Below, one piece after another: positions 1 through 47,246 of a DNA stretch of 47,246 nucleotides. The DNA comes from Bacteroidaceae bacterium. GTDB taxonomy: Bacteria > Bacteroidota > Bacteroidia > Bacteroidales > Bacteroidaceae. The stretch lies in assembly GCA_017616445.1 (NCBI GenBank), contig JAFZYE010000004.1, forward strand, positions 92,841 through 140,086, given 5' to 3'. The position numbers and the translations under genes are program-made. Under the pieces are notes generated by a model. That model was not told the origin of the DNA. It searched no databases and saw only the letters and a program-made list of their open reading frames with translations. The stretch's first letter is position 1; every line of letters begins with the position of its first letter.

Positions 1-2
1 CA

Positions 3-68
3 CCCTCGCGTAGCCGCACGTGTTCCCTCGCGTGGCTGCACGTGTAGCCTCACGTAGCTGCAAGTTTT
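3..68. repeat. Three 22-bp tandem repeats (left-edge array)
   Basis: Units begin at 3, 25 and 47 and follow the pattern CCTCGCGTAGCTGCACGTGT with a few differences. A fourth, degenerate unit starts at 69. The period is exactly 22 bp, about two helical turns. The array may continue beyond the left edge. Function unknown. Confidence 0.75.
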
Positions 69-240
69 CCATCGCGTACCGTCTTCGCTGTTCTCGGGGT
101 TTGCAGGTGTTGCAATCCCTAATTATACGAGCTGCGTTCCTTGAATACAGATAGCGGATTCACTGATTACAAATCGTAATCAAGTAAGTTCGTTTTCAAA
201 TCACTGGTAAAAGACGATTCTGTGCAAGTGTCTTATGTGC

Positions 241-290
241 TGTGCGTGCGTGCATCCTTCAATAAATATAGGAGGATGCACAAACGCACA
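241..290. other. Long two-part hairpin
   Basis: TGTGCGT (241-247) pairs with ACGCACA (284-290), and TGCATCCT (251-258) pairs with AGGATGCA (273-280), around a 14-nt AT-rich loop. No T-run follows on either strand, so it does not look like a standard terminator. It could be a small RNA, a processing site or a protein-binding site. Confidence 0.5.
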
Positions 291-394
291 TGCACAAACA
301 GTTGTGACAGGGTAATGCTGAAGACTGATGGCACAAGAAAAAGGTAATTGGTGCGTAGCTGTCAAAAGACTAGTCACGTACGGGAGATGTTTTT

Positions 395-457
395 GTAAAC
401 CTTAGGGTTTGCACTTGTAAACCCTAGGGTTTGCAATTGCTAACCTTAGGGTTCGCA
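395..457. repeat. Three copies of a CCCTAGGG-type palindrome
   Basis: Related blocks lie at 395-413, 417-435 and 440-457, each reading roughly TAAACCTTAGGGTTTGCA. The middle one contains the perfect 14-bp palindrome AAACCCTAGGGTTT (419-432). The even spacing and dyad symmetry suggest a protein-binding cluster or a dispersed intergenic repeat. Function unknown. Confidence 0.65.
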
Positions 458-569
458 AATATAGCCCCTAAGCCTGCATTTATCATCTATTCTTTTGTTC
501 CGTGTTCATAATTGATGGATATTTAAAGATTCTCAGCATCGTGTTTTTATCTCTTATTGCAACGTTTTA

Positions 570-651
570 GTCAGGTAGTAGCTGACCGATAGCCAGGTAG
601 TAGCTGACCGATAGTCAGGTAGTAGCTGACCGATAGTCAGGTAGTAGCTGA
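570..651. repeat. 22-bp tandem repeats, 3.7 copies
   Basis: Units start at 570, 592, 614 and 636 (the last is partial) and contain CAGGTAGTAGCTGACC. Three full units differ at only one base, so the array is young or kept uniform. There are no spacers, so it is not a CRISPR array. It ends about 130 bp upstream of the promoter of the structured RNA. Confidence 0.85.
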
Positions 652-782
652 TTTGCTATTAAGTTATTCCACGTTCGATCGGACCTTGTGCATCGCTTGC
701 ACGGAGCAAACGTCCCCTTTGCTCGGAGCAAACCCCTCGTTTGCCGCTTTCTTCCTCAATTCTTTACTTTTTCTGCAAAACA

Positions 783-814
783 TTTGGTGGATTCAAAGAA
801 ATACCTTATCTTTG
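783..814 (+). promoter_or_regulatory. Bacteroidota-type promoter of the 6S-like RNA
   Basis: TTTG at 783-786 and TATCTTTG at 807-814 are separated by 20 nt, matching the Bacteroidota primary sigma consensus. The expected start is near 821, where the structured RNA begins. A 23-nt block around the -33 box (766-788) is identical to the block at 2499-2521 upstream of the Sel1 gene. Confidence 0.8.
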
Positions 815-820
815 CCACTG

Positions 821-1003
821 CATTCTGCAAAGAGTGCAAGACATATTGCTCAACTTATCGTCCGAACTACCACCTCGACATAAAAAAGAGCAATTCAAAT
901 ATCCAGTGGAGTATACGCTTTGCGTAGACTTCTCCGTAGGGTATTTGAGGCTGTGGTAGGCCTGGACGATATATGGTTGAGGTCTGCGCTTTTCTTTTGC
1001 TTT
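821..1003 (+). ncRNA. ssrS: Rod-shaped structured RNA, probable 6S RNA
   Basis: The transcript expected from the promoter folds into one long rod. Outer helices: about 831-842 with 982-992, CTCAAC 849-854 with GTTGAG 976-981, ATCGTCC 857-863 with GGACGAT 964-970, and CTACCAC 867-873 with GTGGTAG 953-959. An asymmetric open region follows, mainly 874-895. The apical arm is 896-904 with 939-947 (9 bp), GGAG 908-911 with CTCC 932-935, and the hairpin TACGC-TTT-GCGTA (914-926). A U-rich tail lies at 990-1003. Length near 180 nt, closed ends and a central bulge are the hallmarks of 6S RNA, which binds RNA polymerase holoenzyme and mimics an open promoter. The structure is seen directly; the 6S name is inferred from architecture alone. 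Confidence 0.68.
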
Positions 1004-1070
1004 AAAGGTTAGTGCAGAACAAAGATGAGATTAGTTCACTAGATTAATAACATTTTAAAGCAAGTAAAAC

Positions 1071-1694
1071 ATGAAGAAAACAAAGTTTATTGCATTAGCA
1101 TTGCTTGCCGCATTCGGAATGTCTGCACATGCACAGGGGGGAATCGTTTCCTCGGAAAGTGAAAACGTTTATCGTATCAAGACAAAGAAACCCAAGAAAT
1201 TCATGCTCTATGTTAAAGCTGGCGTAGGCTATGATGCTATTAATTATGATGATAATATTGACGGACAGAAAGAAACGAAAAGTGATGGGGCTTTTGGATA
1301 CGAAGTTGATTTTGGTATAAGAAAAAGTATTGGAACAAATAGCATCTATTGGGGTGCTGAAGTCGGAGCAATGTCATCAATTGACCAACATGAGTACTAT
1401 CCATATGGTGGAGATCGTACTGTGGAAAACAAAAAGGTTCTGTCAATATTTTTTAGCCCATTAATAGGATATGACATTAAGGCAGGAGAATCGACAACTT
1501 TCTCACCTTATGTTGGTCCTTCTATTGGATTAATCGATTTTGGAGATGGTATAGCCGGATTATCTGTAGGTACAAATCTATGGTTTAATCAAAAATATGC
1601 TATTGGTGTTAATTACAAGTACAACTATAATTTTTCTGACCACGAAAACCCTCAGTACCATAAATTCGCACTGACTGGTATTATCAAATTCTAA
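1071..1694 (+). CDS. Outer membrane beta-barrel protein, porin-like
   Basis: A 207-residue exported protein with a clear signal peptide (MKKTKFIALALLAAFGMSAHAQ). The rest has alternating aromatic and polar strands typical of small Bacteroidota beta-barrels, including YVKAGVGYDAIN, YWGAEVGAM and FSPYVGPSIGLIDFG, and ends in FALTGIIKF with a terminal aromatic residue as outer-membrane barrels do. It probably forms an 8-stranded barrel; ligand unknown. It follows the 6S-like RNA by about 70 bp and precedes the next exported gene by only 13 bp, so those two probably form an operon. No -7 box was found between the RNA and this gene. The start is supported by the signal peptide. Confidence 0.8.
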   Translation: MKKTKFIALALLAAFGMSAHAQGGIVSSESENVYRIKTKKPKKFMLYVKAGVGYDAINYDDNIDGQKETKSDGAFGYEVDFGIRKSIGTNSIYWGAEVGAMSSIDQHEYYPYGGDRTVENKKVLSIFFSPLIGYDIKAGESTTFSPYVGPSIGLIDFGDGIAGLSVGTNLWFNQKYAIGVNYKYNYNFSDHENPQYHKFALTGIIKF

Positions 1695-1707
1695 AACAAT
1701 CAGCTCT

Positions 1708-2199
1708 ATGAAACGACTATTCCTAATTGCATCCCTTGCGATGCTTTTGCCAGTTCTCTGCTTCGCCCAGAAGAACACTTTGGTTCAGTATCAGAACACC
1801 CAGGCGCGAATCCTTGACGTTAATTCCAATGCATATGTTAAACCTCTGACCGTAGAACTCAAGATGAAAAGTCAGCAGCGTATACGTGAAATCGTGAAAA
1901 TTCCCAAGACTACAGCTTTGGGGGCGATGAATGCAGATCCTAACAATTGGCGTAACTATGCTGTGTACGAAGTGTCAAAACGCTTGGATTGCGATGTAAT
2001 TGTCGCAGCCACATTCAACATCAAATTCGATGAACTGGCTGGGGACAAGGACGTTCAGATAGAAGTTGTGGGGTTTCCTGCTGACTTCACCAACTGGCAG
2101 ACTGCTACCAATCAGGACCTTGAATGGATAAAGACTGATATACTATCCACAACAGCAAACCGTACCAATGTCAATGCAGCCATAAAAGACAACAAATAA
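1708..2199 (+). CDS. Exported protein of unknown function
   Basis: A 163-residue protein with signal peptide MKRLFLIASLAMLLPVLCFAQ. The mature part reads as a small alpha/beta domain, with residues about 35-65 (VKPLTVELKMKSQQRIREIV) and a later VIVAATFNIKF strand followed by VQIEVVGFPADF. I do not recognise a named family. It is cotranscribed with the upstream beta-barrel gene (13-bp gap) and followed by a good terminator, so the two likely act together in the envelope. The short length, periplasmic location and pairing fit an accessory protein, but this is inference. Confidence 0.75.
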   Translation: MKRLFLIASLAMLLPVLCFAQKNTLVQYQNTQARILDVNSNAYVKPLTVELKMKSQQRIREIVKIPKTTALGAMNADPNNWRNYAVYEVSKRLDCDVIVAATFNIKFDELAGDKDVQIEVVGFPADFTNWQTATNQDLEWIKTDILSTTANRTNVNAAIKDNK

Positions 2200-2220
2200 T
2201 TGTCATATTCTAACAAGCAG

Positions 2221-2270
2221 AAACTCTCATATCCGGCATTTGTCTGATCATGAGGGTTTTTATTTCCTTT
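2221..2270 (+). terminator. Rho-independent terminator
   Basis: AAACTCTCAT (2221-2230) pairs with ATGAGGGTTT (2250-2259), with one G-U, and a T-rich tract runs to 2270. It closes the 1071-2199 operon. Confidence 0.75.
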
Positions 2271-2352
2271 TGTTGGTCGGAAAAATATTGGTTGTGGAGT
2301 TTTAGAGGCTTAAAGTTTGGTGGATTAGGGAATTATACTATAAACAAACACA

Positions 2353-2485
2353 AAACGGACAGGGAGTCATCCTTGTCCGTTTGCTATAATACTCTGTCGC
2401 CCTTTCGGGGCTGTGGGCTGTGGGGTGGGGTGCTCATTTAGATAGGGTTCACACCCTATCCTGAGACATGTCGCCTCGTTGAGGC
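2353..2485. repeat. Cluster of four small hairpins, probable dispersed intergenic element
   Basis: Hairpins lie at 2353-2382 (AAACGGACAGGG with CCTTGTCCGTTT), 2399-2411 (GCCC-TTTCG-GGGC), 2441-2460 (GATAGGGT-TCAC-ACCCTATC) and 2473-2485 (GCCTC-GTT-GAGGC). A short open frame across this stretch (2250-2441) has no recognisable protein features and I do not call it. The row of GC-rich hairpins between an operon end and the next promoter resembles the repetitive extragenic elements of Bacteroidales. Copy number elsewhere cannot be judged from this window. Confidence 0.5.
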
Positions 2486-2515
2486 TTTCATCGCAGTCAC
2501 TTTTTCTGCAAAACA

Positions 2516-2547
2516 TTTGGTAGTTTCGAATAAATGCTTTATCTTTG
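2516..2547 (+). promoter_or_regulatory. Promoter of the Sel1-repeat gene
   Basis: TTTG (2516-2519), 20-nt spacer, TATCTTTG (2540-2547). Predicted start near 2554, about 26 nt before the ATG. The block 2499-2521 is identical to 766-788 upstream of the 6S-like RNA. Confidence 0.82.
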
Positions 2548-2579
2548 CGGCAAGAAACTAACATGAAAACGAAATCGAT

Positions 2580-3482
2580 ATGAAGAAACTTTTATTACTG
2601 GCTTTTTGGGGCATTTGTTTGCCTGTTTCTGTTTGGGCACAAGCAAACAAGATTGATGAGTCTGCACTTGCTCTGGCAAATCCAAGTTCGCTGAATAGCA
2701 TGGGTCTGCGTTACTTAAATGGAACGAATACGAAACAGGACTATGACATGGCTGTGGTATATTTCCGTGTTGCAGCTAATAAGGGATATGCAACGGCACA
2801 AAACAATCTGGGGTATTGTTACTCCAAAGGATGGGGTGTGACTCAGAACTATGCCGAGGCAGTGAAGTGGTACAGGAAGGCGGCCGAGCAAGGAGACAAA
2901 ACTGCGCAATACAGTCTGGCGGGTTGTTATGGTACAGGAAATGGAGTGACTCAGGACTATGCAGAGGCAGCGAAGTGGTATATGAAGTCTGCTGAGCAGG
3001 GATATGCATCAGCACAAACCATTCTGGGTATGTATTACGCAAATGGGTTAGGTGTGACGAAGAATGCTGCCGAGGCTGTGAAGTGGTACAAGAAAGCTGC
3101 TGAGCAGGGGGAAGAAACTGCACAAGCCGAATTGGGGGGATGTTACTGTCTGGGAATTGGAGTGACGAAGGACTGGGTCGAGGGGGTGAAGTGGTTGAAG
3201 AAAGCAGCAGAAAAGGAAAATGTTGATGGAATGTCCATGCTGGGTAATGCATATTATCTTGGTGAAGGTGTGACTCAGGACTATGCCGAGGCAGTGAAGT
3301 GGTTCAAGAAAGCTGCAGAACAAGGGGAAGTAGGTGCACAAGCCATGCTGGGAATCTGTTATTACAACGGTCAGGGTGTGACCAAGAACACCCAAGAAGG
3401 CATAAGGTTAATAAAGGATGCCGCAAGTAAGGGATTCGAGGCTGCAAAACAAAAACTGAAGGAATTAAATATAAGTGAGTAA
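2580..3482 (+). CDS. Exported Sel1-repeat (SLR) protein
   Basis: A 300-residue protein with signal peptide MKKLLLLAFWGICLPVSVWAQA, then about seven 36-residue Sel1 repeats from residue 43 to 290. Typical units read LGYCYSKGWGVTQNYAEA and VKWYRKAAEQG; the first is degenerate (GTNTKQDYDMAVVYF) and the fifth is altered at its end (EKENVD). Sel1 repeats form alpha-solenoid scaffolds for protein-protein contacts, here in the periplasm or at the envelope; there is no catalytic domain. The gene has its own promoter and ends at a bidirectional terminator. The repeats also create long open frames on the opposite strand, which are artefacts. The partner protein is unknown. Confidence 0.9.
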   Translation: MKKLLLLAFWGICLPVSVWAQANKIDESALALANPSSLNSMGLRYLNGTNTKQDYDMAVVYFRVAANKGYATAQNNLGYCYSKGWGVTQNYAEAVKWYRKAAEQGDKTAQYSLAGCYGTGNGVTQDYAEAAKWYMKSAEQGYASAQTILGMYYANGLGVTKNAAEAVKWYKKAAEQGEETAQAELGGCYCLGIGVTKDWVEGVKWLKKAAEKENVDGMSMLGNAYYLGEGVTQDYAEAVKWFKKAAEQGEVGAQAMLGICYYNGQGVTKNTQEGIRLIKDAASKGFEAAKQKLKELNISE

Positions 3483-3520
3483 TAAAAGAAACGGGATGCA
3501 CACGCATCCCGTTTCTTTTA
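3483..3520. terminator. Bidirectional terminator between convergent genes
   Basis: A perfect 17-bp stem, 3483-3499 with 3504-3520, around the loop ACAC. It starts with AAAAG and ends with CTTTT, so both strands finish in a U-run. The stop codon of the minus-strand lipoprotein gene lies inside the stem at 3518-3520. Confidence 0.93.
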
Positions 3521-4117
3521 TGGTTCGTTTCTTGTCGGTTTCTTTACCTTTGTGAGGGTCTGCATAGCGGCATGACCTTCGTATTTCAGGGTGAGCGACT
3601 CGCTCGTAAGCTCGAATATCTCTGCCCGATGTTCGGCCATCATTGTGTCGATGAGTGGCTCTATAATGGCTGTGTCGGCATAGCTGTGAACGAGATTCAC
3701 ATAGTACTCCTCATCATAATCGGCCGTAGGGTCGAGGGCATATCCTTTCGAGAACTGGTAGGTGCAGTAGTCGCCCTTGAGCACCAGGTCGTTGCCATCG
3801 ACACTCCATGTGCCTTGATAGTCGGTATCGTACTCAAGAATCACCGTGTAGGGTGTGTCGCTCTCGTCGAGATACAGATTGAAGAAAATCTGGTATGATC
3901 CGAACTCTTTCTCTTTGTTGTCTGCGCAGAACTCGTCAATGCTCTCGAGCAGAGTTGTGACGCTTCCTTCTGGAAGTTTTTTGTCATTGAGATTGTCAGC
4001 AAAGCTGGACGAGTAGCTCCATCGTCCGGTGACGAGCCGTTCTTTTTTTGCCGACTCGCAGGATGCGAGCGACATGAGTAGTAAAATAGTAAGTGTGTAA
4101 ATCGTAACCTGTTTCAT
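3518..4117 (-). CDS. Lipoprotein, lipocalin-like, unknown function
   Basis: A 199-residue lipoprotein with signal sequence MKQVTIYTLTILLLMSLASC; the lipobox is LASC with Cys20. The mature part opens with TGRWSYSS and later has YQGTWSVDGNDLVLKGD and ESLTLKYEG. That G-x-W strand pattern is frequent in small Bacteroidota lipoproteins of lipocalin type that measure or bind a ligand. I cannot assign a specific family. It is transcribed alone, from a -7 box at 4183-4190, and ends in the terminator shared with the Sel1 gene. The acidic middle (TADYDEEYYVN) suggests surface exposure. Location in the envelope is well supported; the role is unknown. Confidence 0.75.
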   Translation of the reverse strand: MKQVTIYTLTILLLMSLASCESAKKERLVTGRWSYSSSFADNLNDKKLPEGSVTTLLESIDEFCADNKEKEFGSYQIFFNLYLDESDTPYTVILEYDTDYQGTWSVDGNDLVLKGDYCTYQFSKGYALDPTADYDEEYYVNLVHSYADTAIIEPLIDTMMAEHRAEIFELTSESLTLKYEGHAAMQTLTKVKKPTRNEP

Positions 4118-4182
4118 TACAGAAGCTTTTTTTGTTGTTATTGGGTCGTGGCGATTTCTCGCTTTGCTTGTTTTTTCCGTTG

Positions 4183-4190
4183 CAAAGATA
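4183..4190 (-). promoter_or_regulatory. Probable -7 box for the 3518-4117 lipoprotein
   Basis: On the minus strand the bases read TATCTTTG, 66 nt before the ATG. The -33 region is AT-rich without a clear TTTG. Confidence 0.55.
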
Positions 4191-4305
4191 ATAAATAATT
4201 AATAATTTTTAATGTATAATGTGTAAATATTTCTTTTTTCTCCTTTTCATTCCGCACTTTCCCTTTATTTTTCACTTTTCACTCTTCACTTTTCACTTTT
4301 TTTAG

Positions 4306-4313
4306 TAACTTTG
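4306..4313 (+). promoter_or_regulatory. Probable -7 box for the 4341-5135 gene
   Basis: TAACTTTG followed by C, 27 nt before the ATG. The -33 side is a CACTTTT-rich low-complexity stretch. Confidence 0.6.
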
Positions 4314-4340
4314 CGCCCTGTTAGGTTGACGTAGTTCAAG

Positions 4341-5135
4341 ATGAAGCACTTATGGTTCATATTTTCTGTCGTGTGCGGTGGCATGTGTTGCATGTCGTTG
4401 TTGTCATGTCGGTTCGGACAGGACGGCAAGGGCGATGATGACGGGCATGATTCAGTTGAGGTGGTCGCACCTGGGTTGGAGGAGCTTGACTTGTTCGAGG
4501 AGGCGGTCATTCCCAAGACCGCTGACGAGGTGTTTGACGACTTCCTGTTCAGCTATGTCTCAAGTGCGTCGTTTGCAAAGCAGCGCACTGTGGGTTCGGT
4601 AGGTGAACTGACGATGGGCGTGGACGATGCGGCAGTGATGATTTATGAACGTGATAACGACCTGGCGTTGCAGAAAGACACTTCGTTGCAGCAGGTTACG
4701 GTTGAGCGGATTGACTGGGACGAGAACATCATCCATAATTTCCGTTTCGGAAAGAAGCTGGGTCAGTGGTTCCTCACGGCTGAGGAGGATGACGAAATAT
4801 CTGAGATTCCGAATGCCTCGTTCCTTGTGTTTCTGCGCGACTTCGTGGGCGATTCTCTCTATCGTCATGAGTCGCTTCAGCTGCCTCTGCGCTTCTCGTT
4901 CTACTCGGAGGAGGACGAAGGGATGGTTGAGACGGAGCTGTCGTATGAGGAATGGACAGAACTGTACAACGACCTGCCACGATTGGATGACGTCATGTAT
5001 AACGTGGATTATGGTCAGTCGCTCTTCAGTACGAACCGTAAATCGTTGTTGCTGAAGGGATTGAGCAATGGACTCAGCATGAAGTTCCATTTCGGTTTTT
5101 CGGATGGAAGGTGGATGTTGATGGAAGTGGAATGA
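4341..5135 (+). CDS. DUF4348-like lipoprotein
   Basis: A 264-residue protein with a hydrophobic N-terminus and lipobox SLLSC (Cys23), followed by a very acidic linker (GDDDGHDSVEVV). The folded part, about residues 50-264, starts at EEAVIPKTADEVFDDFLFSYV and contains GQWFLTAEEDDE and ends in the strand-rich FHFGFSDGRWMLMEVE. The whole pattern resembles the Bacteroidota DUF4348 lipoproteins, known only as a conserved envelope family. It is preceded by its own -7 box and followed by murB about 100 bp later, a loose but co-directional arrangement. The DUF assignment is from memory of the family pattern; function unknown. Confidence 0.65.
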   Translation: MKHLWFIFSVVCGGMCCMSLLSCRFGQDGKGDDDGHDSVEVVAPGLEELDLFEEAVIPKTADEVFDDFLFSYVSSASFAKQRTVGSVGELTMGVDDAAVMIYERDNDLALQKDTSLQQVTVERIDWDENIIHNFRFGKKLGQWFLTAEEDDEISEIPNASFLVFLRDFVGDSLYRHESLQLPLRFSFYSEEDEGMVETELSYEEWTELYNDLPRLDDVMYNVDYGQSLFSTNRKSLLLKGLSNGLSMKFHFGFSDGRWMLMEVE

Positions 5136-5239
5136 AGACCCTCCCCGAAGGGGATATAGTTGATAGTTTAAAGTCTGTTGAATCTGTTGAATGCGTGTAG
5201 AGTTTAGTTGTTTAATAGTAAATAAATAGTAAATTGTAA

Positions 5240-6259
5240 ATGGGCGAAAGCCCCGTAAATTGTAAATTAGTTAGATTGTATCGACGCATAGATAATACTT
5301 TTGGAATTGAAGCGAAGGCCAACAGATGGCTGGAGTATCGCTCGGAAGAGGAGCTGCAAAGGGTGATTCCTGCGCTGCACAGTGAGCGTGTGTTGCATGT
5401 GGGTGGAGGCAGCAATCTGTTGTTTACCCGCGATTTTGACGGAACGGTGCTTCATAGCGGTATTCGGTTCGTAGCTCCTGTGGCTGCCGATGCCGAATCT
5501 GTGTGGGTGCGTGTGGGTGCTGCTATCGTGTGGGATGACTTCGTGGCCTATACGGTTGCCAACGGATGGAGTGGGGCAGAGAACCTATCGCTGATTCCCG
5601 GTGAGGTGGGTGCGAGTGCTGTGCAGAATATCGGAGCGTATGGTGTGGAGGCGAAGGACCTGATAGATACAGTGGAATGTGTGAGCCTGAAGGACGGGAG
5701 CCGTCGTGTGTTCCGCAATGAGGAGTGCAACTATGCCTATCGTTCGAGTATCTTCAAGCATGAACTGAAAGGACAGTATGCTGTGACTTATGTGACCTAT
5801 CGTCTGAAGAAGCAGTTTGTGCCGCATTTGGAGTATGGTAACCTGCGCGAACAGCTTGGCTCAGTAGCTACGCTCAGTGCTGCTGATGTGCGTCGGAAAA
5901 TTATCGAAGTGCGCCAATCCAAACTGCCAGATCCCAAGGTGCAGGGCAATGCAGGCTCGTTCTTCATGAATCCGATTGTGAGTCGTGAGAAGTTCGAGTC
6001 GCTGCGTGCACAGTATCCCCAGATGCCGTTCTATGAAGTGACGGACGGCGTGAAGATTCCTGCCGGATGGATGATAGAACAGTGTGGATGGAAAGGACGT
6101 TCGTTGGGGCGTGCGGGCGTGTATGAGAAGCAGGCGCTGATACTGGTGAACCGTGGGGGTGCAACAGGTGAGGATGTGGTGCGACTGTGTGAGACGATTC
6201 AAAAGGACGTCGCCAAGAAATTCGGAATAGAAATATATCCTGAAGTGAACGTCATTTAA
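5240..6259 (+). CDS. murB: UDP-N-acetylenolpyruvoylglucosamine reductase MurB
   Basis: MurB reduces UDP-GlcNAc-enolpyruvate to UDP-MurNAc with NADPH and FAD, the second committed step of cytoplasmic peptidoglycan precursor synthesis. The 339-residue product has the FAD-binding motif VGGGSNLL (residues 54-61), the SLIPGEVGASAVQNIGAYG block (117-135), YRSSIFK (167-173), the catalytic serine in GNAGSFFMNP (Ser240) and the C-terminal glutamate in YPEVN (Glu335). The layout matches type I (E. coli-like) MurB. The start is uncertain: the ATG at 5240 lies in a GGGC-GAAA-GCCC hairpin repeat also found at 34342, so initiation at the TTG at 5276, six codons before NTFG, is a real alternative. Confidence 0.95.
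   Translation: MGESPVNCKLVRLYRRIDNTFGIEAKANRWLEYRSEEELQRVIPALHSERVLHVGGGSNLLFTRDFDGTVLHSGIRFVAPVAADAESVWVRVGAAIVWDDFVAYTVANGWSGAENLSLIPGEVGASAVQNIGAYGVEAKDLIDTVECVSLKDGSRRVFRNEECNYAYRSSIFKHELKGQYAVTYVTYRLKKQFVPHLEYGNLREQLGSVATLSAADVRRKIIEVRQSKLPDPKVQGNAGSFFMNPIVSREKFESLRAQYPQMPFYEVTDGVKIPAGWMIEQCGWKGRSLGRAGVYEKQALILVNRGGATGEDVVRLCETIQKDVAKKFGIEIYPEVNVI
5241..5252. repeat. GGGC-GAAA-GCCC hairpin, copy 1
   Basis: A 4-bp GC stem closed by a GAAA (GNRA-type) tetraloop, directly after an ATG. A second copy with the same ATG lies at 34342-34353. Each sits 20-25 nt upstream of a candidate TTG start. Confidence 0.6.
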
Positions 6260-6260
6260 A

Positions 6261-6302
6261 TTAAGAGTTAAGAATTAAGAGTTAAGAATTAAGAGTTAAG
6301 AA
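6261..6302. repeat. TTAAGAGTTAAGAA microsatellite
   Basis: Tandem copies of TTAAGAGTTAAGAA fill the start of the murB to MBL-hydrolase spacer. The same family recurs at 18119, 21785 and 24069. Confidence 0.8.
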
Positions 6303-6380
6303 AAAAGGAGAGCCAGAAGTGCCCAGAGTATAGGAGTGCAGACGAATGCGTAAATTGTAAATAGTCAAATCGTAAATGAA

Positions 6381-7157
6381 GTGATGAAACTGACGATATT
6401 AGGAAGCGGAACGAGTAATGGAGTACCTCAGATAGGATGTACATGCTCGACATGTAGGAGCCAAGATCCTCGTGACAAGCGGTTGCGTTGCTCTGCGCTG
6501 GTGGAGCACGAAGATACCACAATCTTGATTGACTGTGGCCCCGACTTCCGTCAGCAAATCCTGTCGCTTCCTGCGTTTCCGAAGATTGATGCTATCTTCC
6601 TCACACATGAGCATTACGACCATGTGGGAGGTATTGACGATATCCGTCCCGACATCCTGTTTGGTGATGTGGAGATTTATGCTGAAGACTTGGTGGCCGA
6701 ACACCTCATGGCCCGTATTCCTTATTGTTTTACACCGAAAGAGAAACGTTATCCAGGTGTGCCTGCTATCACCCTTGAACACATGGAACCCCATCAGGCC
6801 ATACGTGTGGGGAGTTTGGAGGTGATGCCGTTCCGCGTGATGCATGGCAAGTTGCCTATCGTGGGATTCCGTATCGGTTCGCTTGCTTACATCACAGACA
6901 TGAAGACACTGCCCGACAGCGAGTGGGAGTATCTGAAAGATGTTGACACGCTGATAGTCAACACACTGCATTATCGTCAGCATGCAGCTCATCAGAGTGT
7001 GCCTGATTCGATAGCATTTGCTCAACGTGTGGGTGCTCGCCAGACGTATTTTATTCACATGAGCCATTTTGTTCTTCCTCATGCAGAGGCAGAGCGTATG
7101 CTTCCGCCTACGATTCATTTTGCGTATGACGGTTTGACGTTAGACCTTGCCCTTTAG
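6381..7157 (+). CDS. MBL-fold metallohydrolase, PhnP-like
   Basis: A 258-residue cytoplasmic metallo-beta-lactamase-fold hydrolase. It begins with LTILGSGTSNGVPQIGC, has a C-x-C-x2-C cluster (Cys20, 22, 25) typical of the PhnP subgroup, and carries the metal-binding motif THEHYDH (His76, His78, Asp80, His81). A second histidine lies in VMHGKLPIVGF, and ITDMK and IHMSHF supply later metal ligands. PhnP acts on cyclic phosphodiesters in phosphonate breakdown; Bacteroidota copies are often unlinked to phosphonate genes, as here, so the substrate is open. ATG codons at 6381 and 6384 are both possible. A terminator follows just before the lepA promoter. Confidence 0.88.
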   Translation: MMKLTILGSGTSNGVPQIGCTCSTCRSQDPRDKRLRCSALVEHEDTTILIDCGPDFRQQILSLPAFPKIDAIFLTHEHYDHVGGIDDIRPDILFGDVEIYAEDLVAEHLMARIPYCFTPKEKRYPGVPAITLEHMEPHQAIRVGSLEVMPFRVMHGKLPIVGFRIGSLAYITDMKTLPDSEWEYLKDVDTLIVNTLHYRQHAAHQSVPDSIAFAQRVGARQTYFIHMSHFVLPHAEAERMLPPTIHFAYDGLTLDLAL

Positions 7158-7207
7158 CCGTTTTTGGACAAAAGGGAATGTAAAAAGTAGTTTTTTTATG
7201 CAAATAG

Positions 7208-7239
7208 TTATCAGTTTATACTGATAAGTCTTTTTTTTT
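7208..7239 (+). terminator. Rho-independent terminator before lepA
   Basis: TTATCAGT (7208-7215) pairs with ACTGATAA (7220-7227) around TTAT, followed by GTC and nine T residues (7231-7239). Confidence 0.85.
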
Positions 7240-7242
7240 GCT

Positions 7243-7250
7243 TATCTTTG
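7243..7250 (+). promoter_or_regulatory. Probable -7 box for lepA
   Basis: TATCTTTG, then C, 31 nt before the ATG. Its -33 region falls inside the upstream terminator hairpin, so the two signals overlap. Confidence 0.65.
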
Positions 7251-7281
7251 CATCTTGAATCATCGAAGAAGATAAGTTTTT

Positions 7282-9066
7282 ATGAATCATATAAGAAATT
7301 TTTGTATTATCGCTCACATCGATCACGGGAAGTCAACCTTGGCGGATCGCTTGTTGGAATATACCCATACCATCAAGGTGACCGAAGGGCAGATGCTGGA
7401 CGATATGGATCTGGAGCGTGAACGTGGTATCACGATTAAGAGTCATGCCATTCAGATGGAGTATGAGTATGGAGGAGAGAAATTTGTTCTGAACCTTATT
7501 GATACTCCGGGACATGTGGACTTCTCGTACGAGGTGTCGCGCTCGATAGCTGCCTGTGAGGGAGCGCTGTTGGTTGTGGATGCTACGCAGGGAGTGCAGG
7601 CTCAGACCATCTCGAACCTTTATATGGCCATCGATAATGACTTGGAGATTATCCCCGTTATCAATAAGATAGACATGCCGAACGCGATGCCCGATGAAGT
7701 GGCTGATGAAATCATCGACCTCTTGGGATGCAAGCGTGAGGAAATCATACTGGCATCGGGTAAGACGGGTGAGGGTGTAGAAGACATCCTGAACGCAGTT
7801 GTGGAGCGCATTCCCCACCCAAAGGGTGACGAGAACGCCCCCTTGCAAGCCCTGATTTTCGACTCGGTGTTCAACTCCTATCGTGGCATCATCGCTTACT
7901 TCAAGATTGTGAACGGTGTGATGCGTCCAGGAGAGAAGGTGCGTTTCATCAACACGAAGAAGGAATATATGGCCGAGGAGAGTGGTGTGTTGAAGATGGA
8001 TATGATACCAAAGAAAGAGTTGCGCACAGGTGATGTGGGCTATATCGTTTCCGGTATCAAGAACGCCGTTGAGGTGAAGGTGGGAGATACGATCACCACA
8101 GTCAACAATGCGAGCGATAAGCCCATCGAAGGGTTTGAGGAGGTGAAACCGATGGTGTTTGCTGGTGTCTATCCGATTGAGACAGAAGACTATGAGAACC
8201 TCCGCACTTCGTTGGAGAAACTGCAGTTGAATGATGCTTCTCTGTCGTTCCAGCACGAGAGCTCAGCTGCCTTGGGATTCGGATTCCGTTGTGGTTTCCT
8301 CGGTTTGCTTCACATGGAGATTGTGCAGGAGCGACTGGATCGTGAGTTCAATATGAACGTCATCACGACCGTTCCTAACGTATCGTATATGGTGTATGAC
8401 AAACACGGGAATGCGCAGGAGGTGCATAACCCGTCAAGCATGCCCGACCCAACACTCATAGAACATGTTGAGGAACCTTATATTCATGCGACAGTCATCA
8501 CGACGGCTACATATATCGGACCGATTATGACCTTGTGTCTGAGTAAGCGAGGCGAGCTTATCAAGCAGGAGTTCATCGCTGGAAACCGCGTGGAGATTCA
8601 GTTCCTGATGCCGTTAGGAGAAATCGTCATCGATTTCTACGATAAGCTGAAGAGCATCAGTCGAGGCTATGCTTCGTTCGACTATCACAGTGCTGGGTTC
8701 CGCCCGTCGAAACTCGTGAAGCTCGATATTCTGTTGAATGGTGAGAGTGTAGATGCGCTTTCAACTCTGACCCATGTGGATAATGCTGTGACCTTGGGTC
8801 GCCGTATGTGTGAACGATTGAAAGATCTGCTGCCCCGTCAGCAGTTCGACATAGCAATCCAGGCTGCTATAGGAGGCAAGATCATCGCCCGTGAAACCGT
8901 GAAGCAAGTTCGCAAGGACGTGCTCGCCAAGTGTTACGGAGGTGATGTGTCACGTAAGCGTAAACTGCTCGAGAAGCAGAAGGCCGGTAAGAAACGCATG
9001 AAACAAATCGGTAACGTACAGGTGCCGCAGAAGGCATTCCTTGCAGTCCTGAAACTCGACGAATAA
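7282..9066 (+). CDS. lepA: Elongation factor 4 (LepA) translational GTPase
   Basis: A 594-residue product, the usual LepA length. LepA binds the ribosome, can back-translocate stalled complexes and influences 30S assembly, hydrolysing GTP. The G motifs are AHIDHGKST (residues 11-19), [16 protein letters not shown] and NKIDMP. The EF-G-like domains II, III and V follow (for example [21 protein letters not shown]), and the LepA-specific C-terminal domain contains [18 protein letters not shown] and [15 protein letters not shown]. It has its own promoter. The secreted protease gene starts about 50 bp downstream with no visible terminator, so partial readthrough into the next genes is possible. 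Confidence 0.98.
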
Positions 9067-9119
9067 TTCCTATGAGCCCCATGAGCCTAAATCGCCCAAT
9101 AAACCTAAAAACAAAACTT

Positions 9120-12100
9120 ATGCTAAAGAAACTAACCCTCATATTCAGTGCCTTGATGCTGTCTGCATCGATGATGGCCGACCCGATAGATGTCGAACGT
9201 GCAAAAGTGTTGGCCGCACAGTTCATGCCGACTGCCGGCAGTCAACCGCAGATGGTGAAGCGTGCCGTACGTCAAAGCACCAGCGGACGAAGACTGGCTC
9301 CAGCATATAAGACGGCTGCACCTTATTATATATTTAGTAGGGGTGAAAACCAGGGATTCGTCATCGTAAGCGGCGACGATGCTTTACCGGAAGTGCTGGG
9401 ATATACTGAGACAGGCGATTTCGATGAGGACAATATGTCGCCCTTCCTTCAATGGTATCTTTCTCATTATGGACGCATGATTGAGGATGCACAGGAAAAG
9501 CAGCTTCCACGACGTGCTCCAGAGGTGACAGCGGAGGAACGTGTAGATATTGCTCCGTTGGTTACTACCCATTGGGATCAGGGGTGGCCGTATAACAATC
9601 TGTGTCCAGACCTCAAAAACGGAAATGGTAAGGCGCTGACGGGTTGTGTGGCCACAGCAACTGCTCAGGTGCTATATTATTGGCACAAAGACCTGACAAA
9701 TGTGACCCTTGCGGCCACATCGAGCTATGTGGCGGGTGACGAAGCAAAGGAGACAAGGGCTTTCCCTGCGGGCACTCAAATCAAATGGGACCTGATGAGG
9801 GCCAAGTACGGAACAGAACCTGAAGAATACCGAACAGCTATAGCTACACTGATGGCCGTAGTGGGAGGTGGAGCTGGTCTGACCTACGGATCGAGCACAG
9901 GAGGTTATCCCCGTAACTGCATCAATGTGTTCAAGAACATTTTCGGTATGAACGGAGGCGCCCAAAAGTATAAGGATAGTGGTGGCTCTGATAATTTCTC
10001 GGATGAAATCTGGGCCACGATGCTCTATAACGACCTGTTGAATAAATCACCTATACTCTATGCCGGATGCATGGAGTATAAAGACGATAAAGGGGAGGTC
10101 AAAACAGAAGGACATGCTGTTGTGGTTGACGGATATCAGGCAAAAACCGGCTTCTTCCATTTCAACATGGGATGGAGTGGACAAAGCGATGGTTACTTCA
10201 CCGTAGCTCGTCATCAAAGTCCATCGTGGGGATTCAATGACAGCTATCAAGAGGCTGTGTTGGGTGTATCGCCCCGTAAACCCAACCTGAAAGCTGAGTT
10301 CGTGATACGTCCGAAAGTGTACGTTAATCGTATGAACACCTTCACGATTGAGGTGGTGAACAACGGAACACTTGACTATTCCGGCTTTTATCTGTTTGCA
10401 AACACCACAGGTAATAAACCAGGCACTCTTGCAGAAGCAAAAGATAAGGATCTCGAAACCGTTGTTAGCAACGATGGGACAGCCGTCAGACTGAAACTGC
10501 AAGCAAAGCCCGCGACTGCTTCCAAGTGGTATTACTTTGTGACAGATAAGAACCTGAATGTGCTGGCTCAGTATGAAGTGAACACAGAGACTCCACCGAA
10601 TGACCTATGGCTCAATCAACTGACGCTTTGGGGCAGTGAAGATAAGGAGACTCACAACGGTGAAAACTATCAGGTGGTTTACAACAACCGCACGACTGTT
10701 GAAGTCGAGATTGAGAACAGAAGCTCGGTAGGGTTCGAAGGCTCACCTCGTATGGCTATCTATGAGAGCACAGACGACGGTAAGACATTCAACTATATCG
10801 GCTATAAATACAATAAGGTGACCATCAATCCCAAAGGAACTGGACGGGTTGAAATCTCTGTTACCTCCACCAGCAACTGCCCCATTTCTGAAGGCAATCT
10901 GTATTATGCAGAACTGCTCGACACCATTCCTTCGTTGCATACCGATGATGTGCTGCATAAACCCTCAGCTGAGGCGGCGAAAGTGCACTTTGTGTTGAGA
11001 GGAGGCGATTTGGATGCTGTCGATTTCGTGGACGGATGTCTGAAGCTGAAAGGCAAATGGGATGCGTCGAAGTTCCTCACAATCACCAAGAAGACGGCCT
11101 ATAAGGGTGCTACCAGCTTCGACCTGACTGAAGTAACTAATATTGGCTACATTCCTCTTCTGGCATCCAATCCCAACGCACTCTATTACGTGAGCAGCGA
11201 TTCCGAGGCTACAGGTCAGAACATCATCAAGGATGGTGCGTGTCTCCAGTTGGTGCTGAGACCAGGATACGACTTCGTCCCCAAAGCCGATTTTCTGGCA
11301 GCTCATGCAACGATGACCATCGATATGCCTGCATGTCGATGGGGGTTAATCACCGTACCTTGCAGGTTGAACTTCCCTAATGGTATCTTTGCACGTGAGA
11401 TTGAGTCACACACGTCGAGCGGCATCAACAACCGGACCAAAGATGTCCGTGTGTTGGAAGAGGGCCATACTTACCTCATCATGACCTCGAGCACGAAACG
11501 TCAGACGCTTCAAAGTTCATTGGCTACAGTCATGCTGAAGGTACCCGCCACCCCCGTAGCGAATACCGACCCCGCTGTCGTAGGTACATACGTCGCTACC
11601 CAAACTCCTCAGGGTGCTATGCTGCCAAACGATGCAGATCCACAGTACTTCACACCCGTGGACGAAGGAACTCCTGTCGAGGCCTTCCGTGGCTATTTCC
11701 TTGCATCGAATGTGACCAACGAATTCCGTGCTTATTCCTCAATTGCAGCCGATCCCTCTTTCCTCAACCTCGCTTACGCCATTCAGGCTGCATACCAGGC
11801 AATCGACGAACATCAGGATTATGCTAATAGTGACTCGACCCGTGCGTTGTATGCCGAGATCGATTCTGCCGAAATCATATTTACACAGCGACCTACAGCC
11901 ATGCAGGAAGTACGTACACGATTGAAGCAACTCGAGAACAAGACACAGTCTTATCTCGCCTCTGCTCCCAATCCATACGAGCTGATCGACTACACATCGA
12001 TGATTCTTAATCCATCGTTCGAATCAGGTACAAACGGGTGGACTACCGAGGGCGTTGTGAAGAAGAATTCCGACCTCACAATGAAGAGTGTGGGGAGTGA

Positions 12101-12593
12101 AGGAACAGCATTCCTCTATAACTGCAAAGCCGACAGCACCAGCAGCCCTCTCTCCCAGGTTGTGAAGGATTTGCCGAAAGGCTATTACCGTCTAACAGCC
12201 ATGCTTGGATCGACCGAAGGACACGACATCACCCTCTATGCAGGCGACTCCACTGTTACCGTCAAAGCAAGCCCCCTCGGAGTACATTATCTTGTTGAGG
12301 CTCGCATCGACGATATCTTCGTTGAGTCGGGCCAACTCGAAATCGGAGTCCGTCCTGGATTCTTCTACAAGGCCGACGATTTCCGACTCACGTTAACCGC
12401 ACGTCCTGCTTCCGCTCTCCCCGAGGATGTCAACCGAGATGGTGCAGTCGATACTCAGGATGTCCTGAAGATATACGAATACATACAAAATTCAACAGCC
12501 CCAGCGACTTCACCTGCAGAAGATGTGAACAGCGACCGTGCTGTAGATACCCAAGACGTATTGAAGGTTTATGAATACATACAGACGCATTAA
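9120..12593 (+). CDS. Secreted C10 (streptopain-family) cysteine protease with dockerin-like repeats
   Basis: A large secreted protein of 1157 residues from this start, chosen because it opens with the signal peptide MLKKLTLIFSALMLSASMMA; an in-frame ATG at 9072 would add an unlikely polar extension. A Spi-like propeptide follows (YIFSRGENQGFVIVSGDD). The C10 domain has its nucleophile in TGCVATATAQVLYYW (Cys176) and its histidine in EGHAVVVDGY (His332), followed by FNMGWSGQSDGYF. Long beta-sandwich regions make up the middle. The C-terminus holds two EF-hand-like dockerin repeats, DVNRDGAVDTQDVLKIYEYI and DVNSDRAVDTQDVLKVYEYI; the second has Arg for the usual Gly. C10 proteases of Bacteroidales are secreted and act on host or prey proteins. 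The dockerin-like tail suggests anchoring, but no cohesin is visible here. Confidence 0.9.
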   Translation: MLKKLTLIFSALMLSASMMADPIDVERAKVLAAQFMPTAGSQPQMVKRAVRQSTSGRRLAPAYKTAAPYYIFSRGENQGFVIVSGDDALPEVLGYTETGDFDEDNMSPFLQWYLSHYGRMIEDAQEKQLPRRAPEVTAEERVDIAPLVTTHWDQGWPYNNLCPDLKNGNGKALTGCVATATAQVLYYWHKDLTNVTLAATSSYVAGDEAKETRAFPAGTQIKWDLMRAKYGTEPEEYRTAIATLMAVVGGGAGLTYGSSTGGYPRNCINVFKNIFGMNGGAQKYKDSGGSDNFSDEIWATMLYNDLLNKSPILYAGCMEYKDDKGEVKTEGHAVVVDGYQAKTGFFHFNMGWSGQSDGYFTVARHQSPSWGFNDSYQEAVLGVSPRKPNLKAEFVIRPKVYVNRMNTFTIEVVNNGTLDYSGFYLFANTTGNKPGTLAEAKDKDLETVVSNDGTAVRLKLQAKPATASKWYYFVTDKNLNVLAQYEVNTETPPNDLWLNQLTLWGSEDKETHNGENYQVVYNNRTTVEVEIENRSSVGFEGSPRMAIYESTDDGKTFNYIGYKYNKVTINPKGTGRVEISVTSTSNCPISEGNLYYAELLDTIPSLHTDDVLHKPSAEAAKVHFVLRGGDLDAVDFVDGCLKLKGKWDASKFLTITKKTAYKGATSFDLTEVTNIGYIPLLASNPNALYYVSSDSEATGQNIIKDGACLQLVLRPGYDFVPKADFLAAHATMTIDMPACRWGLITVPCRLNFPNGIFAREIESHTSSGINNRTKDVRVLEEGHTYLIMTSSTKRQTLQSSLATVMLKVPATPVANTDPAVVGTYVATQTPQGAMLPNDADPQYFTPVDEGTPVEAFRGYFLASNVTNEFRAYSSIAADPSFLNLAYAIQAAYQAIDEHQDYANSDSTRALYAEIDSAEIIFTQRPTAMQEVRTRLKQLENKTQSYLASAPNPYELIDYTSMILNPSFESGTNGWTTEGVVKKNSDLTMKSVGSEGTAFLYNCKADSTSSPLSQVVKDLPKGYYRLTAMLGSTEGHDITLYAGDSTVTVKASPLGVHYLVEARIDDIFVESGQLEIGVRPGFFYKADDFRLTLTARPASALPEDVNRDGAVDTQDVLKIYEYIQNSTAPATSPAEDVNSDRAVDTQDVLKVYEYIQTH

Positions 12594-12597
12594 TTTT

Positions 12598-12622
12598 TAT
12601 ATTTTACATTTTACATTTTACT
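12598..12622. repeat. ATTTTACATT ladder at the S41 gene 5' end
   Basis: A short ATTTTACATTTTACATTTTA run, joined directly to the likely lipoprotein signal of the next gene. Same family as 13822-13876, 21983-22036, 24104-24190, 25480-25531, 29079-29130 and 32096-32157. Confidence 0.75.
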
Positions 12623-12689
12623 TCTCTTTTGCGCCTGCGGAAAAGACCGTACCTATGAGTATGAGGAGAAGACAGTCGGATGTCATCAG

Positions 12690-13808
12690 ATGCAAGACCT
12701 GATGACAGAGTGGTATCTGTGGGGCGACAGCATCAAGGATCTTGACTGGCAGCAGTACTTCGCGAAACCAACCGACTTCATCTCCAAACTCACCGCCCAG
12801 AGCAAAGCTAACGATAAGTGGTCGTATTGTCTCATCGATACCGTCGAATCCGACCCCCTCCCTTGCGGCTACTTCAATCATGTCGATTCATACGGACTCG
12901 ATCTGGTGCTCATGAACGACCCTACAGGCGAGACCACCAAGCAGTATGCACGAGTCCTTACCGTCTATCCAAACTCACCTGCTGAGCGGTGCGGACTCCA
13001 ACGTAACGATTTCATCAGTCAGATCGATAACAACAAGATGGCCTCTACCGTCATCAAGAACCTCGTCAGCGGGCGCTCACGCACCCTCTACGTAAGCCAT
13101 CTATCCATCAGCACCGACGAGCAGTCTTTCTATTGGACCGATCACGATACCATCACCATCGAGAAGTCCGAACGTGTCCTTGTCCCCACCGTTATGGTAA
13201 GCCGTATGCTCTATGACGATATCGGCTATCTGATGCTGACCGACCTCACTCACACCGATGAGATAACAGCCGCTATCCAACATCTGACGGCAAACAACAC
13301 GTACGACCTCATCATCGATCTCCGACTCTGTAACAGCGGCACCATCGAGTGTGTGTGCGAAGTCGCAAAACTCATCTGCAGCACCGAAGGCCCCTTTCTT
13401 CGTACCTTCTGGAACACCGCCAAGTCCGACAACAACCAGACCTATACCATATTCCCCCTAAAGGAGGGTAGGGGGGCTGGGGGGCTCTCCCTCTACTTCA
13501 TCACCAGCCAGTACACCCAGGGAGCAGCTGAGTGGCTCATTCATGGGCTGAAAGCCATGTCAACAGGAAGTGTTGTGGTTGTCGGGAAGACTACAGCAGG
13601 TCAGAACGTCATGCTCCGTGCCATTCCTTCCGACTATCAATACACCATCTATCCCGCTGTCGCATACGTGGCTGATAGTGATGGCGACTACGATTATGCA
13701 AACGGAATCGACCCCGACGAACCGATTAATGAACTCGAGTACGCGGTGCTCTATCCCTATGGAGACACCCGCGAACCAATAATCAATTATATTCTCATGA
13801 ACCGCTAA
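12690..13808 (+). CDS. S41 family peptidase homologue, probably catalytically inactive lipoprotein
   Basis: A 372-residue product from the first ATG. The order of parts fits Bacteroidota S41 (C-terminal processing peptidase-like) lipoproteins: helical N-terminus (MTEWYLWGDSIKDLDW), PDZ-like segment (VYPNSPAERCGLQRNDFISQ, about 88-115) and core (DLIIDLRLCNSGTIE, then YFITSQYTQGAAEWL). The usual nucleophile serine, three residues before the Glu of the S-A-x-E motif, is Gly278 here, and the region is VVGKTTAGQ rather than ending in a lysine, so the dyad seems lost. The frame stays open upstream to 12594 and would encode ILLLFCACGKDRTYEYEE, a good lipobox, but without ATG, GTG or TTG. A G-rich repeat adds residues 256-265 in frame. 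It may be a pseudo-enzyme or a decaying gene. Confidence 0.72.
   Translation: MQDLMTEWYLWGDSIKDLDWQQYFAKPTDFISKLTAQSKANDKWSYCLIDTVESDPLPCGYFNHVDSYGLDLVLMNDPTGETTKQYARVLTVYPNSPAERCGLQRNDFISQIDNNKMASTVIKNLVSGRSRTLYVSHLSISTDEQSFYWTDHDTITIEKSERVLVPTVMVSRMLYDDIGYLMLTDLTHTDEITAAIQHLTANNTYDLIIDLRLCNSGTIECVCEVAKLICSTEGPFLRTFWNTAKSDNNQTYTIFPLKEGRGAGGLSLYFITSQYTQGAAEWLIHGLKAMSTGSVVVVGKTTAGQNVMLRAIPSDYQYTIYPAVAYVADSDGDYDYANGIDPDEPINELEYAVLYPYGDTREPIINYILMNR
13454..13484 (+). repeat. CCCCCTAAAGGAGGG repeat inside the S41 gene
   Basis: A degenerate copy of the CCCCCTAAAGGGGGTTGGGGGG element within coding sequence, read as PLKEGRGAGG. It keeps the frame and lies just before the YFITS strand of the core. 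Confidence 0.75.
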
Positions 13809-13821
13809 CCCCACCTAAAGT

Positions 13822-13876
13822 CATATTTTACATTTAACATTTTCCATTTTACATTTAACATTTTCCATCCCCCATC
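13822..13876. repeat. ATTTTACATTTAACATT ladder
   Basis: Low-complexity CATTTAACATTTTCCATTTT units fill the whole spacer up to the NhaC start, ending in CCCCCATCCCCC. Confidence 0.8.
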
Positions 13877-13880
13877 CCCC

Positions 13881-15335
13881 ATGCCTACCCAATTGCCCAT
13901 AGAGAACGAACTGAAGGGGCGAATCCCGCACCCCCTGATTGCCATCATACCAGTCCTCGTGTTGGTGGGGATGATGGTGCTCATGATTAGTCTCTTCGGT
14001 AGCGATGCGTTGGGTGGAGGCACTCAGATAGCCCTATTGATGGCTTCCTCTGTATGTATTCTCATCTCAATGGGCATCTACCGCATCAAGTGGAAGCAGT
14101 TCGAGCAAGGCATCGTGAACACCGTTTCCAGTTCTGTCGTATCACTATGCATCCTCCTCATTATCGGAATGATGTCGTCGTCGTGGATGGTGAGTGGGGT
14201 AGTGCCTACCTTGATTTATTATGGGGTGCAGATTCTCTCGCCCACCTATTATCTGGCTTGTACCTGCGTCATCTGTGCTGTCGTGTCTGTGATGACAGGC
14301 TCATCGTGGACCACGGTTGCTACCATCGGAGTAGCGTTGATAGGTATCGGAAGTGCGTTGGGAGTTCCCGAATACTGGTCGGCCGGAGCCATCATCTCAG
14401 GTGCATACTTCGGCGATAAGATAAGTCCGTTGAGCGACACCACCGTGCTCGCATCGAGTGTGGCTGAGGTCAATCTGTTTGTCCACATACGATATATGCT
14501 CAAGACCACCATCCCATCGATGTGTGTCTCGTTGGTCATCTTCACCATAGCCGGCTTCTTCTTTGTTTCCGAGGGCGATGTGCTTGTGAAGGAATACACA
14601 GAGCATCTCGATGCAACCTACAACATATCACTCTGGACCCTCCTCGTTCCAGCTATCACAGCCGTGATGATTGCCCGTAAGGTGCCTTCTCTCATCACCC
14701 TGTTCGCTTCCTCTTTGCTGGCAGGCGTATGTGCCTTGGTGCTTCAGCCCAATATCCTGGCCGCTATCGCCGAAGAGCCTTCACTCCCGTCAGCCGTTCA
14801 GTGCGTGAAGGGCGTGCTGATGACCTTCTTCACGGCTACGAATGTAGAGACTGGTAGCCCGGTGGTCAACGAACTCGTAGCTACGAGCGGCATGGCAGGC
14901 ATGATGAACACCATCTGGCTCATCCTCTGTGCCATGTGCTTCGGAGGAGCTATGGTCGCAAGCGGCATGTTGCAGAGCATCACACATGTCATCATGCGAC
15001 TCATTCGCGGAACCACCTCGCTGGTAGCATCTACTGCTTGTTCGGGTGTGCTATCCAACATCCTTACATGCGACCAGTACATCTCCATTATCCTTACCAT
15101 CAGCATGTTCAAGAAAGCCTACCAGGAGAAAGGCTACGAGGGACGCCTGCTGTCGCGAACCACCGAAGACTCGACAACCGTTACCTCTGTGCTCATCCCT
15201 TGGAACACCTGCGGTATGACACAAAGCACCGTGCTCGGAGTGCCTACCCTCGACTATCTCCCCTTCTGTTTCTTCAACTACATCAGTCCGCTGATGAGCA
15301 TTCTTATATCGTCAATCAAAGTAAAACCAAAATAG
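13881..15335 (+). CDS. nhaC: NhaC-family Na+/H+ antiporter
   Basis: A 484-residue inner-membrane protein with about 11-12 hydrophobic segments. Family signatures are TGSSWTTVATIGVALIGIG (near residue 145), GAIISGAYFGDKISPLSDTT (near 170), the second-half TNVETGSPVVNELVATSGMAG, and TEDSTTVTSVLIPWNTCG towards the end. NhaC antiporters exchange cytoplasmic Na+ for external H+ and support pH and sodium homeostasis. The N-terminal residues before LIAIIPVLVLVG are cytoplasmic. The gene sits in a co-directional run with exported proteases and is followed 20 bp later by the C1B peptidase, so it is probably cotranscribed, though no functional link to them is evident. Confidence 0.92.
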   Translation: MPTQLPIENELKGRIPHPLIAIIPVLVLVGMMVLMISLFGSDALGGGTQIALLMASSVCILISMGIYRIKWKQFEQGIVNTVSSSVVSLCILLIIGMMSSSWMVSGVVPTLIYYGVQILSPTYYLACTCVICAVVSVMTGSSWTTVATIGVALIGIGSALGVPEYWSAGAIISGAYFGDKISPLSDTTVLASSVAEVNLFVHIRYMLKTTIPSMCVSLVIFTIAGFFFVSEGDVLVKEYTEHLDATYNISLWTLLVPAITAVMIARKVPSLITLFASSLLAGVCALVLQPNILAAIAEEPSLPSAVQCVKGVLMTFFTATNVETGSPVVNELVATSGMAGMMNTIWLILCAMCFGGAMVASGMLQSITHVIMRLIRGTTSLVASTACSGVLSNILTCDQYISIILTISMFKKAYQEKGYEGRLLSRTTEDSTTVTSVLIPWNTCGMTQSTVLGVPTLDYLPFCFFNYISPLMSILISSIKVKPK

Positions 15336-15355
15336 TTTAATAGTTTAATAGGATT

Positions 15356-16753
15356 ATGAAATATTTAGTTTTCTCTTTCATTTTTACATTTTTACTCCCC
15401 CTAAAGGGGGTTGGGGGGGCCATAAATGCTCAGGGCATATCCCAGGAGCTGTTGCTGCAATTCCGTTCAGAGAACCAGATGACAGCATCCGACCGCGCCA
15501 TCCGTAATGCGCTGAGTGTGACGGATGTGAAGAGTCTGGCACTCAGTCAGGACAATCAGGCAGAGAATGACACTTATTTCAGTAACAGTGTTCCGTCGAA
15601 AGGCATCACCGACCAGAAGAGTTCGGGTCGATGCTGGCTCTTCACGGGGCTGAACGTGTTGCGCAGTAAGGTCATCAACCGCGATAAACTCAACGGACTC
15701 GAGTTCTCGCAGATCTACCTCTTCTTCTACGACCAGCTCGAGAAGTCCAACCTCTTTCTCCAGGCTGTCATTGATACGAAGGGCAAGCCCATGGACGACA
15801 AGACCGTCGAGTGGCTGTTCAAGAATCCGCTGAGCGATGGCGGCACCTTCACGGGCGTGGCCGATTTGGTCATGAAGTACGGACTGGTGCCATCGGGAGT
15901 GATGCCTGAGAACTTCACTGCGAACAACACGAGCAAGTTCACCTCGTTCGTCAAGCGTAAGCTACGTGAGGACGGTTTGCAACTGCGCGACAGCAAGTTG
16001 AAAGGAGCAGAGCTATTGCGACTGAAGGAGAAGATGCTCAGCGAAATCTATCACATGCTGGTACTTGGACTCGGACAGCCTGTCACTGAGTTCACTTGGG
16101 CACCAAAGGGCTCGGACGGTAACTATGTGTCGGCTCCGAAGCACTACACACCCCTGTCGTTCTACAAAGAGCTGATAGGGGAGGACCTCAATGCCGACTA
16201 TGTGATGCTCATGAACGACCCTACACGCGAGTACTGGAAAACCTATGAGATTCAGTACGACCGCCATACCTACGACGGACACAACTGGTTGTATCTCAAC
16301 CTACCGATTGACGAAATCAAGGCAGCTGCCATCGAGAGCATCAAGGACTCGACGATGATGTATTTCTCATGCGATGTTAACAAGGAGTTAGACAGCAAGC
16401 GAGGTCTGCTTGCACTCGACAACTACGACTACAGCAGCATCCTCGGTGTGACGTTCGGTATGGACAAGCGTCAGCGTATCCTCTCGTTCGATTCTGGCTC
16501 AACACATGCGATGACGTTGAAAGCTGTCGACCTCGATTCGAACGGCAAACCGCAGAAGTGGGAGGTGGAGAACTCATGGGGCGCATCACACGGATTCCAT
16601 GGGCATCTCATCATGACCGATGAGTGGTTCGATGCCTACATGTTTCGTCTCGTTGTGAAGAAGCAGTATCTGAGTCAGAAGGTGCTCAATGCAGCGAAGC
16701 AGCATCCAACCATGCTGCCCTGTTGGGACCCTATGTTTGCCAGCGAAGAATAG
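15356..16753 (+). CDS. Exported C1B (bleomycin hydrolase-type) aminopeptidase
   Basis: A 465-residue papain-fold peptidase of family C1B. The catalytic triad is visible: Cys93 in QKSSGRCWLF, His384 in SGSTHAMTLKAV and Asn406 in VENSWG. C1B enzymes are usually cytosolic hexameric aminopeptidases; here a signal peptide (MKYLVFSFIFTFLLPLKGVGGAINAQ) sends it out of the cytoplasm, as in other Bacteroidales. The signal peptide itself contains the CCCCCTAAAGGGGG repeat, read in frame as LPLKGVGG. It is likely cotranscribed with nhaC (20-bp gap). A reverse-oriented copy of the same repeat follows the stop codon. Substrates are probably short peptides in the periplasm. Confidence 0.9.
   Translation: MKYLVFSFIFTFLLPLKGVGGAINAQGISQELLLQFRSENQMTASDRAIRNALSVTDVKSLALSQDNQAENDTYFSNSVPSKGITDQKSSGRCWLFTGLNVLRSKVINRDKLNGLEFSQIYLFFYDQLEKSNLFLQAVIDTKGKPMDDKTVEWLFKNPLSDGGTFTGVADLVMKYGLVPSGVMPENFTANNTSKFTSFVKRKLREDGLQLRDSKLKGAELLRLKEKMLSEIYHMLVLGLGQPVTEFTWAPKGSDGNYVSAPKHYTPLSFYKELIGEDLNADYVMLMNDPTREYWKTYEIQYDRHTYDGHNWLYLNLPIDEIKAAAIESIKDSTMMYFSCDVNKELDSKRGLLALDNYDYSSILGVTFGMDKRQRILSFDSGSTHAMTLKAVDLDSNGKPQKWEVENSWGASHGFHGHLIMTDEWFDAYMFRLVVKKQYLSQKVLNAAKQHPTMLPCWDPMFASEE
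15397..15420 (+). repeat. CCCCCTAAAGGGGG repeat within a signal peptide
   Basis: CCCCCTAAAGGGGG followed by TTGGGGGGG, read in frame as PLKGVGG between the hydrophobic core and the cleavage site of the C1B peptidase signal. Confidence 0.85.
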
Positions 16754-16754
16754 A

Positions 16755-16780
16755 CCCCCCGACCCCCTTTAGGGGGAGGG
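16755..16780 (-). repeat. CCCCCTAAAGGGGG repeat, reverse orientation
   Basis: The reverse complement of the same element directly after the C1B peptidase stop codon. Its palindromic centre could form a hairpin. Confidence 0.85.
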
Positions 16781-16828
16781 AGTGAAAAGTGAATAATGAA
16801 AAATTGAAATAATTAAATAATTAAGAAA

Positions 16829-18127
16829 ATGAAGTCTTTTGTCTTTAGTCTTTTGTCTTTAGCCACAGTTTGCGCATCCGCTCAGATTGTACATCCGAAG
16901 ATCGGAACTACCGTGAAGTCCGACGACGGACGTGTCTCCGTTACGCTCATCGGAAAGAAGATTGCATGGTCGAGTAGCGACCCGAATACCTACGATGCTG
17001 ATATTCATTCGCCTAAATCAGTCAATGTGCATCCATCTGGCAAGAAGTTCTACGTCAACTCGCTCGAAGGAGCAAAGACCGTAGCCTATTCCATGGACGG
17101 CTTCAAGAAGCTGGCCGTCATCAATCATAAGTTCGACGAGAAGAAAGATGCAGCTCTCTGGAGCAAACCATCCGGACTCTATCCCTTCACCCACTACAAC
17201 GGTCGCGGCATCGCACTCAACACCTTCTTCGGCAAACCCGTAGAGAGCACCTTCACGCATGGTGGCAAGTACCTCTGGGTGCCATACTACCGTCGCAACT
17301 ACGACATCAACGCACAAGACCCCTCAGCGGTAGCCATCATCGACACCGAGACCGACAAGATCATCCGTCTCATGGAGACTGGTCCGCTGCCCAAGATGAT
17401 TGCTACATCGCCCGACGGCCGTTATGTAGCCATCTCACATTGGGGAAACAACACCGTGGGACTCATCGACATCTCCAGTCCCGATCCCCATCAGTGGCAC
17501 CATAAGGAAGTATTCATTATCGACCATCAGCTCGACCTCAACTACAGCCTCACTTCGCCAGTCGACCGCGACAACGGAAGCGGCTACGCACTTCGTGGAA
17601 CCGTCTTCACACCCGACAGCCATTATCTCTTCGTTGGTTGCATGGGAGGCGGAGGCGGCATCGCTGTCATCGACCTCGAACGGTCTGAGTATATGGGCCG
17701 TCTGCTCGGCATGATGGGCAATGTGCGCCACCTCGTCATCAAGAACGGATACCTCTACCTCAGCATCAATGGGGGAGGGTATGTGCAGCGTATCGAACTC
17801 GATAAGTTCATCCAGGCAGCACGGCAGATGAAGAACAAGAAAGGCGAGATTACCGGATGGACCAACTGTAAGGTCGGTACAGGAGCACGCACCATCGAAC
17901 TCTCACCCTCAGGCAAATACATCTTCGCTGCTTGCAACAACTCCAGCGCACTCTATGTAGTCGATGCAAAGGACATGAAGGTCATCACCCACATCTCTGT
18001 CGACAGTTACCCCGTAGGCCTCGACATCTCAAAAGACGGACGCTACATCTTCACCACCTCCCAAGGCCGTTCGGGTGGAGGCGGTAACGCAGTCAACATC
18101 TTCCGTGTGGACTACTCTAGGAGTTAA
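16829..18127 (+). CDS. Exported YncE-like beta-propeller protein
   Basis: A 432-residue protein with signal peptide MKSFVFSLLSLATVCASAQ and a repeating propeller pattern: VNVHPSGKKFYVNSLEG, SAVAIIDTETDKIIRLMETG, IATSPDGRYVAISHWGNN, FTPDSHYLFVGCMGGGGG, IELSPSGKYIFAACNNSS and LDISKDGRYIFTTSQGRSG. This fits seven-bladed YncE/YVTN propellers, which are exported binding scaffolds with no defined enzymatic activity. It closes the run of exported proteins before the peptide cluster. The last codons and the stop (SRS, then TAA) are made of the GAGTTAGG microsatellite that follows, so the original C-terminus may have been altered. Confidence 0.85.
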   Translation: MKSFVFSLLSLATVCASAQIVHPKIGTTVKSDDGRVSVTLIGKKIAWSSSDPNTYDADIHSPKSVNVHPSGKKFYVNSLEGAKTVAYSMDGFKKLAVINHKFDEKKDAALWSKPSGLYPFTHYNGRGIALNTFFGKPVESTFTHGGKYLWVPYYRRNYDINAQDPSAVAIIDTETDKIIRLMETGPLPKMIATSPDGRYVAISHWGNNTVGLIDISSPDPHQWHHKEVFIIDHQLDLNYSLTSPVDRDNGSGYALRGTVFTPDSHYLFVGCMGGGGGIAVIDLERSEYMGRLLGMMGNVRHLVIKNGYLYLSINGGGYVQRIELDKFIQAARQMKNKKGEITGWTNCKVGTGARTIELSPSGKYIFAACNNSSALYVVDAKDMKVITHISVDSYPVGLDISKDGRYIFTTSQGRSGGGGNAVNIFRVDYSRS

Positions 18128-18210
18128 GAGTTAGGAGTTAGAAGTTAGGAGTTAGAAGTTAGGAGTTAGGAGTTAGAAGTTAGGAGTTAAGAGTTAAGAA
18201 ATTATGCATT
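18119..18210. repeat. GAGTTAGGAGTTAGAAG microsatellite
   Basis: Tandem GAGTTAGGAGTTAGAAGTTA units run from the last codons of the beta-propeller gene into the spacer, then change to ATTATGCATTATGCATTATG. It marks the left boundary of the peptide cluster. Confidence 0.85.
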
Positions 18211-18256
18211 ATGCATTATGAATTATGAATTAATTACGCATTTTAACATTAAAGTT

Positions 18257-18433
18257 ATGTCATCATCAACTCAAGGGAAAGAGCAGCTGAAGCAGCAGCT
18301 CGATGAGATAGGAGAAGAAATCAGAGCTATCTATGACAAATTGCTGGAGGCCGGTGTTGAAGACCCACTCTACAATATCCTGGACGAAGTGTCAGGGGGA
18401 CTTCCCTTTAACCCTGATTTTTACATTTCATAA
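18257..18433 (+). CDS. Peptide 1: double-glycine leader peptide precursor
   Basis: A 58-residue precursor. The ATG at 18257 is chosen because the next 45 residues align with the three other peptides of the cluster and because TTAAAGTT ATG also precedes peptide 3. The leader is a charged amphipathic helix (EQLKQQLDEIGEEIRAIYDK) followed by LLEAGVEDP and NILDEVSGG. Cleavage after Gly48 would release the 10-residue core LPFNPDFYIS. Double-glycine leaders are cut by C39 peptidase domains of ABC exporters, and one such exporter is encoded at 32160. The end of the core (FYIS) is read from TTTTTACATTTCATAA, which looks like the local spacer repeat, so the core may be worn or recently changed. It heads the methyltransferase cassette. 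Confidence 0.8.
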   Translation: MSSSTQGKEQLKQQLDEIGEEIRAIYDKLLEAGVEDPLYNILDEVSGGLPFNPDFYIS

Positions 18434-18464
18434 TTTTTCAATCTTTCAATTTTCAATTTTCCTT

Positions 18465-19322
18465 GTGAATTATAAAGAAGTAGAATTATACTATGAGCCA
18501 AGAACTCTGTGCCAGTCGAAATACGATTGGCCAGAAGAAGAACCTGAGATGTCAGATTTCGAATCTGCATTCTTGTGCGGACTGATTAAGAGAAAGAGAC
18601 CCCATAAGATTGTGGAAGTAGGGATTGCTGCAGGTGGAACAACCGCAATCATATTGAAATGTATCGAGTTGTTGGTAATGGAACAAGAATGTGAGATGTT
18701 CTCTGTTGACATATCCGAATGTTTCTACCGAGGGGAAGGAGAAAGAAGTGGCTATCTGGCCGACGAGTTGTTAAATCAACGAGGTTCTCATTTCAAGCAC
18801 ACATTCCTGCTCGGGAAACTGCTGCCAGAGGTGATTGATCGGATTGGTAATGATATTGACTTCGTCATCTTTGACACCATACATGCCATGCCTGGTGAAA
18901 TTCTTGACTTCCTTGCTATATATCCCTACATGAAGCCTGGAGCAACAGTTGTCTTGCACGACATAGCCGTCAGTCATTATAACAGACCAAGCCTGTTCGC
19001 CTATTCCAATCAAATACTATTAAGGTGCGTAGTAGGCGACAAGTACTTTATGTACGATGAGAGCAGGCCTTTAAAATATCCCAATATTGGTGCCTTTGAT
19101 ATGAATGACAACACCGATCAGTCTATCAGTGATGTTTTTCATGCACTGACTATTAACTGGAGATACCGTCTGGCCCCCACATCCTTTGAAATCTATGGCA
19201 ATCATTTTGAACGGCATTACGGAAAGGAAGCAGCCACGTTGTTTACTACCATCTATGAGATGCAGGAACATACATACCGCATGATGTTTGGGACATATTT
19301 AGGCAAAATCGCTAAAACATAA
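18465..19322 (+). CDS. Class I SAM-dependent methyltransferase
   Basis: A 285-residue protein from a GTG at 18465; the frame runs further upstream across peptide 1 but that part translates as spacer-like sequence, and the first coding-like residues are NYKEVELYYEP. Motif I is KIVEVGIAAGGTTAIIL (about residues 48-64), followed by an acidic strand end FSVDISE, then IDFVIFDTIHAMPGEIL and MKPGATVVLHDIA. This matches class I methyltransferases of the Methyltransf_24/CmcI-like type found in antibiotic and polysaccharide clusters. The substrate is unknown. Its position 31 bp after peptide 1 and before peptide 2 makes the peptide or its glycan a candidate target. An ATG at 18552 is another possible start. 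Confidence 0.8.
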   Translation: MNYKEVELYYEPRTLCQSKYDWPEEEPEMSDFESAFLCGLIKRKRPHKIVEVGIAAGGTTAIILKCIELLVMEQECEMFSVDISECFYRGEGERSGYLADELLNQRGSHFKHTFLLGKLLPEVIDRIGNDIDFVIFDTIHAMPGEILDFLAIYPYMKPGATVVLHDIAVSHYNRPSLFAYSNQILLRCVVGDKYFMYDESRPLKYPNIGAFDMNDNTDQSISDVFHALTINWRYRLAPTSFEIYGNHFERHYGKEAATLFTTIYEMQEHTYRMMFGTYLGKIAKT

Positions 19323-19375
19323 ATAGGGAATAGTTTTTTAATTTTTTAATTTTTCAATTTTAAAATTATAAGCTT

Positions 19376-19585
19376 ATGGCAACATTAACAAACAAAGAGA
19401 TTGAGCAGCTGCAGCAGCAACTCAAGGAGAAGTCAGAAGAAATCAAAGTGATCTACAACAAACTCGTGGAAGCTGGTGCTGTTCCACTCTCCGACGATAT
19501 TCTTGACATCGTAGGAGGAGGCTTTACACCTCCTACATCTTTGCCAGGAAGAGATATCTCGACAGACCGCATTGATAGACCATGA
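19376..19585 (+). CDS. Peptide 2: double-glycine leader peptide precursor
   Basis: A 69-residue precursor. The leader has the family pattern NKEIEQLQQQLKEKSEEIK, VIYNKLVEAGAVP, then DDILDIVGGG (residues 41-49). Cleavage after the glycines gives a core of about 20 residues, FTPPTSLPGRDISTDRIDRP, rich in Pro, Ser, Thr and Arg and without Cys. The upstream bases TATAAGCTTATGGCAACATT match those of peptide 4 nearly exactly, so the pair share their start region as well as the leader. The gene is followed by two SpoIIE-type phosphatases. Lack of Cys argues against lanthionine or disulfide chemistry; Ser and Thr could accept sugars. Confidence 0.85.
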   Translation: MATLTNKEIEQLQQQLKEKSEEIKVIYNKLVEAGAVPLSDDILDIVGGGFTPPTSLPGRDISTDRIDRP

Positions 19586-19707
19586 ACTTAGGAGTTAGGA
19601 TAATTAGACTCTAGACTTTAGACCTTAGACTTTAGTCAGTTTATAGTTGATAGTTATTATACATTATAAATTGTAAATTATACATTATAAATTATACATT
19701 TTATAAG

Positions 19708-21783
19708 ATGAAACGTGCATTACTGGTGCTGTTAGCACTGATACTGACATGCTATGCATGCAACCGTCAGGAAAACACCCGTGAAGTCGTAAGCAAACGG
19801 ATGGATTTCGGAATTCCTTCGAGAGCCGATACCCTCATGTTAGATGCCTTTAACACAAATGATTGGGCGCACATTGCTGCTGTTATTGACAGTTTGGAAC
19901 AAACGGGCGACTTTTCTGCAGTAGGTGCTAACTTCAACCGTGGCCGCATGTATATGTATCAGGAAAAGCATGCTATGGCATCTGAATACTTCAGACAGGT
20001 TGTCTGCAGCAAAGATATAGACGAACGCAGCTTCAAATACTACTATCCTTCGGTCAACTATCTCGGTACGGAGCTGTATAGAGTAGGCGACTACGAAGGC
20101 GCCCTGCGTGTGGCAGCCCCAGTTGTTGCGATGATGGACTCTCTCGATAACGGCAATATCGATTACCAGATCAATCTGCGCTCACTCATAGGATGTTGTT
20201 TCCTGAATCTCGGTCAGCTGGAGCAGGCCAAGGAGTCATTCAACCGTTCGTGTGCTTACTGCCACGAACTGCTGGCGAACGACACCACACAAGGCGCTCT
20301 GCAGAAATTCATCAACAATAACGGCCGTATCTACAACGCATACGTTGATATTAAAGACTGGGAAGATGCGTTGACGTGGGTTGAGTGCAACGATACACTG
20401 CTGGAAGTTTTCGAGCGGCGATACAAAGACGTGGCTTCCTACGTCGTAGAAATCTATAATGGCTATGCAGCTCTCAACCACGCCATCGTACTCCAAGGAC
20501 TGGGGCGCGAGGCAGAAGCTGCAACATATTACGACAAGCATCTTACCTTCAATTGCGCTAAAAGCACCGATGCTCGCATTCACGCAGTCGATTACCTGAT
20601 GGCCGCCCATCGCTACGGTGAGGCAGCAGACAATCTTACGTCTTTAGACCAACTCATTCCAAACCCCGACCTCAACGATATAGGAGCTTATTTCCTGCCC
20701 AAGTTCCAGGCCAACTACTTCGTCGGAAACACCGACACGGCTCTCTTAGTGGCTAATCGCATAGCTCAGGCCTACGATTCAGCACTTAGCGATCAAAAGA
20801 AAAACCAGATGGCAGAACTGGCCATGATCTACGACACGCAGGGCAAACAAATGCAGATAGCCCGCCAACAGTCAGAACTCAGTACCCAGCGATTCATCGG
20901 CACGGGCATAGCCCTCGTACTTCTCACCGTCTTTTTCATCATCTATATCTGGTATCGCCGCCGTGCACAGAAACGTCTCGCTGTAGCTCATGAACAACTG
21001 GAGAACGCCCACACGGAACTTCTTTCGGCATACAGCCAGCTCGAAGAGACAACGACGGCCAAGGAACGCATCGAATCGGAACTGCGTATCGCACGCGATA
21101 TACAGATGTCGATGGTGCCAGGCATCTTCCCCAAGTGCGAAGGGCTCGATATGTATGCCGAGATGAATCCTGCCAAAGAAGTGGGAGGCGACCTCTACGG
21201 CTACGTACTCATCGATCAGTGTCTGTATTTCTGTCTGGGCGACGTGAGCGGGAAGGGCGTTCCCGCATCGCTCTTCATGTCGCAGAGTGCCCGTCTGTTC
21301 CGTACGCTCGCTACGGAGAACCTTTCACCTGTCGATATCGCCATACGCATGAACAATGAGCTGGCCGAGAACAACGAGCGCGGCATGTTCGTCACGATGT
21401 TTATCGGCATGGTACACCTCGACACAGGACGCCTCGACTTCTGCAACTGCGGACACAATCCTCCCGTGATCGACGGAGAATTCCTGAAGATGGAGTACGA
21501 CAACCAGCCATTGGGCCTTTGGGAGGATGACCCCTTCATTGGTGAGACCATCGACGACATTCGCGGATGCCAGCTGCTCATCTATACAGACGGACTCAAC
21601 GAAGCCGAGAACAGGCAGCAGGAACTCCTTGGCAACGAACGTCTCTTGGAACTGATGGCCGATACCCGTTCGATGACCTCTCACGAAGTGATCGACATGC
21701 TGAAAGCCGCAGTCGAGCAACACCGCGACGGAGCCGACCCCAATGATGACTTGACGCTGATGTGCATCCAGTTGAGACGCTAG
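19708..21783 (+). CDS. TPR-TM-SpoIIE (PP2C-type) phosphatase 1
   Basis: A 691-residue inner-membrane protein. The N-terminus (MKRALLVLLALILTCYAC) may be a lipoprotein signal. A periplasmic TPR-like helical part follows (for example YLGTELYRVGDYEGALRVA and GCCFLNLGQLEQAKESF), then a membrane segment at about 395-417 (TGIALVLLTVFFIIYIWYRR), a coiled coil, and a cytoplasmic SpoIIE domain with RIARDIQMSMVP, EVGGDLYGY, LGDVSGKGVPASLFM, CNCGHNPP, YTDGLNEA and DPNDDLTLM, the metal-binding pattern of active PP2C phosphatases. Such enzymes dephosphorylate STAS anti-anti-sigma proteins. Partners of the right type lie at 30329 and 30897. The last third is nearly identical to phosphatase 2 at DNA level. 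Confidence 0.88.
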   Translation: MKRALLVLLALILTCYACNRQENTREVVSKRMDFGIPSRADTLMLDAFNTNDWAHIAAVIDSLEQTGDFSAVGANFNRGRMYMYQEKHAMASEYFRQVVCSKDIDERSFKYYYPSVNYLGTELYRVGDYEGALRVAAPVVAMMDSLDNGNIDYQINLRSLIGCCFLNLGQLEQAKESFNRSCAYCHELLANDTTQGALQKFINNNGRIYNAYVDIKDWEDALTWVECNDTLLEVFERRYKDVASYVVEIYNGYAALNHAIVLQGLGREAEAATYYDKHLTFNCAKSTDARIHAVDYLMAAHRYGEAADNLTSLDQLIPNPDLNDIGAYFLPKFQANYFVGNTDTALLVANRIAQAYDSALSDQKKNQMAELAMIYDTQGKQMQIARQQSELSTQRFIGTGIALVLLTVFFIIYIWYRRRAQKRLAVAHEQLENAHTELLSAYSQLEETTTAKERIESELRIARDIQMSMVPGIFPKCEGLDMYAEMNPAKEVGGDLYGYVLIDQCLYFCLGDVSGKGVPASLFMSQSARLFRTLATENLSPVDIAIRMNNELAENNERGMFVTMFIGMVHLDTGRLDFCNCGHNPPVIDGEFLKMEYDNQPLGLWEDDPFIGETIDDIRGCQLLIYTDGLNEAENRQQELLGNERLLELMADTRSMTSHEVIDMLKAAVEQHRDGADPNDDLTLMCIQLRR

Positions 21784-21784
21784 A

Positions 21785-21923
21785 ATTAAGAGTTAGGAGT
21801 TAGGAGTTAGGAGTTAGGAGTTAGGATAATTAGACTCTAGACTTTAGACTATAATTATTATATATTATACATTATAAATTATACATTATAAATTATGCAT
21901 TATACATTCTACATTTTAAATTA
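21785..21923. repeat. Microsatellite spacer: GAGTTAGG run then ATTATACATTATAAATT ladder
   Basis: GAGTTAGG tandem units, then TAGACTCTAGACTTTAGAC, then ATTATACATTATAAATTATAC units. The stretch around TAGGATAATTAGACTCTAG also occurs after peptide 2 (19588-19625), so this spacer was duplicated inside the cluster. Confidence 0.85.
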
Positions 21924-21929
21924 GGCACT

Positions 21930-24068
21930 ATGACATCAATTTTAAAATCTCTCCCCCTAAAGGGGGTCAAGGGGGGTCCTCATTATTACATTCTACATTC
22001 TACATTTTACATTCTACATTTTACATTCTACATTTTAATGTTTCTCCCCAGCTGCCAGGATAGTTCTGGTGCTGATGATGGCGAAAGCCTTTCGCAGCGC
22101 TTTTCCGATTACAGGTATCATCAGGAGTTCGATAAGGCGCTCGCTCTTATCGACTCCTGCGACCAGGCTGGTTTGTGGTATCCCGAACGATGCCATTACG
22201 ACAGGGGAATTATCTACGTCTATCTACTAAAAAATGATTTAGCAGAACAGGAGTACCGGAAAGGTATCGAGGCCACTAAGACGGGTGTACACGATCACGT
22301 GCATGTACTGGCATGCTATAGGGAACTCGCACGTTTGCTGTGCGACAATATGGACTGGGAGGGTGCCATGCGATTGGCCATGGAGGCTCATGACTTCATC
22401 GATGCCCTGAAGAGTGACGGAATAGACACTCCCCTCGACAGCGAGGCCTATCTGGATTTGATCATCGGTGAGACTCAGGCCAAGACGGGTAATCTTGAAG
22501 GGGCAGAGAAATCGTTTCAGGCCATGTGGCGTACGTTCCAGAAGATGATGGACGAGCAACCCGACTCTACTGTAAGCTATGTCATTATAAATGGCTTGTA
22601 CGGAGTGCTGCAAGGCTATTATTCGTCTCAGACCGGCTATGCCTACATGTTCAATTGGTTCGATATCTTCGATGAAGCCCTGGCGCGCTACTCTCCCACC
22701 ATGAATTCAGAAGATGTCGGGAATATACGGTTTATGCGACTTTTCTACGAGATGATTGCACAGGCTGAGACTGGTCACACCAATCGGGCTGCTGCCCTCT
22801 ACGAGGAATTCGTTGCATTGCCTCAAAGTCACGACTCTATCAGCGACGTTTACAAATTTGCCATCCTTCGACGTATCGGACGGTATCAGGAGGCTGCCGA
22901 TTATTTTGATAGCTATTATGCGAGAGTGGCCAAACAGTTCGGAGTCGAAGATCGCCTTGACGTACATGTCAACAATTTTTCTGTTGGCTATCAGCTTTAC
23001 CGCAAAACCGGCCAAACCGCCAAGGCCTTACAGATGGCCGACTCACTTGCCGCAAAGGCTGAATTGGCTATTGCGAAGATTCGCAACGAAAACTCTGCCC
23101 GACTCGCTACCATCTACGACACACAGGGCAAGGAAAGACAGATTGCTGAGCAACAGACCTTGATGAGCAAGCAACGCTCCTTAGCCTTGCTGGTGGTGTT
23201 AGTTCTTATGACCGTCTTCTTTATCATCTATTCGCTGAATCGTCGTCGTCACACAAAGCGTTTGGCTGCAGCCCACGAACAGTTAGAGACAGCTCATGCA
23301 GAACTCTTGACGGCATACGACAAGCTCGAAGAGACAACGACGGCCAAGGAACGCATCGAGTCCGAGCTTCGTATCGCCCGCGACATACAGATGTCGATGG
23401 TGCCCAATAACTTCCCGCAATACGAAGGCCTCGATATGTATGCCGAGATGAATGCGGCTAAGGAGGTGGGAGGCGATCTCTACGGCTACATCTTGCAGGG
23501 CAATAAACTGCACTTCTGTCTGGGCGACGTGTCAGGCAAAGGTGTTCCAGCCTCTCTCTTTATGTCGCAGAGTGCCCGTCTGTTCCGTACCCTCGCCACC
23601 GAGGGCATGGCACCCGTCGACATCGCTGTGCGTATGAACAACGAGCTGGCCGAGAACAACGATCGTGGTATGTTCGTCACGATGTTTATCGGCATGGTAC
23701 ACCTCGACACAGGACGCCTCGACTTCTGCAACTGCGGACACAATCCTCCCGTGATTGACGGAGAATTCTTGAAGATGGAGTACGACAACCAGCCATTGGG
23801 CCTTTGGGAGGATGACCCCTTCTTTGGTGAGACCATCGACGACATTCGCGGAAGCCAGTTGCTCATCTATACAGACGGACTCAACGAAGCCGAGAACAGG
23901 CAGCAGGAACTCCTTGGCAACGAACGTCTCTTGGAGCTGATGGCCGATACCCGTTCGATGACCTCTCACGAAGTGGTTGACATGCTGAAAGCCGCAGTCG
24001 AGAAACACCGCGACGGAGCCGACCCCAATGACGACTTGACGCTGATGTGCATCCAGTTGAGGCGCTAG
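21930..24068 (+). CDS. TPR-TM-SpoIIE (PP2C-type) phosphatase 2
   Basis: A 712-residue paralogue of phosphatase 1. The SpoIIE domain is complete (RIARDIQMSMVP, EVGGDLYGY, LGDVSGKGVPAS, YTDGLNEA, DPNDDLTLM) and nearly identical to the first copy, while the periplasmic TPR half is clearly different, so the two may sense different signals and share one target. A membrane segment (LALLVVLVLMTVFFIIYSL) separates the halves. The N-terminus is odd: residues 8-17 come from a CCCCCTAAAGGGGG repeat (PLKGVKGG) and 19-36 from an ACATTCTACATTTTAC ladder, read as YILHSTFYILHFTFYIL, followed by MFLPSC. This gives a usable lipoprotein signal made of repeat DNA. An ATG at 22038 is the alternative start but would lack most of the signal. 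Confidence 0.83.
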   Translation: MTSILKSLPLKGVKGGPHYYILHSTFYILHFTFYILMFLPSCQDSSGADDGESLSQRFSDYRYHQEFDKALALIDSCDQAGLWYPERCHYDRGIIYVYLLKNDLAEQEYRKGIEATKTGVHDHVHVLACYRELARLLCDNMDWEGAMRLAMEAHDFIDALKSDGIDTPLDSEAYLDLIIGETQAKTGNLEGAEKSFQAMWRTFQKMMDEQPDSTVSYVIINGLYGVLQGYYSSQTGYAYMFNWFDIFDEALARYSPTMNSEDVGNIRFMRLFYEMIAQAETGHTNRAAALYEEFVALPQSHDSISDVYKFAILRRIGRYQEAADYFDSYYARVAKQFGVEDRLDVHVNNFSVGYQLYRKTGQTAKALQMADSLAAKAELAIAKIRNENSARLATIYDTQGKERQIAEQQTLMSKQRSLALLVVLVLMTVFFIIYSLNRRRHTKRLAAAHEQLETAHAELLTAYDKLEETTTAKERIESELRIARDIQMSMVPNNFPQYEGLDMYAEMNAAKEVGGDLYGYILQGNKLHFCLGDVSGKGVPASLFMSQSARLFRTLATEGMAPVDIAVRMNNELAENNDRGMFVTMFIGMVHLDTGRLDFCNCGHNPPVIDGEFLKMEYDNQPLGLWEDDPFFGETIDDIRGSQLLIYTDGLNEAENRQQELLGNERLLELMADTRSMTSHEVVDMLKAAVEKHRDGADPNDDLTLMCIQLRR
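21953..21976 (+). repeat. CCCCCTAAAGGGGG repeat at the phosphatase 2 start
   Basis: CCCCCTAAAGGGGG then TCAAGGGGGG, in frame as PLKGVKGG. It is the third copy read in the same phase. Confidence 0.85.
21983..22036. repeat. ACATTCTACATTTTAC ladder read as a signal peptide
   Basis: Tandem TACATTCTACATTTTACATT units, open in the phosphatase 2 frame and rich in Tyr, Ile, Leu, Phe and His codons. Confidence 0.85.
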
Positions 24069-24190
24069 AATTAAGAGTTAAGAATTAAGAATTAAGAGTT
24101 AAGAAATTATACATTCTACATTTTACATTCTACATTATACATTATAAGTTATACATTATACATTATAAATTTTACATTTTACATTAAAGT
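24069..24190. repeat. Microsatellite spacer before peptide 3
   Basis: TTAAGAGTTAAGAATTAAG units, then ACATTCTACATTTTACATT and ATTATACATTATAAGTT units, filling the spacer between phosphatase 2 and peptide 3. Confidence 0.85.
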
Positions 24191-24191
24191 T

Positions 24192-24347
24192 ATGGCATTA
24201 TCAAATCAAGAAATTGAACAGCTGCAGCAGCAGCTCAAGGAGAAGGTAATAAATCTGGTGGAAATCTACTGCAAGCTTGTCGGGGCAGGAGTCATGGAAA
24301 TGCCTGACGACATCCTCGATGCTGTGCTGATGGACGAAGAAGAATAA
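24192..24347 (+). CDS. Peptide 3: leader-only member lacking the Gly-Gly motif and core
   Basis: A 51-residue product that is easy to miss because of its size. Residues 1-45 align with the other leaders: SNQEIEQLQQQLKEKV, then IYCKLVGAGVMEMPDDILDAV. Where peptides 2 and 4 have VGGG or VAGGG this one has VLMDEEE and stops, so there is neither a processing site nor a core. It carries one Cys in the helix (YCKL). The same TTAAAGTT ATG context as peptide 1 precedes it, and the frame is intact, so it appears to be translated. It may be a decayed precursor, or a leader-like protein kept for a helper role such as recruiting the GT8 enzymes that follow directly at 24379. Confidence 0.75.
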   Translation: MALSNQEIEQLQQQLKEKVINLVEIYCKLVGAGVMEMPDDILDAVLMDEEE

Positions 24348-24378
24348 CATTTTACATTCTACATTTTACATTCTATAT

Positions 24379-25476
24379 ATGCTCTACCTCTGCTATTCCA
24401 TCAACGACTTTTACGCTCGCGAGGCTGGCATCTCGATGCTGAGCTTCCTGGATAACAATCCTGACTACGAGCCCGACGAGGTGTTCTTTATCGACTATGG
24501 CATCGTGCCTGCCAATAAGGAACGGCTCAACAGCATCGCAGCGCGTTATGGCAAGCGTGTCACTTACCTGAATGGTAAACCTGTGACTGCTGCGATGAAA
24601 CGCCAGTTCCCGAACTATTCTGCATGGAAGGGGAGTATGGCGGCCTGCATCAAGCCGTTCTTCGACAAAATCATGCCAGAATATGTCGAGCGTTTGCTTT
24701 ATTTAGATGCCGACACCATCGTGGCGGGATCGGTAGAGGAGTTGCAGCATATCGATATGGGCGATGCAGTTGTCGCAGGTACTATTTCCAATTCCGAGGG
24801 CCATCGTCTGCTGACGAACCAGTATCAGCTATACAGCGGAAACAAAATATACATGGGTAGCGGCGTGCTACTCTTCGACCTGAAGAACTGGCGACGAGAG
24901 AACTGCTACCAACGAGTGGTAGATGTACTGGGCAAAAAGAAACGATTCCGTCTGCCCGACCAGATGCTCATCAACAACGCCATACCTGAGCGGCTGATGA
25001 AAGTGCTACCACAAAAGTACAACTACGTGACACACTCCTTCCATCCATGGCAGGAATACCAAATGATGATGGAATATGACATCTACACCGCGGAAGAGTG
25101 TCGTGAGGCTATCGATCATCCTGTCATCATCCACTACCTGACTGGTTGGATGCTTGCTCGTCCTTGGCACAAAGGATGTCGCTCTCACCGCAAAGAAGAG
25201 TACTATCACTACAAGGCCCTTTCGCCTTGGAAGGATACACCACTTGCTCCATCCATCCAGACGATGTTTCCACCAAAGACCTTCCAAGATAAGGTGTTTT
25301 TGTTTTTCTTCATGCTGTTCATGAAACCTATTCCATACCAACTGTCTATGTTCTTCTGGAAGATGTACGGCAAGCTTGAAAACAAGAGAAAGAGAAGAAA
25401 AGGTATCTACAATCATTCAGATGAAGGAATAGAAGATATTGACTTCCAGAGTGGGGGAGTGAATAGTGAAAAGTGA
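24379..25476 (+). CDS. GT8-family glycosyltransferase 1
   Basis: A 365-residue cytoplasmic glycosyltransferase of the GT8 type (LgtC/glycogenin-like fold, retaining, metal-dependent). It starts MLYLCYSINDF and has the nucleotide-sugar metal motif DAD at residues 110-112 (RLLYLDADTIVAGS), the MGSGVLLFDLKNWRREN block, DQMLINNAIP, and a C-terminal HYLTGWMLARPWH resembling the family's HxxGxxKPW signature. It lies 31 bp after peptide 3 and before a close paralogue. Donor and acceptor are unknown; candidates are a peptide of this cluster or a surface glycan. The last residues (VNSEK) are encoded by spacer-like repeat, so the C-terminus may be altered. Confidence 0.88.
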   Translation: MLYLCYSINDFYAREAGISMLSFLDNNPDYEPDEVFFIDYGIVPANKERLNSIAARYGKRVTYLNGKPVTAAMKRQFPNYSAWKGSMAACIKPFFDKIMPEYVERLLYLDADTIVAGSVEELQHIDMGDAVVAGTISNSEGHRLLTNQYQLYSGNKIYMGSGVLLFDLKNWRRENCYQRVVDVLGKKKRFRLPDQMLINNAIPERLMKVLPQKYNYVTHSFHPWQEYQMMMEYDIYTAEECREAIDHPVIIHYLTGWMLARPWHKGCRSHRKEEYYHYKALSPWKDTPLAPSIQTMFPPKTFQDKVFLFFFMLFMKPIPYQLSMFFWKMYGKLENKRKRRKGIYNHSDEGIEDIDFQSGGVNSEK

Positions 25477-25479
25477 ATA

Positions 25480-25531
25480 CATTTTACATTCTACATTCAA
25501 CATTTTACATTCAACATTTTACATTCTATAT
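25480..25531. repeat. ACATTCTACATTCAACATT ladder
   Basis: The whole gap between GT8-1 and GT8-2 consists of ACATTTTACATTCAACATT units and ends in CTATAT just before the ATG, exactly as before GT8-1 and GT8-3. Confidence 0.85.
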
Positions 25532-26587
25532 ATGCTCTACCTCTGCTATTCCATCAACGACTTCTCTGTTATGCAAGCAGGCATCTCAATGTTGAGCTTT
25601 CTGGAGAACAATCCCGACTATGAGCCTGACGAGGTGTTCGTCTTGAACTTTGGTATTATGCCCATAAACAAGGAACGGCTTAACAGCATCGCAGCACACT
25701 ACGGCAAGCGTGTTACATATCTGAGTGCCAAGCACGTCACTAACGAGATTAAGCGGACGTTCCCCCATTTGTCGAGCTGGCGAGGTACAATGGCTCCTAA
25801 CGCCAAGGCTTTCATGGACAAGATTATGCCCGAGTATGTCGAGCGCTTGCTCTTTATCGATGCCGATACGTTGGTGACGGGTTCAGTATCTGAGCTGAAT
25901 CATTTGGACATGGGTGGAGCTGCCCTCGCTGCAGTACCACAATGCTGGGAGTCGTACCTGATGAGGAAGGGTTGGTTGAAGCTTTACTCAAACAGTGATA
26001 TGTATTTCAACTCAGGTGTGCTACTCTACGACCTCAATGTGTGGCGCAATGAGGATTGTAACAAGATGGTGATAGATATGCTGCGGACAAAGAAGCAGTT
26101 TTACGCTCCCGACCAAACGCTGCTCAACAACGCCATTCCTGGACGCTTGCAGAAACAACTACCACCGAAATACAATCATAACACACATTGGCAGCATCCC
26201 CGACAGGAACTCAAAAACCTGCGCATAGGGAACATACACACTGAGGAAGAAATCCAAGAGGCCATCCATCATCCTGTCATCATTCATTACACAGGAGGCG
26301 ACCATCACGCACGTCCTTGGCATAGAGGATGTCGCTCTTACCGTATACCTGAGTACATGTATTACCAGAATCTATCACCTTGGAAAGACCTTCCACTCTT
26401 TCCCCGTCAGACCTCTTTTCGCCCAGGTCTGTCGGGCAAGTGTCTCCAAATCTACTTCTGGATGATGTCGAAACAACCGTATTCTGCCCTGTCGGATGTA
26501 ACGTTGACCCTGTGTCGCAAAATCGAAAAAGTAGAATCACGATGGCATAAGATGCCAGCAAAAATGGAAGAAGGTATTGAGGGTTGA
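25532..26587 (+). CDS. GT8-family glycosyltransferase 2
   Basis: A 351-residue paralogue of GT8-1. The start at 25532 is chosen because MLYLCYSINDF aligns with both other copies; an upstream in-frame ATG at 25466 would only add repeat-encoded residues (YILHSTFNILHSTFYILY). The DAD motif is at 110-112 (RLLFIDADTLVTGS), with FNSGVLLYDLNVW, DQTLLNNAIP and HYTGGDHHARPWH. GTMAPNAKAF is shared with GT8-3 but not GT8-1 (GSMAACIKPF), so copies 2 and 3 are probably closest and may share an acceptor. It is probably cotranscribed with GT8-1. Confidence 0.88.
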   Translation: MLYLCYSINDFSVMQAGISMLSFLENNPDYEPDEVFVLNFGIMPINKERLNSIAAHYGKRVTYLSAKHVTNEIKRTFPHLSSWRGTMAPNAKAFMDKIMPEYVERLLFIDADTLVTGSVSELNHLDMGGAALAAVPQCWESYLMRKGWLKLYSNSDMYFNSGVLLYDLNVWRNEDCNKMVIDMLRTKKQFYAPDQTLLNNAIPGRLQKQLPPKYNHNTHWQHPRQELKNLRIGNIHTEEEIQEAIHHPVIIHYTGGDHHARPWHRGCRSYRIPEYMYYQNLSPWKDLPLFPRQTSFRPGLSGKCLQIYFWMMSKQPYSALSDVTLTLCRKIEKVESRWHKMPAKMEEGIEG

Positions 26588-26693
26588 GACTTTAGACCTT
26601 AGACTTTAGACCTTAGACTTTAGTCTTAATTATTACATTTTATAATTATTCAAACTTTAATTTTTTAAATTTTTTAATTTTTAAATTTTAAGC
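26583..26693. repeat. TTAGACTTTAGACC run and poly-A/T spacer before peptide 4
   Basis: ACTTTAGACCTTAGACTTTAG units followed by a long A/T-only stretch (TTTTTTAAATTTTTTAATTT), ending in AAGCTT directly before the peptide 4 ATG. Peptide 2 has an equivalent stretch at 19323-19375. Confidence 0.8.
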
Positions 26694-26695
26694 TT

Positions 26696-26902
26696 ATGGC
26701 AACATTATCAAATCAAGAGATTGAGCTGCTGAAGCAGCAACTCAAAGAGAAGACAAAAGAAGTTAAGGCTATCTACGACAAGCTCGTGGAGGCAGGCGTA
26801 ATTGAAGTCTCCGATGACTTCCTCGATGAGGTGGCAGGAGGAGGCTGGGGTATATTCTACGGTTCCGACCTCTATGGAACCGACCATCACGGTTTCGTGT
26901 AA
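26696..26902 (+). CDS. Peptide 4: double-glycine leader peptide precursor
   Basis: A 68-residue precursor. The leader SNQEIELLKQQLKEKTKEVK, AIYDKLVEAGVIEVSDD, FLDEVAGGG follows the family pattern. Cleavage at the glycines (48-50) leaves a core of about 18 residues, WGIFYGSDLYGTDHHGFV, rich in Gly, aromatic residues and His, again without Cys. The core shares nothing with those of peptides 1 and 2, while leaders and upstream bases are conserved, the hallmark of leader-guided peptide families. It is followed 15 bp later by a GT2 glycosyltransferase, then UDP-galactopyranose mutase and GT8-3. Ser, Thr or Tyr in the core could be glycosylation sites; that is inference. Confidence 0.87.
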   Translation: MATLSNQEIELLKQQLKEKTKEVKAIYDKLVEAGVIEVSDDFLDEVAGGGWGIFYGSDLYGTDHHGFV

Positions 26903-26917
26903 GTCTCCCCGTTACTC

Positions 26918-27910
26918 ATGAATAGAAAGATTCTCTCCGTCGTTGTGCCTGTCTATAATATGCAGGACTATCTCTATCGGTGTTTAGACTCGCTTCTGAT
27001 AAGCAATCAGGAGTTTTTCCAAGCATTGGAGGTCATCGTGGTAAATGATGGTAGCACGGACGGTTCGCTGCGGATAGCGCGTGATTACGAAACGCACTAT
27101 CCCAGCGTATTCCGCATTATCAACAAGACGAACGGCAACTGTGGCTCGTGCATCAATGCCGCACTCGCTGTTGCTACAGGAAAGTATTTCCGCCAACTCG
27201 ATGCAGATGACTGGTTTGATACCGAAGCCCTTACCGCCTTTGTTGGCCTGCTCCGAGATCGCAACGAGGACATCGTCAGTACGCCGAAGACAATCCATTA
27301 TAGTGACGGGAGGATCTTGGCCTTCAAGGCAAGCAGCGTTGACTATGGTCAAACCTACCTGATTGATGACTTACATCTCAAGGGATCGTTGGAGAAGGGA
27401 CTCATCACGATGCAGGCTCTTTCTTTTAGGACAGATTTCCTGAGGAACATCGGTCATCGTCAGCAGGAAGGAATCTTTTATACAGACTTAGAGTATTGTT
27501 ACTTTCCTATGAAGGGAGCCCGCGACATATATTTCAGCGACCTATATGTCTATCAATACCTCATCGGAAGAGAAGGGCAGTCTGTCTCGTTTAAGAATAT
27601 GGTGAAGAATAAGCACCATCACTTTCTGGTGGCGAAAAGACTGATGAGCGACCTCATTGCCATTCAAGGTTCAATAAGCGACAACCGACGCCGTATTCTT
27701 CTCAACGAACTATCCCCAGCCGTTATTGCCGTCTATCGGGATAGTCTGTTATACACAAAGCCGGACTCCGACCTCTTGGAACTGGACCAGTTGGTAGGGC
27801 AACAGTACGTTATGAATCAGGCAGTTGAGAAACTGACATATAAAAACGTTCCATACGTCAAACTCTGGCGTGAGCTGCATATTGATCTCCATTTTCTTCT
27901 ATTCATTTAA
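26918..27910 (+). CDS. GT2-family glycosyltransferase
   Basis: A 330-residue GT-A fold glycosyltransferase of family 2 (inverting). It has SVVVPVYNMQDYLYRCLDSL (residues 7-26), VVNDGSTDGS (41-50) for UDP-sugar binding and the metal motif in RQLDADDWFD (92-101). The rest is a poorly conserved acceptor domain, without membrane segments. It is 15 bp downstream of peptide 4 and about 60 bp upstream of the UDP-galactopyranose mutase gene. That neighbour suggests UDP-galactofuranose as a possible donor, although GT2 enzymes use many sugars. Acceptor unknown. Confidence 0.88.
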   Translation: MNRKILSVVVPVYNMQDYLYRCLDSLLISNQEFFQALEVIVVNDGSTDGSLRIARDYETHYPSVFRIINKTNGNCGSCINAALAVATGKYFRQLDADDWFDTEALTAFVGLLRDRNEDIVSTPKTIHYSDGRILAFKASSVDYGQTYLIDDLHLKGSLEKGLITMQALSFRTDFLRNIGHRQQEGIFYTDLEYCYFPMKGARDIYFSDLYVYQYLIGREGQSVSFKNMVKNKHHHFLVAKRLMSDLIAIQGSISDNRRRILLNELSPAVIAVYRDSLLYTKPDSDLLELDQLVGQQYVMNQAVEKLTYKNVPYVKLWRELHIDLHFLLFI

Positions 27911-27971
27911 GACAATGCATAATGCATAATAAATTGAGAGTGAAAAGTGAATAGTTAAATTGCCAAATGAA

Positions 27972-29066
27972 ATGATGTTTGACTATCTGATAGTAGGTTC
28001 TGGACTATATGGGGCGACATTTGCCTACAAAGCCAGACAGGCAGGAAAGAATTGTCTGGTGATAGACCGTCGTTCGTATCTGGGTGGGAATGTGCGCTGT
28101 GAGACCGTCGAGGGTATCAACGTGCACTGCCATGGACCTCACATTTTCCATACTGACAACCGTAAGGTGTGGGACTTTGTAAACTCATTCGTGGAGTTCA
28201 ACCGCTTCATCCACTCACCCCTTGCCAGCTATCAGGGGCGGCTGTACAACCTGCCGTTTAATATGAATACATTTTACCAAATGTGGGGCGTGACTACTCC
28301 TGAAGAGGCACGGAAAAGAATGGGGAAAACATGTCGCCTGTCTGATACAAATCTCGAAGAATATGCCATTTCAATAGTGGGTCAGGAGCTCTACGAAGCA
28401 TTCATCAAGGGTTATACGGAAAAGCAGTGGGGACGTAGTTGCAGGGAGTTGCCTTCAAAGATTCTTAGACGATTGCCCGTAAGGTTTGTCTACGACAATA
28501 ACTATTACAACAACCGATATCAGGGCATTCCAATTGGAGGCTATAACAAACTAATCAATGGGCTGTTGAAAGGGGTGGAAACGAGAACAAATGCAGACTT
28601 CTTCGACAATCGCCATGAATGGGAGTCGGTAGCGAAGCAGATTGTCTATACGGGACCGCTTGACCAGTTTTTTGACTACAAACTGGGGCATCTGGAGTGG
28701 CGCAGCGTCACTTTTGAGCAAGAGGTGTTACCAGTACCCAACTATCAGGGCGTGGCTGTGGTGAATTATACGGAGAGGAATGTGCCTTATACCCGCATTA
28801 TTGAACACAAGCACTTTGAGATGTTTGGCGATGAGGTCGAACAACATCCTACGACGGTGATAAGTCGTGAATACCCAAAAGCCTGTAGGCTGGGTGTGGA
28901 ACCCTACTACCCTGTAAACGACCAGCGTAACAGTGTCCTCGCTGACCAATACCGCAATTTGGCCGCACAGGAGAAGAACGTAATATTCGGCGGACGGCTC
29001 GCCGAATACAAATACTACGATATGGATACCGTTGTCGAAAAAGCGCTACTAACTCCCAACTCCTAA
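27972..29066 (+). CDS. glf: UDP-galactopyranose mutase
   Basis: A flavoenzyme converting UDP-galactopyranose to UDP-galactofuranose in the cytoplasm, the donor for galactofuranosyl transfer. The product has 364 residues from 27972. The FAD-binding start is FDYLIVGSGLYGATFA, then RSYLGGNVRCE, the family marker HCHGPHIFHTDN, FIKGYTEKQWGR, RLPVRFVYDNNYYNNRYQGIP and YTGPLDQFFDYKLG, and GRLAEYKYYDMD near the end. The ATG at 27960 would add four residues encoded by spacer sequence (AAATTGCCAAATG), so 27972 or 27975 is preferred. Placed between GT2 and GT8-3, it implies that the cluster makes a galactofuranose-containing product. Confidence 0.95.
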   Translation: MMFDYLIVGSGLYGATFAYKARQAGKNCLVIDRRSYLGGNVRCETVEGINVHCHGPHIFHTDNRKVWDFVNSFVEFNRFIHSPLASYQGRLYNLPFNMNTFYQMWGVTTPEEARKRMGKTCRLSDTNLEEYAISIVGQELYEAFIKGYTEKQWGRSCRELPSKILRRLPVRFVYDNNYYNNRYQGIPIGGYNKLINGLLKGVETRTNADFFDNRHEWESVAKQIVYTGPLDQFFDYKLGHLEWRSVTFEQEVLPVPNYQGVAVVNYTERNVPYTRIIEHKHFEMFGDEVEQHPTTVISREYPKACRLGVEPYYPVNDQRNSVLADQYRNLAAQEKNVIFGGRLAEYKYYDMDTVVEKALLTPNS

Positions 29067-29078
29067 CTCCTTAGCTTT

Positions 29079-29130
29079 TATATTCTACATTTTACATTAT
29101 ACATTTTACATTCTACATTATACATTATAT
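29079..29130. repeat. ACATTTTACATTATACATT ladder before GT8-3
   Basis: ACATTTTACATTATACATTC units and TATAT fill the gap before GT8-3, the same kind of leader region as in front of GT8-1 and GT8-2. Confidence 0.85.
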
Positions 29131-30192
29131 ATGCTCTACCTCTGCTATTCTATCAACGATTTCTTCGCACGCGAAGCGGGTATTTCGCTAGTCGGTTTTT
29201 TTGAAAACAACCTCGATTACGAACCGGAGGAGGTCTTCTTCCTCGACTACGGTATACACGCTATCAACAAGCAGAAACTCGAGAGTATTGCTGCACATTA
29301 CGGCCGGCGCATCACCTATCTGAAGGCCAAATCCATCACCGCACAGATGAAGCGCGAATTTCCTCACCTGAAAGCTTGGCGAGGTACGATGGCTCCCAAT
29401 GCCAAGGCTTTTGTTGATATAATCATGCCCGACTATGTGCATCGTCTGCTCTTCGTAGATGCCGACACGGTTGTGGCAGGTTCTGTGAGAGAGTTGAATC
29501 ATTTGGACATGGGTGGAGCTGCACTTGGTGTCGTGCCTGCCGCCTTGAAAAAGGAAGAACTCGCGAAAAAAAGCGTCAAGCTGGAAAGCGGAAACAAGAT
29601 ATACTTTAACTCAGGTGTGTTGCTCTATGACCTCGACAATTGGCGGCGTGAGAATTGTCACCAGATGATTTTAGACATGCTCCAGAAAAAAATCAACCTT
29701 GACTGGCCCGACCAGAATCTGCTCAACAACGCCATTCCCGAACGAATTATCAAGTGCCTGCCGCTTAAGTTCAACTACCTGACCCATTACTATCATCCCA
29801 AGCAAGAGCTGTACATGCTTCACCGCTGTCATGTGTACAGCGAACAGGAGATACAGGAGGCCATCCATCATCCAGCCATCATTCACTATTTAGGTGGGTG
29901 GGTCATGTCAAGGCCTTGGTACGAAGGATGCCGCTCGACACACTCTGAAGAGTACTTGCGCTACAAGGCACTATCGCCTTGGAAGGACACGCCCCTTTTC
30001 ATTCACAGCACAGATACGAAGCCGCCCACCGACTTTAGAGGAAGGCTCAGTTATTGGCAGATGAAGCAGTATAGTAAGTGTCACTCATACCGACTGACAC
30101 GACTGACGGACCTTTTCTGCAAAAAAATCTTTTGGATAATGAATAAATACGAACATTTAAAACAAAAACTGCGATGGAGCCGAACCGAATGA
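29131..30192 (+). CDS. GT8-family glycosyltransferase 3
   Basis: A 353-residue paralogue of GT8-1 and GT8-2. It starts MLYLCYSINDFFAREAG, has the DAD motif near 110-112 (RLLFVDADTVVAGS), FNSGVLLYDLDNWRREN, DQNLLNNAIP and HYLGGWVMSRPWY. GTMAPNAKAF is shared with GT8-2. The last codons (RWSRTE and the TGA) are supplied by a fragment of a phosphatase gene: 30171-30225 matches the 3' end of phosphatase 2 but is read in another frame. The present C-terminus therefore arose by recombination, and a phosphatase gene once lay here or nearby. Confidence 0.88.
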   Translation: MLYLCYSINDFFAREAGISLVGFFENNLDYEPEEVFFLDYGIHAINKQKLESIAAHYGRRITYLKAKSITAQMKREFPHLKAWRGTMAPNAKAFVDIIMPDYVHRLLFVDADTVVAGSVRELNHLDMGGAALGVVPAALKKEELAKKSVKLESGNKIYFNSGVLLYDLDNWRRENCHQMILDMLQKKINLDWPDQNLLNNAIPERIIKCLPLKFNYLTHYYHPKQELYMLHRCHVYSEQEIQEAIHHPAIIHYLGGWVMSRPWYEGCRSTHSEEYLRYKALSPWKDTPLFIHSTDTKPPTDFRGRLSYWQMKQYSKCHSYRLTRLTDLFCKKIFWIMNKYEHLKQKLRWSRTE

Positions 30193-30232
30193 CGATTTGA
30201 CGCAGATGTGCATCCAATTGAAGAATTCTTAG
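30173..30232 (+). pseudogene. 3' remnant of a third SpoIIE-type phosphatase gene
   Basis: The bases read in frame as DGAEPNDDLTQMCIQLKNS and stop, against DGADPNDDLTLMCIQLRR and stop in phosphatases 1 and 2. The remnant overlaps the end of GT8-3 in a different frame and differs from phosphatase 2 mostly at third codon positions. That pattern indicates it came from a selected coding copy that had diverged before being lost, rather than from a fresh duplication of phosphatase 1 or 2. Confidence 0.85.
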
Positions 30233-30306
30233 TTGTCAGACGCTACATTTTCATGATACATGATACTTTTTTACATTAAATATTATGATAATTCAAATAT
30301 AATGCG

Positions 30307-30314
30307 TACTTTTG
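30307..30314 (+). promoter_or_regulatory. Probable -7 box for the anti-sigma kinase gene
   Basis: TACTTTTG followed by C, 15 nt before the ATG, after an AT-rich upstream region. A clear TTTG -33 box is missing. It could start the kinase-STAS-exporter operon. Confidence 0.55.
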
Positions 30315-30328
30315 CAAATTATTAAGAT

Positions 30329-30760
30329 ATGAAACGAGAACTTACATTCAAAAATGAAGAACAAGAGCTTAACCGCGTCGCCCAGTTCATGGAAGAAGTG
30401 TGCGACCAACTGCAGCTCGACATGCACGTGGCTATGAAACTCCAACTAGCCATTGAGGAGATGGTGACAAACGTCATCTTCTATGCCTACCCGCAAGGCA
30501 CGAGTGCTGACATCACGCTCTCGGCCGAAAGCGACGACAACGAACTGACCTTCGTTCTCTCCGATAGCGGTCAACCGTTTGACCCAACCGCTAAGGAGGA
30601 TGCCGACATCGACGTTAACCCTATGGATCGCGAGCAAGGCGGTATGGGTATTCTCATCGTCAAGAACATCATGAACGACGTGAGCTACCAGAGGCTGGGC
30701 GACATGAATCAACTCACCATGAAGAAAAAGTTAAGCCCCTCTAACTCCGAGGAAGGATAA
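30329..30760 (+). CDS. RsbW-like anti-sigma factor / serine protein kinase
   Basis: A 143-residue GHKL-fold ATPase of the RsbW/SpoIIAB type. The N box is LAIEEMVTNVIFYAYP (Asn48), the G1 box LSDSGQPFDP (Asp79, Gly81) and the G2 region EQGGMGILIVKNIMND (102-117). Such proteins either bind and block a sigma factor or output regulator, or phosphorylate a STAS antagonist. The antagonist is encoded 136 bp downstream and two matching phosphatases lie upstream, giving a full partner-switching set except for the output factor. No sigma factor gene is present in the window, so the output must be encoded elsewhere or be unconventional. Confidence 0.9.
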   Translation: MKRELTFKNEEQELNRVAQFMEEVCDQLQLDMHVAMKLQLAIEEMVTNVIFYAYPQGTSADITLSAESDDNELTFVLSDSGQPFDPTAKEDADIDVNPMDREQGGMGILIVKNIMNDVSYQRLGDMNQLTMKKKLSPSNSEEG

Positions 30761-30830
30761 AGTTTTGAAAATGAAATGACTAAATAGCTAAATTGTAAAT
30801 TGTCAAATAGGAACATCTTGGAGCAGCGAG

Positions 30831-30859
30831 GGCAGAACCAAACGTGTTTGAGTTTTGCC
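30831..30859. other. Hairpin in the kinase-STAS spacer
   Basis: GGCAGAACCAAAC (30831-30843) pairs with GTTTGAGTTTTGCC (30846-30859) with one mismatch and one extra base. Outer CTTG (30817) and CAAG could extend it. It lies about 40 nt before the STAS start and may be a dispersed element or a control structure. Confidence 0.5.
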
Positions 30860-30896
30860 GAGTCGTGACAAGATTGAATGTAAATTAAATAATATT

Positions 30897-31202
30897 ATGT
30901 CACAGATAATCAAGGAGAATGGTAAGACCATCATCAAAACAGGACAGCGTATTGACACGCTGAACGCAGCACAGTTTGAAACCGATATTCAGCCAGCATT
31001 GGAGCAGGGCGTGAACTTGGAAATCGATTGCTCTGATTTGAACTACATGGCTAGTTCGGGGCTTCGTGTCTTCCAGACTACGATGCGTACTGTAGTGCGT
31101 ACGCTCGGAGGCCAAATGAAACTGACGCATGTGAACGATGACATCTTCGATATCCTGAAAATGACAGGGTTCACCCGTCATATCACAGTGGAGAGAGACT
31201 AG
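30897..31202 (+). CDS. STAS-domain anti-anti-sigma factor, RsbV-like
   Basis: A 101-residue single STAS domain. The phosphorylation loop is DLNYMASSGLRVFQ, with Ser53 or Ser54 the expected target of the RsbW-like kinase. The C-terminal part LTHVNDDIFDILKMTGFTRHI fits the family. Unphosphorylated STAS proteins bind the kinase and release its partner. The start is the ATG at 30897, since the in-frame TTG at 30855 lies in the upstream hairpin. With the kinase it sits directly before the export genes (38 bp to HlyD), which suggests that the switch controls the peptide export system or is co-expressed with it. Confidence 0.92.
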   Translation: MSQIIKENGKTIIKTGQRIDTLNAAQFETDIQPALEQGVNLEIDCSDLNYMASSGLRVFQTTMRTVVRTLGGQMKLTHVNDDIFDILKMTGFTRHITVERD

Positions 31203-31239
31203 AGCCTATAGTCTAATTATCAATTGTCAACTAAAATAA

Positions 31240-32076
31240 ATGGCAGAGTTATTCAACAAAGAGGCTCTGGACGCACTCGACGATCATAGCGAAGCCGAGG
31301 AGATGGCCAGGGTAGCATCGCCGAAGGTAAAGATCGTGATAGCTGCGATGGTGGCGATGATGGTAGTAGTCATCTACTGGTGCATCTTCGGTACCATCAA
31401 CTACAAGGTGACAGCTCAGGGAGTGGTCTTTCCTTTCGCCGAAGCTGCTCCTATCTGTGTACCTTACGATGGAGCAGTGAGCCGCAGTCTGGTGGGGCAT
31501 GGCAAAGCTGTAGCATACGGGACGGGTATCGTGGAGATACGAAATGCACTCTCCACCTCCGTTGTGATGGCTCCGCGTGACGGGGTGGTCATCCAGACCC
31601 TTCAAGCTGGCACTCAGTTCAAGGCAGGTGAGCCCGTCGCATGGCTGTTGCCCCAGACACAGCAGATGGCTGGGCGCGAAATGCTCTGCTATGTGACCTA
31701 CAATGACTTGCGCAAGCTGAGGATAGGTCAGCAGGTGCAGGCAACGCCTGCCAATCTGGAACGCGAGAACTGGGGCTACGCCTACGGACGGGTGGCGGGC
31801 ATCGAACAGTACCCCACAACACGGCAGGAAATTGTCAGTCGGTTGAAACTCGACCCTTTGGCTGCTTTCATTCAGGATGGTCAGGCGATGTACGAGGTGA
31901 GGGTGACCCTTGATGAACAAAACGGCGGTCTCGTATGGAGCCGTGAGAAGAGCCGTGACGTGAAGGTAGAAAATGGTTCATTGTGTAATATTCAGATCAT
32001 TACGCAGAAGAAACCTGTATGGCGTGTCCTCATCGGAACAGTTGAGAACACCGTTCAGTCGTTGACAGGGAATTAA
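31240..32076 (+). CDS. HlyD-family inner-membrane adaptor, NHLM type
   Basis: A 278-residue membrane-fusion protein. A short cytoplasmic N-terminus rich in acidic residues precedes one membrane segment at about 31-51 (VIAAMVAMMVVVIYWCIFG). The periplasmic part has lipoyl-like hairpin halves (PYDGAVSRSLVGHGKAVAYG and PRDGVVIQTLQAGTQFKAGEP) and a beta-barrel domain. It lacks a long coiled-coil hairpin, as is usual for the short HlyD proteins of NHLM bacteriocin export systems. It would link the two ABC exporters at 32160 and 34373 to the periplasmic parts. It is likely cotranscribed with the STAS gene upstream and the exporter genes downstream. Confidence 0.87.
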   Translation: MAELFNKEALDALDDHSEAEEMARVASPKVKIVIAAMVAMMVVVIYWCIFGTINYKVTAQGVVFPFAEAAPICVPYDGAVSRSLVGHGKAVAYGTGIVEIRNALSTSVVMAPRDGVVIQTLQAGTQFKAGEPVAWLLPQTQQMAGREMLCYVTYNDLRKLRIGQQVQATPANLERENWGYAYGRVAGIEQYPTTRQEIVSRLKLDPLAAFIQDGQAMYEVRVTLDEQNGGLVWSREKSRDVKVENGSLCNIQIITQKKPVWRVLIGTVENTVQSLTGN

Positions 32077-32095
32077 TAGTATAGCGTCTAAAGTT

Positions 32096-32157
32096 TTTAC
32101 ATTTTACATTTAACATTTTACATTTTACATTTTACATTTAACATTTAACATTTTATC
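32096..32157. repeat. ACATTTTACATTTAACATT ladder before the C39 exporter
   Basis: Tandem TTTTACATTTAACATTTTAC units fill nearly the whole spacer between the HlyD gene and the ABC exporter gene. Confidence 0.85.
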
Positions 32158-32159
32158 TA

Positions 32160-34295
32160 ATGGGTAAGGTTGCGAAAGTGCCGCAGGTGATGCAGATGGA
32201 GGCCGTGGAGTGCGGAGCCGCCTCGCTGACCATGATACTGGCTCACTATGGCAAGTGGCTTCCGCTGGAGGAGGTGAGAACAGCCTGTGGAGTGTCGCGC
32301 GATGGCTCAAGTGCAAAGAGCATCCTCTATGCTGCACGCAACTACGGGCTCGAAGCCAAGGGGTTCCGCACTACTCCCGAAGCTTTGGAAGGCAGGCAAC
32401 CAGCCATCATACATTGGGACTTCGGACACTTTGTCGTCTTCCGTGGTTTTGACCGTAAGGGACGTGCCTGTATCAACGATCCGGGTGCAGGTCAGGTGAA
32501 ATGGCCGATGGAGGAGTTTCGCAAGCACTACACGGGTATCTGCCTGACCTTTCAGCCAACTGAGCGGTTCAAGCCCGACGGTCAGCAGACCAGCATCCTT
32601 TCGTACGTCAGGAAAAACATGAAAGGGGCAGGAGAAGCATTCTGGCTTACCTTTGTATTTGCTCTTTTGGGCGCTTTCGTAGCACTCATAAGTCCACTTT
32701 TCACCCGAATATTCCTCGACGAAATCCTTTCAGGTAGAAATGCCGACTGGGCCACGTGGTTCTTTATGGGAATGTCTACTTTGGCCTTGTTCCAGTTCTT
32801 CATCGTGCTGATGCAGAACCGCTATTCGAAACTTGTGGCCGGTGCTTTGGCGTTGAAGGGCAACAAGAGATACTTGTACCACCTGTTGCGACTTCCTATG
32901 CCGTTCTTTGCCATGCGAAACATTGGTGACCTCCAACAGCGAATGCACCTAAACCAGAGCATCACTCACTCATTAGTTGTAATATTGGCACCACAGGTCA
33001 TCAACATCGGTCTGCTGGTACTCTATCTGTTGCTGATGATTTCTTATTCACCCTGGCTCACGCTGATAGGAGTCATAGCTGCAGGCATTAACTTAGGATT
33101 CGTACAATATTACTCGAAGCACCGTATCAACCTCATCCGTTCGATGCAGCAAAGCGAGGGACAGTATTTTTCTGCTACCATCTCCTGTATCGACAACATG
33201 GAAAGCATCAAGGCAGCAGGTGCAGAGACCGGCTTCTTCAAGTATTGGAGTGGGCTGTGGGCTCACAAGTTCAACGTCAACGCTAATGCTGATGAGCAGC
33301 AGGCGCAGATGGCCCTGCTCCCTGTGCTGGCTAACGGGTTGGTGAACACGGCCGTGCTGGTACTTGGAGCCTATTTGATTCTGAGAGGCGACCTGACCGT
33401 GGGTATGCTCATGGCATTCCAAGGATTCATGGGCTCGTTTCTCGCACCAGTGAATGAGGTGGTGAATGCCTCGCAGAGGATTGTCGAGATGCGAAGCCAG
33501 ATGGAGCGTGTGGAGGATGTGATGAAATACCCCGAAGACCATAGAGATTCTAAAGGCGAGATACAGCAGGGAAAACTCGGTGGACATTTGGAGCTGAAGC
33601 ATGTCACATTCGGTTACTCGCCCTTGCAACCCCCACTTATCGAGGACTTCAACCTGAAGATAGAACCCGGACACAGCGTTGCATTTGTCGGCACGAGCGG
33701 ATGTGGAAAATCGACCTTGGCCAAACTCATCAGCGGTCTGTACAAACCGTGGAGTGGTGAAATCCTCTTTGACGGCAGGCCTATTGAAAGCATCTCAAAT
33801 GAAGAACTGACGAATTCTGTGGCCGTCATCGACCAAAACGTGGTGCTCTTCGATGACACCGTGGCTCAGAACATCCGAATGTGGGATCCAAGCATCGAGG
33901 ACTTCACAATGATGATGGCATGCAACGATGCCCAGATACGTGCCGATATCGTAAGCCGTCCAGAGGGTTTCGGTACGAAGATTGTCAAAGGCGGACAGAA
34001 CTTCAGTGGTGGGCAGCGCCAACGAATAGAGATGGCTACGGCTCTGGCCAAGGAACCTTCCATCCTCATCATGGACGAGGCCACCAGTGCGCTCGACCCT
34101 AAGACCGAGGACGAGGTGATGAAGCGTATCCGACGCATGGGACCGACACAAATCATAGTGGCTCACCGACTGAGTACCATCCGCGACTGCGATGAGATTA
34201 TTGTGATGGATCAAGGCAAGATATTACAGCGTGGGCGACATGAGGATTTGATAGCCCAAGAAGGATTCTATCAAGACCTGATGCGAAGCGAGTAA
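32160..34295 (+). CDS. NHLM-type ABC exporter with C39 leader peptidase domain
   Basis: A 711-residue bifunctional exporter. The N-terminal C39 peptidase domain has Cys18 in MEAVECGAASLTMIL, His90 in HWDFGHFVVF and Asp107 in INDPGAG, the complete triad region for cleavage after double glycine. A six-helix transmembrane domain follows (about 155-430), then the nucleotide-binding domain with Walker A GTSGCGKST, signature FSGGQRQR, Walker B ILIMDEATSALD and the H-loop IVAHRLS. This architecture cuts leaders in the cytoplasm while exporting the core. The Gly-Gly peptides at 18257, 19376 and 26696 are the obvious cargo within the window. It is the first of two adjacent ABC exporters, as in NHLM systems. 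Confidence 0.94.
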   Translation: MGKVAKVPQVMQMEAVECGAASLTMILAHYGKWLPLEEVRTACGVSRDGSSAKSILYAARNYGLEAKGFRTTPEALEGRQPAIIHWDFGHFVVFRGFDRKGRACINDPGAGQVKWPMEEFRKHYTGICLTFQPTERFKPDGQQTSILSYVRKNMKGAGEAFWLTFVFALLGAFVALISPLFTRIFLDEILSGRNADWATWFFMGMSTLALFQFFIVLMQNRYSKLVAGALALKGNKRYLYHLLRLPMPFFAMRNIGDLQQRMHLNQSITHSLVVILAPQVINIGLLVLYLLLMISYSPWLTLIGVIAAGINLGFVQYYSKHRINLIRSMQQSEGQYFSATISCIDNMESIKAAGAETGFFKYWSGLWAHKFNVNANADEQQAQMALLPVLANGLVNTAVLVLGAYLILRGDLTVGMLMAFQGFMGSFLAPVNEVVNASQRIVEMRSQMERVEDVMKYPEDHRDSKGEIQQGKLGGHLELKHVTFGYSPLQPPLIEDFNLKIEPGHSVAFVGTSGCGKSTLAKLISGLYKPWSGEILFDGRPIESISNEELTNSVAVIDQNVVLFDDTVAQNIRMWDPSIEDFTMMMACNDAQIRADIVSRPEGFGTKIVKGGQNFSGGQRQRIEMATALAKEPSILIMDEATSALDPKTEDEVMKRIRRMGPTQIIVAHRLSTIRDCDEIIVMDQGKILQRGRHEDLIAQEGFYQDLMRSE

Positions 34296-34341
34296 AAGGA
34301 AAGTCAAAATATCGTCATAACGAAATAACGAGAATTATCAA

Positions 34342-34353
34342 TGGGCGAAAGCC
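34342..34353. repeat. GGGC-GAAA-GCCC hairpin, copy 2
   Basis: The second copy of the GNRA-tetraloop hairpin, again preceded by AT of an ATG (ATGGGCGAAAGCCCC), located 20 nt before the TTG start of the second ABC exporter. The ATG itself is followed in frame by a stop at 34368. Confidence 0.65.
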
Positions 34354-34372
34354 CCATAAAAAGGGAATAGCA

Positions 34373-36541
34373 TTGGCAGTATATATCAACCAAATCAATA
34401 AACGGCGAGCAGCAGAAAAGACTGCATTGGCTGAGGTGAACGAAAAGACCGCCCAAAGGCTCGGTCTGCCCAGTCAGAAGCGTGTCGTGCCGCAAAGCAA
34501 CGAAAGTGCGTTGCGCCAAGTGCTTGAGGCTCTCGGTATCACCGACTACGAGCTGGAAGACGATGATATGCTCTCGCCCGAGGAACAGTTGACGGGAATT
34601 CTGCGACCTCGTGGCATCATGATGCGCGACGTCCGCCTGACGGGTGAGTGGTGGCACGAGTGTGTCGGACCGCTACTCGGTTATGCCAAAGACGGACGAC
34701 TTGTGGCACTCACGCCGACAAAGACAAGTCTAGGCTACCAATACCGCGAAAAGGACGGAAGCATCCGAAAGGTGGGTAAACGTGAGATGGCTGATGAACT
34801 GAAACCAACTGCTATCACCTTCACCAAGGCTCTGCCGCTGCGGCCTCTGAAGATGAAAGATCTTTTCATGTTTACGTGGAGTGCTGTGTCGGGACCGAAT
34901 GCGCTGCTGCTCTCGGCGTGTGCCCTTGTGGTAGTGTTGCTTGGCATGTTCACTCCGATGGCCAACAAACTCATCTTCGATTCCGTCATTCCTACCGGTG
35001 ATGCCAGTGATTTGCTCCCCATCACGGGGCTACTCATCGGTGCAACCGTCAGCACACTTTTGCTAACACTTACACGCAACCTCTACATCATCCGTATCCA
35101 GCATATTGTGGAAATGCACGTGCAGAACGCCATGATGGCCCGTACTTTCTTGCTCAGTCCGACTTTCTTCAGCAAGAACTCAAGCGGTGAACTGACGGCC
35201 AAACTGCAAAACGTCGCATCGCTGGCCTCGCTCGTCAACGAAAGCATTGTCGGAGCTTTGTTGGCAGCTGTGCTCAGCGTGATTTATCTCGTGCAAGTGT
35301 ATCTTTACGGCGGACAGCTGTTGTGGCCCGCGCTTGGTGTCATCCTCATGCAGTTGATTATATTGCTGCTGAACTATAAGGATACCGTAGAGGAACAGCA
35401 CAATTACACAGAGAGTGCAACCAAGTTGAGCGGTCTGGAATACAATCTCTTTGCGGGCATTCAGAAACTCAAGCTTACAGGTTCTGAAAACCGAGCTTTT
35501 ACCCGTTGGCTCGACCACTACAGCAATAGCGCACGTTTCATCTATAACCCTTCATGGAAGGACCGTCTCTATCCCGCACTGGCTGCTCTGATTGGGCTCG
35601 GTGGCACCTTGCTCATCTTCTGGAGTGCGCTTTCGAACGGCATCACCACTTCTGATTATATTGCTTTCTGTTCGGCATTTGGTATGATTACCGCTTCGAT
35701 AGCCCAACTGAATGGAGTGGTGCCGAGTCTGGCACAGATTAAACCGCTGTTGGAAAGCGTAAAACCCATCTTGGAGGCCGTGCCCGAAATCGAGGATAAG
35801 GCGCCTCAGGTGGAGGAATTATTTGGCGGTATTGAAGTGTCAGGTGTGTCGTTCCGCTATCAGGAGGACGGACCGCTGATTCTCGATGACCTCTCGCTGA
35901 AGATTGAACCAGGTGAGTATGTCGGTATCGTGGGCAAGTCGGGCTGCGGAAAATCGACGCTGATGCGACTGTTGCTCGGTTTCGAGCAACCGCTGACAGG
36001 TGGAATCTACTACGACAACTACGACCTGTCGAAGGTCGATAAGGCCTCGTTACGACGGAAGATTGGCTGCTGCCTTCAAAGCGGTAGTCTGTTTACGGGC
36101 GACCTGTTCCACAATATCACCATCACCGCTCCATGGGCCACACACGACGATGCCTGGGAGGCACTTCGTATGGCTTGCTTGGAGGAAGATGTGCGACGGA
36201 TGCCGATGGGACTGCACACAGTGGTCTCAGAGGGTGGGGGAGGATTCAGCGGCGGACAGAAGCAGCGAATTCTCATTGCCCGCGCTCTCATTGCGAAGCC
36301 CGATATCATCTTCTTTGACGAGGCGACCAGTGCGCTCGACAATATCTCGCAGAAGGCAGTCTCGGATAACCTCGATGAACTGATGTGTACTCGCGTGGTC
36401 ATCGCCCATCGTCTCTCTACTATCCGTCACTGCGACCGCATCATCGTACTCGATAAGGGAAAGATAGTGGAGCAGGGCACTTTCGAGGAACTGATGGAGA
36501 ATAGGGGACTATTTTACAAAATGAGTTTAAGACAACTGTAA
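34373..36541 (+). CDS. NHLM-type ABC exporter, second subunit
   Basis: A 722-residue ABC exporter. The first coding-like codon that can initiate is TTG at 34373 (then AVYINQINKRRAAEK). The N-terminal 150 residues lack a C39 cysteine and instead resemble the extra soluble domain of the second NHLM ATPase (GYAKDGRLVALTPTK, EKDGSIRKVGKREM). A transmembrane domain follows (from about 165), then the nucleotide-binding domain with Walker A GKSGCGKST, signature FSGGQKQR, Walker B IIFFDEATSALD and IAHRLS. Both ATP sites look intact. It would form a heteromer or parallel exporter with the C39 protein upstream; such pairs are standard in NHLM systems. Gap to the next gene is 10 bp. Confidence 0.92.
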   Translation: MAVYINQINKRRAAEKTALAEVNEKTAQRLGLPSQKRVVPQSNESALRQVLEALGITDYELEDDDMLSPEEQLTGILRPRGIMMRDVRLTGEWWHECVGPLLGYAKDGRLVALTPTKTSLGYQYREKDGSIRKVGKREMADELKPTAITFTKALPLRPLKMKDLFMFTWSAVSGPNALLLSACALVVVLLGMFTPMANKLIFDSVIPTGDASDLLPITGLLIGATVSTLLLTLTRNLYIIRIQHIVEMHVQNAMMARTFLLSPTFFSKNSSGELTAKLQNVASLASLVNESIVGALLAAVLSVIYLVQVYLYGGQLLWPALGVILMQLIILLLNYKDTVEEQHNYTESATKLSGLEYNLFAGIQKLKLTGSENRAFTRWLDHYSNSARFIYNPSWKDRLYPALAALIGLGGTLLIFWSALSNGITTSDYIAFCSAFGMITASIAQLNGVVPSLAQIKPLLESVKPILEAVPEIEDKAPQVEELFGGIEVSGVSFRYQEDGPLILDDLSLKIEPGEYVGIVGKSGCGKSTLMRLLLGFEQPLTGGIYYDNYDLSKVDKASLRRKIGCCLQSGSLFTGDLFHNITITAPWATHDDAWEALRMACLEEDVRRMPMGLHTVVSEGGGGFSGGQKQRILIARALIAKPDIIFFDEATSALDNISQKAVSDNLDELMCTRVVIAHRLSTIRHCDRIIVLDKGKIVEQGTFEELMENRGLFYKMSLRQL

Positions 36542-36551
36542 TATATACAAT

Positions 36552-37433
36552 ATGAGAAAGATAATCTTGATCATAGCAGTCACCGCCATCATGGCAGGCT
36601 GTGGTGAATCCCGTCCCAGCCACCTTTCTGAAGGAATGGGCGCGGATAGTCTGGCCATAGAGAATATGGACTCTCAAGATAATTGCTCCCTTCCCCCGCA
36701 GGAAGGTGTTGGAGTTTCTACTATGGGTAAGGTGGTAGCTGCTCACTATGCTGATTTGTCGTTCGAAACGGCTCTGCCCATTGAAAAGGTGCTTGTGAAA
36801 AACGGTCAGCAAGTTCGACGTGGACAGACATTGGCCGTTCTTGACCAATACAAACTGCGTAACGCTATCGACCAGCAGCAACGTGCCATCGAGCAGGCTC
36901 AGCTGCAGATTGAGCAGGCTCAACTACAGATGCAGGATGTCATTATCTCGCAAGGATATGATCCAGACAAGGCTACTTCCATTCCTTCGGATGTAAGGCA
37001 TCATGCTGATGTTAAGTCGGGTTATGCGCTGGCTAATAACCAACTTGCTACGGCACGCACACAACTTGCTGCAGCACAGCATGAACTTCGTAGCGGTGTA
37101 CTTACTGCTCCCTTCGATGGTGTGGTGGCCAACCTTTCTGTGCAGGCTCATCAGTTGGCACAGCCAGGCCAGACGGTGTGTCGTGTGATTGCCACCGGTG
37201 ATATGGAGGTTGAATTCCGCGTGATGGAGGCCGACCTCTCTAAATATAAAATAGGTACGGGCGTAGACATCATTCCTGTTGCGGACCCAGGTATCCGTTA
37301 CAAAGCCATCGTTAGTGAAATCAACCCTGTCGTTGATGAGCAGGGAGCCATCACGCTTCGTGCTAAATTATCAGACGCGCAGAACCTCTTTGATGGCATG
37401 AATGTGGAAGTCATACTTGAAGATAAGAGTTAA
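36552..37433 (+). CDS. Lipoprotein periplasmic adaptor (HlyD/RND-type membrane-fusion protein)
   Basis: A 293-residue lipoprotein (signal MRKIILIIAVTAIMAGC, Cys17). After a short linker it shows LSFETALPIEKVLVKNGQQVRRGQTLAVLD, a lipoyl half-motif, then a coiled coil (DQQQRAIEQAQLQIEQAQLQ), the second half LTAPFDGVVANLSVQAHQLAQPGQTV, and beta-barrel and membrane-proximal domains. These are the parts of RND-type periplasmic adaptors, though no RND pump is present. Here it probably bridges the ABC exporters and the HlyD protein to the outer-membrane channel encoded 23 bp downstream. Two different adaptors in one export operon is unusual. Confidence 0.9.
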   Translation: MRKIILIIAVTAIMAGCGESRPSHLSEGMGADSLAIENMDSQDNCSLPPQEGVGVSTMGKVVAAHYADLSFETALPIEKVLVKNGQQVRRGQTLAVLDQYKLRNAIDQQQRAIEQAQLQIEQAQLQMQDVIISQGYDPDKATSIPSDVRHHADVKSGYALANNQLATARTQLAAAQHELRSGVLTAPFDGVVANLSVQAHQLAQPGQTVCRVIATGDMEVEFRVMEADLSKYKIGTGVDIIPVADPGIRYKAIVSEINPVVDEQGAITLRAKLSDAQNLFDGMNVEVILEDKS

Positions 37434-37456
37434 GAAACATTAGTTCGACGAAGTCA

Positions 37457-38986
37457 ATGAAGAAAAAATGTTTTATAATAAATAATAAGGTGTGGAACGT
37501 AGTTCGGCTTGGAGTGTTTTTCTTATTTCTTTATTCTTCACTCTTCTTTAACCATGCTTCTGCTCAGCAACGTGTCGTGCTCGACCTCGACCGTACGGTC
37601 CAGCTTGCTACCGACAGTTCATTGGCTGCACAGAAATACCAGAGCGTCTACGATATTTCCCGATTCCAATACCTTTCGTGGATGGCTTCGCGCAAGCCGC
37701 AGTTCTCTTTGGAGTCAACGCCCGTGATGTATCAACGTTACATGACTCAGCGTTACCTTTCGGATGAGGATATCGACATCTACCGCCAGCAGCGTATGTT
37801 CTATTCGCAGGCAGGCGTCACAGCCACTCAGAACATGGAGCGCTGGGGCGGACATTTCTATGGCTCCACCCAACTGGGCTACCTGCGTACTTTTGGCGAT
37901 CAGAACCAGACACAGTTCATGACCGTCCCCATCACCTTTGGATACAAGCAGGATCTGCTGTTCTACAATCCCTTGAAGTGGGCACGGCAGATAGAGCCGA
38001 TGAAGCTCACGCTTGCAGAGAAGACCCTCGCTTACGACCTCGAGACTGCCTCGGAGGTGGCTGTCGGCAAGTTCTTCGCCTTAGCTCTGGCTCAGGATCA
38101 GTTGCGCATGGCTGAGGAATACCTTGCATCCTGCGACACCATCTATGCGATTGCCGAGCGAAGATTCAGGATTGCCAGCATCTCCAAAGCTGAGTTGAGC
38201 ATCCTTGAGTTGGAGAAGACGAACGCCCGAACCACACTGGCCAATGCGCGTATCACTCAGAAAAGGGCAGCGCAGGAACTGGCCACCTATCTTGGCATGG
38301 TTCGCACAACAGATATTGAACTCGTCATCCCTACTGTCATGCAGAACCTGCGCATTGATGCTGTAGAGGCCATCCAGTATGCTCGCGAGAACAATCCTCA
38401 GTATCTCTCTTCGCGTCAGGCTACAACTGAGGCCCGTCGTGATGTTGAGCGTGCCAGAGTAGAGAAGAACCTAAGTGTGGGTCTTGATGCTTCGGTAGGC
38501 TTGAACCAAGTGGCCAACCGCTTTGTCGATGCCTATCGCCACCTGCTTTCGCAGGATATGTTCACCGTCACACTATCCATTCCCCTGAAAGACTGGGGAA
38601 AGCGTCGGAATGCCTATCTCGCTGCCCGTAGCACTTTGGAGGCAGCTGAACGTGCCGAACAGGAATCGGCCCGCGACACAGAGCTTGATGTGGCTTTGAC
38701 CGTTTCCGACTTCAACGAACGGCAAGCTATCGTGGAAACGGCACGCCAAGCACTTACCATCGCAGAGGATGCCTATGCTCAGACCCTTCAGCGATTCATC
38801 AAAGGTCAGGCCGATGCCTACAGCCTCTCAGTGGCACAGAGTCACTGGCAGACTGCTCGCCAGAACCAAATCGCTTCCTTGCAGAATTACTGGCTGACTT
38901 ATTACCATCTGCGCCGTCTCACGCTCTACGACTATCAGCGACGCGAAGTCATCCGTCCTTTTTCCCATTCCGCTCTAACAAGATAA
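37457..38986 (+). CDS. TolC-family outer membrane channel
   Basis: A 509-residue outer-membrane factor. It has a long signal peptide with a positive start (MKKKCFIINNKVWNVVRLGV) and hydrophobic core (FFLFLYSSLFF), cleaved near HASAQ. The mature protein has the two-fold alpha-barrel repeat of TolC-type trimers: long helices such as LEKTNARTTLANARITQKRA and TLEAAERAEQESARDTELDV, with the strand TVTLSIPLKDWGKRRNAY between. It would provide the outer-membrane exit for the exported peptides, completing a tripartite route. It follows the lipoprotein adaptor by 23 bp in one operon. Confidence 0.9.
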   Translation: MKKKCFIINNKVWNVVRLGVFFLFLYSSLFFNHASAQQRVVLDLDRTVQLATDSSLAAQKYQSVYDISRFQYLSWMASRKPQFSLESTPVMYQRYMTQRYLSDEDIDIYRQQRMFYSQAGVTATQNMERWGGHFYGSTQLGYLRTFGDQNQTQFMTVPITFGYKQDLLFYNPLKWARQIEPMKLTLAEKTLAYDLETASEVAVGKFFALALAQDQLRMAEEYLASCDTIYAIAERRFRIASISKAELSILELEKTNARTTLANARITQKRAAQELATYLGMVRTTDIELVIPTVMQNLRIDAVEAIQYARENNPQYLSSRQATTEARRDVERARVEKNLSVGLDASVGLNQVANRFVDAYRHLLSQDMFTVTLSIPLKDWGKRRNAYLAARSTLEAAERAEQESARDTELDVALTVSDFNERQAIVETARQALTIAEDAYAQTLQRFIKGQADAYSLSVAQSHWQTARQNQIASLQNYWLTYYHLRRLTLYDYQRREVIRPFSHSALTR

Positions 38987-39010
38987 TTATTGTATAAAAT
39001 CAAATCGATT

Positions 39011-40375
39011 ATGAAGAAAAATCTTTTCCTAAAAGCGGTGGCATTATGTTGTGCCATAGCTACACTATCGATGTTGACATCATGTAGCGACAACGACGAC
39101 AATCCTATTCGTTACAGTGCAAACATCACCGTAAATCCCAAAGCCCTTTACGACGAGCTCAACCTCTCCGCTAAGCTGCCTTTGTTGTTTGCTTATCAAA
39201 GAATCACAGTCGTCGACAGTGTGCTCATCTACGACCAGGACGGACTGCTGGTGAAGAAACTCGGAGCTGAGTCGTCCACTAATCTGGACCCGATGACCAT
39301 AGAGGCTAAGGGTCTGGCCGACGGTACTTATACCCTTGTGGCCTGGCAGTCAATCATCACGCATGTCGATGGGTATGACGAGTCAGCATGGGAGGTTACT
39401 GGTGAGGATCAACTCTCTACAGTCAGCGTCATGGCTACCCTAAATCCTCTGTTTTATGTCTATGCTTTGGGTTACGACGCTGCGACCCTTACTGTCAATG
39501 GTGGATCGGCAGATGTCAGCCTCACACCAAAAGCGGTGGGTAGCATCTGCCGTCTCACTGTGGATAACTTCACCGACGAATCGGGCTATGATAATGTCTT
39601 GTTGATGACCCTCGATGAGCAACTCAAACCTGGCATTCGTCTCAATCCTGCCCTTGACGAAAACGACCGTTATATCGAGAATACTGACCCTGACGCGTTC
39701 AACTGCGTTGGTTACTGTACTAACGAATGGGCTGACTACACTTTCTTTACACTGTCGCATGGCGACGATTTGTATCTTGAGCTTTTGGGTGAGAACGATG
39801 AAACAGTAGATTACATACATTCCATGGAACCCATTCAACTTGGCGTTGGTGAGAATGTTGCCTACTACATGGATTACAAGAGCCTCGCCTGGCAGCCACC
39901 TTTCTTCGGTAGCTCTGAGGCCGTAGAAAAATGGAAGAACGACCGCGAGGAAGGCATCCTGGTTGCCGAGCCCTTGTTAGACTGGGGCTGTAGCATCGCC
40001 GATATAGAAAAACATATTCAGGCCAAGCAGTGGTGGTACCCTGGCAATCAGGGACTTGAATACTGGGAGGAAGGTTATGCCAGCTGGCATCAATGGTATT
40101 GGGTAGCCAATAAGCTCACAGAGCAGTACCTCTTCGAGACTGAGGACGGACAGAACCTGCGCTTTGTCCAGTGTTATAACTGGAGTGAAAACTTACCATA
40201 CGAGGCTGCCAAGACCTGGCTGCTCAAACTGGGCTACACCTACCAAGGAACCACAGAGATTCCTTATGAAGATGGTACATTCGACTTCTTTATCTCTCCC
40301 GACGGGAAGTCAGCTGCCTACTCTCAGCCTTTCGACGAACATTGGTTCATTGTCTTCACTCCTTACGGAGGCTAA
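39011..40375 (+). CDS. Lipoprotein with Mfa2/FimB-like N-terminal domain
   Basis: A 454-residue lipoprotein; the ATG at 39011 gives signal MKKNLFLKAVALCCAIATL ending in the lipobox LTSC, whereas an upstream in-frame start at 38990 would only add seven residues. The N-terminal region (VDSVLIYDQDGLLVKKL, then GLADGTYTLVAWQ) resembles the beta-sandwich of Mfa2/FimB fimbrial anchor proteins. The C-terminal third (WWYPGNQGLEYWEEGYASWH to FIVFTPYGG) is tryptophan-rich and not recognised. It is the last gene of the export operon, 24 bp after the TolC-type gene, and is followed by a terminator. It could be a surface receptor, a carrier or a self-protection protein; none is proven. Confidence 0.72.
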   Translation: MKKNLFLKAVALCCAIATLSMLTSCSDNDDNPIRYSANITVNPKALYDELNLSAKLPLLFAYQRITVVDSVLIYDQDGLLVKKLGAESSTNLDPMTIEAKGLADGTYTLVAWQSIITHVDGYDESAWEVTGEDQLSTVSVMATLNPLFYVYALGYDAATLTVNGGSADVSLTPKAVGSICRLTVDNFTDESGYDNVLLMTLDEQLKPGIRLNPALDENDRYIENTDPDAFNCVGYCTNEWADYTFFTLSHGDDLYLELLGENDETVDYIHSMEPIQLGVGENVAYYMDYKSLAWQPPFFGSSEAVEKWKNDREEGILVAEPLLDWGCSIADIEKHIQAKQWWYPGNQGLEYWEEGYASWHQWYWVANKLTEQYLFETEDGQNLRFVQCYNWSENLPYEAAKTWLLKLGYTYQGTTEIPYEDGTFDFFISPDGKSAAYSQPFDEHWFIVFTPYGG

Positions 40376-40448
40376 CGTATCGCGTCAGGGACGTGTGATA
40401 CTGAACTCAGCTTGACGTTATAGGAGTTCTGAAATCATAACTTTACAC

Positions 40449-40485
40449 GGGCGGGGATGCCAAACGGCGCATCTCCGCCCGCTTT
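40449..40485 (+). terminator. Terminator at the end of the export operon
   Basis: GGGCGGGGATGC (40449-40460) pairs with GCATCTCCGCCC (40469-40480), with one G-U, around CAAACGGC. The following T-run is short (TTT). Confidence 0.72.
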
Positions 40486-40624
40486 AATGTATTTGCGCCA
40501 ATTTGTATTAGGAATGTGAGCAGAATCATAGTACTGACAAAATGTTGTGAGACACCGAACAAAAGTTTGTCAGCCCCCTTACAAAAAGTTGCGAGATAGG
40601 GTGCAAAGTTAATTCTGCGTCGGC

Positions 40625-40687
40625 GTTTGTTAAATCCACGACGTTGTTTGTTAAATCCACGTCGTCGATTGATAAATCTGCGTCATT
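40625..40687. repeat. Three 21-bp direct repeats upstream of the HU-like gene
   Basis: Units start at 40625, 40646 and 40667 and share GTTTGTTAAATCCACG; the third is diverged (GATTGATAAATCTGCG). The 21-bp period is two helical turns, so the copies face the same side of the DNA, and they end 3 bp before the promoter -33 box. This suggests operator sites. The region 40490-40624 shows nothing else I can support. Confidence 0.85.
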
Positions 40688-40689
40688 GA

Positions 40690-40721
40690 TTTGGATTTTT
40701 CAGATATTATGTTTATCTTTG
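40690..40721 (+). promoter_or_regulatory. Promoter of the HU-like/winged-helix gene
   Basis: TTTG (40690-40693), 20-nt spacer, TATCTTTG (40714-40721). Predicted start near 40728, which fixes the coding start at the ATG 40752 rather than further upstream. Confidence 0.85.
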
Positions 40722-40751
40722 CAAACTCAATGGTCAAAATTTGTTATAACT

Positions 40752-41378
40752 ATGCATGCGGAGTATATAAAACAGGAGATTACAGACCTGAACGGGACGG
40801 GGCAGACTCAGGCTTACTATAAGATGAAGCTGACACCGTTGGACTTCGATTCGTTCGTGAAACAATGTGCTCGCGAGGGACATACCGACGAGAGTCTCAT
40901 TTTGGGTGTGCTCTCGTTGGTGAGTGAGAAGCTTGCCTTGTGTATGGCCGAAGGATATTCTGTGAAACTGGACGGAATCGGTACGTTCAACGCCAAGCTT
41001 GGCGTGAGGAGCGACATGCTCCAAGATGCCTTCGAACAGGGCGAACGTTCGCGCAATGCCAGCACCATTATGGTGAAAGGTGTTTCGTACAGGGCCGACA
41101 ACGACCTCATCAGGAAAACGAGCCGAAAATGCGTTTTGGAGCGAGGTGGCGTAAGCAGGCTCCGCAAGTCGAAGTTTACATTGGATCAGCGCATCCAGAT
41201 GGCTCGCGACTATTTAGAGAAACATGCGTTTATGCGTGTTGCCGACTATGTACGACTGACGGGACTTTCGCACACTACAGCTTCGCTGGAACTGCGCAAG
41301 CTGGAGGCGAACCCTTCTTCTGGCATTTCCAGCAAAGGACAACGAAGCCAGAAGTACTATGTACTGAGGAAGGGATAA
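40752..41378 (+). CDS. HU-family-like DNA-binding protein with C-terminal winged helix
   Basis: A 208-residue protein. The start at 40752 (MHAEYIKQEITDL) is set by the promoter just upstream; an earlier in-frame start would lie in the repeats before it. Residues about 20-110 fit the HU/IHF-like fold found in Bacteroidota (YKMKLTPLDFDSFVKQC, ALCMAEGYSVKLDGIGTFNAKLG). The C-terminal part (QRIQMARDYLEKHAFMRVAD, then VRLTGLSHTTASLELRKLEA) looks like a winged helix-turn-helix. The combination suggests a sequence-specific nucleoid protein or regulator. The three phased repeats directly before its own promoter are candidate autoregulatory sites. It is followed by the two subtilase genes, of which the first starts 46 bp later. 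Confidence 0.78.
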   Translation: MHAEYIKQEITDLNGTGQTQAYYKMKLTPLDFDSFVKQCAREGHTDESLILGVLSLVSEKLALCMAEGYSVKLDGIGTFNAKLGVRSDMLQDAFEQGERSRNASTIMVKGVSYRADNDLIRKTSRKCVLERGGVSRLRKSKFTLDQRIQMARDYLEKHAFMRVADYVRLTGLSHTTASLELRKLEANPSSGISSKGQRSQKYYVLRKG

Positions 41379-41424
41379 TAGAATAGTGGAAAAAAATTAC
41401 ACTCCTAATACATACTAATTGAAT

Positions 41425-43722
41425 ATGAAAACAAAGAAAAACTTTCTGATGGTGCTGGCAGCCTTCCTTTGCTGCACACTGACAATTGGAGCGCAAAAGG
41501 CTGTGACAAAGATGTCGCCTTGGCTGGAGAGTCAATTCCGACAACAGCAAGCGATGGCGAAAAGGAACGGTGGTCCGCTTCGTATGAAGGGCCTTCCTGT
41601 TCGTAACTATATACTGACATTGGTGCAGAGCAACGATGATGCTGCCACCATCCGCCAGAAGGGTGGGGTGGTGTGGCACGACTTCGGTGGGGGCATCTGC
41701 GCCGCCTTCCTGCCTATGGACAGCCTGGATGTGCTTGACAGGAGTTCCGCTATCCTGCGCATGGAGGCCAACGAGTGCTCGACACTCATGAACGATACCT
41801 CGGCCGTCATCATCGGTGTGGATAAGGCTTGGAACTTCAAGAATACTCAACTCCCTTCAATGCCCCAGGCCTTCACTGGCAAGGGTGTCGTCACAGGTGT
41901 GATGGACATAAGTTTCGACTTCACACACCCCGCATTCCGGAATGAGGACGGCTCCTCTCGTATCAAATGGTTCTGGGATACATTGGCCGAGAACGACGAT
42001 CCCGATGCTTTGGGTGTTGTCTACGACTCGCCCGAAAAGGTGCTGGCAGCCGAGCATTCCAGCGATGCTGCCTCGGCTGATCCCCACGGTACGCATGTCA
42101 TGGGCTCGATGGCCGGAAATGGTTTGAACGGCCGCTTTGTAGGTATGGCCCCTGAGGCCGACATCATGGGTGCTACCATTCTGTTGGGTTCTGACTCACC
42201 AGAGCTCCTGGAACGTCTTAGTAACTATATAAAGAACCATCTTGAAGACTGGACGGGAGTGGAAGATGTTATTACAAAGGTGGAATTATCATCGGTTTAT
42301 GAACTGGTAGAATTGAAGAAAATATTCGATGCTGCCGATGCTGCCGGCAAGCCCTGCGTGGTGAACTGGAGCTTCGGCGTATACTTCAACTTTTATGATG
42401 ACTACACACTCTTCGAGGAGGTGCTCAACCAGATGCTGGGACCTGGGCACATCCTTATGGTCTCTGCCGGTAACAATGGTTCCAAGATGTCCTACGTCCG
42501 TAAGGAAGCCGACGAGCCGATTCTTCAGGACTTGTATTTCTCAGGCTCTGAGGATGGCACTGAGCATCAGTATTTTTTGAGCATGCGTGTGGACAAGGGC
42601 TACGACCCTTTCTTCAAGATAAAACTTGATATTGAGGGTGTAGCTGAACCTATTCTCATCGATACGTACGATGTCATGAATGCTATACAGCAAGGTGAGG
42701 AATACTATTTTGTAAAGCCAGATGTTGCGTACTATTCTGCTTATTGTATCGTTTCAGACATGCATGTCTTCTATATCTCCATCGGTTTCGATGATAATGT
42801 TTACCCTCATCCCAATAAGCTGAAGGGGACTTTCAGCATCGACACGCCTATTGCACTTGACTTCAAATCCTATATCGAAATGCCTGACACGCTCACCTTC
42901 AGTCCATACAACTATACTAACTCACGCGGCTGCAATCAGCACACCATTGGCTACCCGGCCAGCTTGGAGCGTGTAATCACAGTTGGAGCCATGCACCACC
43001 GCTCAGCGTTCACCAACTATCTGGGTAAGTCGGTCACTTACAGGACGATGGCCAGCAAGGAAGGTCATCTCGCTTCCTTCAGTTCCTGCGGTCCGTCAGC
43101 AAGAGGTCAGGTAAAGCCCGATGTGGTGGCTCCCGGCCATAACATCATCTCTACGCTGAATTTCTTCTACCGAAAGAATGGCAGCGAAGAGGAGACAAAG
43201 GAGGAATTGGATAGTCAGATAGCGATGAAGGCCAACGTCTTTGGCAAGGACTATGCCATGTTCGCGATGAGCGGCACTTCAATGTCTTGCCCCATCACCA
43301 GCGGTGTCATTGCCTTGTGGCTGCAGGCCAAGCCCGACCTGACACCCGAGGACATCATGGGGGTCATAGCGCGCACGAGCCATCAGCCCGAGCCTGAGTT
43401 CAGCGGCACCGAAAAGAATATATATTACGGTTGGGGCGAGATTGATGCCTATGCCGGTCTGCTGGACATCCTTGGCCTTGGTACCAGTATCCCAGAACTC
43501 AGCCAGCATCAGCCCGCCGATGTAAAATTCCGCCTGCAAGGCCATACGCTCTACATCGACGGTGCCGATGAAGCTACTCCCGTCCGCATCTACACCACCG
43601 ACGGCCGTCTCGTCACCACAACAACCATCAACGGCGGCAGCGTCATCATCCCCGAAACGGCAGGAAAAGGCGTCTATGCCGTTCAGGTAGGCAAGCTGGG
43701 TTCCACTCTTATTCGATTATAG
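41425..43722 (+). CDS. Secreted S8 subtilisin-like protease 1 with T9SS sorting tail
   Basis: A 765-residue secreted subtilase. ATG 41425 is preferred over the TTG at 41419 because it starts the signal peptide MKTKKNFLMVLAAFLCCTL directly. The triad is Asp161 (GVVTGVMDISFDFTHP), His221 (DPHGTHVMGSMAGNG) and Ser619 (AMSGTSMSCPITSG); the oxyanion Asn is in MVSAGNNGSKM. A large insert (about 370-490) separates the last parts. The C-terminal 75 residues (VKFRLQGHTLYIDGADEATP, VRIYTTDGRLVTTT, GVYAVQVGKLGSTLIRL) match a type A sorting domain of the type IX secretion system, so it probably goes to the cell surface. The tail is almost identical to that of protease 2 downstream. Confidence 0.93.
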   Translation: MKTKKNFLMVLAAFLCCTLTIGAQKAVTKMSPWLESQFRQQQAMAKRNGGPLRMKGLPVRNYILTLVQSNDDAATIRQKGGVVWHDFGGGICAAFLPMDSLDVLDRSSAILRMEANECSTLMNDTSAVIIGVDKAWNFKNTQLPSMPQAFTGKGVVTGVMDISFDFTHPAFRNEDGSSRIKWFWDTLAENDDPDALGVVYDSPEKVLAAEHSSDAASADPHGTHVMGSMAGNGLNGRFVGMAPEADIMGATILLGSDSPELLERLSNYIKNHLEDWTGVEDVITKVELSSVYELVELKKIFDAADAAGKPCVVNWSFGVYFNFYDDYTLFEEVLNQMLGPGHILMVSAGNNGSKMSYVRKEADEPILQDLYFSGSEDGTEHQYFLSMRVDKGYDPFFKIKLDIEGVAEPILIDTYDVMNAIQQGEEYYFVKPDVAYYSAYCIVSDMHVFYISIGFDDNVYPHPNKLKGTFSIDTPIALDFKSYIEMPDTLTFSPYNYTNSRGCNQHTIGYPASLERVITVGAMHHRSAFTNYLGKSVTYRTMASKEGHLASFSSCGPSARGQVKPDVVAPGHNIISTLNFFYRKNGSEEETKEELDSQIAMKANVFGKDYAMFAMSGTSMSCPITSGVIALWLQAKPDLTPEDIMGVIARTSHQPEPEFSGTEKNIYYGWGEIDAYAGLLDILGLGTSIPELSQHQPADVKFRLQGHTLYIDGADEATPVRIYTTDGRLVTTTTINGGSVIIPETAGKGVYAVQVGKLGSTLIRL

Positions 43723-43766
43723 CTGATTCGTTATAAACGAAGATTCGAATTTATTAATATATAGTC

Positions 43767-45971
43767 ATGAAAAAGAAACTACTATTCATTTTGTCCGTCG
43801 TGCTCACGACATCGATGATGGCTCAGGTGAGCAAAATTCCCGCCGGCACTCGCTTCTATCTGGAGCAGTTGCAGAGCGGTAACGCGAATACCCGCAGCTT
43901 CGGCGGTAAGTTAACTCAACGGGAAGCCAAACTTTTCGTGAGCTGTGCTCCCGATGCCGACATCAAGGCCATCGAAGCCCAGCTGGAGCAAATCGGTGCC
44001 AAGCCGCGTGGAACGATAGACCGCTATGTCATGGTCAGCGCCCCAGCCAGCACGGTCGGGCAGATTGCAGACATCCCGGGCGTGACGTACATCAGCAAGG
44101 GTCCGCGCATCAGTCAGAAAACCATCATCACGAAGGAGGTGACGGGTGTTTCGAAGGCTCATTCGGGTGCAGAAAGTCTCCCACAGGCCTTCACCGGCAA
44201 GGACGTTGTCGTAGGTATCATCGACGGAGGCATCGACTTCACCCATCCTGCTTTCCGTGATGCCGAAGGCAACCTGCGCATCAAGGCATTCTATTCACCT
44301 TTCGTACCATCGGAAGATGTAGATGTACCTGTTGTGACCCTCGACGGCACAGTGCTGGTAGGCAAGGCCTACACCAAGCCGGAGGAGATACTGGCACTCG
44401 GGACCGACGATGACACTGATAGCCACGGCACACACACATCTTCCATAGCAGCAGGCTCAACATTCGGATGGGCCGGGGGCATGGCTCCTGATGCCGATAT
44501 CGTGTTCTGCTCATACACCGACTATACGGACATCTTCGCCGAAGAATGGGGCTACAATGTCATTCAAGGCATCCAATACATCCGCGACTATGCCAAGCGT
44601 GTGGGCAAGCCATACGTCATCAGCCTCAGCCTCAACTCTCATGACGGTCCGCACGACGGCACCGGTCCCATCACATCCATCCTCAACCAGTTGGCGCGCG
44701 AAAACACCAACATTGCGATATGCGCAAGCAACGAAGGCTGCGACTCCTGTTATGTCAACCATGCCTTTGCTGCCAACGATACACTGCACGCCATCATGAG
44801 AGGGCCAGCATCCTACGCCTACACCCGCAGCCCCGAAGAGATGTCGTTCCAAATTGGACTCTTCGACCGTTCTACTAAAACAGAGACGTGGCGGTCTGAG
44901 CCGCTGCGCAGCGGTGGCGGAGGTGGCTATTTCGTCATAGATTTCCAAAACGATGTAGTGGAGGGCGAAATCGACATGAGTGAAGACATTTATAACAATC
45001 TGAACGGTATCGTGACCGAAGGTTACCTAATATTATGTATTGAAAACACGGAAGATGGGCGCGCCAAATTGGTGTTCCAACATGGCGACCTTCCTGAACG
45101 ATACTTATACACCCTTCACATCGCTTGCCCGGAGAATAGCATGGTCGATCTCTGGGGCGATAGTGGCACTTCTTTCTATGGGATGAAAGGCAGCGACTAC
45201 TACGCTCGCGGCACCGGATGCGTCTCCATGGGCGACTTCTGCACAGGCGGCAATCTCATCACCATAGGCTCATGGGTTGCCAAGGACTCATACACCAATA
45301 TCAAGGGTAAGACAATCGCTGACTGGACTCTGCCCGCAGGCGGCTCAGTAGGTACATACTCCTATTTCAGCAGCTACGGCACGGATTTGGCCGGCTACAG
45401 CCATCCCTTCGTCTCTACGCCCGGCAGTTCGATTGTCTCGGCAGTAAGCCACTACGACGCGAATAGTTTTTCAGAGTTGGTATACTTAGTGGCTCAGGAC
45501 GATGACGGCTATCCTTGGGCTACCATGAGCGGTACATCGATGGCTACGCCCGCAGCTGCTGGCATCATTGCCCTGTGGCTCGAGGCCATGCCCGACCTGA
45601 CCTACCAGCAGATAAAGGAGGCCATAGCAGCAACAGCCATCACCGATGAGTTTACCGAGGCTGCGCCCATCCGCTTCGGCCACGGTAAGATGGATGCCTA
45701 CAAAGGCTTGCTCTACATTCTGGGCATCCCTACCAGCATCCCAACACTCAGCCAGCATCAGCCAGCCGGAGTAAAATTCCGCCTGCAAGGCCATACGCTC
45801 TACATCGACGGTGCCGATGAAGGTACTCCCGTCCGCATCTACACCACCGACGGCCGTCTCGTCACCACAACAACCATCAACGGCGGCAGCGTCAGCATCC
45901 CCGAAACGGCAGGAGAAGGCGTCTATGCCGTTCAGGTAGGCAAGCTGGGTTCCACGCTCATTCGACTATAG
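43767..45971 (+). CDS. Secreted S8 subtilisin-like protease 2 with T9SS sorting tail
   Basis: A 734-residue secreted subtilase with signal peptide MKKKLLFILSVVLTTSMMAQ. Residues 40-120 resemble an inhibitor-type propeptide (AKLFVSCAPDADIKAIEAQL). The triad is Asp153 (GIIDGGIDFTHPAF), His220 (DSHGTHTSSIAAGS) and Ser591 (TMSGTSMATPAAAG). The catalytic part is clearly different from protease 1, but the DNA of the last 230 bp is nearly the same, ending again in KLGSTLIRL. That tail is a type IX secretion sorting domain. The gene follows protease 1 by 44 bp, so they probably share a transcript. Substrates unknown; such enzymes often act in nutrient capture or surface maturation. Confidence 0.93.
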   Translation: MKKKLLFILSVVLTTSMMAQVSKIPAGTRFYLEQLQSGNANTRSFGGKLTQREAKLFVSCAPDADIKAIEAQLEQIGAKPRGTIDRYVMVSAPASTVGQIADIPGVTYISKGPRISQKTIITKEVTGVSKAHSGAESLPQAFTGKDVVVGIIDGGIDFTHPAFRDAEGNLRIKAFYSPFVPSEDVDVPVVTLDGTVLVGKAYTKPEEILALGTDDDTDSHGTHTSSIAAGSTFGWAGGMAPDADIVFCSYTDYTDIFAEEWGYNVIQGIQYIRDYAKRVGKPYVISLSLNSHDGPHDGTGPITSILNQLARENTNIAICASNEGCDSCYVNHAFAANDTLHAIMRGPASYAYTRSPEEMSFQIGLFDRSTKTETWRSEPLRSGGGGGYFVIDFQNDVVEGEIDMSEDIYNNLNGIVTEGYLILCIENTEDGRAKLVFQHGDLPERYLYTLHIACPENSMVDLWGDSGTSFYGMKGSDYYARGTGCVSMGDFCTGGNLITIGSWVAKDSYTNIKGKTIADWTLPAGGSVGTYSYFSSYGTDLAGYSHPFVSTPGSSIVSAVSHYDANSFSELVYLVAQDDDGYPWATMSGTSMATPAAAGIIALWLEAMPDLTYQQIKEAIAATAITDEFTEAAPIRFGHGKMDAYKGLLYILGIPTSIPTLSQHQPAGVKFRLQGHTLYIDGADEGTPVRIYTTDGRLVTTTTINGGSVSIPETAGEGVYAVQVGKLGSTLIRL

Positions 45972-45975
45972 TAAG

Positions 45976-46005
45976 CCTTTATATATATAATTATATATAA
46001 TAAGG
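45976..46005. terminator. AT-only palindrome between convergent genes
   Basis: TATATATAA (45982-45990) abuts its reverse complement TTATATATA (45991-45999), flanked by CCTTTA and TAAGG. It lies between the convergent ends of protease 2 and the beta-barrel gene. The stem is A-T only, so terminator activity is uncertain. Confidence 0.4.
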
Positions 46006-46016
46006 TGTCTTCCTTC

Positions 46017-47153
46017 CTATTCTTTCATCTTATAGAGTTTGTATTGGAAGGTGAGCAGCGCATAGGTTGTTGTGCCGCTGGTGCGTGTTTCTGTCCATGC
46101 TGTTCCGCTGTGTGTGCCGCTGTAGTTGCGCTGATTGCGCAGGATGTCGAACCAGCTGAGCTTGACGGTGGCGCGGTAGTTGCGTAGGAACTTGTACTCG
46201 GCATGCAGGTTCCAGATGATGTCGGCGCGGTTAGCATCGGCTATTCGGTAGCCTGCATGTCCGTCGACGTTGAGGTCGGTGGTCAGGGTGAGGCGGTCGG
46301 TGGGCCAGATGTTTAGTTTCGTGTTGAGTCCGTAGCTGTGTACTCGGTCGCGCTCGGTGGTATAGTTGGTCTTGTCCCACTGATAGCCGTAACCGCCATC
46401 GAGCGACAGGTCGTACTTCTTGCCATAGACCATGAAATGCGATGAGATGCTGATGCGGTGGTTGTCTGAATAGCCTATAATATCTTCTTGCGCTGCAGTT
46501 GTGCGTTGGTATCTCACTCCGCGATTGTAGCTGTAACCTCCATCGACGCTGAGATTGGCATGCTTGAAGTCGGTGCGGTAGTTGAACGAGTTATTCAGCC
46601 CCCATGCTCCGTTGATGTTGACGGGCATGGAGACGGTGCCGCCCGTAGTGGGGTTGTAGATGGTTCGTTGTGAGATGTTGTTGCGCGTGAAGTTGGCTGA
46701 CGAACTCATCGAGCATCCGTTACCGATGTTCCAGTTCAAGCTGAAGTTGTGGCGGACGGTCTGTTTCAGGTCTGGGTTCGCTTTGCGGATGTAGAGCGGG
46801 TTGTAATTCGTCCACGATATGACCATATTGGTAGGTGAGGGCAGTTCGTTGCTGCCATTGTAACTCAGCATCAACGACTTGCTCTGTCCGTAATTGTAAT
46901 TGATACTGATGTACGGACTGTATCGGATGCCGTGGATGGTGGTGTCGGCCACAAAGCCGTCCATCAGTTCGTTGCGATAGCCTCGCTCCATGGGGCTGAC
47001 AGTCATGCTGAGGTTTATTCTGAATGAATTGAATGAAAAGTTATAACGTGCAGTCATATCATGCCCAATGGTGGTGTTGCGGTTGCGTGTGCTGAGCGAG
47101 TCGATGAACGCCATGTTGTTCGCCACACCTGACTTCGTCGATGCGTCACCCAA
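46017..47153 (-). pseudogene. Outer-membrane beta-barrel protein, N-terminally truncated
   Basis: A 378-codon open frame whose first possible initiator is TTG at 47153. It encodes only beta-barrel strands, for example SPYISINYNYGQSKSLMLSYN, NPLYIRKANPDLKQTVRHNF, KHANLSVDGGYSYNRGVRY and TTDLNVDGHAGYRI, and ends in YALLTFQYKLYKMKE. The pattern resembles the C-terminal barrel of large TonB-dependent or OMP_b-brl-type receptors, which normally have 700-900 residues with a signal peptide, a carboxypeptidase-like domain and a plug; none of these is present. In frame, a TAG stop lies at 47172-47174. I read it as the 3' part of a receptor gene cut by a rearrangement or frameshift. Its original ligand cannot be told. 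Confidence 0.72.
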
Positions 47154-47246
47154 AATGACGTATGAGTTTCTCTAATTCGAAAAGTGGCTGGATTTTCTTC
47201 TGCTCCTCTGTTAAGAAAAGAGTTCTTCTCGCTGTTCCTTTTACAC
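47146..47246 (-). CDS. Partial frame running in from the right edge
   Basis: On the minus strand the last 101 bases contain a 32-codon open frame entering from outside the window and ending at a TGA at 47146. It reads GTARRTLFLTEEQKKIQP, then LFELEKLIRHFG and stop. It is charged and helical, unlike the barrel that follows, and overlaps the start of the truncated barrel frame by eight bases. It may be the end of an upstream gene or of a sequence joined to the barrel by the rearrangement. Too short to name, and an open frame of this length can occur by chance. Confidence 0.35.
   Translation of the reverse strand, partial: VKGTARRTLFLTEEQKKIQPLFELEKLIRHFG

Follow-up and report, generated by a model that had tools for sequence, protein, structure and literature searches.

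A double-glycine leader peptide family with divergent cores encoded near an NHLM-type exporter in a Bacteroidaceae bacterium

The window, the whole stretch of 47,246 nucleotides of contig JAFZYE010000004.1 analyzed here, comes from a Bacteroidaceae bacterium and contains an operon-like set of genes in which GT8 glycosyltransferases, a methyltransferase, a SpoIIE/RsbW/STAS switch, and a leader-only member that lacks GG accompany small putative precursor genes. The features are as follows.

18257..18433, + strand, putative precursor peptide 1; leader ends SGG, core LPFNPDFYIS
18465..19322, + strand, Methyltransf_24 family protein; putative GTG start
19376..19585, + strand, putative precursor peptide 2; GGG, then core FTPPTSLPGRDISTDRIDRP
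19708..21783, + strand, TPR and SpoIIE (PP2C-type phosphatase) protein; predicted membrane segment between the domains
21930..24068, + strand, second SpoIIE phosphatase protein
24192..24347, + strand, leader-only protein; no GG, ends DDILDAVLMDEEE (LMDEEE)
24379..25476, + strand, GT8 glycosyltransferase a
25532..26587, + strand, GT8 glycosyltransferase b
26696..26902, + strand, putative precursor peptide 3; core (G)WGIFYGSDLYGTDHHGFV
26918..27910, + strand, GT2 glycosyltransferase
27972..29066, + strand, UDP-galactopyranose mutase (TIGR00031, 374.1 bits, cut-off 303.75)
29131..30192, + strand, GT8 glycosyltransferase c
30329..30760, + strand, RsbW/SpoIIAB-like kinase (HATPase_c_2)
30897..31202, + strand, STAS-domain protein
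31240..32076, + strand, HlyD-like adaptor (partial TIGR03794 NHLM_micro_HlyD match, 107.7 bits, cut-off 156.2)
32160..34295, + strand, NHLM exporter subunit 1: C39 peptidase, permease, ATPase (TIGR03796, 877.6 bits, cut-off 853.3)
34373..36541, + strand, NHLM exporter subunit 2 (TIGR03797, 698.7 bits, cut-off 709.4)
36552..37433, + strand, periplasmic adaptor, RND_mfp type
37457..38986, + strand, TolC/OEP-like outer-membrane channel
39011..40375, + strand, lipoprotein-like protein (weak match of the N-terminal half to Mfa2, 19.6 bits, cut-off 21.2)

The four small genes with a common leader of about 48 residues that the original prediction had described (18257-18433, 19376-19585, 24192-24347, and 26696-26902) are all present at the given place on the + strand. 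The likeness of their leaders is far beyond chance: the alignment of the four ORFs has 15 invariant columns in its first 46 positions, leave-one-out HMM searches found each omitted member again (E values of 8.8e-14 to 4.6e-26), and the real ORFs scored 95 to 104 bits, versus at best 7.6 bits in 40 dinucleotide-shuffled windows. The genes starting at 18257 and 24192 also have common DNA, ACATTAAAGTT, immediately 5′ of the ATG. Three of the four ORFs end, as had likewise been read from the sequence, in GG or GGG followed by unrelated cores. The fourth, the leader-only protein, is related to a protein of one other genome (G225, L034:1235-1396): 38 of 48 aligned residues are identical, and pN (0.117) is below pS (0.676). 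Conserved full-length proteins that escape cleavage had been named as a finding that would speak against a precursor family, and this GG-less pair, kept in two genomes, fits that description only in part.

Across the eight genomes searched, leader-family matches, fragments included, numbered 47 and occurred in six. These leaders occur in a small number of gut-type Bacteroidota, including at least one from the rumen of water buffalo. Of 51 ORF hits in 21 loci, 37 full GG members entered the statistics. The 14 left out comprised two members without GG, a fusion to a methyltransferase and another to a lipoprotein, one hit truncated where its contig stops, and nine leaders that were short, started late, or were broken; GG at positions -1/-2 was an entry condition for these 37 and therefore carries no evidential weight in them. 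Among hits that cover profile columns 7 to 45, 39 of 43 reach the GG; of the remaining four, one is truncated where its contig stops. A match in L040 and marginal matches in G002, G184, G191, G236, G240, and G348 were judged to be chance because they are partial, and they are not counted as members.

Conserved leaders and hypervariable cores, the central claim of the original prediction, were borne out in the 37 full members, with a mean leader identity of 57% and a core identity of 24%, versus 22% in shuffled cores. Among the 30 members with 49-residue leaders, pN was lower than pS in 435 of 435 pairs, and the median dN/dS was 0.24 over 363 usable pairs. These values indicate that the leaders are under purifying selection, with core identity at the shuffled level. 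In G864, six tandem leaders with unrelated cores lie directly upstream of HlyD-ABC1-ABC2-MFP-TolC genes, and synonymous changes exceeded nonsynonymous changes in all 15 pairs of these leaders. G225 holds a near-duplicate pair (L034:118 and L035:255), although in a draft assembly from a metagenome such a duplicate may represent strain variation. Its flanks are 98% identical over 100 b upstream and 92% identical over 60 b downstream; nonsynonymous changes number 2 in ~150 sites in the leader versus 13 in ~66 in the core (Fisher p 5e-6), and the nonsynonymous excess within the core itself is not significant (13/66 versus 2/18, p 0.51).

The cores are 9 to 44 aa long, contain Cys in 5 of 37 cases, and are Pro-rich (11.2%, versus 3.6% in 19 window proteins). 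Since they have no common chemistry and a mean net charge of 0.06 (35 cores), they do not look like classic cationic antimicrobials, a reading that we do not favor.

The leader had been proposed to differ from TIGR04149, NHLP, and Nif11 leaders, and no curated NCBIfam model reached its cut-off in 24 family members scanned singly. Neither TIGR03793 (NHLP leader) nor TIGR04149 (Bacteroidota precursors) matched any of the 24 at E ≤ 10, a limit at which HMMER filters drop most matches above about 0.1. TIGR03798 (Nif11) had no match at E ≤ 0.001 in G000 and none in 23 of the 24 members; the only matching member, L070:397, gave an E value of 0.15 and 12.3 bits (cut-off 32.3) over the last 25 leader residues. 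The suggestion that the leader ending recalls Nif11 holds at one place: with 23 Nif11 rows cut by our own pattern, a few of which end oddly, hhalign gave a probability of 79.8% over 13 columns, which fell to 1.5% without the last 14 columns, versus 99.95% for a positive control of one Nif11 half against the other. The Nif11 likeness is confined to the last ~13 leader residues, which correspond to the predicted C39 protease recognition motif and are the only part to which the suggestion applies; on the basis of profile comparison and single-member scans, we rejected Nif11 membership. The general bacteriocin signal TIGR01847 (cut-off 15.7) came close, at 15.6 and 15.2 bits in two short-leader L035 variants and 13.4 bits in L070:397, and this near miss spans only the 13-residue GG end.

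Other searches gave no relative. A Pfam scan of 21 members showed no consistent family among the families listed (25 of 67), the best E value being 5.2e-5 for one member (Med10). Against solved structures, the leader profile gave 30 weak hits of coiled-coil type (best E, 0.0099). No leader relative was present among 600 pattern matches on viral contigs, one query of plasmids gave no match, and PADLOC assigned 0 families to 6 proteins. In mostly open-access literature, some of it available in part, we found no description of this leader family or of a GT8-modified RiPP.

The C39-peptidase exporter that had been predicted for the same region is encoded at 32160-34295, outside the 18257..26902 interval given in the prediction. 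This protein passes the TIGR03796 cut-off, and the TIGR03797 match of its neighbor (34373-36541) is just under the cut-off. The C39 domain matches the LahT147 structure (6mpz) at E 2.9e-55, and the catalytic residues Cys27, His101, and Asp117 of LahT147 align with C18, H90, and D107 of the window protein (positions counted by hand on the alignment). From these matches we class the exporter as NHLM-type and its C39 domain as LahT-like. Substrate rules for the leader end are given for LahT150 in section 8 of PMC6363468, and as a sequence rule, the leader ends of the 37 members fit them: position -7 is Leu in 37 of 37, position -4 is Val in 28, Ala in 8, and Thr in 1, and position -12 is Leu in 26, Ile in 6, Met in 2, and Val, Phe, and Pro in 1 each. 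Ala at -4 is not among the changes given in that section, and Phe at -12 impaired LahT150 (PMC6363468).

Leaders and exporter tend to occur together. Of the 6 leader genomes, 5 pass the TIGR03796 cut-off, versus 8 of 399 family genomes (two of the 8 are leader genomes); for genomes found by the leader alone, the comparison is 3 of 4 versus 6 of 397 (Fisher p 3e-5). Because the genomes are few, drafts, and related, the samples behind the Fisher tests given here are not independent. G810 (87% complete) has leaders and no NHLM exporter match, and G379 shows the reverse, a close relative of the exporter (ABC1 85% identical) with no leader match.

From the family, its leader constraint and core divergence, the exporter identity, and the co-occurrence, all established by sequence comparison, we think it likely that the small genes encode precursors of exported peptides cut by C39 after GG, with one exporter for many cores and with probable glycosylation and SpoIIE/RsbW/STAS gating. 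The conserved leader of ~48 residues would direct docking and cleavage, the cut being made by the C39 domain directly behind GG; together with its HlyD, adaptor, and TolC partners, the exporter would release the variable core outside the cell. Within each genome, a single exporter would handle many unrelated cores, an arrangement shared with prochlorosin- or lah-type systems. Cores would probably be glycosylated before export in loci with a GT8 trio, and the SpoIIE/RsbW/STAS module probably gates the system. As tiny genes near a cutting-and-exporting pump, and often near sugar-attaching enzymes, they probably specify varied secreted peptides; as a first guess, these may serve in competition with neighbors. 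The C-terminal domain of the protein at 39011 is found again in three other leader genomes, close to peptide or GT8 genes, and the position of this protein makes it a candidate immunity or receptor protein.

One refinement of this explanation, which we rate at somewhat under an even chance, is that the GT8 trio, the GT2 enzyme, and the UDP-galactopyranose mutase O-glycosylate core Thr/Ser under leader guidance and that export releases small glycopeptides. The GT8 proteins exceed the Pfam Glyco_transf_8 cut-off of 24.3 bits (89.0, 101.1, and 94.5 bits), their DxD motif (D110-A-D112) is invariant in 12 sequences, and their profile had 6 hits among solved structures, with LgtC best at 2.3e-15. 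They represent a dedicated subfamily in the operon-like set. Matches with at least 51% identity to GT8a occurred in 2 of 59 genomes (3 in G000, 9 in G225), on leader-bearing contigs, and the other matches, in five genomes, were 27 to 33% identical (G864 and G865 were outside the 59 searched). GT8 trios adjoin leaders in L101 and L102 too. A GT8 gene lies in the same fetched locus for 10 of 14 subtype-1 leaders versus 4 of 23 subtype-2 leaders (Fisher p 0.0017), with subtypes split by a self-made motif and loci of unequal length. Besides the Pro-richness of the cores, one L085 core reads APTPTPTPTPTTPTTT; the Thr excess of subtype-1 cores, however, has a p value of 0.005 with that core and 0.08 without it, and we set aside Thr enrichment in GT8-linked cores as weak without this one repeat core. 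Moreover, two genomes with leaders, G810 and G841, gave no match to GT8 at E ≤ 1e-20, and surface polysaccharide is a possible alternative job of the GT8, GT2, and mutase enzymes. We know of no RiPP system with GT8 enzymes as peptide modifiers. We regard as rather unlikely a new Bacteroidota class of leader-guided glycopeptides in which a GT8 trio would decorate fast-diversifying Pro/Thr-rich cores, the leader-only 24192 protein, resistant to cleavage, would be an in-trans docking partner of GT8, and one NHLM pump and a SpoIIE/RsbW/STAS switch would serve the whole.

An improbable alternative is that the peptides act as pheromone signals that the producing cells sense and to which the SpoIIE/RsbW/STAS module helps respond. 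SpoIIE, RsbW, and STAS genes accompany the exporter in G000, G225, and the distant G028, G841 retains RsbW and STAS on a contig that begins there, and the cores are short; yet many unrelated cores per genome would be unusual for a self-signal, and the stretches fetched with the L084 and L085 exporters gave no match to SpoIIE, RsbW, or STAS at E ≤ 1e-10. We consider it very improbable that the small proteins stay in the cytoplasm to regulate or chaperone the GT8 enzymes, with an incidental GG, for although the GG-less member is retained and the G225 relative of the 18465 methyltransferase has a leader-like domain at its C terminus, nearly all hits covering most of the leader reach GG, Leu at -7 is invariant, cores vary at the shuffled level, and only 2 of 23 subtype-2 genes have a GT8 gene within 1.5 kb.

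Our best reading is a double-glycine leader family in a peptide system where many cores share one exporter and some are probably glycosylated. In glycocins of the sublancin type, a glycosyltransferase also adjoins a GG-leader precursor, but the known enzymes are GT2-type and the cores hold Cys, whereas the window family has a GT8 trio and few cores with Cys. Short-leader Cys-rich precursors of other Bacteroidaceae (G395, G202, G309, and G124) likewise have GG leaders, of the QPLSDEELAxVxGG type, and an NHLM ABC1 over cut-off that is 47 to 50% identical to that of the window. Nif11/prochlorosin and lah-type systems (TIGR03798; LahT) are described in the accessible text of PMC6363468 as systems in which a conserved leader precedes diverse cores and one exporter, of the C39/PCAT type, serves several precursors and cleaves them at GG. 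The window resembles them in its LahT-like C39 domain and differs in a leader without profile similarity to Nif11 outside the last columns and in having GT8 enzymes; the scanned window proteins include no lanthionine synthetase. NHLP/NHLM bacteriocin systems, as far as the accessible text of PMC2887384 describes them, are matched by TIGR03796, by TIGR03797 at a score slightly under its cut-off, and by the partial TIGR03794 adaptor, but not by the leader, which lacks a TIGR03793 match and is about 48 aa long versus 66 to 85 aa in the available part of PMC4289311.

Few bacteriocins are known from the order, according to the available part of PMC10352776, and the undescribed leader family would add to it dozens of natural cores in six genomes. 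The C39 domain, GT8 trio, and precursors, with the leader-only protein as control, form an enzyme-substrate set open to direct testing. If the GT8 enzymes do act on the cores, this would be a tailoring chemistry not known to us from any such peptide. With its tandem arrays, in which nearly constant leaders precede unrelated cores, the family would make a clear case for studying peptide-library diversification.

Four small ORFs with a common leader had been predicted in the window, and all four are present on the same strand, each with a leader of about 48 residues:

18257-18433 (+), leader, GG end and core
19376-19585 (+), leader, GG end and core
24192-24347 (+), leader that ends without GG
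26696-26902 (+), leader, GG end and core

Their alignment has 15 invariant columns within the first 46 positions, and when any one ORF is left out, a profile built from the remaining three recovers it at E ≤ 8.8e-14. The real ORFs scored 95 to 104 bits versus a maximum of 7.6 bits in 40 dinucleotide shuffles of the window. The predicted order of GG and then core was borne out for three of them, 24192 being the exception. The window corresponds to G000:C54:92841-140086; the source genome, G000, is a draft of 2.38 Mb that is 70% complete, and two further members lie on another of its contigs, C74.

Within the genus, 2 of 17 genomes had matches at E ≤ 0.01; within the family 8 of 399 did, the strong ones being in G000 and G225. 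At E ≤ 1e-4, matches were found in 1 of 393 genomes of the order and 3 of 101 in the genus of G225. A G002 match from the genus search (E 0.0019) was partial and judged to be chance, as was one of four loci returned from a named genome collection, the three members there being RUG13388, RGIG8060 (from water-buffalo rumen according to its title), and RUG10713. Locus L038, identical to G225:C96 (L034), was counted once, as were L037 and L039, which are contained in the G864 and G865 stretches. Genome-wide searches of eight genomes (E ≤ 0.01, fragments included) gave 14 matches in G864, 10 each in G865 and G225, 6 in G000, 4 in G841, and 3 in G810, and none in G379 or G028.

The combination of a leader family with hypervariable cores is well supported. 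Among 51 ORF hits from 21 loci, we analyzed the 37 with a near-full leader and a GG end, the latter being a condition of selection. Mean identity was 57% for leaders, 24% for cores, and 22% for shuffled cores; cores were 9 to 44 residues long, and most contained Ser/Thr (33/37) or Pro (34/37), with Cys in 5. Among the members whose leader has 49 residues (30 in number), pN was below pS in all 435 pairs, and median dN/dS was 0.24 in the 363 usable pairs. G864 encodes six tandem leaders followed by unrelated cores; any two of these leaders are separated by 1 to 9.5 nonsynonymous changes, and synonymous changes outnumber them in 15 of 15 pairs. Two contigs of G225 carry near-duplicates in which leader and flanks were kept but the core changed, and which may stem from strain variation captured in the assembly. 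The arrays of full leaders also hold short-leader variants, such as LDENELDQVTGG; two of them fell 0.1 and 0.5 bit short of the cut-off of TIGR01847, a general bacteriocin signal. At L102:3067-3711 (-), the first 19 leader columns run on into lipoprotein-like sequence, which looks like recombination between similar starts. An ORF on the G841 peptide contig, L070:3769-4098 (-), has an N-terminal hydrophobic stretch and the end ELDEVTGG-LHTRPRPKPTSSTSL, resembling a membrane-anchored precursor.

The GG-less 24192 protein shares 38 of 48 aligned residues and an acidic ending with a G225 relative (L034:1235), and both genes lie directly 5' of the glycosyltransferase gene GT8a. With pN at 0.117 versus pS at 0.676, 24192 therefore looks kept as a protein rather than a decaying copy. 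A methyltransferase (L035:1101-2156), whose gene likewise precedes a GT8 gene, carries a leader-like domain without GG at its C terminus, ending in DDFLDQLLY. We infer a putative cytoplasmic docking role for such proteins. GG peptides occupy the corresponding place in loci L101 and L102.

GT8 enzymes number three in the window and nine in G225, with trios in L101 and L102; LgtC is their nearest solved relative by profile comparison. Of the 59 genomes searched, a set without G864 and G865, only G000 and G225 had close GT8s; five others had matches at 27 to 33%, and G810 and G841 had none. When leaders were split by a motif of our choosing, GT8 genes occurred in the fetched loci of 10 of 14 subtype 1 and 4 of 23 subtype 2 members, absence being weak evidence because the loci differ in length; with the last 14 columns removed, the subtype profiles still matched each other at 99.1%. 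Glycosylation of the cores by these enzymes is plausible, at slightly less than an even chance.

The ABC protein at 32160-34295 scored above the TIGR03796 cut-off, and its partner subunit slightly below that of TIGR03797. Its C39 domain matched structure entry 6mpz, a LahT147-peptide structure with the triad Cys27, His101, and Asp117 (PMC6363468), which align with C18, H90, and D107 of the window protein. According to section 8 of that paper, the last 13 leader residues suffice for LahT processing, Leu -7 is important, position -4, as a rule V, L, or I, can also be Thr, and changing Leu -12 gives partial (Ala) or poor (Phe) processing. In the 37 family leaders, position -7 is always Leu, position -4 is V (28), A (8), or T (1), and position -12 is hydrophobic in 36, including one Phe. 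An NHLM exporter above cut-off occurs in five of the six genomes with leaders and in 8 of the 399 genomes of the family. Two genomes speak against a link between leaders and exporter: G810 has leaders without the exporter, and G379 has the exporter without leaders. Judging from sequence, the NHLM system would quite probably cleave and export these peptides.

The G379 operon (L060, G379:C25) is a close relative of the window's exporter operon, with ABC1 85% identical, and includes TolC, MFP, HlyD, and STAS in a genome without a leader-family match. Directly 5' of the G028 NHLM operon, the stop codon of a small ORF (L067:15659-15859, +) follows LSLEELDKITGG immediately, leaving a GG leader with no core. 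In other Bacteroidaceae that have NHLM exporters, the peptides encoded are Cys-rich and have a different short GG leader.

Loci of Cys-rich peptides with QPLSDEELAxVxGG-type leaders
L059:7318-7754
L062:7080-7370
L064:6990-7199
L066:1974-2291

SpoIIE, RsbW, and STAS genes lie beside the exporter in the window, in L035, and in distant G028; the L086 exporter has RsbW and STAS, that of G379 STAS alone, and the fetched stretches around the L084 and L085 exporters gave no match. The C-terminal domain of the 39011-40375 protein occurs in 4 of 6 leader genomes versus 2 of 40 others (Fisher p 0.0013). Of 13 listed matches, four share a gene run with peptide or GT8 genes, each of these in a different leader genome; the remaining nine are located elsewhere or belong to genomes without leaders. 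Going by position, the 39011-40375 protein may act in immunity or as a receptor. Similar-looking proteins adjoin SpoIIE phosphatase genes of related systems (L069:1525-2481, L068:1074-2024), the former NMT1/THI5-like by Pfam and perhaps a sensor. Window 9072-12593 encodes a Peptidase C10 protein with Spi inhibitor and dockerin domains.

As predicted, the leader is distinct from described precursor models: no NCBIfam cut-off was reached by 24 members scanned singly. The best matches, over the GG end, were to the CTB family bacteriocin model (E 0.00044 and 0.00066; 20.4 and 19.8 bits, cut-off 32), and one member of 24 matched TIGR03798 (Nif11), at E 0.15. We met no account of this leader family in the open literature. 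The suggested likeness to Nif11 is real over 13 columns at the GG end, in a profile comparison with 23 Nif11 leaders, and is limited to them. Since no cut-off was reached and similarity is confined to the GG end, the family is not a member of the Nif11/lah leader families, but it would work like a Nif11/lah-type system of many cores.
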